Shown: one piece after another, positions 1 through 64,000 of the stretch
Layout of the letters: every line of letters starts with the position of its first letter
Numbering within the stretch: the stretch's first letter is position 1
Position numbers and translations under genes: made by a program
Notes under the pieces: model-generated
Databases searched by the model: none
Told to the model about the DNA's origin: nothing
The model's input: only the letters and a program-made list of their open reading frames with translations
Origin: Gallionella sp.
GTDB taxonomy: Bacteria > Pseudomonadota > Gammaproteobacteria > Burkholderiales > Gallionellaceae
NCBI GenBank assembly: GCA_028689145.1
Contig: JAQTWT010000005.1
Span: 124,001-188,000 of the forward strand
DNA: 64,000 bases
Direction: 5' to 3'

Positions 1-885
1 CTACCCGAGCTGACCGCCCTATTTATCGGCGGCACACTGACTGCCACCAGCATCGGCATCACGGTGCGCGTGCTCGACGATCTGGGCAAACGCCATTCCG
101 ACGAGGCACAGATCGTGATCGGCGCGGCGGTGCTGGATGATATTCTCGGCGTGCTGGTGCTCGCGTTCCTGTACCAGTTCGCGGTTGAGCAGCAAGTATC
201 GATCCGTGCATTAGGTGAGGTAGGTTTATATATCCTCATATTTATGCTGCTCGGGCCGCTGGTTGCCAAGTTGGCTTCGACGGTGATCGACCATTTCGAC
301 CAGCACGCCGCCACACCGGGGCTGTTGCTGACCATGGCGCTGTCGCTGATCCTGCTGTTCTCTTGGCTGGCGCACGCGGTGGGCGCACCGGAGATCATGG
401 GTGGCTTCGCCGCGGGGCTGGCATTCAGCCAGCACTTCGGTTTCAGACTATGGATGGGCAAGGCAGCCGCGCTTGAATTCAAGCCCAGCCCAAAACTTGC
501 ACACCGCCTCGAAGAGCAGATGCGCCCGCTGATCCACACTTTCTCACCGCTGTTTTTTGTGATGGTCGGAGTCTCGCTCAATCTCAAGGCTGTAGACTGG
601 AGTTCCGCATTCATTTGGGAGCTGGCGGCATTGCTGCTACTCGTCGCTTTTTTCGGCAAATTTGCGGCGGGTTTCTTTATCCGCGAATCGCGCCGCAACC
701 AAATAGCCATTGGCTTATCAATGATCCCGCGCGGCGAGGTGGGACTGATCTTTGCACAACTCGGTTTCAGTCAAGGCATTCTGAACGGTGAACTGTACGC
801 CGCACTGCTCATCGTCATCGCGCTGACCACCATGTCGCCAGCATTCCTGCTCAAATGGTTTTATGGCAAAAACAGCGGCACCTGA
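1..885 (+). CDS. Cation/proton antiporter (CPA family), 5'-truncated
   Basis: The reading frame is open from the first base, so the gene begins outside the window; about 294 C-terminal residues are visible. It should exchange Na+ or K+ for protons across the inner membrane. The visible part is a run of hydrophobic helices with the family signature ending in VLDDILGVLVLA, near the start, where the paired aspartates sit in the ion site of NapA/KefB-like CPA antiporters. A later helix carries IPRGEVGLIFAQLG, the conserved arginine-glutamate segment of the same family. No C-terminal TrkA-N domain follows, so it resembles plain NapA-type exchangers more than full KefB/KefC. It sits tail to tail with the osmolyte operon, which fits a salt-stress role. 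Ion specificity cannot be told. Confidence 0.85.
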   Translation, partial: LPELTALFIGGTLTATSIGITVRVLDDLGKRHSDEAQIVIGAAVLDDILGVLVLAFLYQFAVEQQVSIRALGEVGLYILIFMLLGPLVAKLASTVIDHFDQHAATPGLLLTMALSLILLFSWLAHAVGAPEIMGGFAAGLAFSQHFGFRLWMGKAAALEFKPSPKLAHRLEEQMRPLIHTFSPLFFVMVGVSLNLKAVDWSSAFIWELAALLLLVAFFGKFAAGFFIRESRRNQIAIGLSMIPRGEVGLIFAQLGFSQGILNGELYAALLIVIALTTMSPAFLLKWFYGKNSGT

Positions 886-894
886 ACCCAAACA

Positions 895-2103
895 TCACTT
901 GTTGTCTTCATCCACCGCCAGCTTGAGCACCTCGAAGATGTCCGGGATGGCCGCGCTCACGCGGTTCCAGTTCGGAATCAGCGGATTGCCCATCGGGTTC
1001 TCGACGAACGCCTGCGCGGCCATCGCGATGGCATTGGTAAAAGCCTCCACCGCCTTGGCCTCCTCGTGGCGATCGAACGCCAAACCGTTGATCGTCGCAT
1101 CCGCCTCGTACTTCATCAGCGTATCCTCGGCCTGCCTGAGGTAGGTCACGATCAGCGAGCGGAACAGCCCTTCCGAGAACACCACGCCCTCCGATGCCAG
1201 CGTGCGGAAGATGGACTTGCAGATGTCCACGGCCATCTTCATCAGCCCCTTCTCCGCGTTGTCCGCCGACAGCACCTGATGCTTGTGCTCGTAGGTCGTG
1301 GCGATATCCACCTGACATACCCGGCGCGGCGAGTAGTTGCGGTACACCTCGGCCAGAGAACCGACCTCCAGCCCCCAGTCGGACGGGATGCGGTTGATGC
1401 GCGCCATGTCGGCACTCATACTGAACTCTCCGGCCAGCGCATAGCGGAAGCTGTCTAGGAACTCGAGGAAGCCGTGCTGTCCGGTCAACTGCTGCAACGA
1501 GCGCACCAGCGGTGTCACCAGCAGGCGCGTCACGCGCCCGTTCATCTTGTTCGTCACCCGGCTGTAGTAGCCCTTGCAGAACACGTAATTCAGGTTCGGG
1601 TTGGCGATCGGATAACACAGCCGCGCCAGCAGCTCGCGGCTGTAAGTGACGATGTCGCAGTCATGCAGCGCGATCACATCCGATTGCCCGCGTGCCAGCA
1701 CGTAGCCGTAGGCCAGCCAGGCCGAGCGCCCCTTGCCCTGCGGGCCGGCATCCAGCCCGTTGCGCTTGAGCGTCTCGTACACCTCGCCGATACGTTTGCC
1801 CTTGTTGTGGATGATCTTCACCGGTGCCTGTATCGGTGCCATGAATTCGCGCACCCTCTTGAAGTCGTCCTCCGAAGCTTGGTCGAGCGCGAGCACGACC
1901 TCGTTCAGGTACTTCACTTTGGACAGTTCCTGCACGATGCCGGGCATCGCCGGCCCCTCGAATTCGGAATACAGCGCCGGCAACACCAGCGCGACCGGCT
2001 TGGTCTTCGAGAAGCCGAGCAGCTCGGATTCCATTCGTTCCAGCGACGGTTTGCCGAGTTGGTGCAGCGTGGTGATGATCCCGGTCTGGTAAAAGTCAGT
2101 CAT
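895..2103 (-). CDS. gpgS: Glucosyl-3-phosphoglycerate synthase-like glycosyltransferase (GT81)
   Basis: This 402-residue protein looks like GpgS, which transfers glucose from an NDP-glucose to 3-phosphoglycerate, the first step of two-step glucosylglycerate synthesis. It has a GT-A fold pattern: LVLPALYSEFEG near residue 40, GKGRSAWLAYGY near 123, and the metal-binding DCD in ALHDCDIVTY near residue 147. GLEVGSLAEVYRNY near 245 matches the acceptor-side region of the family. It is the last gene of the minus-strand osmolyte operon, and its product would be the substrate of the phosphatase domain encoded at 4267-6426. GDP-mannose-using MpgS is less likely because GalU, making UDP-glucose, lies in the same operon. 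Donor nucleotide is not determinable from sequence. Confidence 0.8.
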   Translation of the reverse strand: MTDFYQTGIITTLHQLGKPSLERMESELLGFSKTKPVALVLPALYSEFEGPAMPGIVQELSKVKYLNEVVLALDQASEDDFKRVREFMAPIQAPVKIIHNKGKRIGEVYETLKRNGLDAGPQGKGRSAWLAYGYVLARGQSDVIALHDCDIVTYSRELLARLCYPIANPNLNYVFCKGYYSRVTNKMNGRVTRLLVTPLVRSLQQLTGQHGFLEFLDSFRYALAGEFSMSADMARINRIPSDWGLEVGSLAEVYRNYSPRRVCQVDIATTYEHKHQVLSADNAEKGLMKMAVDICKSIFRTLASEGVVFSEGLFRSLIVTYLRQAEDTLMKYEADATINGLAFDRHEEAKAVEAFTNAIAMAAQAFVENPMGNPLIPNWNRVSAAIPDIFEVLKLAVDEDNK

Positions 2104-2237
2104 ATCGTCCTCCGATTAAATTGTCGTCGCGTAGCGACACTTGGTCACTCTCCCCCTCTGAGGGAGAGGTAGGAGAGAGGGATGGACACGGCAAGAAGCA
2201 TGTTCATAACTTGGAGTGTCGCTTCTCGCCATGTCCG
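2104..2237. repeat. Intergenic palindromic repeat between gpgS and the channel-like gene
   Basis: The gap holds an imperfect hairpin at about 2150-2172 with CTCTCCC and GGGAGAG arms, followed by another purine-rich GGAGAGAGG block. It belongs to the same dispersed family as the copies near 26411, 37810, 42552 and 43081. No gene is visible. It could weaken transcription into gpgS, but it has no proper T-tract. Confidence 0.5.
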
Positions 2238-2942
2238 TCACAGATGTTCAACGTCGTCCGGTGTCTTCTCCGGGCGGTCTTCGGCGAATTCCTTTTCGAT
2301 GATCCGCCGCGCCGCGCCGATGCCGCCGACACCGAACGCGATGGCGAGCGCGATTACGATGCCGCCGAACACGATCGAGAAGGCGGCCAGCACGATGCTG
2401 GTCGCGATCTGCAACTGCTCCATCACCATCGCCAGGATCATCACCAGCAACAGCACGCGCACTGCTTCGGCGAGAAGCTTGGCATAGTGGAAACCGCCGT
2501 TTGCCGCCGCGATCAGCACGGTGCGGCTGACGAAACCGGAAACCAGGTAGCCAATCAGCAGGATCATCGCCGCAGAAAAGACGCGCGGCAGATAGCTGAA
2601 GAACTGCCCGACCAGACTGTCAATGGCCGCGACCTTGAGCGCGCCGAGGCCGACCATCAGCGTGACAATCACCAGCAACCAGAACACGATCGCGCCGAGG
2701 ATGTGGGAAGGCTTCATCCACAGGTCACCCTTGCGCATCACGGTGGTGAAGCCCATTCGGTCTGACCAGCTGTCAAACTGGACAGCCCCGAGGAACTTCA
2801 CCAGCAACGTCCGCAACAGCCTGGCCAGCAGGAAGCCCAGCGCGAAGATCACCAGCATGGCCAGCAGGTTGGGCAGGAATTCCCGGAACTGGAGCAGCAT
2901 CTCCCGCAATGGGTCGAGTATCAGGTTCAAAAAGTCCATCAT
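2238..2942 (-). CDS. Small mechanosensitive-channel-like membrane protein (conserved TM-helix repeats)
   Basis: The 234-residue protein has about five hydrophobic helices, with two similar units carrying a glycine-rich GYLVSGFVSR / LGFLLARLLRTLL pattern typical of 'conserved TM helix' proteins related to the MscS pore. It lacks the beta-domain of full MscS, and the C-terminal tail (KEFAEDRPEK) is short and charged. The start at 2942 is chosen because AAGGAGG lies at ideal distance upstream; a second ATG follows directly at 2939, and the longer frame to 3011 would overlap the preceding gene. Its place inside a compatible-solute operon suggests a release valve for solutes on osmotic downshock, which is inference. 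Channel activity is not proven by the sequence. Confidence 0.7.
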   Translation of the reverse strand: MMDFLNLILDPLREMLLQFREFLPNLLAMLVIFALGFLLARLLRTLLVKFLGAVQFDSWSDRMGFTTVMRKGDLWMKPSHILGAIVFWLLVIVTLMVGLGALKVAAIDSLVGQFFSYLPRVFSAAMILLIGYLVSGFVSRTVLIAAANGGFHYAKLLAEAVRVLLLVMILAMVMEQLQIATSIVLAAFSIVFGGIVIALAIAFGVGGIGAARRIIEKEFAEDRPEKTPDDVEHL

Positions 2943-2959
2943 GGTCACCTCCTTGTAGG

Positions 2960-4219
2960 TTATTTCCAGCGGTTCAACAGGTAATCCTTGCCGTTCTCGA
3001 ACTCCAGGCACAACTTCTCGATCTCCGCCTCGGCCTCATGTTGCGTCATCGGCTCGACCTCCAGCACGAAGGAGGCCGTCTTGCCGATATACAGCGGCAG
3101 CAGCGATTTGATCAGATGCTCCCTCGGCAGCTTCTTCAGATGGAACGCGAGGGCGTAATCGTAAACAATGCGCGACCACAGCGTGACGGGAAAGCGGAAT
3201 TGCGCGTCCTCCAGCGCACCCAGGCGCTCCACTTCCGCCAGATCGCCGGCACCGAGGATGTCCTGCCACAGCTCGCGCAGGTTCAGCAGCCCCTCCCTGA
3301 ATATCTTCAGCATCCGCGCCGTGTTCACGTTCACATGTTCCAGTCCGACTGTGTATTCGAAACCGAAGCTCGGCACCGGCACGGTGTCGCGCACCGGCTT
3401 CCACACTTCGGCATAGTCCTCCATGAGCTGGAAGGTAGCGCTGACCACCTGATACAGCATGTTGCTCAGATCGGCACTGGGGTCCTTGGCATCGTGGATC
3501 TTCGCGCCGAGGAAGGACTGCGCCACCCTAAAGCCATTGGCGATGGCTGTGGTAGTCATCCAGATGTCGATGCCGAAGCGGGCGACATCCGTCTCCCACA
3601 CTTCCTTGGTGAGATAGAACTGCGCCAGCTTACCGGAGAAGCCGAAGTCGCCGCCGATCGGCTGGCGTACCCGCTTGCCGTACAACGCGCGGGTGAGCGG
3701 GTAAACGATGCTGTTGGTGATGGTGCCGTCGAACTTGTGGCGATGATATAGCGGGGCGATATAGTCGAAACCGCCGTCCAGCACCGGCTTGACCAGCAGC
3801 TCAATCCATTCCGGCGTGATGCTCCTGAGATCGGAATCAACCACCACGCAGGCCTTGGCATCCAGCGTTTGCGCGATTTCGAAAATGGAGCGGAAGGCGC
3901 TGCCCTTGCCGGGTACGCCGGAATAAGGAAAGGCAATCTTGGAAATGGGCTTGACACGGTGATGCAGCAAAATGGCGTTAAAATCTTCCACCGAGGTTAG
4001 CTGCACGACCTCAGTGGTGCCATCGGTAGAGCCGCCGTCGGAATTCACGATCACTGCGTGGCGCTCGGGAAAGTATTTGGCCAGTCCGGCCTGCACCGCG
4101 CGCACCACATGGCCGATGGTGCGCGCGTTGTTGAAGCTGGGGATGCCGACCACGATGTCTGCGCTCCCCACTTTTTCGATCTGGCCGTGTATTTCAGGCC
4201 TGAATGTAACGCTGCCCAT
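2960..4219 (-). CDS. ggs: Glucosylglycerate synthase-like glycosyltransferase (MGS/GGS family)
   Basis: The 419-residue protein resembles the single-step mannosylglycerate/glucosylglycerate synthases, which join an NDP-sugar directly to D-glycerate. Visible motifs are the GT-A start VVGIPSFNNARTIG, the metal-binding VVVDSDLRSITPEWIE, the acceptor loop RQPIGGDFGFSG and FGIDIWMTTTAI. The start is set at ATG 4219, with AGGAGG 11 nt upstream; an in-frame GTG at 4258 would add 13 residues. It follows the phosphatase/kinase fusion by about 47 bp. Together with gpgS the operon would encode both known routes to glucosylglycerate, as reported for Persephonella marina. Glucose rather than mannose specificity is inferred from galU next door. 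Confidence 0.7.
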   Translation of the reverse strand: MGSVTFRPEIHGQIEKVGSADIVVGIPSFNNARTIGHVVRAVQAGLAKYFPERHAVIVNSDGGSTDGTTEVVQLTSVEDFNAILLHHRVKPISKIAFPYSGVPGKGSAFRSIFEIAQTLDAKACVVVDSDLRSITPEWIELLVKPVLDGGFDYIAPLYHRHKFDGTITNSIVYPLTRALYGKRVRQPIGGDFGFSGKLAQFYLTKEVWETDVARFGIDIWMTTTAIANGFRVAQSFLGAKIHDAKDPSADLSNMLYQVVSATFQLMEDYAEVWKPVRDTVPVPSFGFEYTVGLEHVNVNTARMLKIFREGLLNLRELWQDILGAGDLAEVERLGALEDAQFRFPVTLWSRIVYDYALAFHLKKLPREHLIKSLLPLYIGKTASFVLEVEPMTQHEAEAEIEKLCLEFENGKDYLLNRWK

Positions 4220-4266
4220 ATTAAGGATTACCTCCTCAATCGTGTTCGACTCTATCACAATAGAAA

Positions 4267-6426
4267 CTACCTGACACCCGTTTTTTCCAGCAACAACACC
4301 TGCATGTCCATCACGTTGGTTCCGGTCGGCCCGGTAATGAAATGGCTTTGTCCGCCCGAACAGGCATCGTATCGCCGGAAGAAATTATAGGAGTCGTTGT
4401 TGCCGAGATACGACGCGGGATCGATACCCAAGGCGCGCGCGCGCTCGGCGGTTTGTCCGTCCACCAGCGCGCCGGCAGCATCGGTCGGCCCATCGTTGCC
4501 ATCGGTTCCGGCCGAAAGCAGCGACACGCCTTCCAGCCCCTCGATCTCCAGCGCAAAGACCAGCGCAAATTCCTGGTTGCGCCCTCCCAACCCCTGACCG
4601 CTCACGGTGACCGTGGTCTCGCCTCCGCACAGCAGGCAACGACGCTCGCCGTCCCGCATTTCGGCGAATGTTTCGCGCGCGGCCTGCGCCAAAAAAGCGG
4701 CGGCGGCGCGCGCCTCGCCCTGCAATTCCGCGCCGATGATCTTCGCGGGAAATCCGAGTTGCCGGGATTTTTCCGCTGCCGCATCCAGCGCCAGGCCGAT
4801 TGCGCCGACGACCACATTGCGCGTGCGGGCCAGACAACGGTCACCGTCCTTCACCGTCTCGGCGACCAGCCCGTCAGTACCCTGCTTCAGATAAGCGGCA
4901 ACGCGCGGCGGCATCTTTTCCGCCAGCCGGTATCTGGCAATCACCGCCAGCGCGTCGGCGAACGTCGATCTGTCCGGTGCGGTCGGCCCGGAAGCAATCA
5001 CGTCCAGCCGGTCGCCGATGACATCGGACAGCAGCAGCGTGACGATCTGCGCCGGGTAAGCCGCCTGCGCAAGCCTGCCGCCCTTGATTGCGGAAAGATG
5101 TTTGCGCACCGCGTTCAGTTCGTCGATGGATGCGCCCGCCTTCAACAGCAGCGCCGTTGCCTCCTGCTTGTCCCGCAGCGTCACGCCTTCGTCCGGCGCG
5201 ACCAGCAGCGCGGATGCGCCGCCCGAGAACAGGCAGAGCACCAGCGTCTTCTCGTCGGCGGCGCGCGCCATTTTCAGGATGCGTTGCGCGCCCGCTTGCC
5301 CCGCTTCATCCGGCACCGGATGCGCGGCTTCCATCTGTTCGATGATGCCCAACGGTGCCGTGTGCCCTTCCTTAACGACGATCAGCCCGGCTGAAATTCG
5401 CTTGCCGAGCAACGCTTCGAGCGCCTGTGCCATGCGCGCCGCAGCCTTGCCGGCACCGACCACGACGATGCGGTCAAATGCAGTCAGGTCATAACTCGCA
5501 TCCGCCACGCGCAAACAATTCCCCTTAGCCTCCGCAAACCTGAGCACTGCGCGGTACGGATCGACGGCGGCAAGGGCCGCGTTGAATATCTCGATCAATG
5601 CGTCGGCAGCACCCTGTTTGGCAGCCAGCAATTGCAGCACGGTTTCGTTCCAGCCGGCCGGGCCGGGGAGTTGCGTCTTCAGCAGACCGGCAACGGCGAT
5701 ACGCGAGTCATAACCGCCGTCATCATGCCGCACCAGCACCGGACAATCCACTGCGCGGAGCAATGGCAGGTCATTCAGACTATCGCCCAGCCCGATACTC
5801 ACAACAGCGCCAAATTGTTTCTCATAGAGCGATTTCAGCAGACTGACGGCGCGCCCCTTGTCGTGCCTGCCCATGATGTGAAATATCCGCCCCTGTGTCC
5901 AGCGCAGGCCGTCGGCCTCGATGGCCTGCAGGAAACGCTCATCGGGCGCGCCTTCAAACACGAACGGCTCGTCGAAATCGCGCTGTCCGGCCAGAACAGC
6001 CTCGTCGCTGGACAGGCCGGTCAAGGCGGCGATTTCCTCGGTAGTCATGTCCGCAAAACCGCGCACTTTTATCCCAAGTTGTTCGCGCAACCGGACGAAG
6101 CGTTTTCTGATCTCCGCATAGGGTGTACCGAGCATGATGACCCGGCAATCGCCGGGTACCATGGCAGATTCCATGGTATCTGCCGCAACGGAAAAATACC
6201 CATTTGGGATGAATATCCCGCCGCCATTCTCGGCGATGAACGGATGGCTGTTATCCAGGCGTCTGCGATAGACTTCCATCTCCGCGCGCGTCTTGCTGGA
6301 GCAAAGGACGAGCGGCACGCCCCACGCGCGAATCATCCCCAGCGAAGGTAGCGCCGCAACAAAGGAATAATTCGCCGAATCGAGCAGCGTTCCATCCAGG
6401 TCGCTAATGATGATCGTTTTCGGCAT
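4267..6426 (-). CDS. Fusion: HAD glucosyl/mannosyl-3-phosphoglycerate phosphatase + glycerate 2-kinase
   Basis: This 719-residue protein joins two enzymes. Residues 1 to about 265 are a HAD phosphatase of the MpgP/GpgP family, with catalytic ISDLDGTLLD at the N-terminus, the LVLCSSKTRAEM segment and the GLGDSLNDLPLL acidic motif. From about 275 to the end is a MOFRL/DUF4147-type glycerate kinase with VVVGAGKAAARMA, LFSGGASALL, HLSAIKGGRLA, LLCGGETTVT and SAGTDGNDGPTDAAGA. The first half would dephosphorylate the GpgS product to glucosylglycerate; the second would phosphorylate free glycerate to 2-phosphoglycerate. Start 6426 is chosen over 6444 because AGGAAAGG lies at good distance. The fusion ties glycerate supply or recycling to osmolyte synthesis; that coupling is inference. 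Confidence 0.85.
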   Translation of the reverse strand: MPKTIIISDLDGTLLDSANYSFVAALPSLGMIRAWGVPLVLCSSKTRAEMEVYRRRLDNSHPFIAENGGGIFIPNGYFSVAADTMESAMVPGDCRVIMLGTPYAEIRKRFVRLREQLGIKVRGFADMTTEEIAALTGLSSDEAVLAGQRDFDEPFVFEGAPDERFLQAIEADGLRWTQGRIFHIMGRHDKGRAVSLLKSLYEKQFGAVVSIGLGDSLNDLPLLRAVDCPVLVRHDDGGYDSRIAVAGLLKTQLPGPAGWNETVLQLLAAKQGAADALIEIFNAALAAVDPYRAVLRFAEAKGNCLRVADASYDLTAFDRIVVVGAGKAAARMAQALEALLGKRISAGLIVVKEGHTAPLGIIEQMEAAHPVPDEAGQAGAQRILKMARAADEKTLVLCLFSGGASALLVAPDEGVTLRDKQEATALLLKAGASIDELNAVRKHLSAIKGGRLAQAAYPAQIVTLLLSDVIGDRLDVIASGPTAPDRSTFADALAVIARYRLAEKMPPRVAAYLKQGTDGLVAETVKDGDRCLARTRNVVVGAIGLALDAAAEKSRQLGFPAKIIGAELQGEARAAAAFLAQAARETFAEMRDGERRCLLCGGETTVTVSGQGLGGRNQEFALVFALEIEGLEGVSLLSAGTDGNDGPTDAAGALVDGQTAERARALGIDPASYLGNNDSYNFFRRYDACSGGQSHFITGPTGTNVMDMQVLLLEKTGVR

Positions 6427-6480
6427 TCGTGCCTTTCCTGTCATCCGGAGCTGTCATTGGCCGCTTACCGGACAATTGTA

Positions 6481-7308
6481 TTATCGTGCGTCTTTCCGGC
6501 AACTGAAAAAGAAATTGGTGGCCGCAACGAAGCCTTCGACGCTGCCGCAATCGAAGCGCCGCCCCTGAAAACGGTACGCGATCACTTTGCCGTTTGCCGC
6601 CTGTATTTGCAGCGCATCGGTGAGCTGCACTTCGCCATTCTTGCCGGGCGGCGTATTCCTCAGTATTTCGAATATATCGGGCGTCAGGATGTAGCGTCCG
6701 ATGATGGCAAGGTTGGACGGTGCATCCTGCGGTGCCGGTTTCTCCACCATATGCTCAACCAGAATATTGCGATCATCCAGTTGCCGGCCTTTGACGACAC
6801 CGTATCTGCCTACATCCTCAATCGGAACCTCTTCCACCGCGACAATGCTGCATCGATACTTTTCATAAACCCGCACCATCTGCGCCATGACGCCATCCGG
6901 CTCGCCGACACACAGATCGTCGGCCAGGATCACCCCGAAGGGCCGATCGCCGATCAGTGTTTCGCCGGTGAGGATGGCATCGCCCAGTCCGCGCATGTGC
7001 GCCTGTCGAGTATAGGAGAAGGTGCATATCGCTATCAGTTCGCGGATGTCGTCCAACTGGCTTTCTTTGCTGGTGCCGCTGATCTGGTCTTCCAGTTCGT
7101 AGGTGACATCGAAGTGATCTTCGATGGCGCGCTTGGTGCGTCCGGTGACGAAGGCGATGTTTTTCATGCCTGCCGCGAATGCTTCCTCCACACCGTATTG
7201 GATGAGCGGCTTGGTGAGGATAGGCAGCATCTCCTTGGGCTGCGCCTTGGTTGCGGGAAGGAAACGGGTGCCGTAACCGGCCACAGGGAAAAGGCACTTC
7301 ATGATCAT
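6481..7308 (-). CDS. galU: UTP-glucose-1-phosphate uridylyltransferase
   Basis: The 275-residue GalU makes UDP-glucose from UTP and glucose-1-phosphate in the cytoplasm. It shows the nucleotidyltransferase signature GYGTRFLPATKAQPKEMLPI, VEEAFAAGMKNIAFVTGRTK, the metal-site VILADDLCVG and the FDCGSVEGFVAATNFF end. Length is a little short for the family (about 290) but nothing essential is missing. The start at 7308 follows AAGGAG by 6 nt; two codons later there is another ATG. UDP-glucose feeds sucrose-phosphate synthase upstream and probably GpgS downstream, so its position in the middle of the operon makes sense. Confidence 0.93.
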   Translation of the reverse strand: MIMKCLFPVAGYGTRFLPATKAQPKEMLPILTKPLIQYGVEEAFAAGMKNIAFVTGRTKRAIEDHFDVTYELEDQISGTSKESQLDDIRELIAICTFSYTRQAHMRGLGDAILTGETLIGDRPFGVILADDLCVGEPDGVMAQMVRVYEKYRCSIVAVEEVPIEDVGRYGVVKGRQLDDRNILVEHMVEKPAPQDAPSNLAIIGRYILTPDIFEILRNTPPGKNGEVQLTDALQIQAANGKVIAYRFQGRRFDCGSVEGFVAATNFFFSCRKDAR

Positions 7309-7325
7309 AATTATCTCCTTGTTTG

Positions 7326-9278
7326 TCAGTCGGCCAGCCAATAGCATGAAAGCGGCGGAATCATGAGCGCATCATTTTCCGCCGTGATGCGTTCACCGGA
7401 ACAGATGTCTTTCATGCTGCCTTGCTGAAATAAGCCATGCGGCAATAATGGGGCAATCAGGAGTGCCTGTGCCTCAACGTTGAAGTTGCAGATCACCAAT
7501 ACTTTGTTACGGCTGTTCTGCTGGTCGGTTCTGGAGAAAACCAGCAGATTGGGATTGTCCACGACGAATAATTGCCGGTTGTCAAAATCCGCGAAAGCGG
7601 TTATTTCCTTGCGTAGCGCAATCATTCTTTTCAGCGCACTAAAAATCCTGCATTCCACCGTGCCGTGCTGATGGCGCCTTTCTGCCTTGCTCCAGTCGAA
7701 GCGCGAACGGTGCAGCCAGCGATTGTCGTCACGTTGGTATGGGTCGGCAAGATATTCCAGATTATTGAGCATACCGATCGCATCGCCGTAGTAGAGCAGC
7801 GGTATGCCGCCAAACGACAGGATCACGCTATGCAGTAGCAGGATAGTCTTGATCGCCGTATCAATTGCGCCTTCATCATTGTTTTCTAAAGCGGATTCAA
7901 GCCCGACCAGTGAGGCAAGAGAGCCGGAAATACGCGCATCACCGGTCTCGGAGTTTTCGCCGAACGGCAGCCCTCTGGCGGGCGATCCCGAATACCTGCC
8001 AATAAAGTAATCAACAAGAAAACGCCTGTGTTGCGCCGGATCGTAGCCGGATAGCAGTGCATCGCTGTCGGCAAAGCCCAAACCGATATCGTCGTGGCAA
8101 CGCACATAGTTTAGCCAGGTCGCCCGCTCCAGCTTGTTCGGCAAATTTTTGATACCCAGATTGAGCAGCTTCGTGTTCTTGGTGGCGACTGCATCCCACA
8201 GTAGCGACATCAGCGCGGCGTTGTAGGCGATCTCGCACTCTTTTGCGTTGATCGCATCCTCGCCGAAATACTTGGTGATCTCGCTGGGCGAGACGATGGC
8301 TTCTGCGATGAACAGCACGCCGGGCGCAGTCACCTGACAGCAATCTTTCATCAGTTGCAGCAGCAAGTGCGCCTCGCGCTCGTTCTGGCACGTGCCGCCG
8401 ATCTTCTTCCACAGGAATGCCACCGCGTCCAGACGCAGGATATCCGCGCCCTTGTTCGCCCAGAACAGGATAATGTCGATCATCTCGATCAGCACTGCCG
8501 GGTTATGGTAATTCAGATCCCACTGGTAACTATTGAAGACAGTCATCACCCATTTGCCCATCGCCTCATCCCGGGTGAAGTTGCCCGGCGAGGTGGTCGG
8601 AAATATTTCCGGCATGGTTTCTTCGTAGGTGTCCGGCATCTCGCGGTCATCGAAGACGTAGTAATAATCCTGGTATTTTTTTTCGCCCCGACGCGCGCGC
8701 TGCGCCCATTCGTGCTCGTCAGACGTGTGGTTGACCACGACATCGAGCACCAGCAGCATGTCGCGCCGTTTCAGGGTGGCAGATAGCGCCTCGACATCCT
8801 CCGTGGTCCCGTAGCGCGTATCGACATTGCGGAAGTCGCGCACGGCGTAGCCGCCGTCGCTGTGGCCCGGCGGGCAGTCGAGGATGGGCATAATATGCAG
8901 CATGTTGACCCCGAGCTCCTGGAGGTAAGGCAATCTGGTGCGCAGCCCCTTCAGATCGCCGGCGAAGCGATCGCAATACAGCGCCATGCCGACCCACTTC
9001 TGGCTCATGAACCAGTTATAGTCGCGCTCGCGCTCCAGATCCGACCTGCGCAGGTGCGGCACCCTCTCGATGTAGCGGAATGCGAGCGTCTCAACCAAGC
9101 TGACCATCTGTTCCTTGAAATCGGTGCGGCCGCCGTACAGCAAGTGGAACAGGGAATGAATGGCGTAGAAATTCGCGCCGAGGCGTGTGTAAAAGTGCCG
9201 CAGCCGCATGTTGCCGATTTCCGGTTTCAATGCGATCAGGATTTCGTTCAGCAACGCATGCGAGGCTTGTTCGTACAT
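7326..9278 (-). CDS. ams: Amylosucrase (GH13)
   Basis: The 650-residue enzyme cleaves sucrose, transferring glucose to an alpha-glucan and freeing fructose. The GH13 catalytic set is visible: VVNHTSDEHEWAQ (region I), ILRLDAVAFLW with the nucleophile aspartate (region II), LFIAEAIV with the acid/base glutamate (region III), and YVRCHDDIGLGF with the transition-state aspartate (region IV). The N-terminal helical domain of amylosucrases (about residues 1-95) is present. The ATG at 9278 overlaps the spp stop codon (TGATG) and has AAGGA 6 nt upstream; the longer frame to 9314 would overlap spp by 37 nt. Sucrose phosphorylase or sucrose hydrolase are alternatives, but length and N-domain favour amylosucrase. 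Freed fructose would be used by the operon's fructokinase. Confidence 0.87.
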   Translation of the reverse strand: MYEQASHALLNEILIALKPEIGNMRLRHFYTRLGANFYAIHSLFHLLYGGRTDFKEQMVSLVETLAFRYIERVPHLRRSDLERERDYNWFMSQKWVGMALYCDRFAGDLKGLRTRLPYLQELGVNMLHIMPILDCPPGHSDGGYAVRDFRNVDTRYGTTEDVEALSATLKRRDMLLVLDVVVNHTSDEHEWAQRARRGEKKYQDYYYVFDDREMPDTYEETMPEIFPTTSPGNFTRDEAMGKWVMTVFNSYQWDLNYHNPAVLIEMIDIILFWANKGADILRLDAVAFLWKKIGGTCQNEREAHLLLQLMKDCCQVTAPGVLFIAEAIVSPSEITKYFGEDAINAKECEIAYNAALMSLLWDAVATKNTKLLNLGIKNLPNKLERATWLNYVRCHDDIGLGFADSDALLSGYDPAQHRRFLVDYFIGRYSGSPARGLPFGENSETGDARISGSLASLVGLESALENNDEGAIDTAIKTILLLHSVILSFGGIPLLYYGDAIGMLNNLEYLADPYQRDDNRWLHRSRFDWSKAERRHQHGTVECRIFSALKRMIALRKEITAFADFDNRQLFVVDNPNLLVFSRTDQQNSRNKVLVICNFNVEAQALLIAPLLPHGLFQQGSMKDICSGERITAENDALMIPPLSCYWLAD

Positions 9279-10120
9279 CAGCTGTCCTTGCTTATATTTG
9301 ATTCGCGAAGCCATGCATCGGCTTCCGGAAGATAATGGGCGAGGCCTTCAAGGATGCCTGCGCTGTAGTTGCCGTTCATGCCGAGGTAGCCACCCCTGGC
9401 GATATAGACGCAGCCCGCGCCGTTGGCTACCAGCTGCCTGATTTGCGCGTCGGCGTTCGCGACCAGCACGGCCTGAATGCCGCTCTTCAGCACATCCAGA
9501 TCGTTTCCGCTGTCACCGGCGAAAACCGTATTCTCGTGGATGAAACCTTGCTGCCGCATCAGGAACGCGATGGCGTGAAGCTTGTTGGCGCTGTTCGGCA
9601 GGACATCCAACAATCCGACTGCGGCGGCTTCGTCGACGCTCCAGATCAGGTTGGCTCCGATGCCGGCCTGCTTCAGGTACGCCTCCATTTCGCCGAACAA
9701 TTTTTTTGTATCCGTTTCGAGCGTGACATAGAAGCTGAGCTTGTAGCTGCTCTGTTTCTCCGCTTCCTGCAAGCGCAGCGCCGGAAACACGCCCGGCAAC
9801 CGCTGGAGTTCGTCATGCGCTAGGCCGTGCCAGTCCGTCGCAATCTGCTCGTCCCATTCGTCCCAGCGTCGCCAGCCGGACTGATCGATCCGGTAGATGG
9901 TCGCGCCGACATCGGCAATGGCGAAATCAGGCTGCGGCAAATCGTATTCTGCGATGGCCTGCTCGATGAGTGCGCAATTTCGACCGCTCACGTAGGCCAG
10001 CGTGACATCCTCGCAAGCAACCAGCTGTCTGAAGCGCCACATCGCCGACGGCGATTCGGGTTGTGCGCCATTTGGAATTAATGTCCGGTCAAGATCGGTG
10101 CAAAGCAGGAATCGTTTCAT
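9278..10120 (-). CDS. spp: Sucrose-6-phosphate phosphatase
   Basis: The 280-residue HAD-IIB phosphatase removes phosphate from sucrose-6-phosphate. The N-terminal CTDLDRTLIPNG holds the catalytic DxDxT, AYVSGRN is motif II, NKLHAIAFLM carries the conserved lysine, and VFAGDSGNDLDVLKSG is the metal-binding motif. It overlaps sps by 4 nt and ams by 3 nt, so translation is likely coupled. The presence of this separate active phosphatase agrees with the inactive SPP-like domain of the neighbouring synthase. Confidence 0.92.
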   Translation of the reverse strand: MKRFLLCTDLDRTLIPNGAQPESPSAMWRFRQLVACEDVTLAYVSGRNCALIEQAIAEYDLPQPDFAIADVGATIYRIDQSGWRRWDEWDEQIATDWHGLAHDELQRLPGVFPALRLQEAEKQSSYKLSFYVTLETDTKKLFGEMEAYLKQAGIGANLIWSVDEAAAVGLLDVLPNSANKLHAIAFLMRQQGFIHENTVFAGDSGNDLDVLKSGIQAVLVANADAQIRQLVANGAGCVYIARGGYLGMNGNYSAGILEGLAHYLPEADAWLRESNISKDS

Positions 10121-12279
10121 AGTGCGCCGTTATCCTCCCCGCTGGCGAAGAACTTGTAATGATCCAGCGCTTCGAGGATACCAGCGGCATGCGGGCTGGT
10201 CGAGAAATAAATCTTGTCGGCAGTGGACAGGCCGGATAATTCCGCGAGATGCCGGTTATCTACGACCGTGCCCAACGTGTTGCCGCGCAGCATGTCAGCA
10301 TCGGCACCCGTGACACCGGCCACCAGCGTGTTTTCCAGCGGAAAGCCCAGTTGCTCGGCGCACCAGCGCAGAGCCAACCCCTTGGAGGCTCTGACCGGCA
10401 GCACGTCGAGGAATTGCCCGAAGGAAAAGACGACGTTCACCGTCTGCTCGTTGCGCAACAGCACCTGGCGGATTTCCTGGACGTTCGCCAGCACAGGATC
10501 GATGTAGTAACTGATCTTGAAAGCGCTCTGGAATTTCTTGGGCTGTATCTCCAGCCCCGGTATTTTCCCGAGAATGTCGCGCACCGCCTGACGGTTCCAC
10601 AAATGGACGATATGGCGCTCCCAGACAGTATCCTGCGTCAAGTTGGGGGCATAGTGGATTTCGGTACCCTGGCCGGAGATCAGCACGTCGGGAACGGGAA
10701 TGTCGTATTGGCGCAATACGCTCAGCGCGTCGTCCAGACGGCGTCCGGTCGCGATGCCGAAGATGACCGATTTGCTGTTTCGCTGCATGGTTTGCAGGAA
10801 GTTCGCCAGCGATGCATGGTCGCCGATCAGGTTCAAATCGATGCTGGTAAACAGCGCGCGGTCGCGGAACATGCCTTGGCGCCGCTTCAGATTCATTCTC
10901 GGCAACGGTTCGGTTTTTTCCGCCAGCGGGCGGATGACGGCCAGATATTTTTCCACATGCGCCTGCCAGGAATAATGGCGGCGCACGCCCTGTATGCCGT
11001 TTTCCGCCAAATGCCGCCATTCCTCTTTGTCGGCCAAAGCCTGCATCACGGTTTCCGCCATCGCCTTTTTGTCGAGCGGATCGATCAGGTAGCCGTTCCG
11101 GCAATACTTGACGATATCGACCGGCCCGCCATCCTCCGTTGCCACGACAGGCAGACCGCAGGCCGCAGCTTCGATCAGTGTCAGGCCGAACGGTTCGGTC
11201 AGCGCGGGGTTGACGAATACACCGAGGGAGGCAGCCGCGAGGCGGAATAATACCGAGACGTCTTCCGCCTTGTGGTGCTTCGGGTAAGCGACCTTCCCGT
11301 ACAGGTCGTACCGGTCTATGGCCAGTAGAATGTCGCTCAGTGTGTGTTTCGCGACATCTTCCATATCTTGGATGTCGTCGCGGTTGCCCGCGACGATCAC
11401 CAGGTTGGCGGCCTGTTGCAGTTGCGGCGATTCCCCATAGGCCTCGATCAGGGTGGATAGGTTCTTCTTCGGGTCTGGGCGCGACAACGCCAGTATGATC
11501 GGCTTGTCTGGATGTTTCAAAAAACGCCGCAACTCGAGCGCAATGGCGCTGCGTGTTTCGTCGCCGCGCGGCGGAAAGAAGCTTGCCAGATCCGTGCCGG
11601 GCGGGATCACGCGCATCAGGTCGGGCCGGTAAAAATCGTAAAGGCCGTATTGCTGGCGGATCTCCTGTTGCGTGCTGGTGATGACGCGCTCGGCCACGCC
11701 CAGCGTGGTCTCTTCCGCATCGATGCGGCGCGAGATGTGGTAGGTTGTTTCGATCTCGCCGTGCTTAACGCCGCTGGCCAGCAGCTGCATACGCTTGTTG
11801 CGGCCCAGCGAGTGGCCGGTATGCACCAGCGGGATACCGAGCAGGTGCACGAGCCGTGCGCCGACATAGCCGGCATCGGCGTAATGGCTGTGCAGAACAT
11901 CCGGAATCACCGGCTGGCTCTTGAGATAGGCGAGCGCGTTGTCGGCGAAGCTGTCCAGAGAGTCCCACAGCATTTCCTTGCGCAGATATTTTTGCTCGCC
12001 GCATTCGATGCGCACGATGGCGGCTTTATCCGAAAGCGCTTCAAACGGCTCCGCGTAATCCGGGCTGACTTGGGCATCGACAACGCGGCGCGTCAGCAGC
12101 ACCACCCGCCCGACATCCGCGCGTTCCCCGAGGGCGCGCGCCAACTCCACGACGTACTTGGTCTGTCCACCGGTATCAGCATCTCGCCCCAGTTCGAGGT
12201 CGTGGCCGCGAATCAGCCCGTGCACGCTGATCAGGGCGATGTACAACGGTTTCCCGGATTCAGGCGGACGATTATTCAT
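10117..12279 (-). CDS. sps: Sucrose-phosphate synthase with degenerate SPP-like C-terminal domain
   Basis: The 720-residue protein makes sucrose-6-phosphate from UDP-glucose and fructose-6-phosphate. Residues 1 to about 465 form a GT4 glycosyltransferase with GRDADTGGQTKYVVEL, HSHYADAG, VHTGHSLGRNK, LALSRPDPKKN and the EPFGLTLIEAAACGLPVVAT donor site. The rest is a HAD domain like sucrose-phosphatase. There the catalytic DxDxT is replaced: the aligned segment reads TSIDLNLI, with serine for the nucleophile aspartate and asparagine for threonine, so this domain should be catalytically dead, as is known for other bidomain SPS proteins. The start at 12279 gives a 4-nt overlap with fruK; ATG 12288 is an alternative. 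Confidence 0.92.
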   Translation of the reverse strand: MNNRPPESGKPLYIALISVHGLIRGHDLELGRDADTGGQTKYVVELARALGERADVGRVVLLTRRVVDAQVSPDYAEPFEALSDKAAIVRIECGEQKYLRKEMLWDSLDSFADNALAYLKSQPVIPDVLHSHYADAGYVGARLVHLLGIPLVHTGHSLGRNKRMQLLASGVKHGEIETTYHISRRIDAEETTLGVAERVITSTQQEIRQQYGLYDFYRPDLMRVIPPGTDLASFFPPRGDETRSAIALELRRFLKHPDKPIILALSRPDPKKNLSTLIEAYGESPQLQQAANLVIVAGNRDDIQDMEDVAKHTLSDILLAIDRYDLYGKVAYPKHHKAEDVSVLFRLAAASLGVFVNPALTEPFGLTLIEAAACGLPVVATEDGGPVDIVKYCRNGYLIDPLDKKAMAETVMQALADKEEWRHLAENGIQGVRRHYSWQAHVEKYLAVIRPLAEKTEPLPRMNLKRRQGMFRDRALFTSIDLNLIGDHASLANFLQTMQRNSKSVIFGIATGRRLDDALSVLRQYDIPVPDVLISGQGTEIHYAPNLTQDTVWERHIVHLWNRQAVRDILGKIPGLEIQPKKFQSAFKISYYIDPVLANVQEIRQVLLRNEQTVNVVFSFGQFLDVLPVRASKGLALRWCAEQLGFPLENTLVAGVTGADADMLRGNTLGTVVDNRHLAELSGLSTADKIYFSTSPHAAGILEALDHYKFFASGEDNGAL

Positions 12280-13238
12280 AATCCCCATTCCTCGGTGAAC
12301 GGCTGGTAAAAATCCGCATAGTCTGGGACGGCACCGCGGATGCCGCAGATCGCGGCGGCGAAAGTGTTGGCGCGCGCCAGCGTGTTTTCCATAGGCCAGT
12401 GCTGCAGCATGCCCAGAATGTATACCGCGGTAAACCCGTCGCCTGCGCCGACCGTATCCACCACGATTGCGTCACGGTTGCCTTCAACGGCCTCGATGAC
12501 TTTCCCGGTGTGGCTCATTTGCCACGCACCTTCCGCCCCGCAGGTAACCACCACCTGTTCGAGATCGAACTGGCGCATCAATTCCATAACCCGATTCTGT
12601 GGTCGGTATCCAGGCAGCGCGAACATTCTCGCCAGCACCTCCAGCTCTTCCGCATTCAGCTTCACGATATCCGCATTTTGCATAGCCGAACGCAGCGTTT
12701 TTTCGTCGTACCATGGCGCGCGCAGATTGACATCCAGAAATTTCGCCGCACTCGTACTGCGTAACAGGGTTGTCAGCGCCCGGCGGGAAACTTCGTGCCG
12801 CTGCGCCAGCGTGCCGTAGTAGACCAGCGCGGGGCTGAGCGGGAGCCTGACCATGCGCGCAACCGCCGGGTGAATAAAATCATAAGCCTGGTCTGGCAGA
12901 ATGTCGAAGCAGTGGCCACCGTTCTCCAAGTGCACTTTCACCTGCCCGGTCGGACGATGCATGTCGATCTGAATGCCGCCGGTTTCCATTGCGTTTTGCG
13001 CCATCGCGCCGAGCACGTTCCTGCCAGGATCGTCGTTACCCACGCGGGAAAGCAAAACCGGGTTGCGCCCGAAGGCCTTAAGGTGTCTTGCGACGTTGAA
13101 AGGCGCACCACCCAGAACGGTGCGGTCGGGAAAAATATCCGCCAACACTTCGCCAAACAGCACGACCCTGCCATTCTGACTGATGTTTAAGGTGTGTTCG
13201 TCCCCTTGCGGCAATGGCAGTGTCAATCGAGCTTTCAC
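12276..13238 (-). CDS. fruK: PfkB-family fructokinase of the sucrose operon
   Basis: The 320-residue sugar kinase has the PfkB signature set: LGGAPFNVARHL near the N-terminus, the DVNLRAPWYD segment, and VDTVGAGDGFTAVY with the catalytic aspartate near residue 265. In sucrose operons of methanotrophs and nitrifiers this gene phosphorylates fructose released from sucrose. The GTG at 13238 is the only usable start, because an in-frame TAA lies 21 nt upstream, and it lacks its own well-spaced ribosome site. It overlaps the stop of a short leader ORF that does have a strong one, so translational coupling is likely. Here fruK leads the operon, unlike the sps-first order described in Methylotuvimicrobium. 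Confidence 0.85.
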   Translation of the reverse strand: MKARLTLPLPQGDEHTLNISQNGRVVLFGEVLADIFPDRTVLGGAPFNVARHLKAFGRNPVLLSRVGNDDPGRNVLGAMAQNAMETGGIQIDMHRPTGQVKVHLENGGHCFDILPDQAYDFIHPAVARMVRLPLSPALVYYGTLAQRHEVSRRALTTLLRSTSAAKFLDVNLRAPWYDEKTLRSAMQNADIVKLNAEELEVLARMFALPGYRPQNRVMELMRQFDLEQVVVTCGAEGAWQMSHTGKVIEAVEGNRDAIVVDTVGAGDGFTAVYILGMLQHWPMENTLARANTFAAAICGIRGAVPDYADFYQPFTEEWGL

Positions 13239-13309
13239 ACCTGTTTGCCAACAGATTTAACGCGGCGTATTTTTTCATGACAGGGCATCAAAGCGTGATT
13301 GGTCTTCAC
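13235..13309 (-). CDS. Leader ORF (24 aa) translationally coupled to fruK
   Basis: A GTG start at 13309 has AGGAGG (13315-13320 on the plus strand) exactly 5 nt upstream, the best ribosome site in this region. The frame encodes 24 residues, beginning MKTNHALMPCHEK and ending VGKQV, and stops with TGA overlapping the fruK GTG start. Nothing is recognised in the peptide. Its arrangement fits a coupling leader that delivers ribosomes to the weak fruK start. It could also be the chance remnant of a longer N-terminus; the reading frames differ, so a frameshift would have to be excluded. Confidence 0.45.
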   Translation of the reverse strand: MKTNHALMPCHEKIRRVKSVGKQV

Positions 13310-13404
13310 CGGTTCCTCCTGTAGGAATAATCAGGTTGCAAAATTAATCTATAAAACCGCAGCCAACTGGAAATATCCTCTTACTTCAAACGGTAGGCTG
13401 CTTT

Positions 13405-13427
13405 TGTAGGGGGGCGAATTAATTCGC
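13405..13427. repeat. Perfect 14-bp palindrome in the fruK-sucR divergent region
   Basis: GCGAATTAATTCGC at 13414-13427 is a perfect palindrome preceded by TGTAGGGGG. That leading sequence resembles the TGTAGGGGCG ends of the dispersed repeats at 35041 and near 60482, so this is probably a degenerate repeat copy. A regulator site is possible given the location between divergent promoters. Confidence 0.4.
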
Positions 13428-13455
13428 ACGCAACACGTTGGCGCTTTTATAATAA

Positions 13456-13482
13456 ATTGACAGCAATTTAATTTATGTCAAT
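13456..13482. promoter_or_regulatory. Inverted repeat, candidate SucR (MarR-family) operator
   Basis: ATTGACA (13456-13462) and TGTCAAT (13476-13482) form 7-bp perfect arms around 13 bp. TTGACA of the left arm could also be a -35 box for sucR. MarR proteins usually bind AT-rich inverted repeats between divergent genes and repress both, so this is the best operator candidate for the sucrose/glucosylglycerate operon and for sucR itself. No binding data exist; the match is by position and symmetry only. Confidence 0.45.
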
Positions 13483-13532
13483 ATAGTTTATGCAAACGGT
13501 GAATGCAAGCTTTATAATCCCGCATCAAATCC

Positions 13533-14024
13533 GTGGAACATAACGTGGGCAATCGCAACAAAAAACAGCTCCCGCTACAGGTGCTGAAAAAATTCCGGAT
13601 TATTTACGGCACCGTACGCCAGCACTTCCGCGAGATTGAGCGAACCTGCGGAGTGACGGGATCACAGCTCTGGGTCATGCAGGAAATTGCCAATACGCCC
13701 GGCATCGGCATCTCGGAACTGGCGGAACGCCTTTCCATACATCAATCCACATGCAGCCAGCTCGTAGAAAAACTGGTGGCTCGCAAACTTATTTCCAAGG
13801 AACGCAGCAAAGAGGATCAGCGCCGCGTCGGATTGCGCCTAACTGAAGAGGCCGCGAGACTGATAAAAAACGCGCCCGGCCCGGCTGAAGGTGTGCTTCC
13901 GGAAGCGTTGTCGGCTTTGCCGGTCGAAACAATGCAATCTCTCGACGCATCGCTAGAAAAAGTGATCCAGCAACTCCAGATCAGGGATGACCGGTTGGCC
14001 GGCAAGCCTTTGTCAGATTTGTAA
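13533..14024 (+). CDS. sucR: MarR-family transcriptional regulator of the osmolyte operon
   Basis: The 163-residue protein is a winged-helix MarR regulator. The DNA-recognition part is visible in residues about 55-105 (GIGISELAERLSIHQSTCSQLVEKL), and the wing in KEDQRRVGLRLTEEA. The N-terminus is basic. It is transcribed away from fruK, and in Methylotuvimicrobium alcaliphilum a MarR-type gene (sucR) adjacent to the sucrose operon represses it, so the symbol is given by position and family. The start GTG at 13533 is tentative; GTG at 13545 is an alternative. A TATAAT-like box (13513-13518) lies only about 15 bp upstream of the chosen start, so the transcript may be nearly leaderless or the real start is further in. 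Confidence 0.75.
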   Translation: MEHNVGNRNKKQLPLQVLKKFRIIYGTVRQHFREIERTCGVTGSQLWVMQEIANTPGIGISELAERLSIHQSTCSQLVEKLVARKLISKERSKEDQRRVGLRLTEEAARLIKNAPGPAEGVLPEALSALPVETMQSLDASLEKVIQQLQIRDDRLAGKPLSDL

Positions 14025-14167
14025 TCCGCATTTGAGCGCAGCATGCGGCACATATGCGGCAATGTGCGAGCCAGAATACCGCCCATGTATAATTCCACCC
14101 GCTGTATCCAATGCGCACTGCCATGCGCTCTTGTTTTAAGTTCATAAATCCTTTGGGTCGCAATATT

Positions 14168-15583
14168 ATGAAACGCTTTGCTCTGCTCTTTGTCCTGATG
14201 TTTCTACCGCTATTGGCGCACGCATCGGGAGATGCCGAACGCCTCGACCTGACCGGCAACTGGGTAGGTATCACCTCGGTGCTGCTGTTCTTCGCCGCCT
14301 ATCTGGTCGTGATGGCCGAGGAATTCACCCATCTGCGCAAGTCCAAGCCAGTGATGCTGGCGGCCGGGATCATCTGGGGATTGATCGCCTGGCATTACCA
14401 GTCTCTCGATATTCCGCATGTCGTCGAAACCGCGCTACGCCACAATCTGGAGGAATACGCCGAACTGATGCTGTTTTTGCTGGTGGCAATGACTTTCATC
14501 AACGCAATGGACGAGCGCAATGTGTTCGAGGCGCTACGCTCATGGCTGATCCGCAAGGGTTTCGGCTACCGTGCACTGTTCTGGGTGACCGGCTTGCTGG
14601 CTTTTCTCATCTCACCTATCGCCGACAACCTGACCACCGCGCTGCTCATGGCGGCGGTGGTAATGGCAGTTGGCGCTGGCAACAAAAAATTTATCATGCT
14701 CTCCTGTATCAATATCGTAGTCGCCGCCAACGCGGGCGGTGCATTCAGCCCGTTCGGCGACATCACCACACTGATGGTCTGGCAAAAAAACATCCACGCC
14801 AGCAATGGTATTGTCGATTTTTGGGTGTTTTTCGCGCTATTCATCCCGTCGCTCGTCAACTGGCTGGTACCGGCAACAATAATGCACTTCGCCGTGCCTA
14901 ACGAAAAACCCAATGGCGGCGGTGCGATGATCGCGATGCGGCGCGGCGCACTAGCCATCGTGGCATTATTTCTGTTCACCATTGCGTTGGCGGTGTGCTT
15001 CCACAGTATATTGGGATTGCCGCCGGTGATCGGCATGCTCACCGGTCTAAGCCTGCTCCAGTTCTTTTCCTATTACTTGAAAATATGCGGTGAAAAGACC
15101 CATTCGCGAGGCGGCGACGCGGAAAACCTTGGTAACCCGGTACCGTTCGACATCTTCCGCAAGGTTTCACGCGCCGAATGGGATACGCTATTCTTTTTCT
15201 ACGGCGTGGTGATGTGTGTCGGCGGGCTGGGTTTCATCGGCTATCTCGGCATGATCTCGCAGGTGATCTACGGCGAGTGGGGTGCGACCAATGCCAATAT
15301 CGCCATCGGCATCATCTCTGCCATCGTCGATAACATTCCGGTGATGTTCGCGGTGCTGACCATGATGCCGGATATGTCGGTCGGCCAGTGGCTGCTGGTA
15401 ACGATGACTGCCGGGGTCGGCGGCTCGCTGCTGTCGATCGGCTCGGCGGCAGGTGTCGCACTGATGGGTCAGGCGCGCGGTGCCTATACTTTTTTTGGTC
15501 ACCTCAAGTGGACACCGGCCATCGCGCTCGGCTATGCGGTGAGTATATGGGTGCATATGGTGATAAACCGCAACCTATTCTAA
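14168..15583 (+). CDS. nhaD: Na+/H+ antiporter NhaD
   Basis: The 471-residue membrane protein belongs to the ion transporter superfamily branch of NhaD, which expels Na+ or Li+ in exchange for protons. The N-terminus looks like a signal/first helix ending HASG. Characteristic segments are LLVAMTFINAMDERNVFEALR, SPIADNLTTALLMAA, NIVVAANAGGAFSPFGDITTLMVW and a repeat near the C-terminus, ISAIVDNIPVMFAVLTMMP, plus LLSIGSAAGVALMGQARG. The ATG at 14168 starts the hydrophobic leader directly; the upstream in-frame start at 14111 would add 19 residues and destroy it. A TATAAT at 14098-14103 may be its -10 box. It extends the salt-adaptation theme of the region. Confidence 0.93.
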   Translation: MKRFALLFVLMFLPLLAHASGDAERLDLTGNWVGITSVLLFFAAYLVVMAEEFTHLRKSKPVMLAAGIIWGLIAWHYQSLDIPHVVETALRHNLEEYAELMLFLLVAMTFINAMDERNVFEALRSWLIRKGFGYRALFWVTGLLAFLISPIADNLTTALLMAAVVMAVGAGNKKFIMLSCINIVVAANAGGAFSPFGDITTLMVWQKNIHASNGIVDFWVFFALFIPSLVNWLVPATIMHFAVPNEKPNGGGAMIAMRRGALAIVALFLFTIALAVCFHSILGLPPVIGMLTGLSLLQFFSYYLKICGEKTHSRGGDAENLGNPVPFDIFRKVSRAEWDTLFFFYGVVMCVGGLGFIGYLGMISQVIYGEWGATNANIAIGIISAIVDNIPVMFAVLTMMPDMSVGQWLLVTMTAGVGGSLLSIGSAAGVALMGQARGAYTFFGHLKWTPAIALGYAVSIWVHMVINRNLF

Positions 15584-15799
15584 GAGCGAATCTGTTTTTT
15601 CGTACTATCTGAAAAAACTCCGCCACTTGCACTGCTATAGTTGGGGGTGTCCCAAATTTTGGGTTCCATTATTTGACGCAATGCGCTTCGCTTATTGCAC
15701 TCTACGGATCACAGGAATTTAAAAGGCTCCAGCTCGCAATAGCGCAACAATACCGGGCAGATTTGCTCCCGAATTTTTAACTTAATTGGGATGTGAACG
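15584..15799. other. Intergenic region nhaD-cation ATPase
   Basis: The 216 bases hold no gene. A short symmetrical stretch CCCAAATTTTGGG lies near 15653, and the ATTTGACGCAAT motif near 15672 recurs upstream of the aconitase gene near 24415. No clear terminator or strong promoter was seen. Confidence 0.4.
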
Positions 15800-18472
15800 A
15801 TGAGTAATTGGCATTCTCTTCCCGCGCAAGAAGTGCTCGACGCCGTTTCTTCTAAATCGCATGGAATAAGCCATGCCGAAGCGACGAAACGACTCGCGCA
15901 GTTCGGCCCGAACCGTTTATCCCAGCCCAATCGGCGCGGCCCGCTGCTGCGCTTCTTGCTGCAATTCCACAATGTGTTGATCTATGTGCTGCTAGCCTCG
16001 GCATCAGTCACTGCCTTGCTCGCGCATTGGGTGGACACGGCAGTGATCGTCGGGGTGGTGGTAATCAACGCCATCATCGGTTTTCTTCAGGAGGGCAAGG
16101 CGGAAAAAGCCATGGATGCGATCCGGCGCATGCTGTCGCCGGAAGCCACTGTGCTGCGGGAAGGCAGGCGCGAAGTGATCGCGGCGGAAGCATTAGTACC
16201 CGGCGACATTGTGCAGCTGCAATCCGGCGACAAGGTGCCCGCCGATCTTCGCCTGTTGAGCGTAAAAAACCTGCGCCTTGAAGAGGCCGCGCTAACCGGC
16301 GAATCCGTAGCAATCGAAAAAAATACCGCTGCAGCGGATGCGCAAGCCGTACTCGGCGACCGCTATTGCATGGCCTATTCCAGCACGCTGGTGGTGTATG
16401 GGCAAGGCACCGGAGTGGTGGTAGCAACCGCGGACCGGACCGAGATCGGGCGTATCAGCGCAATGCTGGAAGAGGTGCAGACCCTGACAACTCCGCTGCT
16501 GCGCCAGATGGATACCTTCGGACGCTGGCTGACCGTCGCCATCATGGCGCTTGCCGCGCTCACCTTTTTGTTCGGCTGGCTGGTGCACAGCTACAGTCTC
16601 GGCGACATGTTCCTCGCCGCCGTGAGCATGGCGGTGGCGGCAATCCCGGAAGGCTTGCCCGCCGTGCTGACCATTACACTGGCGCTCGGCGTGCAGCGCA
16701 TGGCCGGACGCAATGCCATCGTGCGCCGCCTGCCCGCGGTGGAAGCGCTGGGTTCGGTCACCACCATCTGCACCGACAAGACCGGTACGCTGACCAGAAA
16801 CGAGATGACCGTGCAACGCGTGATCACCGCCGAGCAGATATTCGAAGTAAGCGGCACCGGCTACGCGCCACATGGCGGATTCTTGATCGGCGGCAATGAT
16901 ACGGAAATTTCAGAACATGGCTATGTGCTTGACTTGCTGCGCGCCGGACTGCTCTGCAACGATGCCGTACTGAACGAAACTGAAGGGCAATGGCATATCG
17001 CGGGCGATCCGACCGAGGGCGCGCTGATCCCGCTGGCGCTCAAGGCCGGATTGGACGCTGAATTTGAACATGGTGCGCTGCCGCGCACCGATCATATCCC
17101 TTTCGAATCGGAACATCGTTTCATGGCGACCCTGCACCATGATCATGCCGGTCATGCCTTTATCTTCGTAAAAGGTGCGGTGGAACAGCTACTGACGATG
17201 TGCAACCAGCAGCGCGGTGCGGGTGAAGATGCACCACTTGATCTACCCTACTGGCAAAACCATATGGCAGAGATCGGCGCGCTCGGGCAGCGCGTACTGG
17301 CGCTGGCAATGAAGACAGCCGACAAAGGTCAACACGAACTTAATTTCACCGACATGCAGGGGGGCTATACGCTGCTGGGCATGGTTGGCATCAGCGACCC
17401 GCCGCGCGACGAAGCCATCGCGGCAGTGCGCGACTGCCGCGCGGCGGGCATCCGCGTCAAAATGATCACCGGCGACCATGCCGATACAGCGCGAGCGATC
17501 GCCACACAGCTTGGAATCGGCAACGGCCTTGCGCTGACCGGCAATGAACTGGATGCACTGAATGATGAAGCATTACGTCAGGCAGTATGCGAAGTGGATG
17601 TGTTCGCGCGCGCCAGCCCGGAGCACAAGCTGCGGCTGGTAACCGCCCTGCAGGCCAACGGCGAGATCGTCGCGATGACCGGCGACGGTGTGAATGATGC
17701 ACCTGCCCTAAAACGTGCCGATATTGGCATCGCGATGGGCAGAAAAGGCACGGAAGTCGCAAAAGAAGCGGCGGAAATGGTGCTAGCCGACGACAACTTC
17801 GCCACCATCGCCCATGCGGTCAAAGAAGGTCGTACTGTCTACGACAACATCAAAAAAGCTATTGTATTCATCATGCCGACCAACGGCGGCGAGGCCGGCA
17901 TCGTGCTGGTCGCGATCCTGTTCGGTATGGCGCTACCTCTCACACCGGTGCAGATTCTGTGGGTGAACATGGTGACTGCAGTCACGCTGGCACTGGCATT
18001 GTCGTTTGAATTACCCGAGCCGGATGTGATGCGGAGAGCTCCGCGCGCCGCTAGCGAGCCTATCCTGTCCGGCTTCATGATTTGGCGTATCAGCTTTGTC
18101 TCGGTGCTGCTGGCGGCGGGAGTGGTCGCGCTGTTCCTGTGGGAGATCGCGCGTGGAGACAGTCTCGAAACTGCCCGCACCGTGGCTGTCAACGCGCTGG
18201 TGATGGGCGAGATCGCCTACCTGTTCAACTGCCGCTACCTATTCGCCCCGGTGCGCAGCTGGCAGGACTTCAGCGGTAATCGCTACGTGCTGCTCAGCAT
18301 TGCCGTCCTGATCATCATTCAGATGGCCTTCACCTATCTGCCGTTCATGCAGAAGCTGTTCGGCGTGGTCGCCCTCGACGCTGCAACCTGGGGATTGATT
18401 CTCGGCTTCGGTGTGCTGCAGTTCATCATTGTCGAAATCGAAAAGATATGGCTCAGAAAACGCAACCCCTAG
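15800..18472 (+). CDS. P-type cation-transporting ATPase (type II, Ca2+-pump-like)
   Basis: The 890-residue pump has the full P-type set: LTGES actuator motif near residue 162, IPEGLPA in M4, phosphorylation site DKTGTLT with Asp326, and TGDGVNDAPALKRADIGIAMG in the P domain. An N-terminal cation-ATPase domain is present. It looks closest to PacL/SERCA-like type IIA pumps. In M5 the ligands Asn and Glu (PTNGGEAGI) are retained, but the M6 segment reads NMVTAVTLAL where Ca2+ pumps have NLVTD, so a key aspartate ligand is absent. The transported ion is therefore uncertain (Ca2+, Mn2+, Na+ or K+ are possible). It ends overlapping by 4 nt with the convergent mscS gene. Confidence 0.88.
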   Translation: MSNWHSLPAQEVLDAVSSKSHGISHAEATKRLAQFGPNRLSQPNRRGPLLRFLLQFHNVLIYVLLASASVTALLAHWVDTAVIVGVVVINAIIGFLQEGKAEKAMDAIRRMLSPEATVLREGRREVIAAEALVPGDIVQLQSGDKVPADLRLLSVKNLRLEEAALTGESVAIEKNTAAADAQAVLGDRYCMAYSSTLVVYGQGTGVVVATADRTEIGRISAMLEEVQTLTTPLLRQMDTFGRWLTVAIMALAALTFLFGWLVHSYSLGDMFLAAVSMAVAAIPEGLPAVLTITLALGVQRMAGRNAIVRRLPAVEALGSVTTICTDKTGTLTRNEMTVQRVITAEQIFEVSGTGYAPHGGFLIGGNDTEISEHGYVLDLLRAGLLCNDAVLNETEGQWHIAGDPTEGALIPLALKAGLDAEFEHGALPRTDHIPFESEHRFMATLHHDHAGHAFIFVKGAVEQLLTMCNQQRGAGEDAPLDLPYWQNHMAEIGALGQRVLALAMKTADKGQHELNFTDMQGGYTLLGMVGISDPPRDEAIAAVRDCRAAGIRVKMITGDHADTARAIATQLGIGNGLALTGNELDALNDEALRQAVCEVDVFARASPEHKLRLVTALQANGEIVAMTGDGVNDAPALKRADIGIAMGRKGTEVAKEAAEMVLADDNFATIAHAVKEGRTVYDNIKKAIVFIMPTNGGEAGIVLVAILFGMALPLTPVQILWVNMVTAVTLALALSFELPEPDVMRRAPRAASEPILSGFMIWRISFVSVLLAAGVVALFLWEIARGDSLETARTVAVNALVMGEIAYLFNCRYLFAPVRSWQDFSGNRYVLLSIAVLIIIQMAFTYLPFMQKLFGVVALDAATWGLILGFGVLQFIIVEIEKIWLRKRNP

Positions 18473-19356
18473 ACTACCTCGTTTTTACCGGCAACACGGA
18501 AGGCCGGTGCGCTACCGTCCCTGTTCTGCCCGGCATAGACGGTAAGATGCGGATAGGGAATTTCGATACCGCGCGCGTCGAAAACCTGCTTTAGCCTGCC
18601 GAGAAAAGCACGGCGTACATTCCACTGCTCCAGCGCGACGGTCTTGAAACGGCAGCGCAAGATGACCGCTGATTCCGCCCAATCCTGCACCCCCTGAATT
18701 TCGATATCCTCCAGTATCTTCGGTCCGACCACGGCATCTGTGCGCAAAGCACTGGCGACCTCGCGTACGGCCCCGCATACCTCATCCATACTCTCGCGGT
18801 AAGCCACGCCTACGTCGATCAACGCAAACGCATAATCACGTGATTTATTGGTAACAATACTGATCTGCCCGTTCGGCACATAGTGTACGCTGCCCTCGAT
18901 ATCGCGCAGACAGACATAGCGCAGAGTAATGTCTTCCACCACGCCGGTCTTACCGCAAACTTCGACCACATCTCCCTGACGTATCTGGTTTTCCAGCAGC
19001 AAAAAGAAACCGTTAAAATAATCCTTGATCAGGCTTTGTGCGCCAAAACCGACCGCCAGACCGACCACTCCGGCTGCGCCAAGAATAGGCGCGATGGAAA
19101 TGCCCAGCTCGCTTAATGCCAGCATCCCCGCGACCAGCGAGATCACCACAGTAGATATGTAGCGAAACACCCGCGCCAACGTCTCGATACGACGTTTTTC
19201 TTCCGCAGACCCCGCATGATCATTCATGTAGTTGCGGAACAAGCGAATCAACCTGCGGCTCAAGTGTACCAGCAGCCAGGCCAGCAACAGAATGATGATG
19301 ACATGCAGCAGGTCTTTGGAAAAATGAAGATAATCAAATAGGCTGGCTGAATTCAT
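18469..19356 (-). CDS. mscS: MscS-family small-conductance mechanosensitive channel
   Basis: The 295-residue protein shows an N-terminal amphipathic start, three hydrophobic helices, and the glycine/alanine-packed pore helix APILGAAGVVGLAVGFGAQSLIKDYFNGFFLLLE near residues 95-130. The beta domain with GDVVEV, VHYVPNGQI and the alpha/beta C-terminal domain follow, so it is a full-length MscS. It releases small solutes when membrane tension rises. The start at 19356 is preferred over an upstream ATG at 19443 because GGAG sits 7 nt before it and the extension is not membrane-like. With the osmolyte operon near by, it would balance solute accumulation on downshock. Confidence 0.9.
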   Translation of the reverse strand: MNSASLFDYLHFSKDLLHVIIILLLAWLLVHLSRRLIRLFRNYMNDHAGSAEEKRRIETLARVFRYISTVVISLVAGMLALSELGISIAPILGAAGVVGLAVGFGAQSLIKDYFNGFFLLLENQIRQGDVVEVCGKTGVVEDITLRYVCLRDIEGSVHYVPNGQISIVTNKSRDYAFALIDVGVAYRESMDEVCGAVREVASALRTDAVVGPKILEDIEIQGVQDWAESAVILRCRFKTVALEQWNVRRAFLGRLKQVFDARGIEIPYPHLTVYAGQNRDGSAPAFRVAGKNEVV

Positions 19357-19609
19357 GACGTGCTCCGGTGCATTTGGACGCGGTGATTCTATCGCACACC
19401 GTATATAAAGGGGCAGCGCTAACGAGACTTGCATCATGCGCAACAGCAGTTCATTGCATAACGATCATCAACATTCGATATCCATGCAGAAATGTAGCAA
19501 GAATGATTGCAAAAAAGGAAATCAAAAGACAAAAAATGAAATTTACCTACAGATCGCTACATAAGCACGCATTTTGAGCACTTGGACAATACAATTACAT
19601 CAAATACGG

Positions 19610-19671
19610 CAATTTTTAACACACTGCCCAACTCCCTCAAAGCACCACAATTCTGTTGTCAATTTTTAACA
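19610..19671. repeat. Direct repeat pair in the rTCA promoter region
   Basis: CAATTTTTAACA occurs at 19610-19621 and again at 19660-19671. The start-to-start spacing of 50 bp is close to five helical turns, and the second copy overlaps the promoter spacer. This arrangement suits cooperative binding of a regulator on one face of DNA, but no specific factor is recognised. Confidence 0.4.
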
Positions 19672-19685
19672 AACATCTTTATAAT
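19656..19685 (+). promoter_or_regulatory. Sigma70-type promoter for the rTCA cluster
   Basis: TTGTCA at 19656-19661 and a perfect TATAAT at 19680-19685 are separated by 18 bp. Transcription would start near 19692, giving a leader of about 325 nt before aclB. One mismatch to consensus in the whole promoter suggests strong expression unless repressed. Confidence 0.65.
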
Positions 19686-19795
19686 TCGCCGGACATAATA
19701 ATCGGAAGTGTTGGAGTCAGCAGACTTACCTCGCTCGAAACGTTCCTCCCTAATTCAAATATTGCCCCCAGGCTCTTATAGCCAGGGATATTCTG

Positions 19796-19966
19796 ATGCG
19801 GAAGCAAGATATAGTTTATTTGGGTGACGTGATGTCAGGAACGCAACCAGCTTTATGTCCAAAACCTCTGCCTACACGGCTCGTGGGCAAAGCGGCGAGA
19901 TTAGCTTGGAATGTATTGGCATGGGTGAAATGTTTGCATCAGCAACGTGTTACATATTGGAAATAG
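19796..19966 (+). CDS. Possible 56-residue leader ORF upstream of aclB
   Basis: ATG at 19796 follows AGGGA with 7-nt spacing and opens 56 codons ending TAG at 19966, inside the transcribed leader of the rTCA operon. The peptide begins MRKQDIVYLGDVMSG and ends VTYWK; it is slightly basic with two cysteines and three tryptophans. No family is recognised. It may be a small protein, a regulatory leader, or chance; the good ribosome site is the main support. Confidence 0.3.
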   Translation: MRKQDIVYLGDVMSGTQPALCPKPLPTRLVGKAARLAWNVLAWVKCLHQQRVTYWK

Positions 19967-20016
19967 ACTCGGCAAACAACAACCAGAATTTAATCTAGAG
20001 AAGCGGAAAGGTAGCT

Positions 20017-21297
20017 ATGAACGTCAGTGGTATGCTCCATGGAGCAGGGTTGCTCAAGATCGTTGATTTCCCGGCATCCGAAGTGCTGGGACCGGAAGCC
20101 AGCGAACACGATATCCATAACATGATCGAGCGTTGCGGCTCCGTCTTCGTCAAACCTATTTTCAGGGGCGGTATCGGCAAGAAAGGCAAATCCGGGCTGA
20201 TCGGGCGCGCCAAGGATCTGAAATCGGCGCTGGCCGAAAAAGAGCGTTTGTACTTTGCCGAATATAAAGTCGGCGATGTTATGTACAAGTCGCGCGGTGT
20301 CACCTTCGAGGGCGCAATACCGGCCCAGCATGAAATCTATTTTTCGATCACCGATTCGACCCGCTACCGCGCGCCGGTCATGACGCTCACGCATCACGGC
20401 GGCATGGACATCGAAGAGCTGGACAAGACCCAGATCATCGAAGTGCCGTTCGACCCGCTGACCGGCCTCAAGTCTTTCGTCATATCCAACGCACTGACCG
20501 ATCTCGGCGCACCGAAGGAAATCATTTCCCCGCTGGTGCAGCACCTGCCCAAGCTGTGGGACCTGTACCACCACTACGGCATGACCACGCTGGAACTTAA
20601 TCCGATCCGCATGATGCCGAACAAGTCCGGCTCGCTGGTTCCAGTGGCCTGCGACTTCAAATGCGGCTTCGACCGCGACGATCCGCGCATAAACCGCCTG
20701 ACGTTGCCCGAAGATATTTTCGTCACCGAAGCCAACGACTTCGAGCAGGAGATCAACGAACTGCGCACCTATCAGGGCCAGAGCGACGTTTATGTGATCA
20801 ATGACAAGGGCACGATATTGGCTCCCACCTTCGGCGGCGGCGCGAACTCGCTGGTCACCGAAGTGCTGGGCAACGATGCCATCATCTCCTCCGACTTCGG
20901 CGGAAACCCGCCCTACGAGAAGATGTACGACGTGATGCGCATATCCCTCAAGTACTACCTCAAGCAGACCAACGTGCTGTTCATCATCGGCGGCAAAGCC
21001 AACAACACCGACATTTTCGTGACCTTCCGCGCGATGGCGGATGCGCTGCGCGACTACTTCAGCGAGCGCGGTGCCACACCGTTGTATGTGGTGATCGGTC
21101 GCGGCGGCCCCCAGGTAATCCGCGGTATGGGCGCATTCAAAGATGTGCTCGACTCCTTGCGTATTCCCTACAAGATTTTCGGCTTCGATTCCGCGATGAC
21201 CGATGTGGTGAACTACGCGCAGGAAGCGGATCGCTGGATGAAGGCGGGTGGCCGCGCCGAAGTGGCGAAGCTGCTGGGTCTGCCTGCTGACGCGTGA
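20017..21297 (+). CDS. aclB: ATP-citrate lyase, small (ATP-grasp) subunit, type II-like
   Basis: The 426-residue protein corresponds to the N-terminal part of eukaryotic ATP-citrate lyase and is related to the succinyl-CoA synthetase beta subunit. With the large subunit it cleaves citrate, using ATP and CoA, to acetyl-CoA and oxaloacetate, the defining step of the reductive TCA cycle. Visible parts are the ATP-grasp region (KPIFRGGIGKKGKSGLIG, LELNPIRM near residue 190) and the C-terminal CoA-ligase domain with PTFGGGANSLVTEVLG, DFGGNPPYEKM and VVIGRGGPQVIRGMG. The start has AAAGG 6-7 nt upstream. It lies about 325 nt behind a strong promoter and 163 bp ahead of aclA, with a palindromic repeat in between. 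A simple succinyl-CoA synthetase is excluded by the lyase domain of its partner. Confidence 0.88.
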   Translation: MNVSGMLHGAGLLKIVDFPASEVLGPEASEHDIHNMIERCGSVFVKPIFRGGIGKKGKSGLIGRAKDLKSALAEKERLYFAEYKVGDVMYKSRGVTFEGAIPAQHEIYFSITDSTRYRAPVMTLTHHGGMDIEELDKTQIIEVPFDPLTGLKSFVISNALTDLGAPKEIISPLVQHLPKLWDLYHHYGMTTLELNPIRMMPNKSGSLVPVACDFKCGFDRDDPRINRLTLPEDIFVTEANDFEQEINELRTYQGQSDVYVINDKGTILAPTFGGGANSLVTEVLGNDAIISSDFGGNPPYEKMYDVMRISLKYYLKQTNVLFIIGGKANNTDIFVTFRAMADALRDYFSERGATPLYVVIGRGGPQVIRGMGAFKDVLDSLRIPYKIFGFDSAMTDVVNYAQEADRWMKAGGRAEVAKLLGLPADA

Positions 21298-21305
21298 TGA
21301 ATTGC

Positions 21306-21434
21306 GTAGGTTGGGTTAGGCGCTTTTTTTGCGCCGTAACCCAACAACAAAATTGGTTAGGATAATTGAGGTTTGTTGGGTTACGTCCGTAGGTGGTGAG
21401 CTTGTCGAACCATAAGACCGCTAACCCAACCTAC
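21306..21434. repeat. 129-bp palindromic repeat element between aclB and aclA
   Basis: The ends are perfect inverted 14-mers, GTAGGTTGGGTTAG (21306-21319) and CTAACCCAACCTAC (21421-21434). Inside are two further GGGTTA/TAACCC stretches, including a hairpin with a T7 loop at about 21312-21343. It encodes nothing and resembles a MITE or REP-like element that folds strongly in RNA. Placed between the two subunit genes, it may change their expression ratio. Confidence 0.75.
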
Positions 21435-21460
21435 ATAAATAATTAGCAAAGGTGAAAGCA

Positions 21461-24163
21461 ATGAGAAAGCCTGGTATCAAAGACTTTAAATATTTCGTCG
21501 GCATCAAATCTCTGGCCGATATCGCCACGCGCGATGACCGCATCTGCGTGCTGAACATCACCGGCAACGAATCCCGTACCGTGACTCCGGTCAGCCACGC
21601 CTATTCCGGCGGCAACATCGTATTTGGCACCTCCCCCGGCCGCCGCGGGCAAGTCGTCGAGACACCCGCAGGCAATATTCCCGTGTACAACAACGTGCGC
21701 GAAGGCATGGAGGCCGGTCACAAGTTCAACGTCGGCGTGGTCTATCTGCCCCCCTCCGCCGTACGCGACGGCGTGGCAGAACTGATCAGGATCAATCCCG
21801 ATGTTGAAAAAGTCATCATCATCACCGAAAAAATATCGGTGCATGATTCGCGCGAAATCCGCGCGCTCGGCCAACAGCGCGGCGTGGACATTTTCGGCGG
21901 CAACTGCTTGGGCGTAGCCGACTCCTGGAACCAGGTACGCATCGGCGGCGCGTTGGGCGGCGACAATCCCGGCGAAACCCTGCGCAAGGGTTCGGTCGCG
22001 ATTTTCTCCAACTCCGGCAACTTCACCACCACGATTGCGAACTACCTGTCCATCGGCGGCTGGGGTACCACGACACTGATCTCCAGCGGCAAGGATATCT
22101 ACATCAATTACGCCGCGCCCGAATTCGCCTACGCCATGTCCAATGACACGCGCACCAAGGCAGCGGTGTTGTATTCCGAGCCGGGCGGTTACTACGAACA
22201 CGACGTAGTGTTTGACAAACCGGTGGTCGCCTGCGTGGTGGGTCGCTGGAAAGCCACCCTGACCCGCGCCGTGGGCCATGCCGGTGCCATCGCCGGATCG
22301 GGCGACGACGCGCGCGCAAAAGAAAAATGGTTCATGGACAAGTTTGGCGTAAGCGAACTGTTCACACCGGAAAATCCGGTATGCTCCAAGAAAGGCGCAG
22401 TTGTCACCAACATCGCCCACATCCCGCAGGCGCTGACTGCTGTGATGAAGCTGAACGGCGTTGAAAAAGATTTCGCGCCGGAAGGCAATCTGGAACTGAA
22501 ACCATGGTTCGGCGACAACCAGGGCATAAAGATGCCTGCTGCACTCGACATCCCGGTGGTCAAGGCTCTGGCACCGTACGATTTGCAGATCGCCGAACTG
22601 TTGAAAAACGTTGGCGCGATTTTCCCGCGCCAGACCATGAAAGATTGCTCGGGCAGCTCGGTGATGGACCCCAAGACGCAAGTCACCAAGGTCAACAATA
22701 TCTCCATCCTCGACCTTTCCAAGCAGCCGCTGGAATCCAACCTGTGTCTGGCGCTGGTGCGCGAGCTCAACGACGAGAACGACAACGCGCTGTACAACCT
22801 CGCGGTGGCCGCGCACGTCAATCTGCACAATGATCCGATGCTGGCCGCCGCCGAAGCCGCGCGCGAAGCGGGCAATGCGCCCAACACCGCGATTAGCGCA
22901 GCGGTCGCCTTGCTCGGGCCGAAGCGCGTGGATGCCGCGCGCGCAGCCGCCGACTCCCTGACGGAAATCTTCGCGCACTCCGGTTTACTGAAGGGCGACG
23001 ACGAAGCAGCCAAAGTCAATCCTGCCGCAGCTACTGCCGAGCAACTTGCCACACTGGTAGGCAGCGCACCGGATGCGAAAGCCGAAGCCATGCTCAAAGC
23101 CTACGATAAGCGCGGCGCGAAGTCTGTGTTCGTAAAATATCTGCGTTCGCTCAAAGGCCACCCCACCGCTGATGCCGTGCTGGCCGCACTGACCACCACC
23201 ATCGCGTGGGAGCCGCTGATGCGCAAGCGCATTTCCAAGCTGACCGTGCGCAATATGCCCTGGTACACCAAGCTGTTCGGCATGATTATCGGCGCGTCCA
23301 CCGAAGCCAAGCACCACGCTGCTGGCAGCTTCTGCGGTGTGGACAACCAGGAAATTCTGGACTCCTGGACCGTCACGCAACTGGCCTACATCTCGCTGCT
23401 GGGCGAGCGCCCCACTGCGGCCAGCCTGCTGCCGCTACAAGTCATCCTGGGGCTCATCATTTCCAACGGCGTGGGAACCATCTCCTCGCAAGGCTGCAAG
23501 GGCGCGGTATCCGCCGACGGCCCCGAGTCGCCGGAGCGTGTGCAGATCAACAAGGGCATGATCGGCTTCCTCACCCATACCGGTTTCGCCCACGGCGGCA
23601 ACGGTTATGAAGGCATCCAGTTCCTGATCGAAAATTTCAAGGACACCAAACTGGCCGATGCAAGCAACCCCGGCAAAGACATCGACTTGAAAAAAATCAC
23701 CACCGACTTTGCCATCGCATTCAACAAAGAGAAGAAGCAGAGCAAGGCGCTGGGCACCGGCGTGCGCAACATCCCCGGCGTGAACCACCCGGTGTTCAAG
23801 GGCCTGCCGGTCAACCACGATCCGCGCGAAACCTTCATCTCCGAGTTTTTTGCCGAGCGCGGCGAGAAGAACGTGTTCCACGACTTCTACAAGACGCTGG
23901 TGCAGTCGCTGTACGATAACGGCGTAACCAGCAACGTGTTCTGCGTAAACATTGATGCCGTGATCGCAGCCTCGCTGCTCAAGCTGCTGTGGCCGCGTTA
24001 CCGCAACGGCCAGTTCAGCGAGAATCTGATGGAAATGGCCGCCTTCACCGCCTTCCTGTTCGGCCGCATGGCCGGATGCGCGGGCGAAATCGACGACCAT
24101 ATCAACCGCGGACGCAACATGGATACCCGCACTCCGGCTTCTCAGTGCAGCCACGTTTCCTGA
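21461..24163 (+). CDS. aclA: ATP-citrate lyase, large subunit (CoA ligase + citryl-CoA lyase), type II-like
   Basis: The 900-residue subunit combines a CoA-binding/ligase part (residues 1 to about 320) with a citrate-synthase-like lyase part (about 480-900). His273 in VGHAGAIAG is the expected phosphohistidine. In the lyase part, the VNHPVF segment with His776 and Asp832 in FCVNIDAVI match the catalytic pair of the citrate synthase fold. The N-terminal Rossmann segments (GNCLGVAD, FSNSGNFTTTIANY) are clear. At 900 residues it is much longer than the roughly 610-residue AclA of Chlorobium, matching the 'type II' ATP-citrate lyase known from Nitrospira, Magnetococcus and tubeworm symbionts. The ATG at 21461 has AAAGGTG 6-7 nt upstream; GTG at 21452 overlaps that ribosome site and is unlikely. 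Confidence 0.9.
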   Translation: MRKPGIKDFKYFVGIKSLADIATRDDRICVLNITGNESRTVTPVSHAYSGGNIVFGTSPGRRGQVVETPAGNIPVYNNVREGMEAGHKFNVGVVYLPPSAVRDGVAELIRINPDVEKVIIITEKISVHDSREIRALGQQRGVDIFGGNCLGVADSWNQVRIGGALGGDNPGETLRKGSVAIFSNSGNFTTTIANYLSIGGWGTTTLISSGKDIYINYAAPEFAYAMSNDTRTKAAVLYSEPGGYYEHDVVFDKPVVACVVGRWKATLTRAVGHAGAIAGSGDDARAKEKWFMDKFGVSELFTPENPVCSKKGAVVTNIAHIPQALTAVMKLNGVEKDFAPEGNLELKPWFGDNQGIKMPAALDIPVVKALAPYDLQIAELLKNVGAIFPRQTMKDCSGSSVMDPKTQVTKVNNISILDLSKQPLESNLCLALVRELNDENDNALYNLAVAAHVNLHNDPMLAAAEAAREAGNAPNTAISAAVALLGPKRVDAARAAADSLTEIFAHSGLLKGDDEAAKVNPAAATAEQLATLVGSAPDAKAEAMLKAYDKRGAKSVFVKYLRSLKGHPTADAVLAALTTTIAWEPLMRKRISKLTVRNMPWYTKLFGMIIGASTEAKHHAAGSFCGVDNQEILDSWTVTQLAYISLLGERPTAASLLPLQVILGLIISNGVGTISSQGCKGAVSADGPESPERVQINKGMIGFLTHTGFAHGGNGYEGIQFLIENFKDTKLADASNPGKDIDLKKITTDFAIAFNKEKKQSKALGTGVRNIPGVNHPVFKGLPVNHDPRETFISEFFAERGEKNVFHDFYKTLVQSLYDNGVTSNVFCVNIDAVIAASLLKLLWPRYRNGQFSENLMEMAAFTAFLFGRMAGCAGEIDDHINRGRNMDTRTPASQCSHVS

Positions 24164-24181
24164 TGAACCAATAACAGACCC

Positions 24182-24205
24182 CCTCCCCTTCACGGGGAGG
24201 TTTTT
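24182..24205 (+). terminator. Rho-independent terminator after aclA
   Basis: CCTCCCC (24182-24188), loop TTCAC, GGGGAGG (24194-24200), then five T. It would end the aclBA transcript, so aconitase probably has its own promoter in the following 236 bp. Confidence 0.7.
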
Positions 24206-24441
24206 AACTGGGGGAGCAAAACAAACACCGCCGCAGCATCTCAGCAATTAATTCCTGACCTGCAGGAATGGATTCGAGTCCGGCCCGATTAATTTTTTAC
24301 GCAATAACCCGGGGAAGAACAGATGGGCAGAGCACAGCGCGTAGCCCCATCGAAGTTCATCAATCTCAGAGGGGTTGCGCTGCATCACCCGTCTTATGAC
24401 GATTACTGATTTTTATTTGACGCAATAATTTTGGAGAGCTT

Positions 24442-26388
24442 ATGTCTGCATTAAACGTCGCACAAAAGATTCTGCTGGCCAATGCTGCCGGCGGACTGAA
24501 ACAACTCCCCGCAGCGGGACAACCGCTGGAAATCCAGTTCACCCATACCCTGTATCAGGATGCCACCGGCACAGCTGCCGCGCTGGCTTTTGAAAAAATG
24601 GGGGTGGATCGCGTGAAGACCACTTCCGTTATCGTGGTGGATCACAAAACCCTGCAAGTCGGCTTCATTGATGCCGACGACCATCGCTACCTCGAGAGCT
24701 TCAGCAAGAAATACGGCTGCTGGTTTTCGCGCAGCGGCAACGGCATCTGCCACAGCGTGTTCCTGCAAGATTTTGCCGCACCGGGCAAATCGGTGATCGG
24801 TTCAGACTCGCACACCACTAACGCGGGCGGTATGGGTATGCTGGCGATGGGCGCGGGCGGTACCGACGTGAGCTTCGCGATGGCGGGAACCTCGTACAAG
24901 ATGGAAATGCCCGAAGTGGTGCAAGTCAATCTCACCGGCTCGCTGCATCCCGGAGTATTGGCCAAGGACGTGATCCTGAACGTGCTCAAGTTCATCGGCA
25001 TCAAGGGCAACAAGGGTATCTGCCTCGAGTACACCGGCCCCGGCCTGAAGAGCCTGAATGTATCCGACCGTGCCACCATCTGCAACATGGGCACCGAAGG
25101 CGGCGTCGCCTTCTCGATCTTTCCGTCGGACGACATCACCAAGGCTTTCCTAGAAGGCCGTCAGCGCGCCAAGGATTACCAGCCGCTGGTTGCCGATGCG
25201 GGCGCGACCTATTCGCGTACCGTCGAGATTAACCTGTCCGACCTGCAACCGACCATCGCGCTGTATCCGCGCCTGAAGGGCATGGATCCGGTCAAGAACC
25301 ATGCAGGCATGGCGATTGATGCCGTGTTTATCGGCAGCTGCACCAACGCCAACTACGAAAATCTGGCGCGCGTCGGCGAAATCCTGCGCGGTCGCAAGGT
25401 TGTGGTAGACACCGCCATCGCCCCCGGCTCTCAAGCCATTGCGCGCCAACTGGCGGCTGCCGGTTACTTGGAAATCTTCTACGCCGCCGGTGTGCGCGTG
25501 ATGGAAAATGCTTGTTCCGCCTGTATCGGTCAGGGCTTCAGCCCTTCCAGCAACGGCGTGATGCTGTCCACTGCCAACCGCAACTTTGAAGGCCGCTCCG
25601 GCACAGAGACCGCCGCCGTACATCTGGTCAGCCCGGCCACTGCCGCCGCCAGCGCCGTGACAGGCGTGCTGACCGACCCGCGCGACCTACTCGGCAACAA
25701 TGCGGAACTTGCCATCAAGCTGATTCCGCCGGTCGTCGACATGGATTCCTACATTGCGCCGCTGCCGCTTGCCGAGGCTGCCAAGGTCGTGATGCATTAC
25801 GGCCCGGGCATCGCGCCGTTGCCAAACCTCGACCCGTTGCCGGCCAAGCTGTCCGGTGAAATCCTGCTCAAGCTGGGCAACGAGATCACCACCGACCATA
25901 TCCAGCCCGCAGGCAAGTACCTCGCTCTGCGTTCCAACGCTGACGAATACGCCAAGCAGGCAACTTTCGTCCAAGTGGACAAGACCTTCAGCGCACGCGC
26001 TGCCTCAGTACGCGACGCGGGCAAGCACGGCTTCATCGTGGCCGGCGACGGTTACGGCATGGGCAGCTCGCGCGAACACGCCGGTTTGTGCCCGCGCATC
26101 CTGGGCATCCGCGCCATCGTAGCCAAGGGCTTCGAGCGCATCCACCTGGCCAACCTCGCCAACTTCGGCATCGTTGCGTTCACCTTCGCGAACCCGGCTG
26201 ACCTAGATACGCTCAATCAGGGCGATGCGGCGGCACTCGATACCTCCAGCATCGAAAGCGGCGAAGCCAAGCTGGTTGTCGGCGGCAAGGAGATTCCTCT
26301 GAAGCTCGCACAGGGCAAGGAAGACATCCCGATGATCCGCGCCGGTGGTGCGCTTTCCCTGTTTGCCAGCCAAATGAAGGCAAGCTGA
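24442..26388 (+). CDS. acnA: Aconitate hydratase
   Basis: The 648-residue protein interconverts citrate and isocitrate through cis-aconitate. It has the three Fe-S cysteines in GSCTNANYENLARVG and ENACSACIGQGF, the substrate loops GSDSHTTNAGGMGMLAMGAGG near residue 120, and the C-terminal swivel domain with GDGYGMGSSREHAG and FERIHLANLANFGI. At under 650 residues it is the short, Aquifex/mitochondrial-like type rather than the 860-residue AcnA or AcnB of most proteobacteria. A GGAGAG ribosome site precedes ATG 24442. In this cluster it would run from isocitrate to citrate to feed ATP-citrate lyase. The gene symbol is by function only. Confidence 0.9.
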   Translation: MSALNVAQKILLANAAGGLKQLPAAGQPLEIQFTHTLYQDATGTAAALAFEKMGVDRVKTTSVIVVDHKTLQVGFIDADDHRYLESFSKKYGCWFSRSGNGICHSVFLQDFAAPGKSVIGSDSHTTNAGGMGMLAMGAGGTDVSFAMAGTSYKMEMPEVVQVNLTGSLHPGVLAKDVILNVLKFIGIKGNKGICLEYTGPGLKSLNVSDRATICNMGTEGGVAFSIFPSDDITKAFLEGRQRAKDYQPLVADAGATYSRTVEINLSDLQPTIALYPRLKGMDPVKNHAGMAIDAVFIGSCTNANYENLARVGEILRGRKVVVDTAIAPGSQAIARQLAAAGYLEIFYAAGVRVMENACSACIGQGFSPSSNGVMLSTANRNFEGRSGTETAAVHLVSPATAAASAVTGVLTDPRDLLGNNAELAIKLIPPVVDMDSYIAPLPLAEAAKVVMHYGPGIAPLPNLDPLPAKLSGEILLKLGNEITTDHIQPAGKYLALRSNADEYAKQATFVQVDKTFSARAASVRDAGKHGFIVAGDGYGMGSSREHAGLCPRILGIRAIVAKGFERIHLANLANFGIVAFTFANPADLDTLNQGDAAALDTSSIESGEAKLVVGGKEIPLKLAQGKEDIPMIRAGGALSLFASQMKAS

Positions 26389-26392
26389 TTAA

Positions 26393-28738
<2,346 letters not shown>

Positions 28739-28778
28739 TAAATATCCCAAGGCACCCTGTACTCTGAAATTTACGCGG

Positions 28779-28810
28779 GTCGAGTAATTCTTTTGGTACA
28801 ATTACTCGAC
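28779..28810. promoter_or_regulatory. Perfect 11-bp inverted repeat upstream of korA
   Basis: GTCGAGTAATT (28779-28789) and AATTACTCGAC (28800-28810) form perfect arms around a 10-nt loop, 74 bp before the korA start. There is no T-run behind it, so a simple terminator is less likely than an operator or an mRNA hairpin. It is the cleanest palindrome in the rTCA region. Confidence 0.5.
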
Positions 28811-28883
28811 TCTTGTAACCGTTCAGAATCGCTCTGCGGACAGCAGGTTATCCAATATAACTGTGTTAAAAAAGGACTAGCAG

Positions 28884-30611
28884 ATGCAAGATAAAACCAA
28901 GCATGATCTAATCATCCGCGTCGGCGGCGAGGGAGGCGAAGGTGTCATCTCCGTCGGCGACTTCATAACTCAGGCCTGCGCGCGCGTGGGCCTCGATGTA
29001 TACACATTCAAGACCTTCCCTGCCGAAATCAAGGGAGGCTATGCAATGTATCAGGTGCGTGCCAGCACCGAAGCGGTTTACAACCAGGGCGACATTTTCG
29101 ATGTACTGTGCGCGTTCAACGGCGAAGCCTACGACATGAACAAGGCTAACCTGAAAGCGGGTCATGCACTGGTCTACGACTGCCCCGGCGACTTTGAGCC
29201 GGAAATTCCAGCTGGCGTATTCGCCTATCCGATCCCGATGACGCAGACGGCGAAAGAGCTGAATAACCCGCGCGCCAAGAACATGGTAGCAATGGGTGCA
29301 TTGTCGGTGTTGTTTAATATTCCGGAAGCATCACTGCGCGAAGTGATCGAGACCAAATTCAAACGTCGCGGCGATGCGGTGGTACAGGGCAATCTCACCG
29401 CATTCGAGCGCGGGCAGGAATTGGCCAGAGCCTTGAAGAAAACCGACCCTTGGGCCATCGGCGTACCGAAAGCGGATGCCAAGCGCGATGTCATCGTGAT
29501 GTCGGGCAACAACGCCATCGGTCTTGGCGCGCTGATCGCGGGGGTGGAATTCTTTTCCGCCTACCCCATCACCCCGGCGACCGAAGTCGCCATCTACGTG
29601 TCCAAGCATCTGCCCAAGCGCGGCGGCACCTTGATTCAGGCCGAAGACGAAATCGCTTCGATCTCGCAAGTGCTCGGCGCATCCTACGCGGGCAAGAAGG
29701 CAATGACCTCCACTTCCGGCCCCGGCCTGTCGCTGATGAGCGAAATGCTGGGCATGTCGTTCATGAGCGAAACACCCTGCGTGGTGGTAGACGTACAGCG
29801 CGGCGGCCCTTCGACCGGCATGCCGACCAAGCATGAGCAGTCCGACCTGTTCCTGGCAATACACGGCGGGCACGGCGATTGCGGGCGCATCGTACTGTCC
29901 GTGGAAAACGTGCATGACTGCGTCGGCTTGACCGTAACGGCGTTTAATCTGGCAGAAAAATATCAGTGTCCTGTGTTGCTGCTTTCCGACGGCTCGCTGG
30001 CGTTCTCGACGCAAAGTATCCCCTACCCCAATCCTGACGATTACAAGATCGTGGATCGTTTGCGCTGGGACGGTAAAGGCGAATTCAAGCGCTATGCGCT
30101 GACCGAAAGCGGCATCTCGCCGATGGTCGACCCCGGCACGCCCAACGGCATGCACATCGCCACCGGGCTGGAGCACGGCGAATCCGGCATGCCCAGCTAT
30201 TCCGGTGAGAACCATGAGACCATGCAGGCCAAACGTTTCAACAAACTCAAGACCGTAGCCAGCGACATGCCACCGGCGGAAGTGGACGGCGACGGTGCGG
30301 CGGATCTCGGCGTGATTGCCTGGGGCAGCACCATCGGTGTGGTGCGTGAAGCGCTGCAACGCCTGCGCGCAGAAGGCTACAAGGTCAAGGGCTTCTACCC
30401 CAAGCTGTTGCATCCGCTGCCTGCGCAGCAATTCGAGGATTTCGGCGCATCGTGCAAACGCACCCTGTTGCCCGAAGTCAATTACCTTGGGCAATTGGCC
30501 CACTTTGTGCGCGCGGAAACTTCGTTGCGCCCCGAGTCCTACACCATTTGCGGTGGCATGCCCTTCACACCGGAAATGATTGTTAAACGAGTAAAGGAGA
30601 TGCTGGCATGA
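28884..30611 (+). CDS. korA: 2-oxoglutarate:ferredoxin oxidoreductase, alpha (gamma-alpha fused) subunit
   Basis: The 575-residue subunit has a gamma-type domain at residues 1 to about 190 (GGEGGEGVISVGDFITQACA, TFPAEIKGGYAMYQ) and the alpha domain from about 205 (GNNAIGLGALIAGVEFFSAYPITPATEVA, EDEIASISQVLGASYAGKKAMTSTSGPGLSLMSEM). With KorB it fixes CO2 onto succinyl-CoA using reduced ferredoxin to form 2-oxoglutarate. The two-subunit fusion is the KOR layout; a pyruvate enzyme is possible in principle, but the adjacent isocitrate dehydrogenase and fumarate reductase genes favour 2-oxoglutarate. ATG follows AAAGGACTAGCAG. It begins a tightly overlapping five-gene unit ending at 35016. Confidence 0.88.
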   Translation: MQDKTKHDLIIRVGGEGGEGVISVGDFITQACARVGLDVYTFKTFPAEIKGGYAMYQVRASTEAVYNQGDIFDVLCAFNGEAYDMNKANLKAGHALVYDCPGDFEPEIPAGVFAYPIPMTQTAKELNNPRAKNMVAMGALSVLFNIPEASLREVIETKFKRRGDAVVQGNLTAFERGQELARALKKTDPWAIGVPKADAKRDVIVMSGNNAIGLGALIAGVEFFSAYPITPATEVAIYVSKHLPKRGGTLIQAEDEIASISQVLGASYAGKKAMTSTSGPGLSLMSEMLGMSFMSETPCVVVDVQRGGPSTGMPTKHEQSDLFLAIHGGHGDCGRIVLSVENVHDCVGLTVTAFNLAEKYQCPVLLLSDGSLAFSTQSIPYPNPDDYKIVDRLRWDGKGEFKRYALTESGISPMVDPGTPNGMHIATGLEHGESGMPSYSGENHETMQAKRFNKLKTVASDMPPAEVDGDGAADLGVIAWGSTIGVVREALQRLRAEGYKVKGFYPKLLHPLPAQQFEDFGASCKRTLLPEVNYLGQLAHFVRAETSLRPESYTICGGMPFTPEMIVKRVKEMLA

Positions 30612-31504
30612 ACGCACCCGTAAAACTTCAAGAACGCTTCCACCAGGTTCAACTGGAACCCAAGGATTACCGGGACGGTGTCGCATCGTTTTGGTGTCCG
30701 GGTTGCGGCCACAACGGTGTTCTGACCTCGTTTCTGCGCGCGCTTTCCGATATCGGCATCGACCCGCAAAATCTGATGAGCATCTCCGGCATCGGTTGCT
30801 CCTCGCGTCTGCCCTATTTCGTAAAATCCTACAAGATGCACACGCTGCACGGCCGTGCGGGCCCCGTGGCGACTGGTGCCCAGTTGGCACGCCCCGACCT
30901 TTCCGTGGTGGTGACCGGTGGCGACGGCGACGGTTTCTCCATCGGCGGCGGACACATGCCGCACATGGCGCGCAAGAACGTCAATATGACCTACATCCTG
31001 ATGGACAACCACATTTACGGCTTGACCAAGGGGCAGACATCGCCCACCTCGCAGCTCGCAATGAAGGGCACCGTTACACCTTTCGGATCGGTGGAAGAGC
31101 CGCTGGACCCCATCATGTACATGCTGGCCTACGGCGCTACCTATGTTGCACAAGCCTTTTCGGGCAACGTCAAACTGGCATCGCAACTGATCAAGGACGG
31201 CATGGAGCACAAGGGTTTCGCTTTCATCAACCTGCTCTCACAGTGTCCGACTTTCAACGAAATCGACACCGCCAAGACCTTCAAGAGCGCTTGCGAAGTG
31301 ATGGATACCAGCCACGACATAACCGACCTGAATGCCGCCATGCAGGTAGTGCAAAAAGCCAGACAGGAAGGCCGTCTGGCTTCCGGGCTGCTGTACAAGG
31401 TCGAGCGTTCTACACTGGATGATCGTATGGCGGAACTGGTGACGCGCGTCGGTGGGCACAAGGATTATGATCTGCGCAAGGTCATAGATTTATCGCGCCC
31501 ATGA
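30608..31504 (+). CDS. korB: 2-oxoglutarate:ferredoxin oxidoreductase, beta subunit
   Basis: The 298-residue subunit binds thiamine diphosphate and a [4Fe-4S] cluster. Visible are WCPGCGHNGVL with two cysteines, GIGCSSRLPYF with a third, the TPP motif GGDGDGFSIGGGHMPHMARKNVN, NHIYGLTKGQTSPTS, and a C-terminal cysteine in LLSQCPTFNEI. It starts 4 nt inside the end of korA and its stop overlaps the next start by 4 nt, so translation is coupled across the set. No ferredoxin-like delta subunit is encoded here; an external ferredoxin must serve. Confidence 0.9.
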   Translation: MNAPVKLQERFHQVQLEPKDYRDGVASFWCPGCGHNGVLTSFLRALSDIGIDPQNLMSISGIGCSSRLPYFVKSYKMHTLHGRAGPVATGAQLARPDLSVVVTGGDGDGFSIGGGHMPHMARKNVNMTYILMDNHIYGLTKGQTSPTSQLAMKGTVTPFGSVEEPLDPIMYMLAYGATYVAQAFSGNVKLASQLIKDGMEHKGFAFINLLSQCPTFNEIDTAKTFKSACEVMDTSHDITDLNAAMQVVQKARQEGRLASGLLYKVERSTLDDRMAELVTRVGGHKDYDLRKVIDLSRP

Positions 31505-32169
31505 CCGATCAGCAAGCCCCGGTACACACGGCTGACGAAAGTCAGCCGGTATCCCTGACCATCAACGGCATGACTGTCAGCGCCCACGCGGGCATGACCG
31601 TGGTCGAGGCCGCCTGGCTGGGCGGCGTGCCTCGGGTGACCGGTGTCGGCTGCATGGAAGGAGTATGCGGTTCCTGCCGCATCATGCTGCGCCGAGATAC
31701 AAAGGTTTCTGTAGGTCTGGCCTGCCAGACTTTTGTCGAAAACGGTGACGATGCCATTTTCCTGCCGCCGGCATCGGCCCCGCGTCACCATTACGAGATC
31801 TGTGACTTCAAGGATAGCTGGGACATCCATGCCCGCTTTCAGAATATTTTCCCCGAAGCGGAACGCTGCCGGCATTGCCACGGTTGCAACGTGTCCTGCC
31901 CCAAGGGTATCTCCGTCGAGGAAGGTGTGGCACAGGCTTCTGCGGGACGCTTCCGCGATGCCGGTGAGATATTCTTCGAGTGCGTCATGTGCGAACTATG
32001 CGACGGTGCCTGTCCCGAACTGATCGCCCCCGCGCATGTGGGGCTGTTCAGCCGCCGCGTAACGGCACATTTTCACCTGCGTCCGCCCAACCTGATCAAC
32101 CGTCTGGAAGAATTGCGCCAGGACAAACAGGATAAATCAGGAATCACCCGGGAAGAAAAAGATGAGTAA
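31501..32169 (+). CDS. frdB: Fumarate reductase iron-sulfur subunit (soluble type)
   Basis: The 222-residue protein has an N-terminal [2Fe-2S] domain (GCMEGVCGSCRIMLRR, then ACQTF) and a C-terminal ferredoxin-like part with two cysteine sets, CRHCHGCNVSCPKG and CVMCELCDGACPEL. These are the electron-relay clusters of succinate dehydrogenase/fumarate reductase B subunits. The gene is coupled by 4-nt overlap to korB and by 8 nt to the flavoprotein gene. No membrane anchor gene follows; instead a NuoF-like flavoprotein does, so electrons probably come from NADH rather than quinol. A role as a generic ferredoxin subunit is less likely given the neighbour. Confidence 0.82.
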   Translation: MTDQQAPVHTADESQPVSLTINGMTVSAHAGMTVVEAAWLGGVPRVTGVGCMEGVCGSCRIMLRRDTKVSVGLACQTFVENGDDAIFLPPASAPRHHYEICDFKDSWDIHARFQNIFPEAERCRHCHGCNVSCPKGISVEEGVAQASAGRFRDAGEIFFECVMCELCDGACPELIAPAHVGLFSRRVTAHFHLRPPNLINRLEELRQDKQDKSGITREEKDE

Positions 32170-33754
32170 AGGCATCCCTCTGGCCGAGGCACTGGCACGC
32201 TACCGTGCCGACGCGGATATAGGCTCGCCGCCCGAATTGTCAGACATTGACACTTTGCTCAACACCTATCACCCCGACCACCTGCGCGATAGCGTGGTCA
32301 AGCTGACGGTCGGAGCCAACGCGGGCGACAGATGCCAGCGCGAACTGGCCAACCTGCTGCAATCCGAAGCCTTCATCGACGAAGCCGATCTGGCCGGTAC
32401 GCCGGTGACCGATGTAGATGTGCTGGTGATCGGCGGCGGCGGTGCCGGTTGCGCGGCAGCGCTGATGGCGGCCGAAAAAGGCGCGCGCGTGCTGCTCGCT
32501 ACCAAGCTGCGTCTCGGCGACAGCAACACGGTGATGGCGGAAGGCGGCATTCAGGCCGCCATCGAACCGGAAGATTCAATTCAGCAACATATTCAGGACA
32601 CCCTGCGCGGCGGGCATCATATCGGCGACCCATCGCTGGTGGCTGCGCTGGCCGAAGACGGTCCCGATGTACTGCGCTGGCTGATACAACAAGGCATGCA
32701 GTTCGACCAGGCTCCCGGCGGCGATCTGCATACGCGCAAAGCCGGCGGCATGAGCACTCCGCGTCTGGTACATTGCCGCGACTATACCGGACTGGAAATG
32801 ATGCGTGTGCTGCGCGAGGCGGTCATCCAGCACCGCAGCATCGAAGTGTGGGAACAGAGTCCTGTCGTCGAACTGCTGTCCAACGAAACCGGACAAAAAT
32901 GCGTCGGCGCGGTGCTGACCTCGCTGCTTGATGACCAGTTGCGCATCGTCCGTACCCGTTCAGTGATTCTCGCCACCGGCGGACTGGGGCGGCTGCATCT
33001 GAACGGTTTTCCGACCTCCAATCATCTCGGTGCAACCGGCGACGGGCTGGTACTGGCCTACCGCATCGGTGCAAAACTGTGCGAACTGGATTCTTTCCAG
33101 TACCACCCGACCGGTCTGCTGCACCCGTCCCACTTGGCGGGAAAGCTGGTAACCGAAGGCCTGCGCGCAGCGGGCTGTCTGCTGGTAAATGCGCTGGGGC
33201 AGCGCTTCGTAAACGAACTGCAACCGCGAGACATCGTGTGCGCCGCTATCCTGCGCGAATGCAGCGAAGGACGCGGTGTCCGTGTCGATGAGCAGCGCGT
33301 CGGTGTCTGGCTGGACACTCCGCGTCTGGAACGCGCCCAGCCGGGCTTGCTGGAACAGCAATTCCCCAACCTGATGACGCGTACCAGAATTGCCGGTGTA
33401 GATCCCCGTATCCAACCTTTGCTGACTCACCCGACCCTGCACTACCAGAACGGCGGTGTGGTCATCGATGTCAACGGTGCCACAACGGTACCCGGCCTGT
33501 ACGCGGTGGGCGAAGTATCCGGTGGTATCCACGGACGCAACCGTCTGATGGGCAACGCCCTGCTCGAAATCATCAGCTTCGGACGGCGCGCCGGTGCGGC
33601 AGCCACTGAAAACCGCGACCGCGGCCCGAAAAAGGTTACGCTGGAACATGTGAACCGGCTGCGCCGCGCCCTGACCATCGCCGGTATGCCGATGACGCAA
33701 CGCGCGCCGCAGGTATTGCCCGATTATGCAGCGGGAGGCACATGGAATCGCTGA
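32162..33754 (+). CDS. frdA: Fumarate reductase flavoprotein subunit, with N-terminal extension
   Basis: The 530-residue flavoprotein reduces fumarate to succinate. FAD motif VLVIGGGGAGCAAALMAAEKGARV begins near residue 83; NTVMAEGGIQAA, the DSFQYHPTGLL segment, HYQNGGVVIDVNG and GEVSGGIHGRNRLMGNALLE are the family's FAD and active-site stretches. About 80 residues before the FAD motif are unusual for FrdA/SdhA. They hold a LNTYHPDHLRDSVVKLTVG segment and may bind a partner subunit. L-aspartate oxidase is an alternative family member, but the operon with frdB and a NADH-binding subunit favours fumarate reductase. It overlaps the next gene by 13 nt. Confidence 0.83.
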   Translation: MSKGIPLAEALARYRADADIGSPPELSDIDTLLNTYHPDHLRDSVVKLTVGANAGDRCQRELANLLQSEAFIDEADLAGTPVTDVDVLVIGGGGAGCAAALMAAEKGARVLLATKLRLGDSNTVMAEGGIQAAIEPEDSIQQHIQDTLRGGHHIGDPSLVAALAEDGPDVLRWLIQQGMQFDQAPGGDLHTRKAGGMSTPRLVHCRDYTGLEMMRVLREAVIQHRSIEVWEQSPVVELLSNETGQKCVGAVLTSLLDDQLRIVRTRSVILATGGLGRLHLNGFPTSNHLGATGDGLVLAYRIGAKLCELDSFQYHPTGLLHPSHLAGKLVTEGLRAAGCLLVNALGQRFVNELQPRDIVCAAILRECSEGRGVRVDEQRVGVWLDTPRLERAQPGLLEQQFPNLMTRTRIAGVDPRIQPLLTHPTLHYQNGGVVIDVNGATTVPGLYAVGEVSGGIHGRNRLMGNALLEIISFGRRAGAAATENRDRGPKKVTLEHVNRLRRALTIAGMPMTQRAPQVLPDYAAGGTWNR

Positions 33755-35016
33755 AATCCGACATGAATAATATCGAAAAAACACCTCTGGTTCTGCTCCA
33801 CCCGGTTCAGCGCATCGGTGTCGACATGGCCCGCTGGCGCAAATCCGGCGGTGGCGAAGCTCTTGCCATTGCGGCCAAAGATCTGGGCGCTGTGCGCGAA
33901 GAAGTTAAAAAAGCCGATCTGCGCGGGCTGGGCGGCAGCGGCTTTCCGGTGTGGCGCAAATGGGAAATGGCCCTTCCCGAACAGCCCAAGCCGGACAAGT
34001 ATCTGGTGGTAAACGGTAACGAGGATGAACCCGGCACTTTCAAGGACAGGCTGCTTCTGGAAGAAACACCGCATCAGGTAATCGAAGGCGCGGTGATTGC
34101 GGCACTGGCGATCGGTGCCAATCGCGTCGTGTTCTATACCAATCCGGACATGAAACGCTCCCTCGCCTCCATGCGCATGGCGATCGAACAATGGCAGGCA
34201 TCGGATTTGCTGGCACTCGCCTCGGGCGCGCTCGGCAAGCCGCTGGTGATTGAACTGTGTCCCGGTTCCGGACATTACATCGGCGGAGAAGAAACCGCGG
34301 CGATGGAGTGGATCGAGGGACGCTTCCCGTTCCCGCGCGGCAAACCGCCATATCCGGCACAGGCCGGCGTATACGGCAACCCGACCGTAATCAACAACGT
34401 CGAAACGATGGCGCATATATCCCACATCGTAAAGCGCGGCGGCGATTGGTTCAAATCGCTCGGCAAAAATTCAGGCAGCGGCACCAAACTCTACTCGCTG
34501 AGCGGCGATGTGCTGCATCCCGGCGTATTCGAATTGCCGATGGGTACGTCGTTGCGCGAACTGATTTATGTGCACGGCGGCGGCCTGCTGTCCGGCAAAC
34601 CGCTCAAGGCGGTATTCACCGGCGGGCCTTCCAGCAACATGCTGACCCCGGTCGACCTGGATGTGGCGCTGGATTTTGAATCGGTGCGCGCGCGCGGCAG
34701 CAGTCTCGGCACCGGCGCGATGATCGTAGTGTCGGAAGGCACCGGCATCGTCAAGCGCGTGGCCGAATACATGCGCTTCTTCGCCCATTCATCCTGCGGT
34801 CAATGCAACTCGTGCAAGGTAGGCACTGCCACGATGAGCCGTCTGCTGGACAGAATAGACACCGGTGAAGGCACCGCAGCCGACCTCACCACCCTGAAGA
34901 ACCTCTGCACCATGCTGCCCGGCAGTGGCCGCTGCCATCTGGTCAACGGTGCCGTGTTACTGCTCGACAGCGCGTTCCGCCACTTCCACGACGAATTCAA
35001 GCAGGCGTTGCGCTAA
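33742..35016 (+). CDS. NuoF-like NADH-binding flavoprotein of the fumarate reductase module
   Basis: The 424-residue protein matches the NADH- and FMN-binding subunit of complex I and NAD-reducing hydrogenases. It shows GLGGSGFPVWRKWEMA and NGNEDEPGTFKDRLLLEETPHQ (FMN/NADH sites), GHYIGGEETAAM, the SLBB-like middle part, and the [4Fe-4S] cysteines in SSCGQCNSCKVG and SGRCHL. No NuoE or NuoG partner is nearby, and the gene overlaps frdA, so it most likely feeds NADH electrons to FrdB/FrdA. This resembles the soluble NADH-dependent fumarate reductase described from Hydrogenobacter thermophilus. Start 33742 is tentative; ATG 33763 is also possible. Confidence 0.82.
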   Translation: MESLKSDMNNIEKTPLVLLHPVQRIGVDMARWRKSGGGEALAIAAKDLGAVREEVKKADLRGLGGSGFPVWRKWEMALPEQPKPDKYLVVNGNEDEPGTFKDRLLLEETPHQVIEGAVIAALAIGANRVVFYTNPDMKRSLASMRMAIEQWQASDLLALASGALGKPLVIELCPGSGHYIGGEETAAMEWIEGRFPFPRGKPPYPAQAGVYGNPTVINNVETMAHISHIVKRGGDWFKSLGKNSGSGTKLYSLSGDVLHPGVFELPMGTSLRELIYVHGGGLLSGKPLKAVFTGGPSSNMLTPVDLDVALDFESVRARGSSLGTGAMIVVSEGTGIVKRVAEYMRFFAHSSCGQCNSCKVGTATMSRLLDRIDTGEGTAADLTTLKNLCTMLPGSGRCHLVNGAVLLLDSAFRHFHDEFKQALR

Positions 35017-35040
35017 TTTTATTTCAATGATCAATAACTC

Positions 35041-35117
35041 TGTAGGGGCGCGATTCATCGCGCCCTGATCTATTTATGCACCGGAGGAAGGGCGCGATAA
35101 ATCTCGCCCCTACGGCA
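35041..35117. repeat. Palindromic repeat after the rTCA operon
   Basis: Outer arms GTAGGGGCG...and...CGCCCCTAC enclose two further GCGCGAT/ATCGCGC-type half sites. Related copies lie at about 13405 and 60482-60542. It may act as a transcription end for the five-gene unit, though there is no T-tract. Confidence 0.65.
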
Positions 35118-35216
35118 TTTCGCTATTGATTCAAAATGGAATAAGGGCATCGAATATAAGCCTTGATTTCTTCCGGCCTGCCCTCATGTTAAGATTCCGC
35201 ATGAAGGAGGATTGCC

Positions 35217-36572
35217 ATGTCCACCGTCCGCCCCCCTGCCGTCGCAGGAATGTTCTATCCCGCCGATGCCCGGCAGCTTGCGCATGATGTGCGACAGCTG
35301 CTGACTGCAGCGATTCCGTATCAACTGACCCCGAAAGCGCTGATCGTCCCGCACGCCGGTTACATCTACTCCGGCGCCATTGCGGCGACCGCCTATGCCG
35401 CGCTCCAAACCGTTGCAGCACGCATCCGCCGCGTGGTGTTGCTTGGCCCCACCCATCGTGTCGCGGTGCGCGGCTTGGCACTGCCCGGTGTGGATGCGTT
35501 TGACACCCCGCTGGGTCGGGTCATGCTGGACGAGGCGGCGGCACGCGCCATTGCCCATTTTTCGCAAGTCGGCATCAATGCAGAGACGCATGCGCTGGAA
35601 CATTCGCTGGAAGTGCAACTGCCGTTCCTGCAAAGCGTGCTGTCCGATTTCACCCTGCTGCCGCTGGCGGTCGGCATGGCCTCCGCCGAAGAAGTCGCCG
35701 AAGTGCTGGAAACGCTGTGGGGCGGCGATGAGACGCTTATCGTCATCAGCTCCGATCTGTCCCATTACCTGCCCTATTCCACCGCTCAGCGCGTGGATAA
35801 CGAAACAGTGCAGTCCATCCTGAAGCTGCTTCAGCCCGTTGCACATGAGCGAGCCTGCGGCGGCACGCCGATCAGCGGGTTAATCGTCGCGGCAAAAAAA
35901 CACCATCTCACGCCCCACTTGCTCGACCTGCGCAACTCCGGCGATACCGCCGGTTCGCGCGACCAAGTAGTAGGATATGCCGCCATCGCCTTTACTCAGG
36001 ACGAGCCGAAAACCCCGACAGACCATCAGGAACATGGCCGCATGCTGCTGCAACTGGCGCGCAACGCCATTGCCGAACAGTTTGGCGCGGCCAAACAAAA
36101 TTTCCCGCAAGCCGATTGGCTGCAACAACCCGGCGCAGTCTTTGTCACGCTCACCTTGCATGGTCAGTTGCGTGGCTGCATCGGCAGCCTGGAGGCACAT
36201 CGCCCGCTCGCCGAAGATGTGCGCAGCAATGCCGTGGCCGCCGCGTTCCATGACCCGCGTTTCGCGCCGCTTAGCGCCGAAGAATTTGCCGAAGTTACTG
36301 TCGAGGTGTCGTTGCTTGCCCCGGCGCAGCCGATGCAGTTCAGGGACGAGTTGGACGCGCTGACACAACTCCGTCCGAACGTGGATGGCTTGATATTCGA
36401 ATACGGCAGCTACCGCAGCACGTTCCTGCCGCAGGTATGGGAAAACCTGCCGCAACCGCGCCAGTTCCTCGCCATGCTGAAACGCAAGGCGGGACTGTCC
36501 GATGACTTCTGGGCGGAAGGCATCAAGCTGTCGCGTTATAGCGTGGAAAAATGGAGTGAAAAATCAGCGTAG
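35217..36572 (+). CDS. MEMO-AMMECR1 fusion protein (AmmeMemoRadiSam system A/B)
   Basis: The 451-residue protein fuses a MEMO domain (residues 1 to about 265: VRPPAVAGMFYPAD, LIVPHAGYIYSGAIAA, LLGPTHRV, VISSDLSHYLP) to an AMMECR1 domain (about 280-450: FVTLTLHGQLRGCIGSLEAHRPLAEDV, DGLIFEYGSYRSTFLPQVW). MEMO resembles extradiol dioxygenases and keeps likely metal-binding histidines in PHAGY and HR. Bacterial operons commonly pair these two domains with a radical SAM enzyme, and that is the next gene. The biochemical role of the trio is not settled. A GGAGG site precedes the ATG. Confidence 0.88.
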   Translation: MSTVRPPAVAGMFYPADARQLAHDVRQLLTAAIPYQLTPKALIVPHAGYIYSGAIAATAYAALQTVAARIRRVVLLGPTHRVAVRGLALPGVDAFDTPLGRVMLDEAAARAIAHFSQVGINAETHALEHSLEVQLPFLQSVLSDFTLLPLAVGMASAEEVAEVLETLWGGDETLIVISSDLSHYLPYSTAQRVDNETVQSILKLLQPVAHERACGGTPISGLIVAAKKHHLTPHLLDLRNSGDTAGSRDQVVGYAAIAFTQDEPKTPTDHQEHGRMLLQLARNAIAEQFGAAKQNFPQADWLQQPGAVFVTLTLHGQLRGCIGSLEAHRPLAEDVRSNAVAAAFHDPRFAPLSAEEFAEVTVEVSLLAPAQPMQFRDELDALTQLRPNVDGLIFEYGSYRSTFLPQVWENLPQPRQFLAMLKRKAGLSDDFWAEGIKLSRYSVEKWSEKSA

Positions 36573-36593
36573 CGTGCGCTATGCGCACGCTAC
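36569..36593. repeat. Perfect hairpin overlapping the stop codon of the MEMO-AMMECR1 gene
   Basis: GTAGCGTGCGC (36569-36579) and GCGCACGCTAC (36583-36593) are perfect 11-bp arms around TAT. It overlaps the TAG stop and ends just before the amrS ribosome site, so it may tune amrS translation. A related element lies at 47211-47264. Confidence 0.65.
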
Positions 36594-36606
36594 ATGGAGG
36601 TTTAAC

Positions 36607-37701
36607 ATGGACGAGCCGATCGGAATTGACGAGCAATACCCGGCAAAATACTGGCATTTGCTTGAGGATGGCCGCATCCAGTGCGATGTGTGTCCGCGTG
36701 ATTGCAAGCTGCGCGACGGGCAGCGCGGCGCGTGCTTCGTGCGCGGGCGGGTCGGCGACACGATGGTGCTCACCACCTATGGCCGCTCGTCCGGCTTCTG
36801 TGTTGACCCGATCGAGAAGAAGCCGCTGAACCATTTTTATCCCGGCAGCAGCGTGCTGTCGTTCGGCACGGCGGGCTGCAACCTCGCCTGCAAATTTTGC
36901 CAGAACTGGGACATATCCAAGTCGCGCAGTTTCGACAAACTTGCCGACCAAGCCGGCCCGGAAGCCATCGCGCGCACTGCCGCAGGGCTGGGCTGCAAGA
37001 GCGTGGCTTTCACCTACAACGACCCGATCATCTTTGCAGAGTACGCGATGGACGTGGCCGATGCCTGTCACGCACACGGCATCAAAACGGTGGCGGTCAC
37101 TTCCGGCTACATGCACGACCAGCCGCGCCGCGATTTCTACGCAAAAATGGATGCCGCCAATATCGATCTAAAGGGGTTCACCGAGGAGTTCTACGCCAAA
37201 CATTGCAGCGGGCATCTGCAGCCGGTGCTGGACACGCTGAAATATCTCAGACACGAAACAAAAGTATGGTTCGAACTCACCACGCTGCTGATCCCCGGAT
37301 TGAATGATTCGGCGCAGGAAATCAACGCGATGAGCGAATGGATCGCCAAGGAACTCGGTGTGGATGTGCCGCTACATTTCAGCGCCTTTCACCCCGACTA
37401 CAAGATGACCGACATCCCCCCTACCCCCCCGGAAACACTGATACAGGCACGGCAAATCGCACGTGATGCCGGGCTGCTGTATGTCTATACCGGCAACGTG
37501 CATAACCGCACGGGTGATACCACCAACTGCCCCACATGCGACAGCGCCCTGATCGTACGCGACTGGTATGAGATCAAACAATACCGCCTCACGCCGGACG
37601 GTCATTGCCCGGACTGCGGTGCAAGCATTGCCGGGCATTTTGGGACGTTCAAAAAAGCCTTCGGGGCACGACGCATTCCCGTTGTGATGAGGCCGCATTA
37701 A
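36607..37701 (+). CDS. amrS: AmmeMemoRadiSam system radical SAM enzyme
   Basis: The 364-residue enzyme has the radical SAM cluster motif CNLACKFCQNW near residue 92 with flanking SFGTAGCN, an N-terminal cysteine set (CDVCPRDCKLRDGQRGAC), and a C-terminal zinc-ribbon-like CPTC/CPDC pair. The middle part (SVAFTYNDPIIFAEYA, VTSGYMHD) matches the pyruvate formate-lyase-activating-like AmrS family. The ATG at 36607 follows GGAGGTTTAAC; a longer frame from 36502 would overlap the upstream gene. It is in an operon with the MEMO-AMMECR1 gene, as usual. Substrate unknown. Confidence 0.88.
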   Translation: MDEPIGIDEQYPAKYWHLLEDGRIQCDVCPRDCKLRDGQRGACFVRGRVGDTMVLTTYGRSSGFCVDPIEKKPLNHFYPGSSVLSFGTAGCNLACKFCQNWDISKSRSFDKLADQAGPEAIARTAAGLGCKSVAFTYNDPIIFAEYAMDVADACHAHGIKTVAVTSGYMHDQPRRDFYAKMDAANIDLKGFTEEFYAKHCSGHLQPVLDTLKYLRHETKVWFELTTLLIPGLNDSAQEINAMSEWIAKELGVDVPLHFSAFHPDYKMTDIPPTPPETLIQARQIARDAGLLYVYTGNVHNRTGDTTNCPTCDSALIVRDWYEIKQYRLTPDGHCPDCGASIAGHFGTFKKAFGARRIPVVMRPH

Positions 37702-37928
37702 ACAAAAGCCCTCCAATGAGCCTTAACCGACCCAAAATCTTGCAACTACAACAGGCGTGCTGGAAAAATCTGACTCGCCAAGTCGCTGGTTATGGCGAAG
37801 CCCGCCGCTTGCGGGAGAAGAGGTAATCGTTCCTTCCCCCTCTTAGGGGGAAGATTTGGATGGGGGTTCCTGCCGGGGCGACGCAGTTTTGTGCTAATGA
37901 ACTATTCGGGATTAATCCAAATAATACA
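37702..37928. repeat. Intergenic stretch with palindromic repeats
   Basis: Between amrS and the convergent oxygenase gene, CCCCCTCTTAGGGGGAAG (about 37838) forms a hairpin near GCTTGCGGGAG (about 37806), like the dispersed CTCTCCC family. No gene is seen. Confidence 0.5.
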
Positions 37929-38672
37929 TTACGCCGGTTGCTCCAGAAACCCCTCCGACCGGAACGTCAGCACCAATGTATCGCGGTGCCCGCCTTCCGC
38001 AGTTGGCTGGATCGGTGTGGATTCATGGATGACCTTCTGATCGTCAAGCACGATTAGCGTCCACGGTTCAATCAACGTGAAGCGTTGCCCGTGCCGTCCG
38101 TTGAATTCGAAGATGCGGCTTTCGCCGCCGCTGACATTCTCCCGCGCCACCAGCAGGATGGCGACAAAATCCACACCGTCGCGGTGCGCGCCTTCCGGTG
38201 TCGGCCTCCCGATGCCGTTGCTGGTGCCGATGCGAAACTGGTGCGCTTCCACATACCAGGGACGCGCGCCTTTGACCTCCGAACAGACGCGGGCGATGGC
38301 GCGCAATAATTCCGACCAGACCGGTTGCGCAACGGTGCGGGACGCAACCGGCTCGAACATCCGCAACATCCCGCCGTGCAGTGCGTTGTATTCCAGCGGC
38401 TGGTAATGCGCGCGATGCGGAACCTGCGTGACGTTCTGTTGCTCGACGACAAAACAGGAATGCCGCCGCCGCCGGTAACGCCCGCCGTCTCTGAGGAAGT
38501 TGTCGAGCGGCAAGTCATCCCAATCCGCTTTCAGCTCTTCCAGCGCGGACAGCGGGCAACCGACAAATGCGCTCACATCAGCCGGGGTCAGCACCCCGTA
38601 GCCCTGAGTCTTCAAGGCATCGGCAAACTGGGCAGGATCGACGTGATTTGGGGCAAGCGTGTTGACAGTCAT
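37929..38672 (-). CDS. 2-oxoglutarate/Fe(II)-dependent dioxygenase family protein
   Basis: The 247-residue protein matches the '2OG-Fe dioxygenase' family, which includes free amino-acid hydroxylases such as isoleucine 4-hydroxylase. The likely iron ligands are His and Asp in GAHRDGVDFVAI and His in VIHESTPI, and Arg in GHRDTLVLTFR would bind 2-oxoglutarate. Other visible parts: YRRRRHSCFVV and the N-terminal LTPADVSAFVG. It is transcribed alone, convergent with amrS. Substrate is unknown; a free amino acid is the family expectation. Confidence 0.8.
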   Translation of the reverse strand: MTVNTLAPNHVDPAQFADALKTQGYGVLTPADVSAFVGCPLSALEELKADWDDLPLDNFLRDGGRYRRRRHSCFVVEQQNVTQVPHRAHYQPLEYNALHGGMLRMFEPVASRTVAQPVWSELLRAIARVCSEVKGARPWYVEAHQFRIGTSNGIGRPTPEGAHRDGVDFVAILLVARENVSGGESRIFEFNGRHGQRFTLIEPWTLIVLDDQKVIHESTPIQPTAEGGHRDTLVLTFRSEGFLEQPA

Positions 38673-39024
38673 GGCAGGGTATTCATGGTATTGGTGGTCG
38701 TAATTCTACGTCAATGCGGCGCAGTTTTCCCGATTATCCGTCGATATCTCGCGCGTGTAATGGGTTGCGCCGCGAGCAACAAGGTGAAGAAATATAAGTT
38801 TTTTCATTTCGTACGTTACTTCAGATAGGCCAACTGAAAAACAAGTTTTCGACGGTGTTTCTATGATATCCATTCAACCGCCGCTTTATTGGGTATCTTT
38901 ATCGCGCTATGATTAACAATTGACCAGCTCATCGGGGGCGATCACAACCCGCACAGATCACACCGCCTAGTTTGAGCGCCGCGAACCGGGCAGAAAAACT
39001 GTATTAACTATCTGGAAAATCACC
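38673..39024. other. Intergenic region between divergent oxygenase and Sel1 genes
   Basis: The 352 bases are more AT-rich than neighbours. A weak promoter-like pair TTATTG (38886-38891) and TATGAT (38909-38914), 17 bp apart, could drive the Sel1 gene. No other gene or strong structure is visible. Confidence 0.4.
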
Positions 39025-41262
39025 ATGCACAGGATCGTTCTGCTGATATTACTTGCCCTCCCGTTGCTGCCGCCCGCGGCCTGTGGCGAAGCACTGCCCA
39101 AACCAAAGGCAGTCTCTGCCGCATCGGTTAAAGCCAAGAAACCGTCAACCCTGAAAAAAAAATTTGCCGATACCAAGCGTAAAGCTGAAAAGGGAAATGC
39201 GGAAGCGCAATTCAACCTCGGGCTAATGTATGACAACGGTGAAGGTGTTTCTGCAAGCGTAGCCAGAGCACTGGAGTGGTATCAGAAAGCCGCAACGCAG
39301 GGGCATGCTGATGCACAATTTAATCTGGGCCTGATATATACGCACGGTGAAGGTATTCCCAAGAATGATGCCAAGGCGCTGGAGTGGTATCAAAAAGCTG
39401 CGGAACAGGGATATGTGGACGCTCAATACAACCTCGGTGTGATATATGCCAATGGCGACGGGGTTCCACAAAATTTTACCAAAGCGTTTGAGTGGTATCA
39501 GAAAGCCGCCGAGCAAGATCATCCTGTAGCTCAATACAAGCTCGGCGCGATGTACGACTACGGCGAAGGCATCCCCCAGAATATTACCAAGGCGCTGGAG
39601 TGGTACCTGAAAGCCGCCGAACAGGGTTATGTCGATGCTCAATTCAACATCGGCGTGATGTTTGCCAACGGCGAAGGCGCGCCCCAGGATTCTGCCAAGG
39701 CACTGGAGTGGTATCAAAAAGCCGCTGCGCAAGGAGATACTGAAGCGCAATTCAATCTTGGCGCGATGTATGCCACCGGCGATAAAGTTGTCCCGAAAAA
39801 TATTACCAAAGCATTGTACTGGTATCAGAAAGCCGCAATGCTCGGGCACACGAATGCGCAATACAACCTCGGCCTGATGTATGCCAAAGGCAAGGATGTC
39901 CCAAAAAATTTAGCCAAGTCGCTGCAGTGGTATCAGAAATCGGCAGCACTCGGAAATGCCGAAGCTCAATATAAGCTCGGCATAATGTATACCAACGGCG
40001 AGGGAACTCCAAAGAATATCAACAAGGCTCTGGAGTGGTATCAAAAAGCTGCCGAGCAAGGACATGCAAGAGCCCAATACTCCCTTGGCTTGATGTATGA
40101 CAGCGGTGAAAACACCCCCAGAAATATATCCAAAGCATTAGAGTGGTATCAGAAAGCGGCTGAACTGGGCAATGCTGAAGCACAAGTCAATCTCGGTGTA
40201 ATGTATACCAACGGCGAAGGTGTTGCCGTAAATCTGGCCAGAGCCTTGGATTTGTATCAAAAAGCGGCTGCACAAGGACATATAAATGCGCAGTACAACC
40301 TCGGCGTGATGTATGACAACACTGAAGGCGTTGTCAGAAATGCCGCCAAGGCACTGCTGTGGTATCAGAAGGCGGCTGATCAAGGCCATGTAAAAGCGCA
40401 GTACAACGTCGGTGTGATATATGACAACGGCGAAGATGTTCCCCGTAATATCACCAGAGCAATGCTGTGGTATCTGAAAGCGGCAAAACAGGGGCATGCG
40501 AATGCGCAATATAACCTTGGCGTGCTGTACGACAACAGCCAAACCTCCCCCAGAAATGCGGTCAGGGCACTGGAGCTGTATCAGAAAGCCGCAGCACAAG
40601 GGCATTCTCAGGCGCAATTCCAATTGGGGACAATATACGCGAACGGGACAGGTGCTAATAAAAATACCGCCAAGGCGCTGATGTGGTATCAAAGAGCGGC
40701 TGAGCAAGGACATGCAGAGGCGCAATATACCCTTGGCTTAATGCATACAAAAGGTGAAGGCACGCCCAGAAATACAGGCAAGGCTCTGGTTTGGTATCAA
40801 AAAGCTGCCAGTCAAGGATATGCCAAGGCTCAATTTAGGCTCGGTCTTGTATTTTCAAACGCTGAGGGTGTAGCCAAGGATTTAGCCAAAGCACTGAATT
40901 GGTATCAGAAAGCTGCCGAACAAGGCTACGTTGATGCGCAATTCAATCTCGGAGTAATGTATGCCAACGGTGATGGTGTTCCCAAAGATGCAGCCATCGC
41001 ACTGGATTGGTATCAGAAAGCCGCTGCTCAAGGACAGGCAAAAGCACAACTCAACCTCGGCCTGATGTATGCCAACGATGAAAATACAACCAAAGATATG
41101 GCTCGCGCCTACGCTTGGTTAAATTTGGCTGCCGCGCAGGGATTGGATACAGCCGCAAAAGAGCGCAATACAATTGAAAGGAAGCTTACTTTCAGCCAGC
41201 GTGCCGAAGGTCAACGTCTGGCGGAAAAATGGCAACAAGGCGACGATCTGACTAGTAAGTAA
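39025..41262 (+). CDS. Secreted Sel1-repeat protein with 18 tandem repeats
   Basis: The 745-residue protein starts with a Sec signal (hydrophobic ILLALPLLPPAA; cleavage near ACGEA) and then carries 18 Sel1-like repeats of 36 residues (one of 37), each of the form xAQYNLGxMYxNGEGVPxNxxKALEWYQKAAxQGH. They fill residues about 57-705; a short tail follows (KERNTIERKLTFSQRAEGQRLAEKWQ). Such alpha-solenoids bind other proteins; here probably in the periplasm. The near-identical 108-bp units at DNA level could recombine and vary repeat number. It ends 5 bp from the convergent ccmI. Specific role unknown. Confidence 0.87.
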   Translation: MHRIVLLILLALPLLPPAACGEALPKPKAVSAASVKAKKPSTLKKKFADTKRKAEKGNAEAQFNLGLMYDNGEGVSASVARALEWYQKAATQGHADAQFNLGLIYTHGEGIPKNDAKALEWYQKAAEQGYVDAQYNLGVIYANGDGVPQNFTKAFEWYQKAAEQDHPVAQYKLGAMYDYGEGIPQNITKALEWYLKAAEQGYVDAQFNIGVMFANGEGAPQDSAKALEWYQKAAAQGDTEAQFNLGAMYATGDKVVPKNITKALYWYQKAAMLGHTNAQYNLGLMYAKGKDVPKNLAKSLQWYQKSAALGNAEAQYKLGIMYTNGEGTPKNINKALEWYQKAAEQGHARAQYSLGLMYDSGENTPRNISKALEWYQKAAELGNAEAQVNLGVMYTNGEGVAVNLARALDLYQKAAAQGHINAQYNLGVMYDNTEGVVRNAAKALLWYQKAADQGHVKAQYNVGVIYDNGEDVPRNITRAMLWYLKAAKQGHANAQYNLGVLYDNSQTSPRNAVRALELYQKAAAQGHSQAQFQLGTIYANGTGANKNTAKALMWYQRAAEQGHAEAQYTLGLMHTKGEGTPRNTGKALVWYQKAASQGYAKAQFRLGLVFSNAEGVAKDLAKALNWYQKAAEQGYVDAQFNLGVMYANGDGVPKDAAIALDWYQKAAAQGQAKAQLNLGLMYANDENTTKDMARAYAWLNLAAAQGLDTAAKERNTIERKLTFSQRAEGQRLAEKWQQGDDLTSK

Positions 41263-41267
41263 TCGTG

Positions 41268-42509
41268 CTACTTTATTACCGTATCAATCACGATATTCAA
41301 GCCATTACCACCCTGCTTGATGATACCGGTCGTCCCTTGCAGGTCGCCCGGTTGGGTGATCGGGTTGCCGGATTTTGAAACGCGCGCCACTACCTCTATC
41401 CTGTCGAAATTAGACAGTTTGGTTTGCGCTTGCATCGCCATGCTGTCATCCAGAGTGAATTGCAGCGGCAAGTCTTTCACCTGCTTGCGCAATGCGGCAA
41501 GCGGCATCTTGGGACCTTCCACGGCGCGTGCCATAATAAATACCGTATCGGTCGGCGCGGCTTTGCCTGCCAGTGCGGGGCTGAGTGCAACCCTGCCGGT
41601 GACCGCTGCCGCTTTAGCGGGAGTCCTTTCAACCGGTAATTTTGCCAGTTTTTCCTTGCCGCCCTTTTGCATCGAGAGGAATTGGCGCGCCTGCTGAATG
41701 CCGTCACGGAGCATTTGCAATTCTGAACTCTCCGGCGGCAATACGCTCACCAGTTTAGTCCAATGCGTAACAGCCGCGGCATAGTCGCCGCGCTCCATAG
41801 CCGCTGAACCTGATAACGCCAATGCCATAGGGTTGCTTCCGTCAAGCTCCAAAGCCTTATTGAGAAATTTGGTCGGCTCCCCGCGTAGTGACTGGTTGTT
41901 GCTCATCGCATAAACGTCGGCATAATTCGCCCATAGCTGCGCTTCATCGGGCACCAGTTCGAGCAGTTTCTCGTAGGCACGCACTGCATCCGGGTAGCGT
42001 TGCAGCTCCCCATAGGAGCGCGCCAGCATCAGCCAGCCGTCCGGGTTTTCCGGCAGTTTTTTCAGTTTATTTTCCAACTCCTGCAGCGCGGATTCGGAAC
42101 GGAGGACACCAAAACTATCGGCGGCGACAAGTTGCTCCTGCGGCAGCAATGCCTTGCTGTTGCCTATCGTAAAATAGAGCAGCACGCTGAACAGCGGCAG
42201 CGCTATCACCAGCACGGCAGTCAGTATTTTGGCCGGATTGCGCTGCGGCTTGACGGGCTGCGCCGTAGTCTTAACTTCTTCCAACAGGCGCGCCTGCAAT
42301 TCGCGTTTGCCCTGTTCGTAGGCATCCTGTGTCAAAAGGCCATTGCTCAGATCGGCTTCCAGCTCGGCCGACTGGTCGCGCAGAATCTCCAGATTAGCGG
42401 CATCGCGCAACACATCGTTATTGCCGGCGGAATTGCGCCACAACGGCAACACCACAAACAGCAGTGCCACGACCAGCAGCACTGCGCAAATCATCCAGAA
42501 TAAAATCAT
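41268..42509 (-). CDS. ccmI: Cytochrome c biogenesis protein CcmI
   Basis: The 413-residue protein has two N-terminal membrane helices (MILFWMICAVLLVVALLFVVLPLW, then ILTAVLVIALPLFSVLLYF near residue 100), a cytoplasmic loop with a LLTQDAYEQGKRELQARLLEE segment, and a periplasmic TPR part (about 150-290), which holds apocytochrome c for heme attachment. It is the last gene of the ccm operon and overlaps ccmH by 4 nt. Confidence 0.9.
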   Translation of the reverse strand: MILFWMICAVLLVVALLFVVLPLWRNSAGNNDVLRDAANLEILRDQSAELEADLSNGLLTQDAYEQGKRELQARLLEEVKTTAQPVKPQRNPAKILTAVLVIALPLFSVLLYFTIGNSKALLPQEQLVAADSFGVLRSESALQELENKLKKLPENPDGWLMLARSYGELQRYPDAVRAYEKLLELVPDEAQLWANYADVYAMSNNQSLRGEPTKFLNKALELDGSNPMALALSGSAAMERGDYAAAVTHWTKLVSVLPPESSELQMLRDGIQQARQFLSMQKGGKEKLAKLPVERTPAKAAAVTGRVALSPALAGKAAPTDTVFIMARAVEGPKMPLAALRKQVKDLPLQFTLDDSMAMQAQTKLSNFDRIEVVARVSKSGNPITQPGDLQGTTGIIKQGGNGLNIVIDTVIK

Positions 42510-43072
42510 GCTTGGTTATCCTCAACGCGAGGTTCGCGTAGCGATTCTTTTGTCCTTTCTCCCGCTTGCGGGAGAGAGTTAGAGAGAGGGTTGTCGTTCA
42601 ATAAGGCGGAGGCACGCTTGGCATCTTCGTCTGACAGCTCGGTGTCAGCAATCTGACTCTTGCGCTTGCGCAACTGGTAAACCAGTACGCCTGCGCCCAG
42701 CAACAGCAACACAAACGGGCCGTACCAGAGCACCAGCGTGGATTTCTTTACCGGTGGGTTATACAGCACGAAATCACCGTAACGTGAAACCAGATAGTCG
42801 ATTATTTCCTGATCGCTCAGTCCCTTCTGCATTTGCTCGCGCACTTCGCGGCGCAAATCGTCGGCCAGATCGGAATGAGAGCTGGCCAGCGACTCGTTCT
42901 GGCAAACCAGACAGCGCAAATTTTCGGCCAAACCGATCATGCGTTTCTCCAGCACCGGGTCGGCAGCCATATCTGTCGCCTGACCAGCGTAGGAAAAAAC
43001 CGGCAGCAGGCACAGCATCAATATCGTCACGGACATGGCAAATATGCCGTGCATGATTCTGAAATTTGCCAT
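42506..43072 (-). CDS. ccmH: Cytochrome c biogenesis protein CcmH (CcmL), repeat-extended C-terminus
   Basis: The 188-residue oxidoreductase carries the LRCLVCQNESL active-site motif after a signal/anchor helix, and a second membrane helix (LVLWYGPFVLLLLGAGVLVYQL) later. It reduces apocytochrome heme-binding cysteines or passes on electrons. The C-terminal tail NPLSNSLPQAGERTKESLRE is encoded by a palindromic repeat (42552-42590) also found at 26411, so a mobile repeat has been exapted as coding sequence. The start at 43072 avoids another repeat copy (43081-43115) that would otherwise be translated; MHGIF at 43036 is an alternative. Confidence 0.87.
   Translation of the reverse strand: MANFRIMHGIFAMSVTILMLCLLPVFSYAGQATDMAADPVLEKRMIGLAENLRCLVCQNESLASSHSDLADDLRREVREQMQKGLSDQEIIDYLVSRYGDFVLYNPPVKKSTLVLWYGPFVLLLLGAGVLVYQLRKRKSQIADTELSDEDAKRASALLNDNPLSNSLPQAGERTKESLREPRVEDNQA
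42552..42590. repeat. Palindromic repeat inside the ccmH coding sequence
   Basis: TCTCCCGC and GCGGGAGA arms (42558-42575, loop TT) and the following AGAGTTAGAGAGAGG block equal the copy at 26411-26450 apart from the loop. Confidence 0.75.
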
Positions 43073-43080
43073 GCCCGTTC

Positions 43081-43115
43081 CCTCTCCCCACCCCTCTCCC
43101 GCGTTGCGGGAGAGG
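43081..43115. repeat. Palindromic repeat between ccmG and ccmH
   Basis: CCCTCTCCC, CCCTCTCCCGC and GCGGGAGAGGG form a hairpin in the 83-bp gap. It is another member of the CTCTCCC family. Confidence 0.6.
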
Positions 43116-43155
43116 GAGCAAACGAATCGCTTCGCGAAATTTGCGATTACGTATC

Positions 43156-43683
43156 TCATTTGGCCTGCAACTCCTTGACCATCGGAAGTATTTTTTCATT
43201 CAGGACTTGCATTGAAACACCGCCGATATGTTTGTATTGAATGATGCCCTGTTTGTCGATCACATAAGTTTCCGGCACGCCGTATACGCCGTAATCGATG
43301 CCGACACGCCCCTCGCTATCGGAGATAACCAGTGTGTAAGGATTGCCATGCTGGCGCAGCCATGCCGCCCCGTTTTCCGGCTTATCCTTGTAGTCCATGC
43401 CGTAGATCGGCACGATGTTCTGGCGCGACAATTCCATGAATACCGGATGTTCGCTTTCGCAAGCCGTGCACCACGATGCCCACACGTTGAGCAGCCACAC
43501 TTTTCCTTTCATGTCCTGCGGCGAGAATTGTTTGGACGGCTCATCCAGTTGCGGCAGCATGAATGCGGGAGCCGCCTTGCCGACCAGCGGCGACGGCACT
43601 TCGCGCGGGTTCAAGCCCAGCCCGATATACAGGAACGCCGCCACAATGACGAAAACCACAAACGGCAGAATGAAACGCATCAT
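43156..43683 (-). CDS. ccmG: Thiol:disulfide interchange protein CcmG/DsbE
   Basis: The 175-residue thioredoxin-like protein is anchored by an N-terminal helix and faces the periplasm, reducing apocytochrome c or CcmH. The active site reads WASWCTACESEHP; the usual proline after the first cysteine is replaced by threonine, which should change its redox potential. The YGVYGVPETYVIDKQG cis-proline loop is present. It overlaps ccmF by 4 nt. Confidence 0.9.
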   Translation of the reverse strand: MMRFILPFVVFVIVAAFLYIGLGLNPREVPSPLVGKAAPAFMLPQLDEPSKQFSPQDMKGKVWLLNVWASWCTACESEHPVFMELSRQNIVPIYGMDYKDKPENGAAWLRQHGNPYTLVISDSEGRVGIDYGVYGVPETYVIDKQGIIQYKHIGGVSMQVLNEKILPMVKELQAK

Positions 43684-45689
43684 GATTGTTTACCCTCGGT
43701 TGCCAATATATTGCCGGTGCCGCCTTTTTCATCCGTTCCCTGCTTCACTACCGCCTTGCGGTGGATGCGGTAACGCCGGTCGCTGACCGCCAGCACACCG
43801 CCCAACGCCATCAGCAGGCATCCCGCCCAGATCCAGTCGACGAACGGTTTGATATAAACGCGCACGGCCCATGCACCGTCGCTGTCCGGTATCGGCTCTC
43901 CCAGCGACACGTACAAATCGCCCAGCCAGCCTGTGCTGATCGCCGCTTCGGTCATCGGCATACCGGACACGTTGTACTGGCGTTTTTCCGGATACAGCTC
44001 GGTGACCAGTTTGCCATTCTTGCTGACCGAAATACGCCCTTGCGCCGCCACATAATTGGCGCCTTGCGCTTCCACGGCACCGTTGAAACGAAACTCATAG
44101 CCACCCGCCAGTACCGTATCGCCGACATCCATGCGCACATCACGCTCGGTCTCGTAGCCTTTCACCATGGTCACACCGATGATGAATGCCGCCACACCCA
44201 GATGCGCAAATTGCATGCCGTAATAGCTCAACGATTGGCCGCGTGCCCGTTGCATAAAATTGCCATGTCCGGCCAGACGCTGGCGCAAGCTTAACAGCAC
44301 CGAGGCGATAACCCAGAACGCCATCAACAGACCCAGCGCGATCATAGGAGTCCATTTGCCCAGCGTCAGCGGCAACAACAGCGCGATCAGCAATGCGCTG
44401 CCAAAAGCCCAGCTCACACGCTTGGCAAGTTCCGGCGCGGCAAAATTCTTCCAGCGCGCCAGCGGCCCCAAACCCATCATCAGCACCATCGGCACCATCA
44501 GCGGGACGAACACCGCCTGAAAATACGGCGGGCCGACCGACAGCTTGCCGTAACCGAGCGCATCCATAAACAGCGGGTAAAGCGTGCCGATGAACACCGA
44601 GGCCGACGCGACCGACAGCAGCACGTTGTTAGATAGCAACAGCGATTCGCGCGACAGCAAATCGAACTTTCCGCCCAAGCCGATTTTTGGCGCTCGCCAG
44701 GCGAACAGCAACAGCGATGCACCGATCACGATCACCAGAAACGACAAAATAAAGATGCCGCGCTTGGGATCGGTGGCAAAGGCATGCACCGAGGTCAGCA
44801 CACCGGAACGCACAAGAAATGTACCCAATAAACTTAAAGAGAATGCCGAAATCGCCAACAACACCGTCCAGCTTTTAAATGCGCCGCGTTTCTCCGTCAC
44901 CGCCAGCGAATGGATCAGTGCGGTACCGATCAGCCACGGCATAAATGAGGCGTTTTCCACCGGATCCCAGAACCACCAACCGCCCCAACCCAACTCGTAG
45001 TAAGCCCACCAGCTGCCCAGCGCGATACCGGCGGTCATGAATACCCATGCCACGGTCGTCCACGGCCGCGACCAGCGCGCCCAAGTGGCATCCAGCCTGC
45101 CGCCTAGCAAAGCGGCGATGGCGAACGCGAACGCCACCGAGAACCCCACATAGCCCATGTACAACATCGGCGGGTGGATCACCAGTCCGGGATCCTGCAA
45201 CAGCGGATTCAGGTCGCGCCCGTCTGCGGCGGCAGGCAACAGGCGGTCGAACGGGTTCGAGGTAAACAGCATAAACAGCAGGAAGCCCACCGCGACTAAC
45301 CCCATTACCCCCAGCACGCGCGCCACCATTTCTTCCGGCAGATGTTTGCTATAGACCGCGACCGCCAGCGTCCATGCCGCCAGCAGGAACGCCCACAACA
45401 GCAGCGAACCCTCGTGTCCGCCCCATACCGCCGATATCCGGTAAATGGTCGGCAGTTGCGAGTTGGAATGCTGCGCGACATACAGCACTGAAAAATCGTT
45501 GGCAACAAATGAATAAGTCAGGCAGACGAACGCGATGAAAAGAAACACAAACTGTCCATAAGCCAGCGGGCGCGCGGTACCCATCAACACCGCGTTGTTG
45601 CGCGCCGCACCGATGATCGGCAGCACACCCAGACAAGCCGCCAGAAACAATGCCACGATCAATACGAAATTACCTATCTCAGGAATCAT
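43680..45689 (-). CDS. ccmF: Heme lyase subunit CcmF
   Basis: The 669-residue integral membrane protein carries the WWD motif GWGGWWFWDPVENASFMPWL near residue 235, which binds heme from CcmE, and conserved histidines in ISAVWGGHEGSLLLW, LVIHPPMLYMGYVG and AVTEKRGAFKSW. About 15 helices and the large periplasmic loop near the C-terminus are apparent. With CcmH and CcmI it ligates heme to cytochrome c. A 75-bp gap with a palindromic repeat separates it from ccmE. Confidence 0.95.
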   Translation of the reverse strand: MIPEIGNFVLIVALFLAACLGVLPIIGAARNNAVLMGTARPLAYGQFVFLFIAFVCLTYSFVANDFSVLYVAQHSNSQLPTIYRISAVWGGHEGSLLLWAFLLAAWTLAVAVYSKHLPEEMVARVLGVMGLVAVGFLLFMLFTSNPFDRLLPAAADGRDLNPLLQDPGLVIHPPMLYMGYVGFSVAFAFAIAALLGGRLDATWARWSRPWTTVAWVFMTAGIALGSWWAYYELGWGGWWFWDPVENASFMPWLIGTALIHSLAVTEKRGAFKSWTVLLAISAFSLSLLGTFLVRSGVLTSVHAFATDPKRGIFILSFLVIVIGASLLLFAWRAPKIGLGGKFDLLSRESLLLSNNVLLSVASASVFIGTLYPLFMDALGYGKLSVGPPYFQAVFVPLMVPMVLMMGLGPLARWKNFAAPELAKRVSWAFGSALLIALLLPLTLGKWTPMIALGLLMAFWVIASVLLSLRQRLAGHGNFMQRARGQSLSYYGMQFAHLGVAAFIIGVTMVKGYETERDVRMDVGDTVLAGGYEFRFNGAVEAQGANYVAAQGRISVSKNGKLVTELYPEKRQYNVSGMPMTEAAISTGWLGDLYVSLGEPIPDSDGAWAVRVYIKPFVDWIWAGCLLMALGGVLAVSDRRYRIHRKAVVKQGTDEKGGTGNILATEGKQS

Positions 45690-45718
45690 GCTGAAGCTTT
45701 CAATAATTATTCATCATC

Positions 45719-45762
45719 GTAGGGTGGGCTGTGCCCACCGTGTCGGGCAGATCCCGACCTAC
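45719..45762. repeat. Palindromic repeat between ccmE and ccmF
   Basis: Two hairpins in a row, GGTGGGC/GCCCACC and GTCGGG/CCCGAC, are bounded by GTAGG and CCTAC. The second hairpin resembles the sequence at about 26469-26490. Confidence 0.65.
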
Positions 45763-45764
45763 AT

Positions 45765-46241
45765 TTACTTGGTATCGGGTGCACTTGGCGGTGTTGCCGC
45801 AGCAGCGGCAGCGTTCGCGGTCTCGGCTTTCTTAAGCGCATCGACAGCCTCGGGCGGCATATAGTTCTCGTCATGCTTGGCCAGTACCTCGTCGGCACGC
45901 ATCACCCCGTTGGCCTCGATCTTGCCTTGCGCGACCACGCCCTTACCTTCCTTGAACAGGTCCGGCAGGATGCCCTTGTAAACGACCGAAATACTCTTGT
46001 GCTTGTCGGTAATCACAAAATTCACCGTCAGCCCGTCCGCTTCGCGCTTCACGCTACCCTCCTCGACCAGCCCGCCGATGCGGAAGCTGCGCCCCTGCGG
46101 CGCTTCGTTGTTAAACACCTGGGTCGGGGTGAAATACAGGCTGACGTTCTTGTCCAATGCGTTCAGCACCAGACCGACCACCAGGGCCAATCCCGTAACG
46201 GCAACAACGATGAATAAAAATCTTTTCTGACGTGGTTTCAT
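45765..46241 (-). CDS. ccmE: Heme chaperone CcmE
   Basis: The 158-residue periplasmic protein, tethered by an N-terminal helix, binds heme covalently through His in LAKHDENYMPPEAV, the HxxxY motif. The OB-fold core with FRIGGLVEEGSV and VVAQGKI is clear. It lies 1 bp after ccmD. Confidence 0.95.
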   Translation of the reverse strand: MKPRQKRFLFIVVAVTGLALVVGLVLNALDKNVSLYFTPTQVFNNEAPQGRSFRIGGLVEEGSVKREADGLTVNFVITDKHKSISVVYKGILPDLFKEGKGVVAQGKIEANGVMRADEVLAKHDENYMPPEAVDALKKAETANAAAAAATPPSAPDTK

Positions 46242-46242
46242 A

Positions 46243-46425
46243 CTATTTATCTTCTCCGGCTTCGTCTTCCGCTTCGCGCATCAGGCGCACCTGCTGCAGG
46301 GTAATTGTTCTCTTGTGCCTGACCATAGCGATTTCAACCGCAAAAATAAGCAGCGCCACCGCATAAGACCCCAGCCAGATGTAGGCCAGCGGGTTTTCCC
46401 TCATCCAGATATCCAGATCGCTCAT
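46243..46425 (-). CDS. ccmD: Heme exporter protein CcmD
   Basis: A 60-residue single-helix protein (NPLAYIWLGSYAVALLIFAVEIAMV) with a charged cytoplasmic tail, overlapping ccmC by 4 nt. In family members it helps release heme-loaded CcmE from CcmABC. Confidence 0.87.
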   Translation of the reverse strand: MSDLDIWMRENPLAYIWLGSYAVALLIFAVEIAMVRHKRTITLQQVRLMREAEDEAGEDK

Positions 46426-47159
46426 TGTTTAGCCTCCGGTAATTCGTTGATCCAGACAGTATTACGCTCACGCTCCAGAATAATGCTGCGCACCCGCGCC
46501 AGCACAACCGCAATCGCGTACAGCCAGCAGGCTGCCAGCATGATGAACATTGCCTGCTGCATCGCGACATGCATGCTGGTGCCGGTAAATTTGATGGTCG
46601 AGCCCTGATGCAGGGTGTTCCACCACTTCACCGAAAAATAAATGATCGGCACATTCACCGAACCAACAATCGCCAGCAATGCGCTGGCGCGGTCGGCGCG
46701 GCGCGGATCGTCGATCGAGGCGTGCAGCGCGATGAAACCCAGATACAAGAACAGCAGAATCAGTTCGGAAGTCAGGCGCGCATCCCACACCCACCACGCG
46801 CCCCACATCGGCTTGCCCCACAACGCGCCGGTCCACAACGAAATGAAGGCGAACAGCGCGCCGGTGGGCGCGATGGCGGTGGCCATCATCGCCGACAGGC
46901 GGGTATTGAAGATCAGTCCCAGCGCCGCATAGCCCGCCATGATCAGATACAGGAACATTGACAGGATGGAAGACGGCACATGAATGAAAATGATACGGTA
47001 GAACTCGCCTTGCTGGGCATCCACCGGCGCAACCGCAAAGCCGATATACAACCCGACCGCGAACAGCACCGCGGCGGGAATCGCAAACCAGGGGATCAGT
47101 TTTCCGGCCAAGCCGTAGAAAGTAGTGGGTGCAGAATATTTGAACCAGTTTATCGCCAA
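46422..47159 (-). CDS. ccmC: Heme exporter protein CcmC
   Basis: The 245-residue, six-helix protein has the WWD motif GAWWVWDARLTSELILLF near residue 125 and two flanking heme-ligand histidines (IIFIHVPSSI, FIALHASIDD). It loads heme onto CcmE. A repeat-bearing 123-bp gap separates it from ccmB. Confidence 0.95.
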   Translation of the reverse strand: MAINWFKYSAPTTFYGLAGKLIPWFAIPAAVLFAVGLYIGFAVAPVDAQQGEFYRIIFIHVPSSILSMFLYLIMAGYAALGLIFNTRLSAMMATAIAPTGALFAFISLWTGALWGKPMWGAWWVWDARLTSELILLFLYLGFIALHASIDDPRRADRASALLAIVGSVNVPIIYFSVKWWNTLHQGSTIKFTGTSMHVAMQQAMFIMLAACWLYAIAVVLARVRSIILERERNTVWINELPEAKQ

Positions 47160-47210
47160 CTTGTTATCCCATTTCTAAATCAAAAGTTAAAATCGCAGGG
47201 TGCATTCCAT

Positions 47211-47264
47211 GTAGCGTGCGCTGTGCGAACGATTCTGAACTTGTCGTGCGCACAGCGCGCGCTA
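47211..47264. repeat. Palindromic repeat between ccmB and ccmC
   Basis: GTAGCGTGCGCTGTGCG (47211-47227) pairs with CGCACAGCGCGCGCTAC (47248-47264) with one mismatch. The outer part equals the hairpin at 36569-36593. Confidence 0.7.
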
Positions 47265-47282
47265 CGCATTATGCTAATTCTA

Positions 47283-47975
47283 CTACTCCATCGAAATACG
47301 TAACGCCTGCGCGGTCACCCACGGGGTGAACACCAGAGCCAGCACCAGCAATGCGCCTAACAACGACAGGTGGGAAGCTGCGCTCAAACCGGTCGAAACC
47401 GCCTCGACCGCCCCAGTACCGAAGATCAGCACCGGAATGCACAGCGGCAGCACCAGCAGCGACAACAATACCCCGCCGCCGCGCAGCCCCAGCGTCAGCG
47501 CCGCGCCAATCGCGCCAACCATACTTAGTACCGGCGTCCCCAGCAACAAACCCAGAATCAATACGCCAAGCGCCTGCGCCGGCATATCGAACTGCAAACC
47601 CAGCACCGGAGCCATCAGCACCAGCGGCAAACCGGACACCATCCAGTGCGCCACCATCTTGCCCAGCACCAGCATCGACAACGACTGAGGTGCCAGCATC
47701 ATTTGTTCCAGCGTGCCGTCCAGATAGTCTGCCGAGAACAACCTTCCCAGCGACAGCATCGAAGACAGCAACGCCGCCACCCACAACACGCCCGCCGCCA
47801 TTTTGCGCAGCATGCTCATTTCCGGCCCGACTCCCAACGGGAACAGGCTGACCACCATCACGAAAAAAATCAGCGTGGTCAACACATCGGCGCGGCGGCG
47901 CATCGCCAGCACCAGATCGCGCCGTATCACCAGCACCAGCAGACCCAGCATCGAAGATCGCTTCATATCTGTCAT
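47283..47975 (-). CDS. ccmB: Heme exporter protein CcmB
   Basis: The 230-residue, six-helix protein is the ABC permease of the CcmAB(CD) complex. FFVMVVSLFPLGVGPEM and FSADYLDGTLEQMMLAPQSL are family stretches. Its stop is close to the repeat in front of ccmC; it overlaps ccmA by 4 nt. Confidence 0.93.
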   Translation of the reverse strand: MTDMKRSSMLGLLVLVIRRDLVLAMRRRADVLTTLIFFVMVVSLFPLGVGPEMSMLRKMAAGVLWVAALLSSMLSLGRLFSADYLDGTLEQMMLAPQSLSMLVLGKMVAHWMVSGLPLVLMAPVLGLQFDMPAQALGVLILGLLLGTPVLSMVGAIGAALTLGLRGGGVLLSLLVLPLCIPVLIFGTGAVEAVSTGLSAASHLSLLGALLVLALVFTPWVTAQALRISME

Positions 47976-48586
47976 GACAGGGACAGGCTACGCATTTCCA
48001 CCCCCGCGACTTGCAGCGGTTGATGGGTGGTAAAGATCACCATCCCCTGCCGCGCCAGATGTTCCGCAACCAGCTCCTGAATCAACGCTACAGCTCCGAC
48101 ATCCAGCGCGGTCAATGGTTCATCCAGTATCCACAATTTGACATCGCTGGCCAGCAGTCTCGCCAAAGCCACGCGGCGGCGCTGTCCCTGCGAAAGCACC
48201 TTGGTCGGCAGCCGCTCGCGGCCGCGCAAACCCATGCGCCGCAACGCGGTTATTGCCTCTTTTTCATCCAGTTCGATTCCCGACAGACCCGCCGAAATAC
48301 GCAGATTCTCCAGCGCGCTCAACTCATCCTTGATCGCGTTCAAATGCCCGAGGTACAGCATCTCTGCGTAGTAATCTTCATCTAGCTCGCGGATATTCTC
48401 GCCGCGCCAGATGATCGCCCCCTCGTCCGGCATCAAGAAACCGCACAGGGTACGCAGCAAACTGGTTTTACCGCTGCCGTTCGCGCCCTGCACCTGCATG
48501 ATCTGCCCGGGATGCAGCGCAAAGCTCAGTCCTGAAAACAAACGATGGTCGCCGCGGCTGCACGCAAGATTGCTGACTTCCAGCAT
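47972..48586 (-). CDS. ccmA: Heme exporter ATP-binding protein CcmA
   Basis: The 204-residue ATPase has Walker A GANGSGKTSLL, signature LSQGQRRRVALARLL and Walker B LWILDEPLTALD. It powers release of holo-CcmE and heads the nine-gene ccm operon. A 200-bp upstream gap before fur holds no recognised feature. Confidence 0.93.
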   Translation of the reverse strand: MLEVSNLACSRGDHRLFSGLSFALHPGQIMQVQGANGSGKTSLLRTLCGFLMPDEGAIIWRGENIRELDEDYYAEMLYLGHLNAIKDELSALENLRISAGLSGIELDEKEAITALRRMGLRGRERLPTKVLSQGQRRRVALARLLASDVKLWILDEPLTALDVGAVALIQELVAEHLARQGMVIFTTHQPLQVAGVEMRSLSLS

Positions 48587-48786
48587 GTGGAAAAAACCTG
48601 AAAATTAACAGCGGAGGATTATATACGATTGAATCTGGGGAATGCGCACCATCCGTCTTAAATAATGGCCGCATATCATGTTTAGCCAAGCCGGGATTCA
48701 TATTGTTCAGCACCCATCCTCCCGCGAGGGAAGGATATAAACACCTGACACTGCACATTCTTGGCAACCGGGATTAAGAGGGTGCC

Positions 48787-49218
48787 TTATTGCTTATATG
48801 GGCACTGTTTCTTGACGCAATCCGCATAGATATGAAGCGAGTGGTCATGAACGGCAAAGCCGCGTTCGCTGGCGATTTTTTTCTGGCGCGACTCGATGGC
48901 CGCGTCGTAAAATTCCTCGACATGGCCGCATTGCAGGCAAACGATGTGATCGTGGTGCTTGCCCTGATTAAGTTCGAATACCGACTTGCCACCCTCGAAG
49001 TAATGGCGCACCAGCAGCCCGGCCTGCTCGAACTGCGTCAGCACGCGGTAAACCGTAGCCAGTCCAACGTCATCGCCGCTGGACAGCAATTTCTTGTACA
49101 CGTCTTCGGCGCTCATGTGGCGCTCCTGCCCCAATTCGAACAGTCCCAGTATCTTGAGTCGCGGCACGGTGGATTTCAGGCCGGCGTTCTTCAGATGCTC
49201 AGGTTGGTTTTTGTCCAT
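48787..49218 (-). CDS. fur: Ferric uptake regulator Fur
   Basis: The 143-residue protein has the winged-helix domain (HMSAEDVYKKLLSSGDDVGLATVYRVLTQFEQAGL), the metal-binding HHDHIVCLQCGHVEEF with CxxC, and a second cysteine pair (ADCVKKQCPYKQ) at the end. It represses iron uptake genes when Fe2+ is plentiful. Start 49218 gives the standard N-terminus and a GGAG site; a longer frame to 49275 would include the operator. It is divergent from feoAB. Confidence 0.93.
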   Translation of the reverse strand: MDKNQPEHLKNAGLKSTVPRLKILGLFELGQERHMSAEDVYKKLLSSGDDVGLATVYRVLTQFEQAGLLVRHYFEGGKSVFELNQGKHHDHIVCLQCGHVEEFYDAAIESRQKKIASERGFAVHDHSLHIYADCVKKQCPYKQ

Positions 49219-49271
49219 ATCAACACTCTCCAGCCGTTTTTCTATTATCTTGCCTGAAAGCGCTTGCAATT

Positions 49272-49296
49272 GCAAATGAGAACTATTATCATTTGC
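49272..49296. promoter_or_regulatory. Fur box between fur and feoAB
   Basis: GCAAATGA (49272-49279) and TCATTTGC (49289-49296) are perfect arms around GAACTATTA, matching the AAATGATAAT-type Fur recognition sequence in several half-sites. It lies 35 bp before feoA and 54 bp before fur and could control both. Confidence 0.8.
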
Positions 49297-49330
49297 TTCG
49301 TTATTGAGAAATTATTTTCCGATTGGTTTT

Positions 49331-49588
49331 ATGACTGCCACCACGCTTGCCAGCCTGCAACCCGGCGATACCGCCACCATCGTCGCGATCCACGCCGAAG
49401 AGGCGCTGCATCAGCGTCTGCTCGCGCTGGGTTTCCGCAGCGGCAAGCAGATCGAGATGATCCGCAAGGCCAGTTTCTCCGGCCCGCTGCAAGTGCGTAT
49501 CGGCACCACCGACGTGATGCTGCGGCGCGGCGAAGCCGCCAAAATTTCGGTGTGCAAAGCAGCCGCCCAAGGAGAAGACAGGATATGA
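49331..49588 (+). CDS. feoA: Ferrous iron transport protein FeoA
   Basis: The 85-residue SH3-like protein (LQPGDTATIVAIHAEEALHQRLLALGFRSG, GTTDVMLRRGEAAKISV) assists FeoB. The ATG at 49331 opens the conserved part; a longer start at 49304 is unneeded. It overlaps feoB by 4 nt. Confidence 0.9.
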   Translation: MTATTLASLQPGDTATIVAIHAEEALHQRLLALGFRSGKQIEMIRKASFSGPLQVRIGTTDVMLRRGEAAKISVCKAAAQGEDRI

Positions 49589-51372
49589 AACGGATCGCCC
49601 TGCTCGGCATGCCCAACACCGGCAAATCCACGCTGTTCAACCGCATGACCGGCGGCTCGGCGCGCGTCGGCAACTGGCCGGGCATCACCGTCGAACTGCT
49701 CGGCGGCAAGATATTGCTGGGCGGCGACATGGTGGAAATCATCGACCTTCCCGGCATCTACGACCTGCACGGTTATTCCGACGACGAGCAGGTGGTGCGC
49801 CACTTCCTGCACGACAACGTGCCCGATCTCGCGGTGGTGATCCTCAACACCACGCAAATCGAACGCCAGATGAGCCTGCTGCTGCAACTCAAGCAGCTCA
49901 ACATGAACATCGTGGTGGTGCTCAACATGGCGGACGAGGCAAAAAAATTCGGCATCAGCGTCGATACGGCGAAGATGTCCGAACTACTGGAGATGCCGAT
50001 ATACCTGCTCAGCGCAAAATATGGCAGGGGCTATCCGGAAGCCCTGCAAGCGATCACCAAAGCGCTGCGCTATCCCACGCCCGGCATGGCGGAGCAATTG
50101 CGCTCGCAACTGGAGCAGGATGAGCATATCGAAACGGAGATGGCGCGCGTGCTAAAGCATTCCGTGCAGATCCCCGCGCAGATGTCGGACAACCTGACGG
50201 AAAAACTGGATCGCGTCATGCTCCATCCGTGGCTGGGACTGCCAATCTTTTTCGGCATTATGTATCTGCTGTTCCAGGGCATCTTCCTGCTGGGTCAGCC
50301 GTTGCAGGGTTGGATGGGCGACGCGCTCGGCTGGCTGCGCGGCGCGGCGCTGGAGCCCGCCACCGCCGGGCTGCCCGGCTGGTTTTCCGGCCTGCTGCTG
50401 GACGGCATCTACAACGGCGTGGCCACCGTGGCCGCGTTCGTGCCGATCATCGTGCTGTTCTTCCTGTTCATGGCGATGGTCGAAGACAGCGGCTACCTGT
50501 CGCGCGCCGCGTTCCTGATGGATGCGATGATGGCGCGCCTCGGGCTGGACGGGCGCGGATTCGTGATGATGCTGATGGGCTTCGGCTGCAACGTGCCCGC
50601 GCTGATGGGCACGCGCGTGATGCGTTCGCGCTCGATGCGTTTGCTCACCATGCTGGTGATCCCGTTCTCGCTGTGCTCGGCGCGCCTGCAGGTATTCGTG
50701 TTTTTCACCGCCGCGCTGTTCTCGCCAGCAGCCGCGCCGCTGGTGCTGTTCAGCCTGTACCTGTCCAGTTTCGCCGCCGCGATCTTTACCGCGCTGGTAT
50801 TCAAGAGCCAGTTCAAAAACAGCGAACCGTTCGTGCTGGAACTGCCGCCATACCGCTTCCCCACCGCCCGCCAGATGGCGCTGCGCGGCTGGCTGGAAGT
50901 GCGCCATTTCCTGAACCGCGCCACCAAATTTATCGTCGCCGGCGTGGTGCTAATCTGGCTGCTCACCAACCTGCCGCCCTCCGCTGCTCCTGCCAGCGCG
51001 GACACGCTGGCGGGCATGATCGGCGGTTTCTTCCAGCCCGTTTTCGCCCCCGTCGGCATCAACGAGCAGCTCACCATCGCGCTGCTCTTCGGCTTCGTCG
51101 CCAAGGAAATCGTGATCGGCGCGCTCGCCGTGATCTACGGCCTGAGCGGCGACACGCTGAGCGGCGCGGTCGGGCAACAACTCGACTGGGTGCAAGCCTA
51201 CAGTTTCATGCTGTTTACCCTGCTCTATACCCCGTGCCTCGCCGCCATCGCCACGTTGCAAAGCGAATCAAAAAATATCCGTTACACGCTGTTTGTCATC
51301 GCTTGGTCGCTGCTGCTCGCGTGGCTGGTGAGCTTCGTTTTCTATCAGAGTGCGAAAACGTTGGGGTATTAA
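49585..51372 (+). CDS. feoB: Ferrous iron transporter FeoB
   Basis: The 595-residue protein imports Fe2+. The N-terminal GTPase shows G1 GMPNTGKSTLFN, G3 DLPGIYDLHG and G4 NMAD; the membrane part has two Gate-like motifs (PIIVLFFLFMAMVEDSGYLSRAAFLMDAMM; PFSLCSARLQVF) and conserved cysteines in GFGCNVPALMG. It is shorter than the E. coli protein (773), lacking much of the spacer and C-terminal tail, as in other compact FeoB. Upstream Fur box implies iron repression. Confidence 0.93.
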   Translation: MKRIALLGMPNTGKSTLFNRMTGGSARVGNWPGITVELLGGKILLGGDMVEIIDLPGIYDLHGYSDDEQVVRHFLHDNVPDLAVVILNTTQIERQMSLLLQLKQLNMNIVVVLNMADEAKKFGISVDTAKMSELLEMPIYLLSAKYGRGYPEALQAITKALRYPTPGMAEQLRSQLEQDEHIETEMARVLKHSVQIPAQMSDNLTEKLDRVMLHPWLGLPIFFGIMYLLFQGIFLLGQPLQGWMGDALGWLRGAALEPATAGLPGWFSGLLLDGIYNGVATVAAFVPIIVLFFLFMAMVEDSGYLSRAAFLMDAMMARLGLDGRGFVMMLMGFGCNVPALMGTRVMRSRSMRLLTMLVIPFSLCSARLQVFVFFTAALFSPAAAPLVLFSLYLSSFAAAIFTALVFKSQFKNSEPFVLELPPYRFPTARQMALRGWLEVRHFLNRATKFIVAGVVLIWLLTNLPPSAAPASADTLAGMIGGFFQPVFAPVGINEQLTIALLFGFVAKEIVIGALAVIYGLSGDTLSGAVGQQLDWVQAYSFMLFTLLYTPCLAAIATLQSESKNIRYTLFVIAWSLLLAWLVSFVFYQSAKTLGY

Positions 51373-51532
51373 GGCGACTCTGAACAAGCCGCGCATTTCC
51401 GAAACCCGACTTGCGAAACATACTTAAACTCCGGGGCATGAGCTGATTCACACTACCGTAACAACGACACCCCACAATTAGACATTCGTTCCACTTCACC
51501 TTACTCAAAAGTATATTTAAAGGGCAAACATC
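51373..51532. other. Gap feoB-xfp
   Basis: 160 bases without a gene; no clear terminator or promoter was identified. Confidence 0.3.
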
Positions 51533-53902
51533 ATGAGTACTCAAGCTACGCCATTGTCGTCCGATGAAGTCAAACGTATCCACGCCTACTGGCGCGCCTG
51601 TAATTATCTGGCGGCTGGCATGATCTACCTGCGCGATAACCCGCTGCTCAAGGAACCGCTAAAGCTTGAACACATCAAGAACCGCCTGCTGGGACACTGG
51701 GGAGCCAGTCCCGGTTTGGCCTTTACCTATATCCACATGAACCGCCTGATCAACAAATACGATCTGGATGCGATCTTTATGGCGGGTCCGGGGCATGGTG
51801 CGCCCGGCATTCTGGCTCCTGTGTATCTGGAAGGGCGCTATAGCGAGGTGTATCCAAACAAAGGTGAGAACGAAGAAGGTATGCGTCAGTTCTTCAAGGA
51901 ATTTTCCTTTCCGGGCGGCATCGGCAGCCACTGCACGCCGGAGACACCGGGTTCGATTCACGAAGGCGGCGAACTCGGCTACAGCGTGTCGCACGCATTC
52001 GGCGCCGCGTATGACAACCCCGATCTGATCGTAACCGTAATGGTGGGCGACGGCGAATCCGAAACCGCGCCGCTGGCGACATCCTGGCATTCCAACAAGT
52101 TTCTGAATCCGATCCGCGACGGAGCGGTGCTGCCTGTCCTGCACCTGAACGGCTACAAGATCAACAACCCGACCATCCTGTCGCGCATCTCGCACGAGGA
52201 ACTGGAAAACCTGTTCAATGGCTACGGCTGGACACCCTATTTCGTTGAAGGCAGCGACCCGGAAACCATGCATCAGGCGATGGCCGCGACGATGGAACAA
52301 TGCGTACTGGAAATCCGCCGCGTGCAACAGGAAGCGCGCAGCAGCGGCAAGCCAAACCGCCCGCGCTGGCCGATGATCGTGCTGCGTTCGCCCAAGGGCT
52401 GGACCGGCCCGAAAGAAGTGGACGGCAAAAAAGTGGAAGGCTTCTGGCGCTCTCATCAAGTGCCGATCGGCGATGTAAAAACGCCCGAGCATTTTGCCAA
52501 ACTGGAAGAATGGCTGAAGAGTTATAAAACGTCCGAGCTGTTCGATGCAAACGGCACACTGTTGCCCGAACTGAAAGCACTGGCTCCGAAAGGCAACCGC
52601 CGCATGAGCGCCAATCATCATGCCAACGGCGGCCTGCTGCGCAAGGCGCTGCATATGCCGGACTGCAAGGATTATGCGATCGAGGTGAAAAAGCCCGGCA
52701 CCACGGTGGCCGAGAACACCCGCCCGCTGGGCAAATTCCTGCGCGACATCATGCGCGACAACATGACCAACTTCCGCGTGTTCGGCCCGGACGAGAACAG
52801 TTCCAACAAACTGGACAACGTTTACGAGGTCAGCAAGAAGACCTGGCTGGCCGACTATCTGCCGGAAGACGCGGGCGGCGGCGAACTATCGCCGGATGGC
52901 CGCGTAATGGAGATGCTCTCCGAACACACGCTGGAAGGCTGGCTGGAAGGCTATCTGCTCTCTGGTCGCCACGGTTTCTTTTCCACTTATGAAGCGTTCG
53001 TCCACGTCATCGACTCGATGTTCAACCAGCACGCAAAATGGCTGGCTATGTCAAAAGACGTGCCGTGGCGCGCGCCGGTGTCGTCGCTGAATCTGCTGAT
53101 CACCTCCACCGTGTGGCGGCAGGATCACAACGGCTTCACCCATCAGGATCCCGGTTTCCTCGATCTGGTGGTGAACAAGAGTCCGGAAGTCACGCGCATC
53201 TATCTGCCGCCCGATGTGAACTGCCTGTTATCGGTCGCCGACCATTGTCTGAAGAGCACCAACTACATCAACGTCATTGTCTGCGACAAGCAGAAGCATT
53301 TGCAGTTTCTCGACATGGATGCCGCCATCAAGCATTGCACCAAAGGCATCGGCATCTGGGACTGGGCATGCAACGACCAGGGCGGCGAACCGGACGTGGT
53401 GATGGCCAGCGCGGGCGACATCCCGACCAAGGAAGCGCTGGCAGCCGTGGTGCTGCTGCGCGAAAACTTCCCCGATCTGAAGGTGCGTTTCATCAACGTG
53501 GTCGATCTGTACAAGCTGGCGCCGCACAGCGAACACCCGCACGGTTTGACCGACCGCGATTTCGACAGCCTGTTTACGCTGGATAAACCGGTGATGTTCA
53601 ACTTCCACGGCTACCCCTGGCTAATCCACCGCCTCGCCTACCGCCGCAACAACCACAAGAATTTCCATGTGCGCGGCTACAAGGAAAAAGGCAGCATCAA
53701 CACGCCGCTGGAACTGGCGATCCAGAATCAGATCGACCGTTTCAGCCTGGTGATTGACATCATCGACCGCCTCCCCGCGCTGCATGTGGCGGGGGCGCAT
53801 GTCAAAGAAAAGATGCTGAACATGCAGATCGATTGCCGCAACTATGCTTATGAGCACGGCATCGATTTGCCGGAAGTGGATAACTGGACGTGGCCGTATT
53901 AA
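51533..53902 (+). CDS. xfp: Xylulose-5-phosphate/fructose-6-phosphate phosphoketolase
   Basis: The 789-residue thiamine-diphosphate enzyme splits X5P or F6P with phosphate to acetyl-phosphate plus GAP or E4P. Family signatures are [17 protein letters not shown] near residue 80, [39 protein letters not shown], the [13 protein letters not shown] segment, and [26 protein letters not shown] with the glutamate for TPP activation. The acetate kinase gene follows 166 bp later. No phosphate acetyltransferase is seen, so acetyl-phosphate is presumably converted to acetate with ATP gain, or is used elsewhere. Dual substrate use cannot be told. Confidence 0.95.
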
Positions 53903-53924
53903 AACCTACTACGCGGCCGGATTG

Positions 53925-54030
53925 CTACGTTGCGCGGTGCTCGAAATCCTCATGTACATTAAGTACATTCCGGTTTCTGCGCTCCGTGCGCCTTGCACTC
54001 CAACCGCTCGCTACGGTTTTAGAGGTTTCA
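53925..54030. repeat. Structured repeat between xfp and ackA
   Basis: ATGTAC/GTACAT arms (53952-53957, 53963-53968) lie within a stretch CGGTTTCTGCGCTCCGTGCG that looks like a dispersed noncoding repeat common in betaproteobacterial genomes (recollection). AAAACC near 53904 and GGTTTT near 54015 may close a larger stem. Confidence 0.4.
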
Positions 54031-54068
54031 CATTGTTAGATCAGAAGTATTGAGCTAGATTGAATCAA

Positions 54069-55130
54069 ATGCCCTCCATCCTTACCATCAACAGCGGCTC
54101 GTCTTCGATCAAGGCCAGCCTGTTCTCCGCAGACGGCTCACGGCGCGATTTTCGCTACGGGCATCTGCGCGACCATGTACCGGCCTTCGATCAACTGATA
54201 CGCGATCTGGCGGGCAATACACCCGATATCGTCGGACATCGTTTTGTGCATGGCGGCGACATCACGGATGCCGCACGCGTGGTAGATGATGCGGAGCTAT
54301 CACGATTAAAGAACTTGGTGCAACTTGCCCCGTTGCATCTGCCGGGCAACCTGATGGGACTGGAGCTGTGCCGCGCACGCTTTGGCGTACCGCAGCTCGC
54401 CTGCTTCGATACCGCCTTTCACGCCACCATGCCGGAACTGGCCAAACGTTTGCCTATCCCCGCATCGTACGGCTTGCGCCGCTATGGGTTCCACGGCCTG
54501 AACTATGCGCATATCGCGTCGGTGTTGCCGGGATTGCTCGGCGCGGCAGCTTCAGGCAATATCGTTGTCGCGCATCTCGGCAGCGGTGCCAGCCTGTGCA
54601 TGCTGCGCGAACTGCGTTCGCAGGACACCACGATGGGCTACACCCCCGCCGGTGGCATCACGATGGGAACGCGCAGCGGCGACCTCGATCCCGGGGTGAT
54701 GCTGGAGCTGGCGCTGCAACACGATCCTGCCACCCTGCGCGACATCGTGTTTCACCGGATGGGTTTGCTGGCGCTATCCGACGGCGAAAGCAGCGAGATG
54801 AGCGATCTGCTCGACAGCGCCAGCCAGCCGGCACGTTTTGCCGTAGAGTATTTCTGCCAGCAAGTTAGCGGTGCAATCGGCAGTCTGGCAGCCAAAGCCG
54901 GGGGCTTAGATGCCATCGTCTTCACCGGCGGCATCGGTGAAAATAGCGCCGAAATTCGCCAACGCATTTGCGCCAAACTGGCCTTTATCGGTTTCTTCCT
55001 CGATTTGTCTGCCAACAAATTGTGCGCCACCCGTATCTCTTTGCCAGACTCGAAACCGCTTCTCGTCATCAAAGCAGACGAGGAGGACATGATGCGCAAG
55101 CTGTGTGTGACACAAGCGGAGAACCGCTAA
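54069..55130 (+). CDS. ackA: Acetate kinase-family protein
   Basis: The 353-residue protein is a member of the acetate/propionate kinase family: ILTINSGSSSIKASLF at the start, VGHRFVHGG, CFDTAFHATMPE, RRYGFHGLNY, AHLGSGASLCM, MGYTPAGGITMGTRSGDLDPG, and FTGGIGENSAEIRQ. It lacks about 40-50 residues compared with typical AckA (about 400) but no catalytic segment is missing. It pairs with the upstream phosphoketolase to make acetate and ATP from acetyl-phosphate. Start ATG 54069 is used; TTG at 54060 is possible. Confidence 0.88.
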   Translation: MPSILTINSGSSSIKASLFSADGSRRDFRYGHLRDHVPAFDQLIRDLAGNTPDIVGHRFVHGGDITDAARVVDDAELSRLKNLVQLAPLHLPGNLMGLELCRARFGVPQLACFDTAFHATMPELAKRLPIPASYGLRRYGFHGLNYAHIASVLPGLLGAAASGNIVVAHLGSGASLCMLRELRSQDTTMGYTPAGGITMGTRSGDLDPGVMLELALQHDPATLRDIVFHRMGLLALSDGESSEMSDLLDSASQPARFAVEYFCQQVSGAIGSLAAKAGGLDAIVFTGGIGENSAEIRQRICAKLAFIGFFLDLSANKLCATRISLPDSKPLLVIKADEEDMMRKLCVTQAENR

Positions 55131-55271
55131 ATAAAGGGGTTTCAATTGAAACTTTTCCTATACTTCTGTAGTCTTATGTCCGTTGCGGAAGGAATGTTCA
55201 CAAAAATGTGAACCCGCTGGCAAACCATTCGCAGATACAATCGTTTGATGATCAACTTCAGGAGGCTACAG

Positions 55272-55958
55272 ATGCAATACCAAGCTCAAACCGCAACTAT
55301 CGGCACAATCGCAGCCGGACAGAACAAAGTCTTGCGCAACACTTACATGATGCTGGCGCTGACCATGGTTCCGACTATGATCGGCGCGTTTATCGGCACA
55401 TCGATAAACTTCTCGTTCATGGCGGAACACCCGATCATGGGCGCACTGCTGATGTTCGGCGCGATGATGGGTATGATGTTTGCCGTCAGCGCGTTACGCG
55501 ATAGCGTATGGGGTATCGCAGCCCTGCTGGGCTTTACGTTCGTGGCTGGCGTGTTCCTCGGCCCGATTCTGCAAGTGGCGCTGCACCTGAGAAACGGCGC
55601 ACAACTGATCGGCATGGCCGCAGGCGGCACCGGCATCATCTTCTTCTCATTGGCAACCATCGCCACGGTCACTAAAAAAGACTTCAGCTTCATGGGCAAG
55701 TTCCTGTTCATCGGGCTGATCCTGCTGATCGTCGCGTCGCTGGCAAACGTCTTCTTCCAGATTCCCGCGCTGTCGCTGACCATCTCCGCCATTGGTGTGC
55801 TGATTTTCTCCGCCTATATCCTGTTCGATGTCAGCCGGATCGTAAACGGCGGCGAAACCAACTATGTGATGGCAACCTTGGGGCTGTTTTTGAGCATTTA
55901 CAACCTGTTCATCAGCCTGCTGCAACTGCTGATGGCATTCAGCGGCGAACGCGATTAA
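55272..55958 (+). CDS. Bax inhibitor-1 family (YccA/YbhL-like) inner membrane protein
   Basis: The 228-residue protein has seven predicted helices, with the family ends VLRNTYMMLALTM and SIYNLFISLLQLLMAFSGERD. Members modulate FtsH proteolysis (YccA) or leak Ca2+. A strong AGGAGG lies 6 nt before the ATG. A terminator follows directly, so it is probably a single-gene unit. Confidence 0.88.
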   Translation: MQYQAQTATIGTIAAGQNKVLRNTYMMLALTMVPTMIGAFIGTSINFSFMAEHPIMGALLMFGAMMGMMFAVSALRDSVWGIAALLGFTFVAGVFLGPILQVALHLRNGAQLIGMAAGGTGIIFFSLATIATVTKKDFSFMGKFLFIGLILLIVASLANVFFQIPALSLTISAIGVLIFSAYILFDVSRIVNGGETNYVMATLGLFLSIYNLFISLLQLLMAFSGERD

Positions 55959-55974
55959 CGAAACATGGTTCCAG

Positions 55975-56004
55975 AAAAAGGCGGCCGAATGGCCGCTTTT
56001 TTTA
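55975..56004 (+). terminator. Rho-independent terminator
   Basis: AAAAAG GCGGCC, loop GAAT, GGCCGC and a run of seven T form a textbook terminator behind the BI-1 gene. Confidence 0.9.
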
Positions 56005-56129
56005 TGTTTGCACGCCTGATCATTCAATAATTTGAAGACTGCCGACAAACCGCGATTGTCGGCAGTCGGAGTCGCGTGATATTCTCGGGCATTCTGAGCA
56101 GCTAACCTGAAAAAAGAAGTACAAGCTAT

Positions 56130-56924
56130 ATGTCCGTTTCCATAAAGACCCCGCAAGATATCGAGAAAATGCGCATTGCCGGCCGTCTGACCGGCGAAGT
56201 GCTCGACTACATCACACCGTTCGTTAAAGCGGGCGTGACCACCAACGAGCTGGACAAGCTGTGCCATGACTACATCGTCGATATGCAGCAAGGCATCCCC
56301 GCGCCGCTCAATTACGCCCCGCAGGGACACACGCCCTACCCCAAATCAATCTGCACCTCGATCAACCATCAGGTATGCCACGGCGTACCGGGCGACAAAG
56401 CGCTCAAGAACGGCGACATCGTAAATCTTGATGTCACGGTCATAAAGAACGGCTACCACGGCGACAGCAGCCGGATGTTCTATGTCGGTGAACCGTCCAT
56501 ACAGGCCAGACGGCTCTGCGAAGCCACCTGGCAATCGTTGTGGCACGGCATACGCGCGGTCAAACCGGGCGCATATCTGGGCGATATCGGCCATGCCATC
56601 CAGAGCTTTGTCGAGCCGCTCGGCTACAGCGTGGTGCGCGAGTTCTGCGGGCACGGCATCGGACTACATTTCCATGAAGCGCCGCAGGTGCTGCATTACG
56701 GCCGCCCCAAAACCGGTTTGAGACTGGAAGCCGGCATGATTTTCACCATCGAACCGATGATCAACGCCGGCAAAACGGGTATCAAACAGCTAGGCGACGG
56801 GTGGACCGTGGTTACCAAAGACCACAGCCTGTCGGCGCAATACGAACACACCATTCTGGTCACCGATACCGGCTTCGAGGTATTGACCGCTTCCGATGGC
56901 AGCCCGCCCCCGCCCGCCCTTTGA
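56130..56924 (+). CDS. map: Methionine aminopeptidase, type I
   Basis: The 264-residue enzyme removes initiator methionine. Metal ligands are visible as Asp in LDVTVIKNG and GDSSRMF, His in CGHGIGLHFHEAP, Glu in FTIEPMI, and Glu in QYEHTILVTD; HQVCHGVPG is the substrate His region. The last 29 nt overlap the start of glnD. Confidence 0.95.
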   Translation: MSVSIKTPQDIEKMRIAGRLTGEVLDYITPFVKAGVTTNELDKLCHDYIVDMQQGIPAPLNYAPQGHTPYPKSICTSINHQVCHGVPGDKALKNGDIVNLDVTVIKNGYHGDSSRMFYVGEPSIQARRLCEATWQSLWHGIRAVKPGAYLGDIGHAIQSFVEPLGYSVVREFCGHGIGLHFHEAPQVLHYGRPKTGLRLEAGMIFTIEPMINAGKTGIKQLGDGWTVVTKDHSLSAQYEHTILVTDTGFEVLTASDGSPPPPAL

Positions 56925-59463
56925 CAGCCATGACGACGTGTTTGCGCTGCGCGGCTCATTGCGTAGCGACCGCGCCGTACTCGAACAGAATTTCCTGCAG
57001 CATGGCAACGCGGTCCGCCTGCTGAGCGCCCACAGCAGACTGATCGACAAATACCTGCGTCACGTCTGGAAACAACTGGCCATACCCGTCCGCATCACGC
57101 TTGCAGCGGCAGGGGGCTACGGACGCAGCAAGCTGTACCCAAAATCGGACATCGATCTGCTGATCCTGCTGGATGCCGAACCCGATGATGCCTTGCAGCA
57201 AAAATTGCACCAATTCATCAGGGTGCTATGGGATATCGGACTGGAAGTCGGCCACAGCGTCCGCACCGTTGAGCAATGCATCAACGAGTCGGCCGATATC
57301 ACCGTGCAAACCAATCTGCTTGAAACCCGCCTGCTGTGCGGCAATAAAAAACTGTTCCATGAGTTGCGCGATAGCATGCAGCAACGCCTCGACTTGCGCG
57401 CCTTTTACCTTGCCAAGTTGCAGGAGCAGCAGCGCCGCCACGCGCGTTATGCGGAAGCCGATTACAACCTTGAGCCGAACCTGAAAGAAAGTCCTGGCGG
57501 TCTGCGCGATTTGCAGACCGTCACTTGGATTGCCCGTGCCGCCGGTTTGGGAACACACTGGAGCGAACTCGCGCAAATCGGCCTGCTCACGACTGCCGAA
57601 GCTCGCCAGCTGGCGCGTCACAGCGCGCTGCTGGCAACGTTGCGCACCCGTTTGCATTACCTCGCCAAACGCCACGAAGACCGCCTGCTGTTTGATTTCC
57701 AGACACCGCTCGCCGAACAGCTGGGTATCAGCGACTCGGCAAACCGCCGCGCCAGCGAGCATCTGATGCAGCGCTATTACCGCACACGCCTGGCAGTGCG
57801 CCAGTTCAACACCATCATGCTGCAAAACCTGCATGACTATTTGTTCCGCGAAACACCGGAACCGCGCATACTGAACGAGCGTTTCAAGATTGTCGGCTCG
57901 CTGCTGGAAATTCGCGACGAACAGTTGTTCGAGCATACCCCGGAAGCGATCTTTGAATTGTTCCTGCTGATGCAACGCCATCCAGAACTGGATGATCTCG
58001 GTGCCACCACGCTGCGTGCGCTGTGGCGCGCGCAACATCAGGTCAATGCGGCATTTCGCCGCAATCCGCTCAACCGTGCGCGCTTCATGGAAATCCTGCG
58101 CCAACCGCAGGGGGTGCTGCACGCGTTGCGGCGCATGAACCAATATGGCATTTTGGGGCGTTACATCCCGGCCTTCGGGCGCATCGTCGGGCAGATGCAG
58201 CATGACCTGTTCCATGTCTACACGGTGGACGAGCACATCCTGATGGTGGTGCGCAACCTGCGCCGTTTCGCCGAACCGGAATATGCGCAGGAAACCCCGC
58301 TGTGCCACCAGTTGATCGGCGAATTTGCCCGCCCGGAAGTGCTGTATATCGCCGGATTATTCCACGATATCGCCAAGGGACGCGGCGGCGATCACTCGCA
58401 ACTCGGCAAAAAAGATGCGCGCGCATTTTGCGTGCAGCATCAACTCGGCCGCAATGACAGCAACCTGATCGTGTGGCTGGTGGAACAACATCTGATAATG
58501 TCCTCTACCGCGCAGAAACAGGACCTATCCAACCCGGAAGTGATTGCGGATTTCGCCGAAAAAATCAAAAACGATCGTTATCTGGCCGCGCTGTATCTGC
58601 TGACCGCCGCGGATGTGCGCGGCACCAGCCCCAAGATATGGAATGCATGGAAAGCCAAGCTGATGGAGGACTTGTTCCATCTGACGCGCCGTTACCTGAG
58701 TTACGGCAAAGCCGACAACCACCTCGACGACATCCGCAAACAGGCAGTCAACGAACTCAACCTTAATGCGATGGCGGACGATTCCTACCGGTTGCTATGG
58801 GCACAGCTCGACGATAATTATTTTATGGATCATGCCGCGCAGGAAATCGCATGGCATACCCGCTTGCTGGCGTACCGGGTAAACAGCGCGACACCCGTTG
58901 TTAAAACGCGTTTAAGCCATGCCGGCGAAGGTTTACAGGTAATGGTGTATTGCACGGATCAGCGCGGTCTGTTTGCGCGCATTTGTAATTTCTTTGCGCG
59001 CATGAACTTCACCATTGCCGAGGCCAAGATCCACACCACGCGGCACGGCTATGCGCTGGACAGTTTTCAGATCATGGAGGCGGCGCGTAGCGACACGCCA
59101 TACCGCGACATCATGACCTTCATAGAATTCGAGTTGGCACAACAGATTGCACAAGCCAAACCGATTGTGCTCGCCCCGGCCGGGCGCGTCAGCCGCCAAC
59201 TGAAACACTTCCCCATCGGCACCAAGGCCGAGATCAAGCCCGATAACAAGGGACTGCATGTGCTGTCTCTGGTTACCGGAGACCGTCCCGGACTGTTGGC
59301 ACGCTTCGCGCTGATTCTGGACACTCACAATGTCCGCCTGCACCGCGCCAAGATCAACACGCTGGGTAGCCGTGTGGAAGACGTATTCTGGGTGAGCGGA
59401 GAACAGCTGTCCGATACCGGCGAAACCGAAGCTTTTCTGGATGAATTACGGGAAAAAATCTGA
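56896..59463 (+). CDS. glnD: Bifunctional [protein-PII] uridylyltransferase/uridylyl-removing enzyme
   Basis: The 855-residue nitrogen sensor has the nucleotidyltransferase site AAGGYGRSKLYPKSDIDLLIL, the PII-UT domain, the HD site (LFHDIAKGRGGDHSQLG) and two C-terminal ACT domains (VMVYCTDQRGLFARICN, SLVTGDRPGLLARFAL). It uridylylates PII when glutamine is low. It overlaps map by 29 nt, which is the common betaproteobacterial arrangement. Confidence 0.95.
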   Translation: MAARPRPPFDSHDDVFALRGSLRSDRAVLEQNFLQHGNAVRLLSAHSRLIDKYLRHVWKQLAIPVRITLAAAGGYGRSKLYPKSDIDLLILLDAEPDDALQQKLHQFIRVLWDIGLEVGHSVRTVEQCINESADITVQTNLLETRLLCGNKKLFHELRDSMQQRLDLRAFYLAKLQEQQRRHARYAEADYNLEPNLKESPGGLRDLQTVTWIARAAGLGTHWSELAQIGLLTTAEARQLARHSALLATLRTRLHYLAKRHEDRLLFDFQTPLAEQLGISDSANRRASEHLMQRYYRTRLAVRQFNTIMLQNLHDYLFRETPEPRILNERFKIVGSLLEIRDEQLFEHTPEAIFELFLLMQRHPELDDLGATTLRALWRAQHQVNAAFRRNPLNRARFMEILRQPQGVLHALRRMNQYGILGRYIPAFGRIVGQMQHDLFHVYTVDEHILMVVRNLRRFAEPEYAQETPLCHQLIGEFARPEVLYIAGLFHDIAKGRGGDHSQLGKKDARAFCVQHQLGRNDSNLIVWLVEQHLIMSSTAQKQDLSNPEVIADFAEKIKNDRYLAALYLLTAADVRGTSPKIWNAWKAKLMEDLFHLTRRYLSYGKADNHLDDIRKQAVNELNLNAMADDSYRLLWAQLDDNYFMDHAAQEIAWHTRLLAYRVNSATPVVKTRLSHAGEGLQVMVYCTDQRGLFARICNFFARMNFTIAEAKIHTTRHGYALDSFQIMEAARSDTPYRDIMTFIEFELAQQIAQAKPIVLAPAGRVSRQLKHFPIGTKAEIKPDNKGLHVLSLVTGDRPGLLARFALILDTHNVRLHRAKINTLGSRVEDVFWVSGEQLSDTGETEAFLDELREKI

Positions 59464-59668
59464 ACTGCGGGTGCACACGATAACAGTATTTATTGTTATT
59501 AATCTGTCTATTGCAACGATTGCCACTCACCAAAACAGTATAAATATGGCACAGTCTGTCGCAAGCCTCTCTGTAATTTTAATTGATTCCAGATTCGTGT
59601 CGTGAGACAGTTTTTTTGCGTTTTCACATTGGCGATCAAGCGCCATGCTTGGCAACATTTTCAAACGG

Positions 59669-59698
59669 TTGACTTATCCTATCCTGTGAGTATAGGAT
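59669..59698 (+). promoter_or_regulatory. Promoter with overlapping operator for the TumE/TumA pair
   Basis: TTGACT (59669-59674) and TATAGG (59691-59696) are 16 bp apart. ATCCTAT (59676-59682) and ATAGGAT (59692-59698) form a perfect 7-bp inverted repeat overlying the -10 box, a likely autoregulation site for the antitoxin. Confidence 0.6.
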
Positions 59699-59704
59699 GA
59701 GCCA

Positions 59705-60100
59705 ATGAAAACGCCTGAACATATCTTGGAGTGGCTACTCAATTACGATGGAAGGCGGCACTTTTTCATCAGCGGCCATTTCTTGAAGTTCGAAATCAGG
59801 CTGGTTGAGCAATCAGGCCAACTGCCGCACGGTATCGCTTATTCCTTCACCTTCCATGACCCGGATGGAACGAGGCTGCTGGGTTTCGACAATGCGCACC
59901 CTGTACCGCATGCGGGTGGCAAGTTTGTAAAGGCCAAGCCGGATGCCGACCACTGGCATAGAACGGTTAATGACGAAGGTCGCCCATATGCCTTCGTATC
60001 GGTAGAGAAGTTGCTTGAAGATTTTTTTGCTGAAGTTGAGAAAATTTGCAAAGCGCAAGGTATATCGACTGAAGTGGTGGACGACAAGGAGATGCAATGA
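59705..60100 (+). CDS. tumE: TumE-family (DUF6516) toxin-like protein
   Basis: The 131-residue protein resembles the TumE/DUF6516 toxins of TumE-TumA toxin-antitoxin modules: EWLLNYDGRRHFFISGHFLKFE at the N-terminus and GIAYSFTFHDPDGTRLLGFDNAH followed by HWH in the centre. Its stop overlaps the start of the HTH gene by 4 nt. Toxicity is inferred from family and gene arrangement only. Confidence 0.7.
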   Translation: MKTPEHILEWLLNYDGRRHFFISGHFLKFEIRLVEQSGQLPHGIAYSFTFHDPDGTRLLGFDNAHPVPHAGGKFVKAKPDADHWHRTVNDEGRPYAFVSVEKLLEDFFAEVEKICKAQGISTEVVDDKEMQ

Positions 60101-60477
60101 TGAAAGCGAAAATTCAATCTATACAAGACCTGAAAAAGGAAATGCTGTCTGTCGCTCGTGGTGAGCGCAAGGCTCCTGCCGATGCAGCCCAAATTTCTTT
60201 TGAATCTGTCGAGGCTGTAATTCGGCTGCTGACTCCTGAAAATCGCGTCTTGTTGGCTACGATAGATCAGAAAAAACCAACCTCCGTGGCTGATCTGGCA
60301 AGATTGGTGCATCGCGCAGAGCCGAATGTAAGTCGCACCTTGGGTAAACTTGAAGCGGTTGGTTTTGTGCGGTTACGTCCTGGTGTTGGCAAGATCAAGA
60401 TTCCGGAAGTAGTTGTTCGTCACCTGACGGTGGATATGGATATCTGCTCACAACAAGACAAGGTGACGGTTGCCTGA
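60097..60477 (+). CDS. tumA: TumA-like winged-helix antitoxin
   Basis: The 126-residue protein has a MarR/ArsR-like helix-turn-helix (PTSVADLARLVHRAEPNVSRTLGKLEAVGFVRL) at residues 66-98. AAGGAG lies 5 nt before ATG 60097. As the downstream partner it would neutralise the toxin and bind the inverted repeat at 59676-59698. Confidence 0.7.
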   Translation: MMKAKIQSIQDLKKEMLSVARGERKAPADAAQISFESVEAVIRLLTPENRVLLATIDQKKPTSVADLARLVHRAEPNVSRTLGKLEAVGFVRLRPGVGKIKIPEVVVRHLTVDMDICSQQDKVTVA

Positions 60478-60512
60478 GTTCGTAGAGGCACGATTTATCA
60501 CGCCAATATCTA

Positions 60513-60542
60513 TGCAAGGGCGCGATGAATCGCGCCCTTGCA
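60513..60542. terminator. Perfect 14-bp inverted repeat between convergent tumA and coiled-coil gene
   Basis: TGCAAGGGCGCGAT (60513-60526), loop GA, ATCGCGCCCTTGCA (60529-60542). It ends 2 bp before the last gene's stop codon and could end transcription from both sides. The sequence is also a member of the TGTAGGGGCG-type dispersed repeat family. Confidence 0.55.
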
Positions 60543-60543
60543 G

Positions 60544-63537
60544 CTAATCTTTTTTACCAAGCTGCTCGGACATCTTCAAACCACCCACCAGATGAGTGTC
60601 CGACTGTTCGAGAGCCGCACCCGCCTGAACGGCGGTAACCGTATTTGCTTCTGTCAATTTGGCAGACCTAACCGGGTGGCTGGCTGTAGGCAGCGCCCCC
60701 CCCCCTTGAGTATGGAATAACGGCAGCGACAGCCCGATGAATGCGGCAACAGCCGAAACCAGTCCGGCACCTTTCGCGATACGGACCATCTTTTCTTTAT
60801 TGCGCAAACGCGCCATCAGCTGGAGCGCGACCAGTTCGGCGCGGGATTGTTCGACTTCCGCGCGCAACCGCTTGCTCTCCTGTTCAGCCAGTTCGGCACG
60901 CTGCCGCTCGACCAATATTTTTTCTTTAGCCAAGGCCGCATTGGTTTGTGCCGCTTCGCTGGCGCGCTGCTCGGCGATACTGCGTTCGCTTAATGCGGCA
61001 CTGGCCTGAGCTTCAGACTGCACCCGCATTTCAATTTCAGCCAGCACCTTCTGCTCGATTGCCATCCGTTCCTGCTGTTGCGCCAGCAATACTTTCTCCT
61101 GCTCATGCTGAAGCAGAATGGCCTGTTCGGCCTGCTCCGCAGCGGATACCCGTTCACGCGCGGCATCGTTCGCGGCCTGTTCGGCTTGCAAGCGCGCCTG
61201 TTCCGCCTGCGCGGCCAATTGCTCTTCCGTAACACGTTGTACTGCGGCCTCCAGGACAGTCAGCGCGATTTCCTCGCGCTGCCGCATAGCTGTTTCAATC
61301 ATTTCCTTGGCGCGTTCCAAAGCAGCCTGTTCTGCCGCGACTTTGTCCTGTTCGGCCTGCCTTGCCAGACGCTCTTTTTCAATGCGCGCCTGCATGATGC
61401 GTTCCGCTTCTGCCGCCAGCGCTTGACGCTGTACCGCCTGATCCAGCAATGCCTGCTCAAAATCGAGATGTTGCTGTTGCTGTTCAAGCAATTGGGTTTC
61501 GATATGCTCGCGTTGTTGGGCGGCCTTTCCGGCTTGCTCAGCCGCTTCGCCGCGCTTGCGCTCCACAATGGTCGCCTGTGCCTCGCAACGCAAGCGTTCC
61601 TGCTCGGCTTCCGCAGCCTTGCGCTCTTCCGCGATACGCAACTTCGCCATATTCTCGGCGCGCGTCATCGCCGTATCCCGGGCCTTTACGGCTTCGGCGA
61701 TCTGCTTACTGAAAGCGACAGTCGCCAGCGCCTCGGCCCGGATTTTTTCTTCCTCGATCTTGAGGGCTTGGTTTTCTTTCTCCGCGCGAACCTTGGCGAT
61801 ATTCATGGCGCGCTTGGTTGCCTGTTCCAGATCATTGGCATCGCGAAGAGCTTGCGCATTCAGCTTTTCCGCTGCCTCGGCCATTTCCCTGGCGTTTTTC
61901 TCGAGTTCTATGCGTTCGTTGTTTGCGTCGATGGTGCGCTGTTCGGCAGCGATGCGCTCCTCTATCATCGCGGTAGTGCGTTGCTCGGTTTCGGCATTCT
62001 GCTCGGATACGCGGCGCGCCTCCTGCAACACGGCGGCACGCTCGTTAGCCGCGGCGATCTCGCGGGTTTCCGCCTGCAACTTCAAGTCCAGTTCATGTGC
62101 GGCATGCAATTCCGCTTCAGCTCGCTGTTGCGCCAGCACCGCCAGATCCATCTCCGCCTGCAACTTGTGCGCGGCGGCCTGGCTGGCCATGGTTTCCGCG
62201 GCCAGCCGGTCCTTGGCTTCCTGCTCGAACTGGCGCAACGACGCGTTGGTTTCCTCCTGCTGGCGCAGAATTTTCTTGTCAACATCGGTCTGTGACAGCA
62301 ATAGAGCAGCCGCGTCATGTTCGGCCTTGAGTCTGCGTTCGGCTGTCGTGCGCGCTTCCGCCTGCGCATTTGCATGCCTCTTCGCCGCTTCGTAAACCAT
62401 ACGCTCATGACGCTCGGTCGCTTCGGCATCGACTCTGGCCTGATCCTCGGTAAGTTTGCGTTGCACGGCAATCTCCGCAGCGGCTCGATCCGCCTCGGCG
62501 CGTGCCTGGGCAGCCTGCTCGGCCTCCCGGTAGGCGGTCAGCCGTGCCTCGATCTCGCTCAGCGCCAGCGACTCGGCGCGCGAGCGCGCATCCGCGGCTT
62601 CCGCGGCTGCCTGTTCGGCTTTAAGTTTGGAACTCACCAATGCGAAAAGCTGCTGCTCCTTGCCGATCTTATCTTCCACCGCGCTCGCGATAGCCTGATC
62701 GGTCGATTCTTTCTCCAGCACCAGCCGCGCAAATTCCTGTTCCATTTTGGCGCGATTATCGGCGGCTTGGGCGGCACGCAGCTCGGCTTCGACACGCCGG
62801 TTGCGCTGCTCCTGTTCGCGTTGCTCCACTTCCGCGCGGTTCTTTAGCGCGCGAGCTTCTTCGGCTTCGCTTTCTGCCCGTTGCGCGGCTATATCGCGCA
62901 ACTGCGATTCCAGCTTCAGCTTTTCTTCGGCGTGATTCTTTTGCGTCTGCTCCGCTGCCAGCCGTTCCGCCTTGGCGCGTTCGGCGCGCGCCATGGTTTC
63001 GGAGATGGCGATCTGCATATAATGAATTTCGGCTTCGGCACGCAGTTGGGCATCCTGCTCCGCTTTGCGTTGCTGCTCGACCAACGCAGCCAACTCTCGT
63101 TCCGTCCTGGACTTGGTCTCGGCGGCAACGCGCACGGTTTGTTCGTGCTCGAAACGCTGGTTCAATTCGTCTTGAGCCTGTTGCTCGGCGCGCAATCTGG
63201 CCTGATTTTCTTCCTGAAGCCGCAGTTCGCTGGCCAATTTCTCCTGCAACTCACGGGCCAGTTTCTTCTCTGCTTCAAGCTTGATCCTGACCATTTCGGC
63301 ATGTTTCGCCACATCCTGGCAGTTGGCCTCGATCTGTGCAGCCAGATCAGTCTCGGTACGGGCGCGCGCTTCAGCCACTGCCCGCGCATGAGCTTCGGCA
63401 CGCAAACGCGCTTGGGCGGAAAGATTCGCCTCTGTTTCGGCCTCCAGACGCGCACGGGCCTCCTTGATGGCCTGAGTTTCGGCGAGATATTCCTCGTTGT
63501 CGTTGCTGACTAGTCTGATATTGGCTGGTTTTGACAT
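60544..63537 (-). CDS. Giant coiled-coil membrane protein of unknown function
   Basis: The 997-residue protein is almost entirely Ala/Glu/Gln/Arg-rich heptad-like helix from residue 15 to about 910 (repeating RAEAEARAxAE patterns), then a basic RNKEKMVRIAK stretch, one membrane helix (residues about 923-941, GAGLVSAVAAFIGLSLPLF), and a 56-residue tail beginning HTQGGG. There is no signal peptide, so the coil is probably cytoplasmic and tail-anchored. A ten-G tract encodes the GGGA just after the helix. No known family is recognised; TolA, filament or scaffold roles are possible. A promoter was not identified. Confidence 0.75.
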   Translation of the reverse strand: MSKPANIRLVSNDNEEYLAETQAIKEARARLEAETEANLSAQARLRAEAHARAVAEARARTETDLAAQIEANCQDVAKHAEMVRIKLEAEKKLARELQEKLASELRLQEENQARLRAEQQAQDELNQRFEHEQTVRVAAETKSRTERELAALVEQQRKAEQDAQLRAEAEIHYMQIAISETMARAERAKAERLAAEQTQKNHAEEKLKLESQLRDIAAQRAESEAEEARALKNRAEVEQREQEQRNRRVEAELRAAQAADNRAKMEQEFARLVLEKESTDQAIASAVEDKIGKEQQLFALVSSKLKAEQAAAEAADARSRAESLALSEIEARLTAYREAEQAAQARAEADRAAAEIAVQRKLTEDQARVDAEATERHERMVYEAAKRHANAQAEARTTAERRLKAEHDAAALLLSQTDVDKKILRQQEETNASLRQFEQEAKDRLAAETMASQAAAHKLQAEMDLAVLAQQRAEAELHAAHELDLKLQAETREIAAANERAAVLQEARRVSEQNAETEQRTTAMIEERIAAEQRTIDANNERIELEKNAREMAEAAEKLNAQALRDANDLEQATKRAMNIAKVRAEKENQALKIEEEKIRAEALATVAFSKQIAEAVKARDTAMTRAENMAKLRIAEERKAAEAEQERLRCEAQATIVERKRGEAAEQAGKAAQQREHIETQLLEQQQQHLDFEQALLDQAVQRQALAAEAERIMQARIEKERLARQAEQDKVAAEQAALERAKEMIETAMRQREEIALTVLEAAVQRVTEEQLAAQAEQARLQAEQAANDAARERVSAAEQAEQAILLQHEQEKVLLAQQQERMAIEQKVLAEIEMRVQSEAQASAALSERSIAEQRASEAAQTNAALAKEKILVERQRAELAEQESKRLRAEVEQSRAELVALQLMARLRNKEKMVRIAKGAGLVSAVAAFIGLSLPLFHTQGGGALPTASHPVRSAKLTEANTVTAVQAGAALEQSDTHLVGGLKMSEQLGKKD
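60696..60705 (-). repeat. Ten-G homopolymer in the coiled-coil gene
   Basis: Ten consecutive G on the coding strand encode Gly-Gly-Gly and the first base of Ala directly behind the membrane helix. Loss of one G gives a stop 13 codons later; gain of one gives a stop 9 codons after the last Gly. Both remove the last ~50 residues. Homopolymers of this length often slip. Confidence 0.65.
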
Positions 63538-63674
63538 GGCACTACCTCTCGTGATGACCGGCGCGCGCGCACCGATTTCGACTCATTGCATATAATGCCA
63601 AGATAACAGCTAGTATGGCAAGCAAAACACTAAACAGCACGGAAAAATCGGGTTATTTCGGGTGAACCTAATAA

Positions 63675-64000
63675 CTACAAACCGCTCAACACTTTAAGAT
63701 GCGCAAACACGCTCCGCCCCAGCGCGGGCAATTCGTACCCGCCTTCCAGAACCGAAACGATACGGCCATGCGCGTATTTAGCGGCGACCCGCTTTAACTC
63801 CTCCGTCACCCAGGCATAATCCGCTTCAACCAGCCCGAGCATCGCCATGTCATCGTCGCGGTGCGCGTCGAATCCCGCCGAAATCAGCAAAAATTCCGGC
63901 TGAAAGCGTTCCAGCGCGGGCAGCCATTGCTGTGTGACAGCGACGCGGAAGGCTTCCCCGCCGCTTCCGGCTGCCAGCGGCACGTTGATGATATGGTCGT
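63675..64000 (-). CDS. Histone deacetylase-family (AcuC-like) amidohydrolase, 3' end only
   Basis: Only the last ~108 residues are in the window; the frame stays open to the right edge (DHIINVPLAAGSGG). PEFLLISAGFDAHRDDDMAML carries the metal-binding aspartate and SVLEGGYELPALG the C-terminal loop of class II-type bacterial deacetylases. Likely a small-molecule or acyl-lysine deacetylase; it cannot be narrowed. Confidence 0.82.
   Translation of the reverse strand, partial: DHIINVPLAAGSGGEAFRVAVTQQWLPALERFQPEFLLISAGFDAHRDDDMAMLGLVEADYAWVTEELKRVAAKYAHGRIVSVLEGGYELPALGRSVFAHLKVLSGL

What the first reader, a model, noticed from the sequence alone, without database searches (positions are those of the whole stretch)
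19656..35016. Reductive TCA cycle cluster with type II-like ATP-citrate lyase in a probable betaproteobacterium
Genes for both ATP-citrate lyase subunits, aconitase, isocitrate dehydrogenase, KOR and fumarate reductase are consecutive on one strand. ATP-citrate lyase with KOR is the hallmark of rTCA CO2 fixation; the surrounding genes (ccm operon, sucrose operon, glnD, map) look betaproteobacterial, where the Calvin cycle is the norm. The catalytic residues (phosphohistidine 273, lyase His776 and Asp832) are retained. Whether this was acquired from another phylum is inference.
Basis: partly seen in the sequence, partly recalled or inferred. Interest (0 to 1): 0.9.

Follow-up and report, generated by a model that had tools for sequence, protein, structure and literature searches.

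The report
Second carbon-fixation cycle in iron-oxidising Gallionella
A relative of the freshwater iron-oxidising bacterium Gallionella carries the genes for a reverse Krebs cycle next to its normal Calvin cycle, with an unusual five-gene unit that may let NADH drive part of that cycle, so these well-known iron oxidisers may fix CO2 in two ways.

Summary
Both ATP-citrate lyase (ACL) subunits, aconitase, monomeric NADP-isocitrate dehydrogenase, a 2-oxoacid:ferredoxin oxidoreductase (KOR), an Fe-S protein, a fumarate-reductase-like flavoprotein and a NuoF-like protein lie in a row on the + strand (20017-35016). The genome belongs to a Gallionella-like genus. About 33 kb upstream are NifJ-type PFOR, PPDK and a complete Rnf. 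Form II RuBisCO and phosphoribulokinase are also present, so rTCA genes are added to the Calvin cycle. ACL occurs in 21 of 76 genomes of the genus. Single-chain NifJ follows ACL (18 of 21 against 5 of 55), but other PFOR-like enzymes are common without ACL, so PFOR itself is not diagnostic. AclB lies in a clade with KOR nearby in 19 of 33 named loci, apart from a clade of mostly soil heterotrophs with none in 36. The unusual part is the module korA-korB-FeS-frdA-nuoF, complete in 15 of 16 loci read; it stands where tubeworm symbionts have flx-hdr-kor-tfr. I read it as an NADH-linked fumarate reductase tied to KOR; coupling is conjecture. Both cycles together are known in Gammaproteobacteria and claimed for one betaproteobacterial MAG. 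Acquisition from another phylum is not supported. No activity data exist here.

The parts
20017..21297 (+). aclA-like subunit of ATP-citrate lyase (ATP-grasp + citrate-binding), 426 aa
   Evidence: Pfam PF16114 61.0 bits (cut-off 26.8), PF08442 49.1 (29.5); relatives, partial ones included, in 21 of 76 genomes of the genus
21452..24163 (+). aclB-like large subunit (CoA-binding/phosphohistidine part plus C-terminal citryl-CoA-lyase-like part), 903 aa; alternative ATG at 21461
   Evidence: Aligns with citryl-CoA synthetase 6hxq and succinyl-CoA synthetase alpha including the GHAG histidine H276; model matches Chlorobium limicola ACL 6hxj, Foldseek E 6.8e-11 but low TM-scores (low-confidence model)
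24442..26388 (+). aconitate hydratase, 648 aa
   Evidence: NF005558 687.5 bits, cut-off 612
26516..28738 (+). monomeric NADP-dependent isocitrate dehydrogenase (the ORF opens at 26396; 26516 is the likely ATG)
   Evidence: TIGR00178 1341.6 bits, cut-off 950
28884..30611 (+). korA: fused gamma-alpha subunit of 2-oxoacid:ferredoxin oxidoreductase
   Evidence: TIGR03710 632 bits, cut-off 482.75; best PDB match 6n2n_A E 1.2e-268
30608..31504 (+). korB: beta subunit of KOR (overlaps korA by 4 nt)
   Evidence: TIGR02177 275 bits, cut-off 261.9
31501..32169 (+). Fe-S protein, one [2Fe-2S] (C51, C56, C59, C75) and two [4Fe-4S] Cys motifs (C123-C133, C161-C171); TfrB-like N-terminal part
   Evidence: 29% to tfrB of G007
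32162..33754 (+). TfrA/FrdA-like flavoprotein, 530 aa, proposed NADH-linked fumarate reductase catalytic subunit
   Evidence: PF00890 269 bits; model best match E. coli FrdA 1kf6 E 4.8e-27; YHPTG, TE..R, HYQNGG and NRLMGN motifs kept
33742..35016 (+). NuoF-like protein (FMN/NADH domain, SLBB, Cys ligands C352, C355, C358, C398 of a [4Fe-4S] domain), proposed NADH entry
   Evidence: PF01512 140 bits, PF10589 84 bits; NuoF-like chains of complex I and of hydrogenases in the PDB, E to 6.7e-90
19656..19685 (+). promoter-like match TTGTCA-18-TATAAT upstream of aclA
   Evidence: consensus match only; 4 found in the region against 7.0 in shuffles
24182..24200 (+). terminator-like stem with T tail between aclB and acn
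   Evidence: consensus match only; 24 found in the region against 17.0 in shuffles

Best explanation
A reductive TCA (rTCA) gene set in a Gallionella-like lineage that also keeps the Calvin cycle. Proposed operation: citrate is split by type II-like ACL to acetyl-CoA and oxaloacetate; PFOR and PPDK take acetyl-CoA to pyruvate and PEP; PEP/pyruvate carboxylase and malate dehydrogenase refill C4; the flavoprotein reduces fumarate with electrons from NADH entering at the NuoF-like subunit through the Fe-S protein; KOR carboxylates succinyl-CoA using reduced ferredoxin, probably made from NADH by the nearby Rnf complex at the cost of ion-motive force; IDH and aconitase close the cycle. Shown: the genes, their order, their families and their distribution. 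Inferred: direction of flux, NADH as donor of the fumarate reductase, Rnf as ferredoxin supplier. With RuBisCO beside it, I expect rTCA to run under low oxygen and to supply acetyl-CoA and 2-oxoglutarate, with the Calvin cycle supplying sugars or taking over when oxygen rises.
For: Gene content and families. KOR's closest solved relative is 6n2n, the Magnetococcus OGOR (organism and role recalled). NifJ-type PFOR (TIGR02176 1776 bits), PPDK and PRK and RnfABCDGE lie at C3:106-120 kb; form II RuBisCO (NF010002 901 bits); PEP carboxylase. Single-chain NifJ in 18 of 21 ACL+ and 5 of 55 ACL- genomes (Fisher p 2.8e-10), with PPDK beside it in 6 of 8 loci read, while nifH does not track it (2 of 11 against 21 of 65, p 0.49). 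AclB lies in a 37-row clade (SH-aLRT 100) where KorA is in the held flank of 19 of 33 named loci (11 of 14 with both flanks full), against 0 of 36 named loci in the 37-row clade of mostly heterotrophs (0 of 23 with both flanks full). The kor-FeS-frd-nuoF module is complete and co-oriented in 15 of 16 loci read, window included, the 16th cut by the contig end.
Against: PFOR-like enzymes are not peculiar to ACL carriers. Six ACL- genomes have a second, about 1640-aa type (419-421 bits to TIGR02176 in the two scored, cut-off 911) next to an rnfC-like gene; with these the count is 18 of 21 against 11 of 55, p 2e-7. 34 of 55 ACL- genomes have POR_N hits of a ~420-aa class; one of these, in G022, is a multi-subunit Por-like set. 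So the association is with the NifJ type, not with PFOR activity. Forward-TCA genes gltA, SDH and sucA are present. G000 has nifH. The module also sits in G044 (one contig, 99% complete), which lacks ACL and single-chain NifJ, next to gltA-sdh-mdh, and in ACL-less G050. 3 of 21 ACL+ genomes show no NifJ (G017 79%, G057 66%, G084 95% complete). The flavoprotein has TEGxRAAG where SDH and NadB chains have TExxRGxG. Fumarase, PDH and the rest of the Calvin cycle were not tested. No transcript, protein or isotope data.
Confidence: 0.65

Rival explanations
1. Branched use: ACL, KOR and IDH do not run as a closed autotrophic cycle. Calvin-cycle carbon enters as PEP or pyruvate, goes to oxaloacetate and by the reductive branch to 2-oxoglutarate and citrate, and ACL supplies acetyl-CoA for lipids, saving the CO2 lost at pyruvate dehydrogenase.
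For: RuBisCO and PRK in the same genome and RuBisCO in 67 of 76 genomes of the genus; PEPC and pyruvate carboxylase B genes present; gltA kept; PFOR-like enzymes also in relatives without ACL, so PFOR does not prove a closed cycle.
Against: The single-chain NifJ type, mostly with PPDK beside it, follows ACL across the genus. Four ACL+ genomes (G012, G015, G057, G068) show no RuBisCO hit; G012 and G068 are 97-99% complete.
Confidence: 0.33
2. Forward metabolism: the KOR module is an oxidative 2-oxoglutarate oxidoreductase passing electrons to NAD+ via NuoF, and ACL makes acetyl-CoA from citrate, as presumably in the ACL-bearing soil heterotrophs. No CO2 fixation.
For: Module beside gltA-sdh-mdh in ACL-less G044; ACL without KOR in the held flank of Paraburkholderia, Caballeronia, Variovorax, Microvirga and Methylobacterium; forward-TCA genes in G000.
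Against: G000 already has 2-oxoglutarate dehydrogenase E1. Window AclB is not in the heterotroph clade. The fumarate-reductase-like subunit inside the module has no evident role in 2-oxoglutarate oxidation. NifJ and ACL co-occur.
Confidence: 0.16
3. NifJ and Rnf serve nitrogen fixation and the ACL operon is unrelated to them.
For: G000 carries nifH at C22; NifJ and Rnf have that role in other diazotrophs (recalled).
Against: Of 11 nifH+ genomes only G000 and G086, both ACL+, have a single-chain NifJ hit; 16 ACL+ genomes have NifJ without a nifH hit. Counting the 1640-aa type as well, 5 of 11 nifH+ against 24 of 65 nifH-, p 0.74. NifJ is beside PPDK in 6 of 8 loci read, not in G007 and L085.
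Confidence: 0.06
4. Assembly or binning artefact: the operon is foreign sequence binned into this genome.
For: The genome is in 23 contigs; nothing else.
Against: The window is internal to a 217,585-base contig with TCA, ccmF and glnD genes; estimated contamination 0%; G+C of the operon 0.589 against 0.570 for the rest of the window; aclA in 21 genomes of the genus, one of which matches a contig length of Ca. Ferrigenium altingense.
Confidence: 0.01

Closest known systems
rTCA gene clusters of tubeworm symbionts and Thioflavicoccus mobilis (Rubin-Blum et al. 2019, PMC6315080; parts 1 and 2 of 3 of the text read)
   Same: Type II ACL with acn, idh, KOR, TfrA-type fumarate reductase, pntAB and rnf genes in a genome that also has RuBisCO.
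   Different: Those clusters use four-subunit KorABCD interspersed with flxABCD-hdrABC. The window genome shows only two POR_N hits, NifJ and the fused KorA, and instead has KorAB-FeS-FrdA-NuoF. Related species of the genus do carry a tubeworm-like cluster (the likeness rests on the paper's description of gene content, no tubeworm sequence was compared).
Betaproteobacterial MAG 'bin 139a' related to Ferrovales from a boreal lake (PMC6094481; passages read)
   Different: A single 4.6-Mb MAG, no gene anatomy in the passages I read, another named order; whether it belongs to this lineage I cannot tell.
Gallionellaceae pangenome (Hoover et al. 2023, PMC10734462; passages read)
   Same: Same family; RuBisCO in 94 of 103 genomes.
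   Different: The words citrate, TCA and Calvin do not occur in its main text by the tool's count; in the carbon-fixation passage autotrophy was judged by RuBisCO genes.
Soluble NADH-dependent fumarate reductase of Hydrogenobacter thermophilus (recalled, paper not seen)
   Same: NADH as donor for a soluble fumarate reductase within rTCA.
   Different: Five-subunit enzyme of other make-up (recalled); here three subunits with a NuoF-like protein, in one gene string with KOR.

Membership tests
Reductive TCA cycle (ACL variant) | ATP-citrate lyase, both subunits | tested here: met
Reductive TCA cycle (ACL variant) | 2-oxoglutarate:ferredoxin oxidoreductase | tested here: met
   (family; substrate inferred from relatedness to 6n2n)
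Reductive TCA cycle (ACL variant) | pyruvate:ferredoxin oxidoreductase | tested here: met
   NifJ at C3:107021-110608, TIGR02176 1776 bits; not diagnostic by itself, as PFOR-like enzymes occur in ACL- relatives
Reductive TCA cycle (ACL variant) | fumarate reductase | tested here: inconclusive
   TfrA-group flavoprotein with active-site motifs kept; activity and donor unknown
Reductive TCA cycle (ACL variant) | fumarase and both succinyl-CoA synthetase subunits | not tested
   A SucD-like reading frame at C6:163635 (30% to AclB) was not annotated; fumarase not searched
Reductive TCA cycle (ACL variant) | net reductive flux from CO2 | not testable with these tools
   needs enzymology or 13C labelling
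Type II ATP-citrate lyase | AclB of about 900 aa shared with tubeworm-symbiont/Nitrospira-type ACL, with its own sequence clade | tested here: inconclusive
   903 aa; 58-70% to ACLs of gamma- and alphaproteobacteria, 'Deltaproteobacteria' bins and one Nitrospirae bin. The length criterion is recalled; no named tubeworm symbiont sequence was in the tree
Calvin cycle | RuBisCO and phosphoribulokinase | tested here: met
   form II RuBisCO NF010002 901 bits; PRK NF011997 472 bits; other steps not tested
Tubeworm-type rTCA cluster (flx-hdr-korABCD-tfrAB) | flx/hdr genes and multi-subunit KOR next to ACL | tested here: not met
   window genome has only two POR_N hits, NifJ and fused KorA; such a cluster is in other species of the genus
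L-aspartate oxidase (NadB) | model score above NadB cut-off | tested here: not met
   324 bits against cut-off 452.75; a true NadB (NF006567, 938 bits) lies at C12
Flavin-based electron-bifurcating NuoF-type enzymes | NuoF-like subunit with NuoE-like partner and extra Fe-S domains (recalled) | tested here: not met
   NuoF-like protein here has only the FMN, SLBB and one 4Fe-4S domain and no NuoE in the module; the Fe-S protein next to it could supply clusters

The most novel reading that the evidence does not exclude
KorA-KorB-FeS-FrdA-NuoF is one enzyme complex in which exergonic NADH-to-fumarate electron flow drives the low-potential carboxylation of succinyl-CoA to 2-oxoglutarate (two neighbouring rTCA steps coupled by electron bifurcation), letting weakly reducing Fe(II) oxidisers run the cycle without a separate ferredoxin pool. 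With recalled textbook potentials, worked out by hand, the coupled reaction would be exergonic by roughly 30 kJ/mol.
Probability: 0.13. Interest if true: 0.9.

Novelty: new variant of a known kind. Interest (0 to 1): 0.6.

Why it matters
Gallionellaceae are model neutrophilic Fe(II) oxidisers and have been treated as Calvin-cycle autotrophs. If about a quarter of this genus (21 of 76 held genomes) has a second CO2-fixation route (recalled as cheaper but oxygen-sensitive), isotope-based reading of iron mats (RuBisCO fractionation assumed) and energy budgets of Fe(II) oxidation need revision. How a donor as weak as Fe(II) supplies ferredoxin-level electrons becomes testable in an existing named enrichment species, and the five-gene module gives a concrete enzyme to purify.

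Tried and rejected
Rejected: ACL as sufficient proof of rTCA (37 rows of the AclB tree form a clade of mostly soil heterotrophs with no KOR in the held flank). Rejected: the flavoprotein as the genome's NadB. Rejected: NifJ explained by nitrogen fixation across the genus. Led nowhere: mapping the ACL lyase residues onto citrate synthase by profile alignment (no meaningful match); the first gltA tree read about 7 of 60 rows in a wrong frame and was redone; the AclB model is low-confidence (mean pLDDT 70.5), so its Foldseek matches have low TM-scores. The ORF picker used misses genes under long antisense frames; presence and order were therefore counted by tblastn. L016, L160 and L210 were fetched and not used for any claim.

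Full report
What is there. The window is bases 124001-188000 of contig 3 (217,585 bases) of a 2.74-Mb genome in 23 contigs, 96.7% complete, 0% contamination. Bases 20017-35016 carry nine genes on the + strand: aclA, aclB, acn, monomeric NADP-idh, korA (fused gamma-alpha), korB, an Fe-S protein, a TfrA/FrdA-like flavoprotein and a NuoF-like protein. The last five overlap by 4, 4, 8 and 13 bases (coordinates). Gaps of 127-278 bases part aclA, aclB, acn, idh and korA, with a terminator-like stem after aclB, so the cluster is probably more than one transcript.

Whose genome. The 24 named loci that form a clade with the window's AclB (79-97% identity) bear names such as Gallionella, Sideroxydans, Ca. 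Ferrigenium altingense, Gallionellales, Nitrosomonadales and Hydrogenophilales; two are filed as 'Gammaproteobacteria bacterium'. Contig lengths coincide for several genomes that labels 'same genus' (G020 with 387,220 bases = Ca. Ferrigenium altingense AG11; G016 with 226,089 = Gallionella sp. STA_52), so the genome belongs to a Gallionella-like genus of Gallionellaceae.

The rest of the cycle. On the same contig upstream of the window lie 2-oxoglutarate dehydrogenase E1, gltA, SDH, malate dehydrogenase, pntA, pyruvate carboxylase B, phosphoribulokinase, NifJ-type PFOR (1195 aa), PPDK and RnfABCDGE. PEP carboxylase is on C14. Form II RuBisCO is on C7. So the 2-oxoacid carboxylases and citrate cleavage of rTCA, the two marker enzymes of the Calvin cycle, and forward-TCA enzymes coexist. 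Fumarase, PDH, SucC and the remaining Calvin steps were not searched.

Distribution in the genus (76 genomes held). AclA in 21, by whole or partial matches. RuBisCO in 67. Citrate synthase in 73. Single-chain NifJ-type POR_N hits, classed by me from score, frame length and profile coverage (some are fragments), in 18 of 21 ACL+ and 5 of 55 ACL-, Fisher p 2.8e-10; in the 47 genomes at least 90% complete, 13 of 14 and 2 of 33. Fused KorA in 15 of 21 ACL+ and 2 of 55 ACL-. nifH in 11 of 76, not associated with NifJ (p 0.49); the window genome does have nifH. Outside the genus, strong AclB matches were found in none of 16 genomes of other families of the order and in 3 others, all of one family, among 369 genomes searched at class level, own genome included.

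A check that cut against me. Other PFOR-like enzymes exist in ACL- relatives. Six ACL- genomes carry a POR_N hit in a frame of about 1500-1720 aa; the three I read (G044, G047, G088) are 24-29% identical to NifJ and have an rnfC-like gene beside them, and the two scored reach 419-421 bits on TIGR02176, below its cut-off of 911. With these counted the ACL association is 18 of 21 against 11 of 55, p 2e-7. In addition 34 of 55 ACL- and 13 of 21 ACL+ genomes have hits of a ~420-aa class, a mixture of multi-subunit KorA and Por-like alpha subunits; the one I annotated, in G022, is a Por gamma-alpha-beta set with a GltD-like NAD(P) protein (PorC family 202 bits, cut-off 81; PorA and PorB models below cut-off). 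So it is the NifJ type that goes with ACL; PFOR activity as such is probably wider, and its presence does not prove a closed rTCA cycle. In the window's genome NifJ is the only PFOR candidate among two POR_N hits.

History. The AclB tree (84 rows, quick method, SH-aLRT only; L069 could not be included) has a 37-row clade holding the window, Hydrogenophilales, alphaproteobacteria such as Blastochloris sulfoviridis and Rhodospirillaceae LM-1, Achromatium and a Thiotrichales bin (support 100), and a 37-row clade of mostly soil heterotrophs: Burkholderiales, Microvirga, Methylobacterium (99); a 'Deltaproteobacteria'/Nitrospirae group of 9 and Marinobacterium stand apart. KorA lies in the held flank of 19 of the 33 named loci of the first clade and of 0 of 36 of the second; where both flanks are full, 11 of 14 and 0 of 23. 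On a gltA tree of 60 genomes (17 ACL+; four ACL+ genomes had no usable gltA), ACL presence needs 3 changes against 15.1 in shuffles: mostly inherited within part of the genus. G065, one of the changes, sits on a long branch and may be a paralogue. Nothing seen points to another phylum.

Two architectures. (a) Tubeworm-like: hdr/flx genes and multi-subunit KOR upstream of aclAB, with tfrBA in G007; seen in G007, G005 and many of the named loci. (b) The window type: korA(fused)-korB-FeS-frdA-nuoF, complete and co-oriented in 15 of 16 loci read, window included; the 16th, G086, is cut by its contig end. Among the loci read it follows idh directly only in the window and in G016 (= L041); in G020, G055 and G079 it lies about 28-50 kb from aclA. 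G055 has both forms of KOR on one contig. Two carriers lack an ACL hit: G044, where the module follows gltA-sdh-mdh, and G050, which also has a tubeworm-like tfr-hdr-kor-flx cluster.

The flavoprotein. Its best NCBIfam scores (TfrA 346 bits, NadB 324 bits) are below cut-off. The predicted structure (mean pLDDT 74.3) matches E. coli FrdA first (E 4.8e-27, TMq 0.62) and also L-aspartate oxidase. In 33 aligned sequences (window, 14 module copies, 6 TfrA of the other architecture, 12 from 'same phylum' genomes) the YHPTG (YHPSG in two), TE..R, HYQNGG and NR(L/I)MGN motifs are kept; the module copies share TEGxRAAG, which sets them apart from the others' TExxRGxG. Thirty genomes of other families in the phylum carry relatives at 47-53%; of the 29 held as loci, 26 show tfrB beside it and none a NuoF-like gene within the held 1.5 kb or less. 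I suspect these are Magnetococcia; not tested.

Mechanism. Most likely NADH gives electrons to the NuoF-like FMN protein, the Fe-S protein (one 2Fe-2S and two 4Fe-4S Cys motifs) passes them to the flavoprotein, and fumarate is reduced. KOR needs low-potential ferredoxin; Rnf near nifJ-ppdk can make it from NADH. Since kor and frd-nuoF overlap in the window and are neighbours in every complete copy, a physical complex is plausible. True electron bifurcation is the boldest reading; against it, the NuoF-like protein lacks the partner and extra clusters known (recalled) from bifurcating relatives.

Prior work. Coexistence of rTCA and CBB is published for tubeworm symbionts and Thioflavicoccus (PMC6315080, parts 1 and 2 of 3 read). 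A betaproteobacterial MAG near Ferrovales was said to have all genes of both (PMC6094481, passages). The Gallionellaceae pangenome paper judged autotrophy by RuBisCO; citrate and TCA have zero hits in its main text (PMC10734462, passages). Searches for ACL or rTCA with Gallionellaceae, Gallionella, Ferrigenium or Sideroxydans, limited to open-licence PMC papers, listed no paper that in the passages I opened reports ACL in Gallionellaceae. Not every listed paper was opened, and I did not see the Ca. Ferrigenium altingense description.

Noticed in passing
window 35217-37701: AmmeMemoRadiSam genes (fused B+A, then the radical SAM enzyme) follow the module; AMMECR/MEMO matches also sit next to nuoF in G044, G091, G079, G042, G083, G065 and G055. 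Meaning unknown.
   Followed up: partly
L274 1197-6128 (G047), L275 (G088), L273 (G044): A distant PFOR-like protein of about 1640 aa (24-29% to NifJ) next to an rnfC-like gene in ACL-negative relatives; function unknown.
   Followed up: partly
L278 4162-9998 (G022): Multi-subunit Por-like oxidoreductase with a GltD-like NAD(P) protein in an ACL-negative relative; similar ~420-aa alpha subunits are common in the genus.
   Followed up: partly
window 51533-53902: Phosphoketolase (NF003617, 1559 bits), a further possible route from Calvin-cycle sugar phosphates to acetyl phosphate.
   Followed up: no
L068 (NZ_VWPL01000018.1): Blastochloris sulfoviridis DSM 729, a named strain, carries kor-hdr-flx-aclAB-idh and tfrBA together; a possible laboratory model for this kind of cluster.
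   Followed up: partly
L212 from 7863 (G083): G083 has a second ACL pair (69% and 61% to the window's) that groups with Cupriavidus in the heterotroph clade.
   Followed up: partly
L194, L195 (G050): A 95%-complete genome with both a tubeworm-like tfr-hdr-kor-flx cluster and the NuoF-type module but no ACL hit: lost or missing from the assembly.
   Followed up: partly
L071-L118 in part: ACL without KOR in the held flank of soil and plant-associated bacteria (Microvirga, Methylobacterium, Paraburkholderia, Caballeronia, Variovorax, Polaromonas): function there unclear, and a warning against ACL as sole rTCA marker.
   Followed up: partly
G000:C22:8337-9152: nifH in the window's genome, one of only two ACL+ genomes of the genus with a nifH hit.
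   Followed up: partly
   Followed up: no
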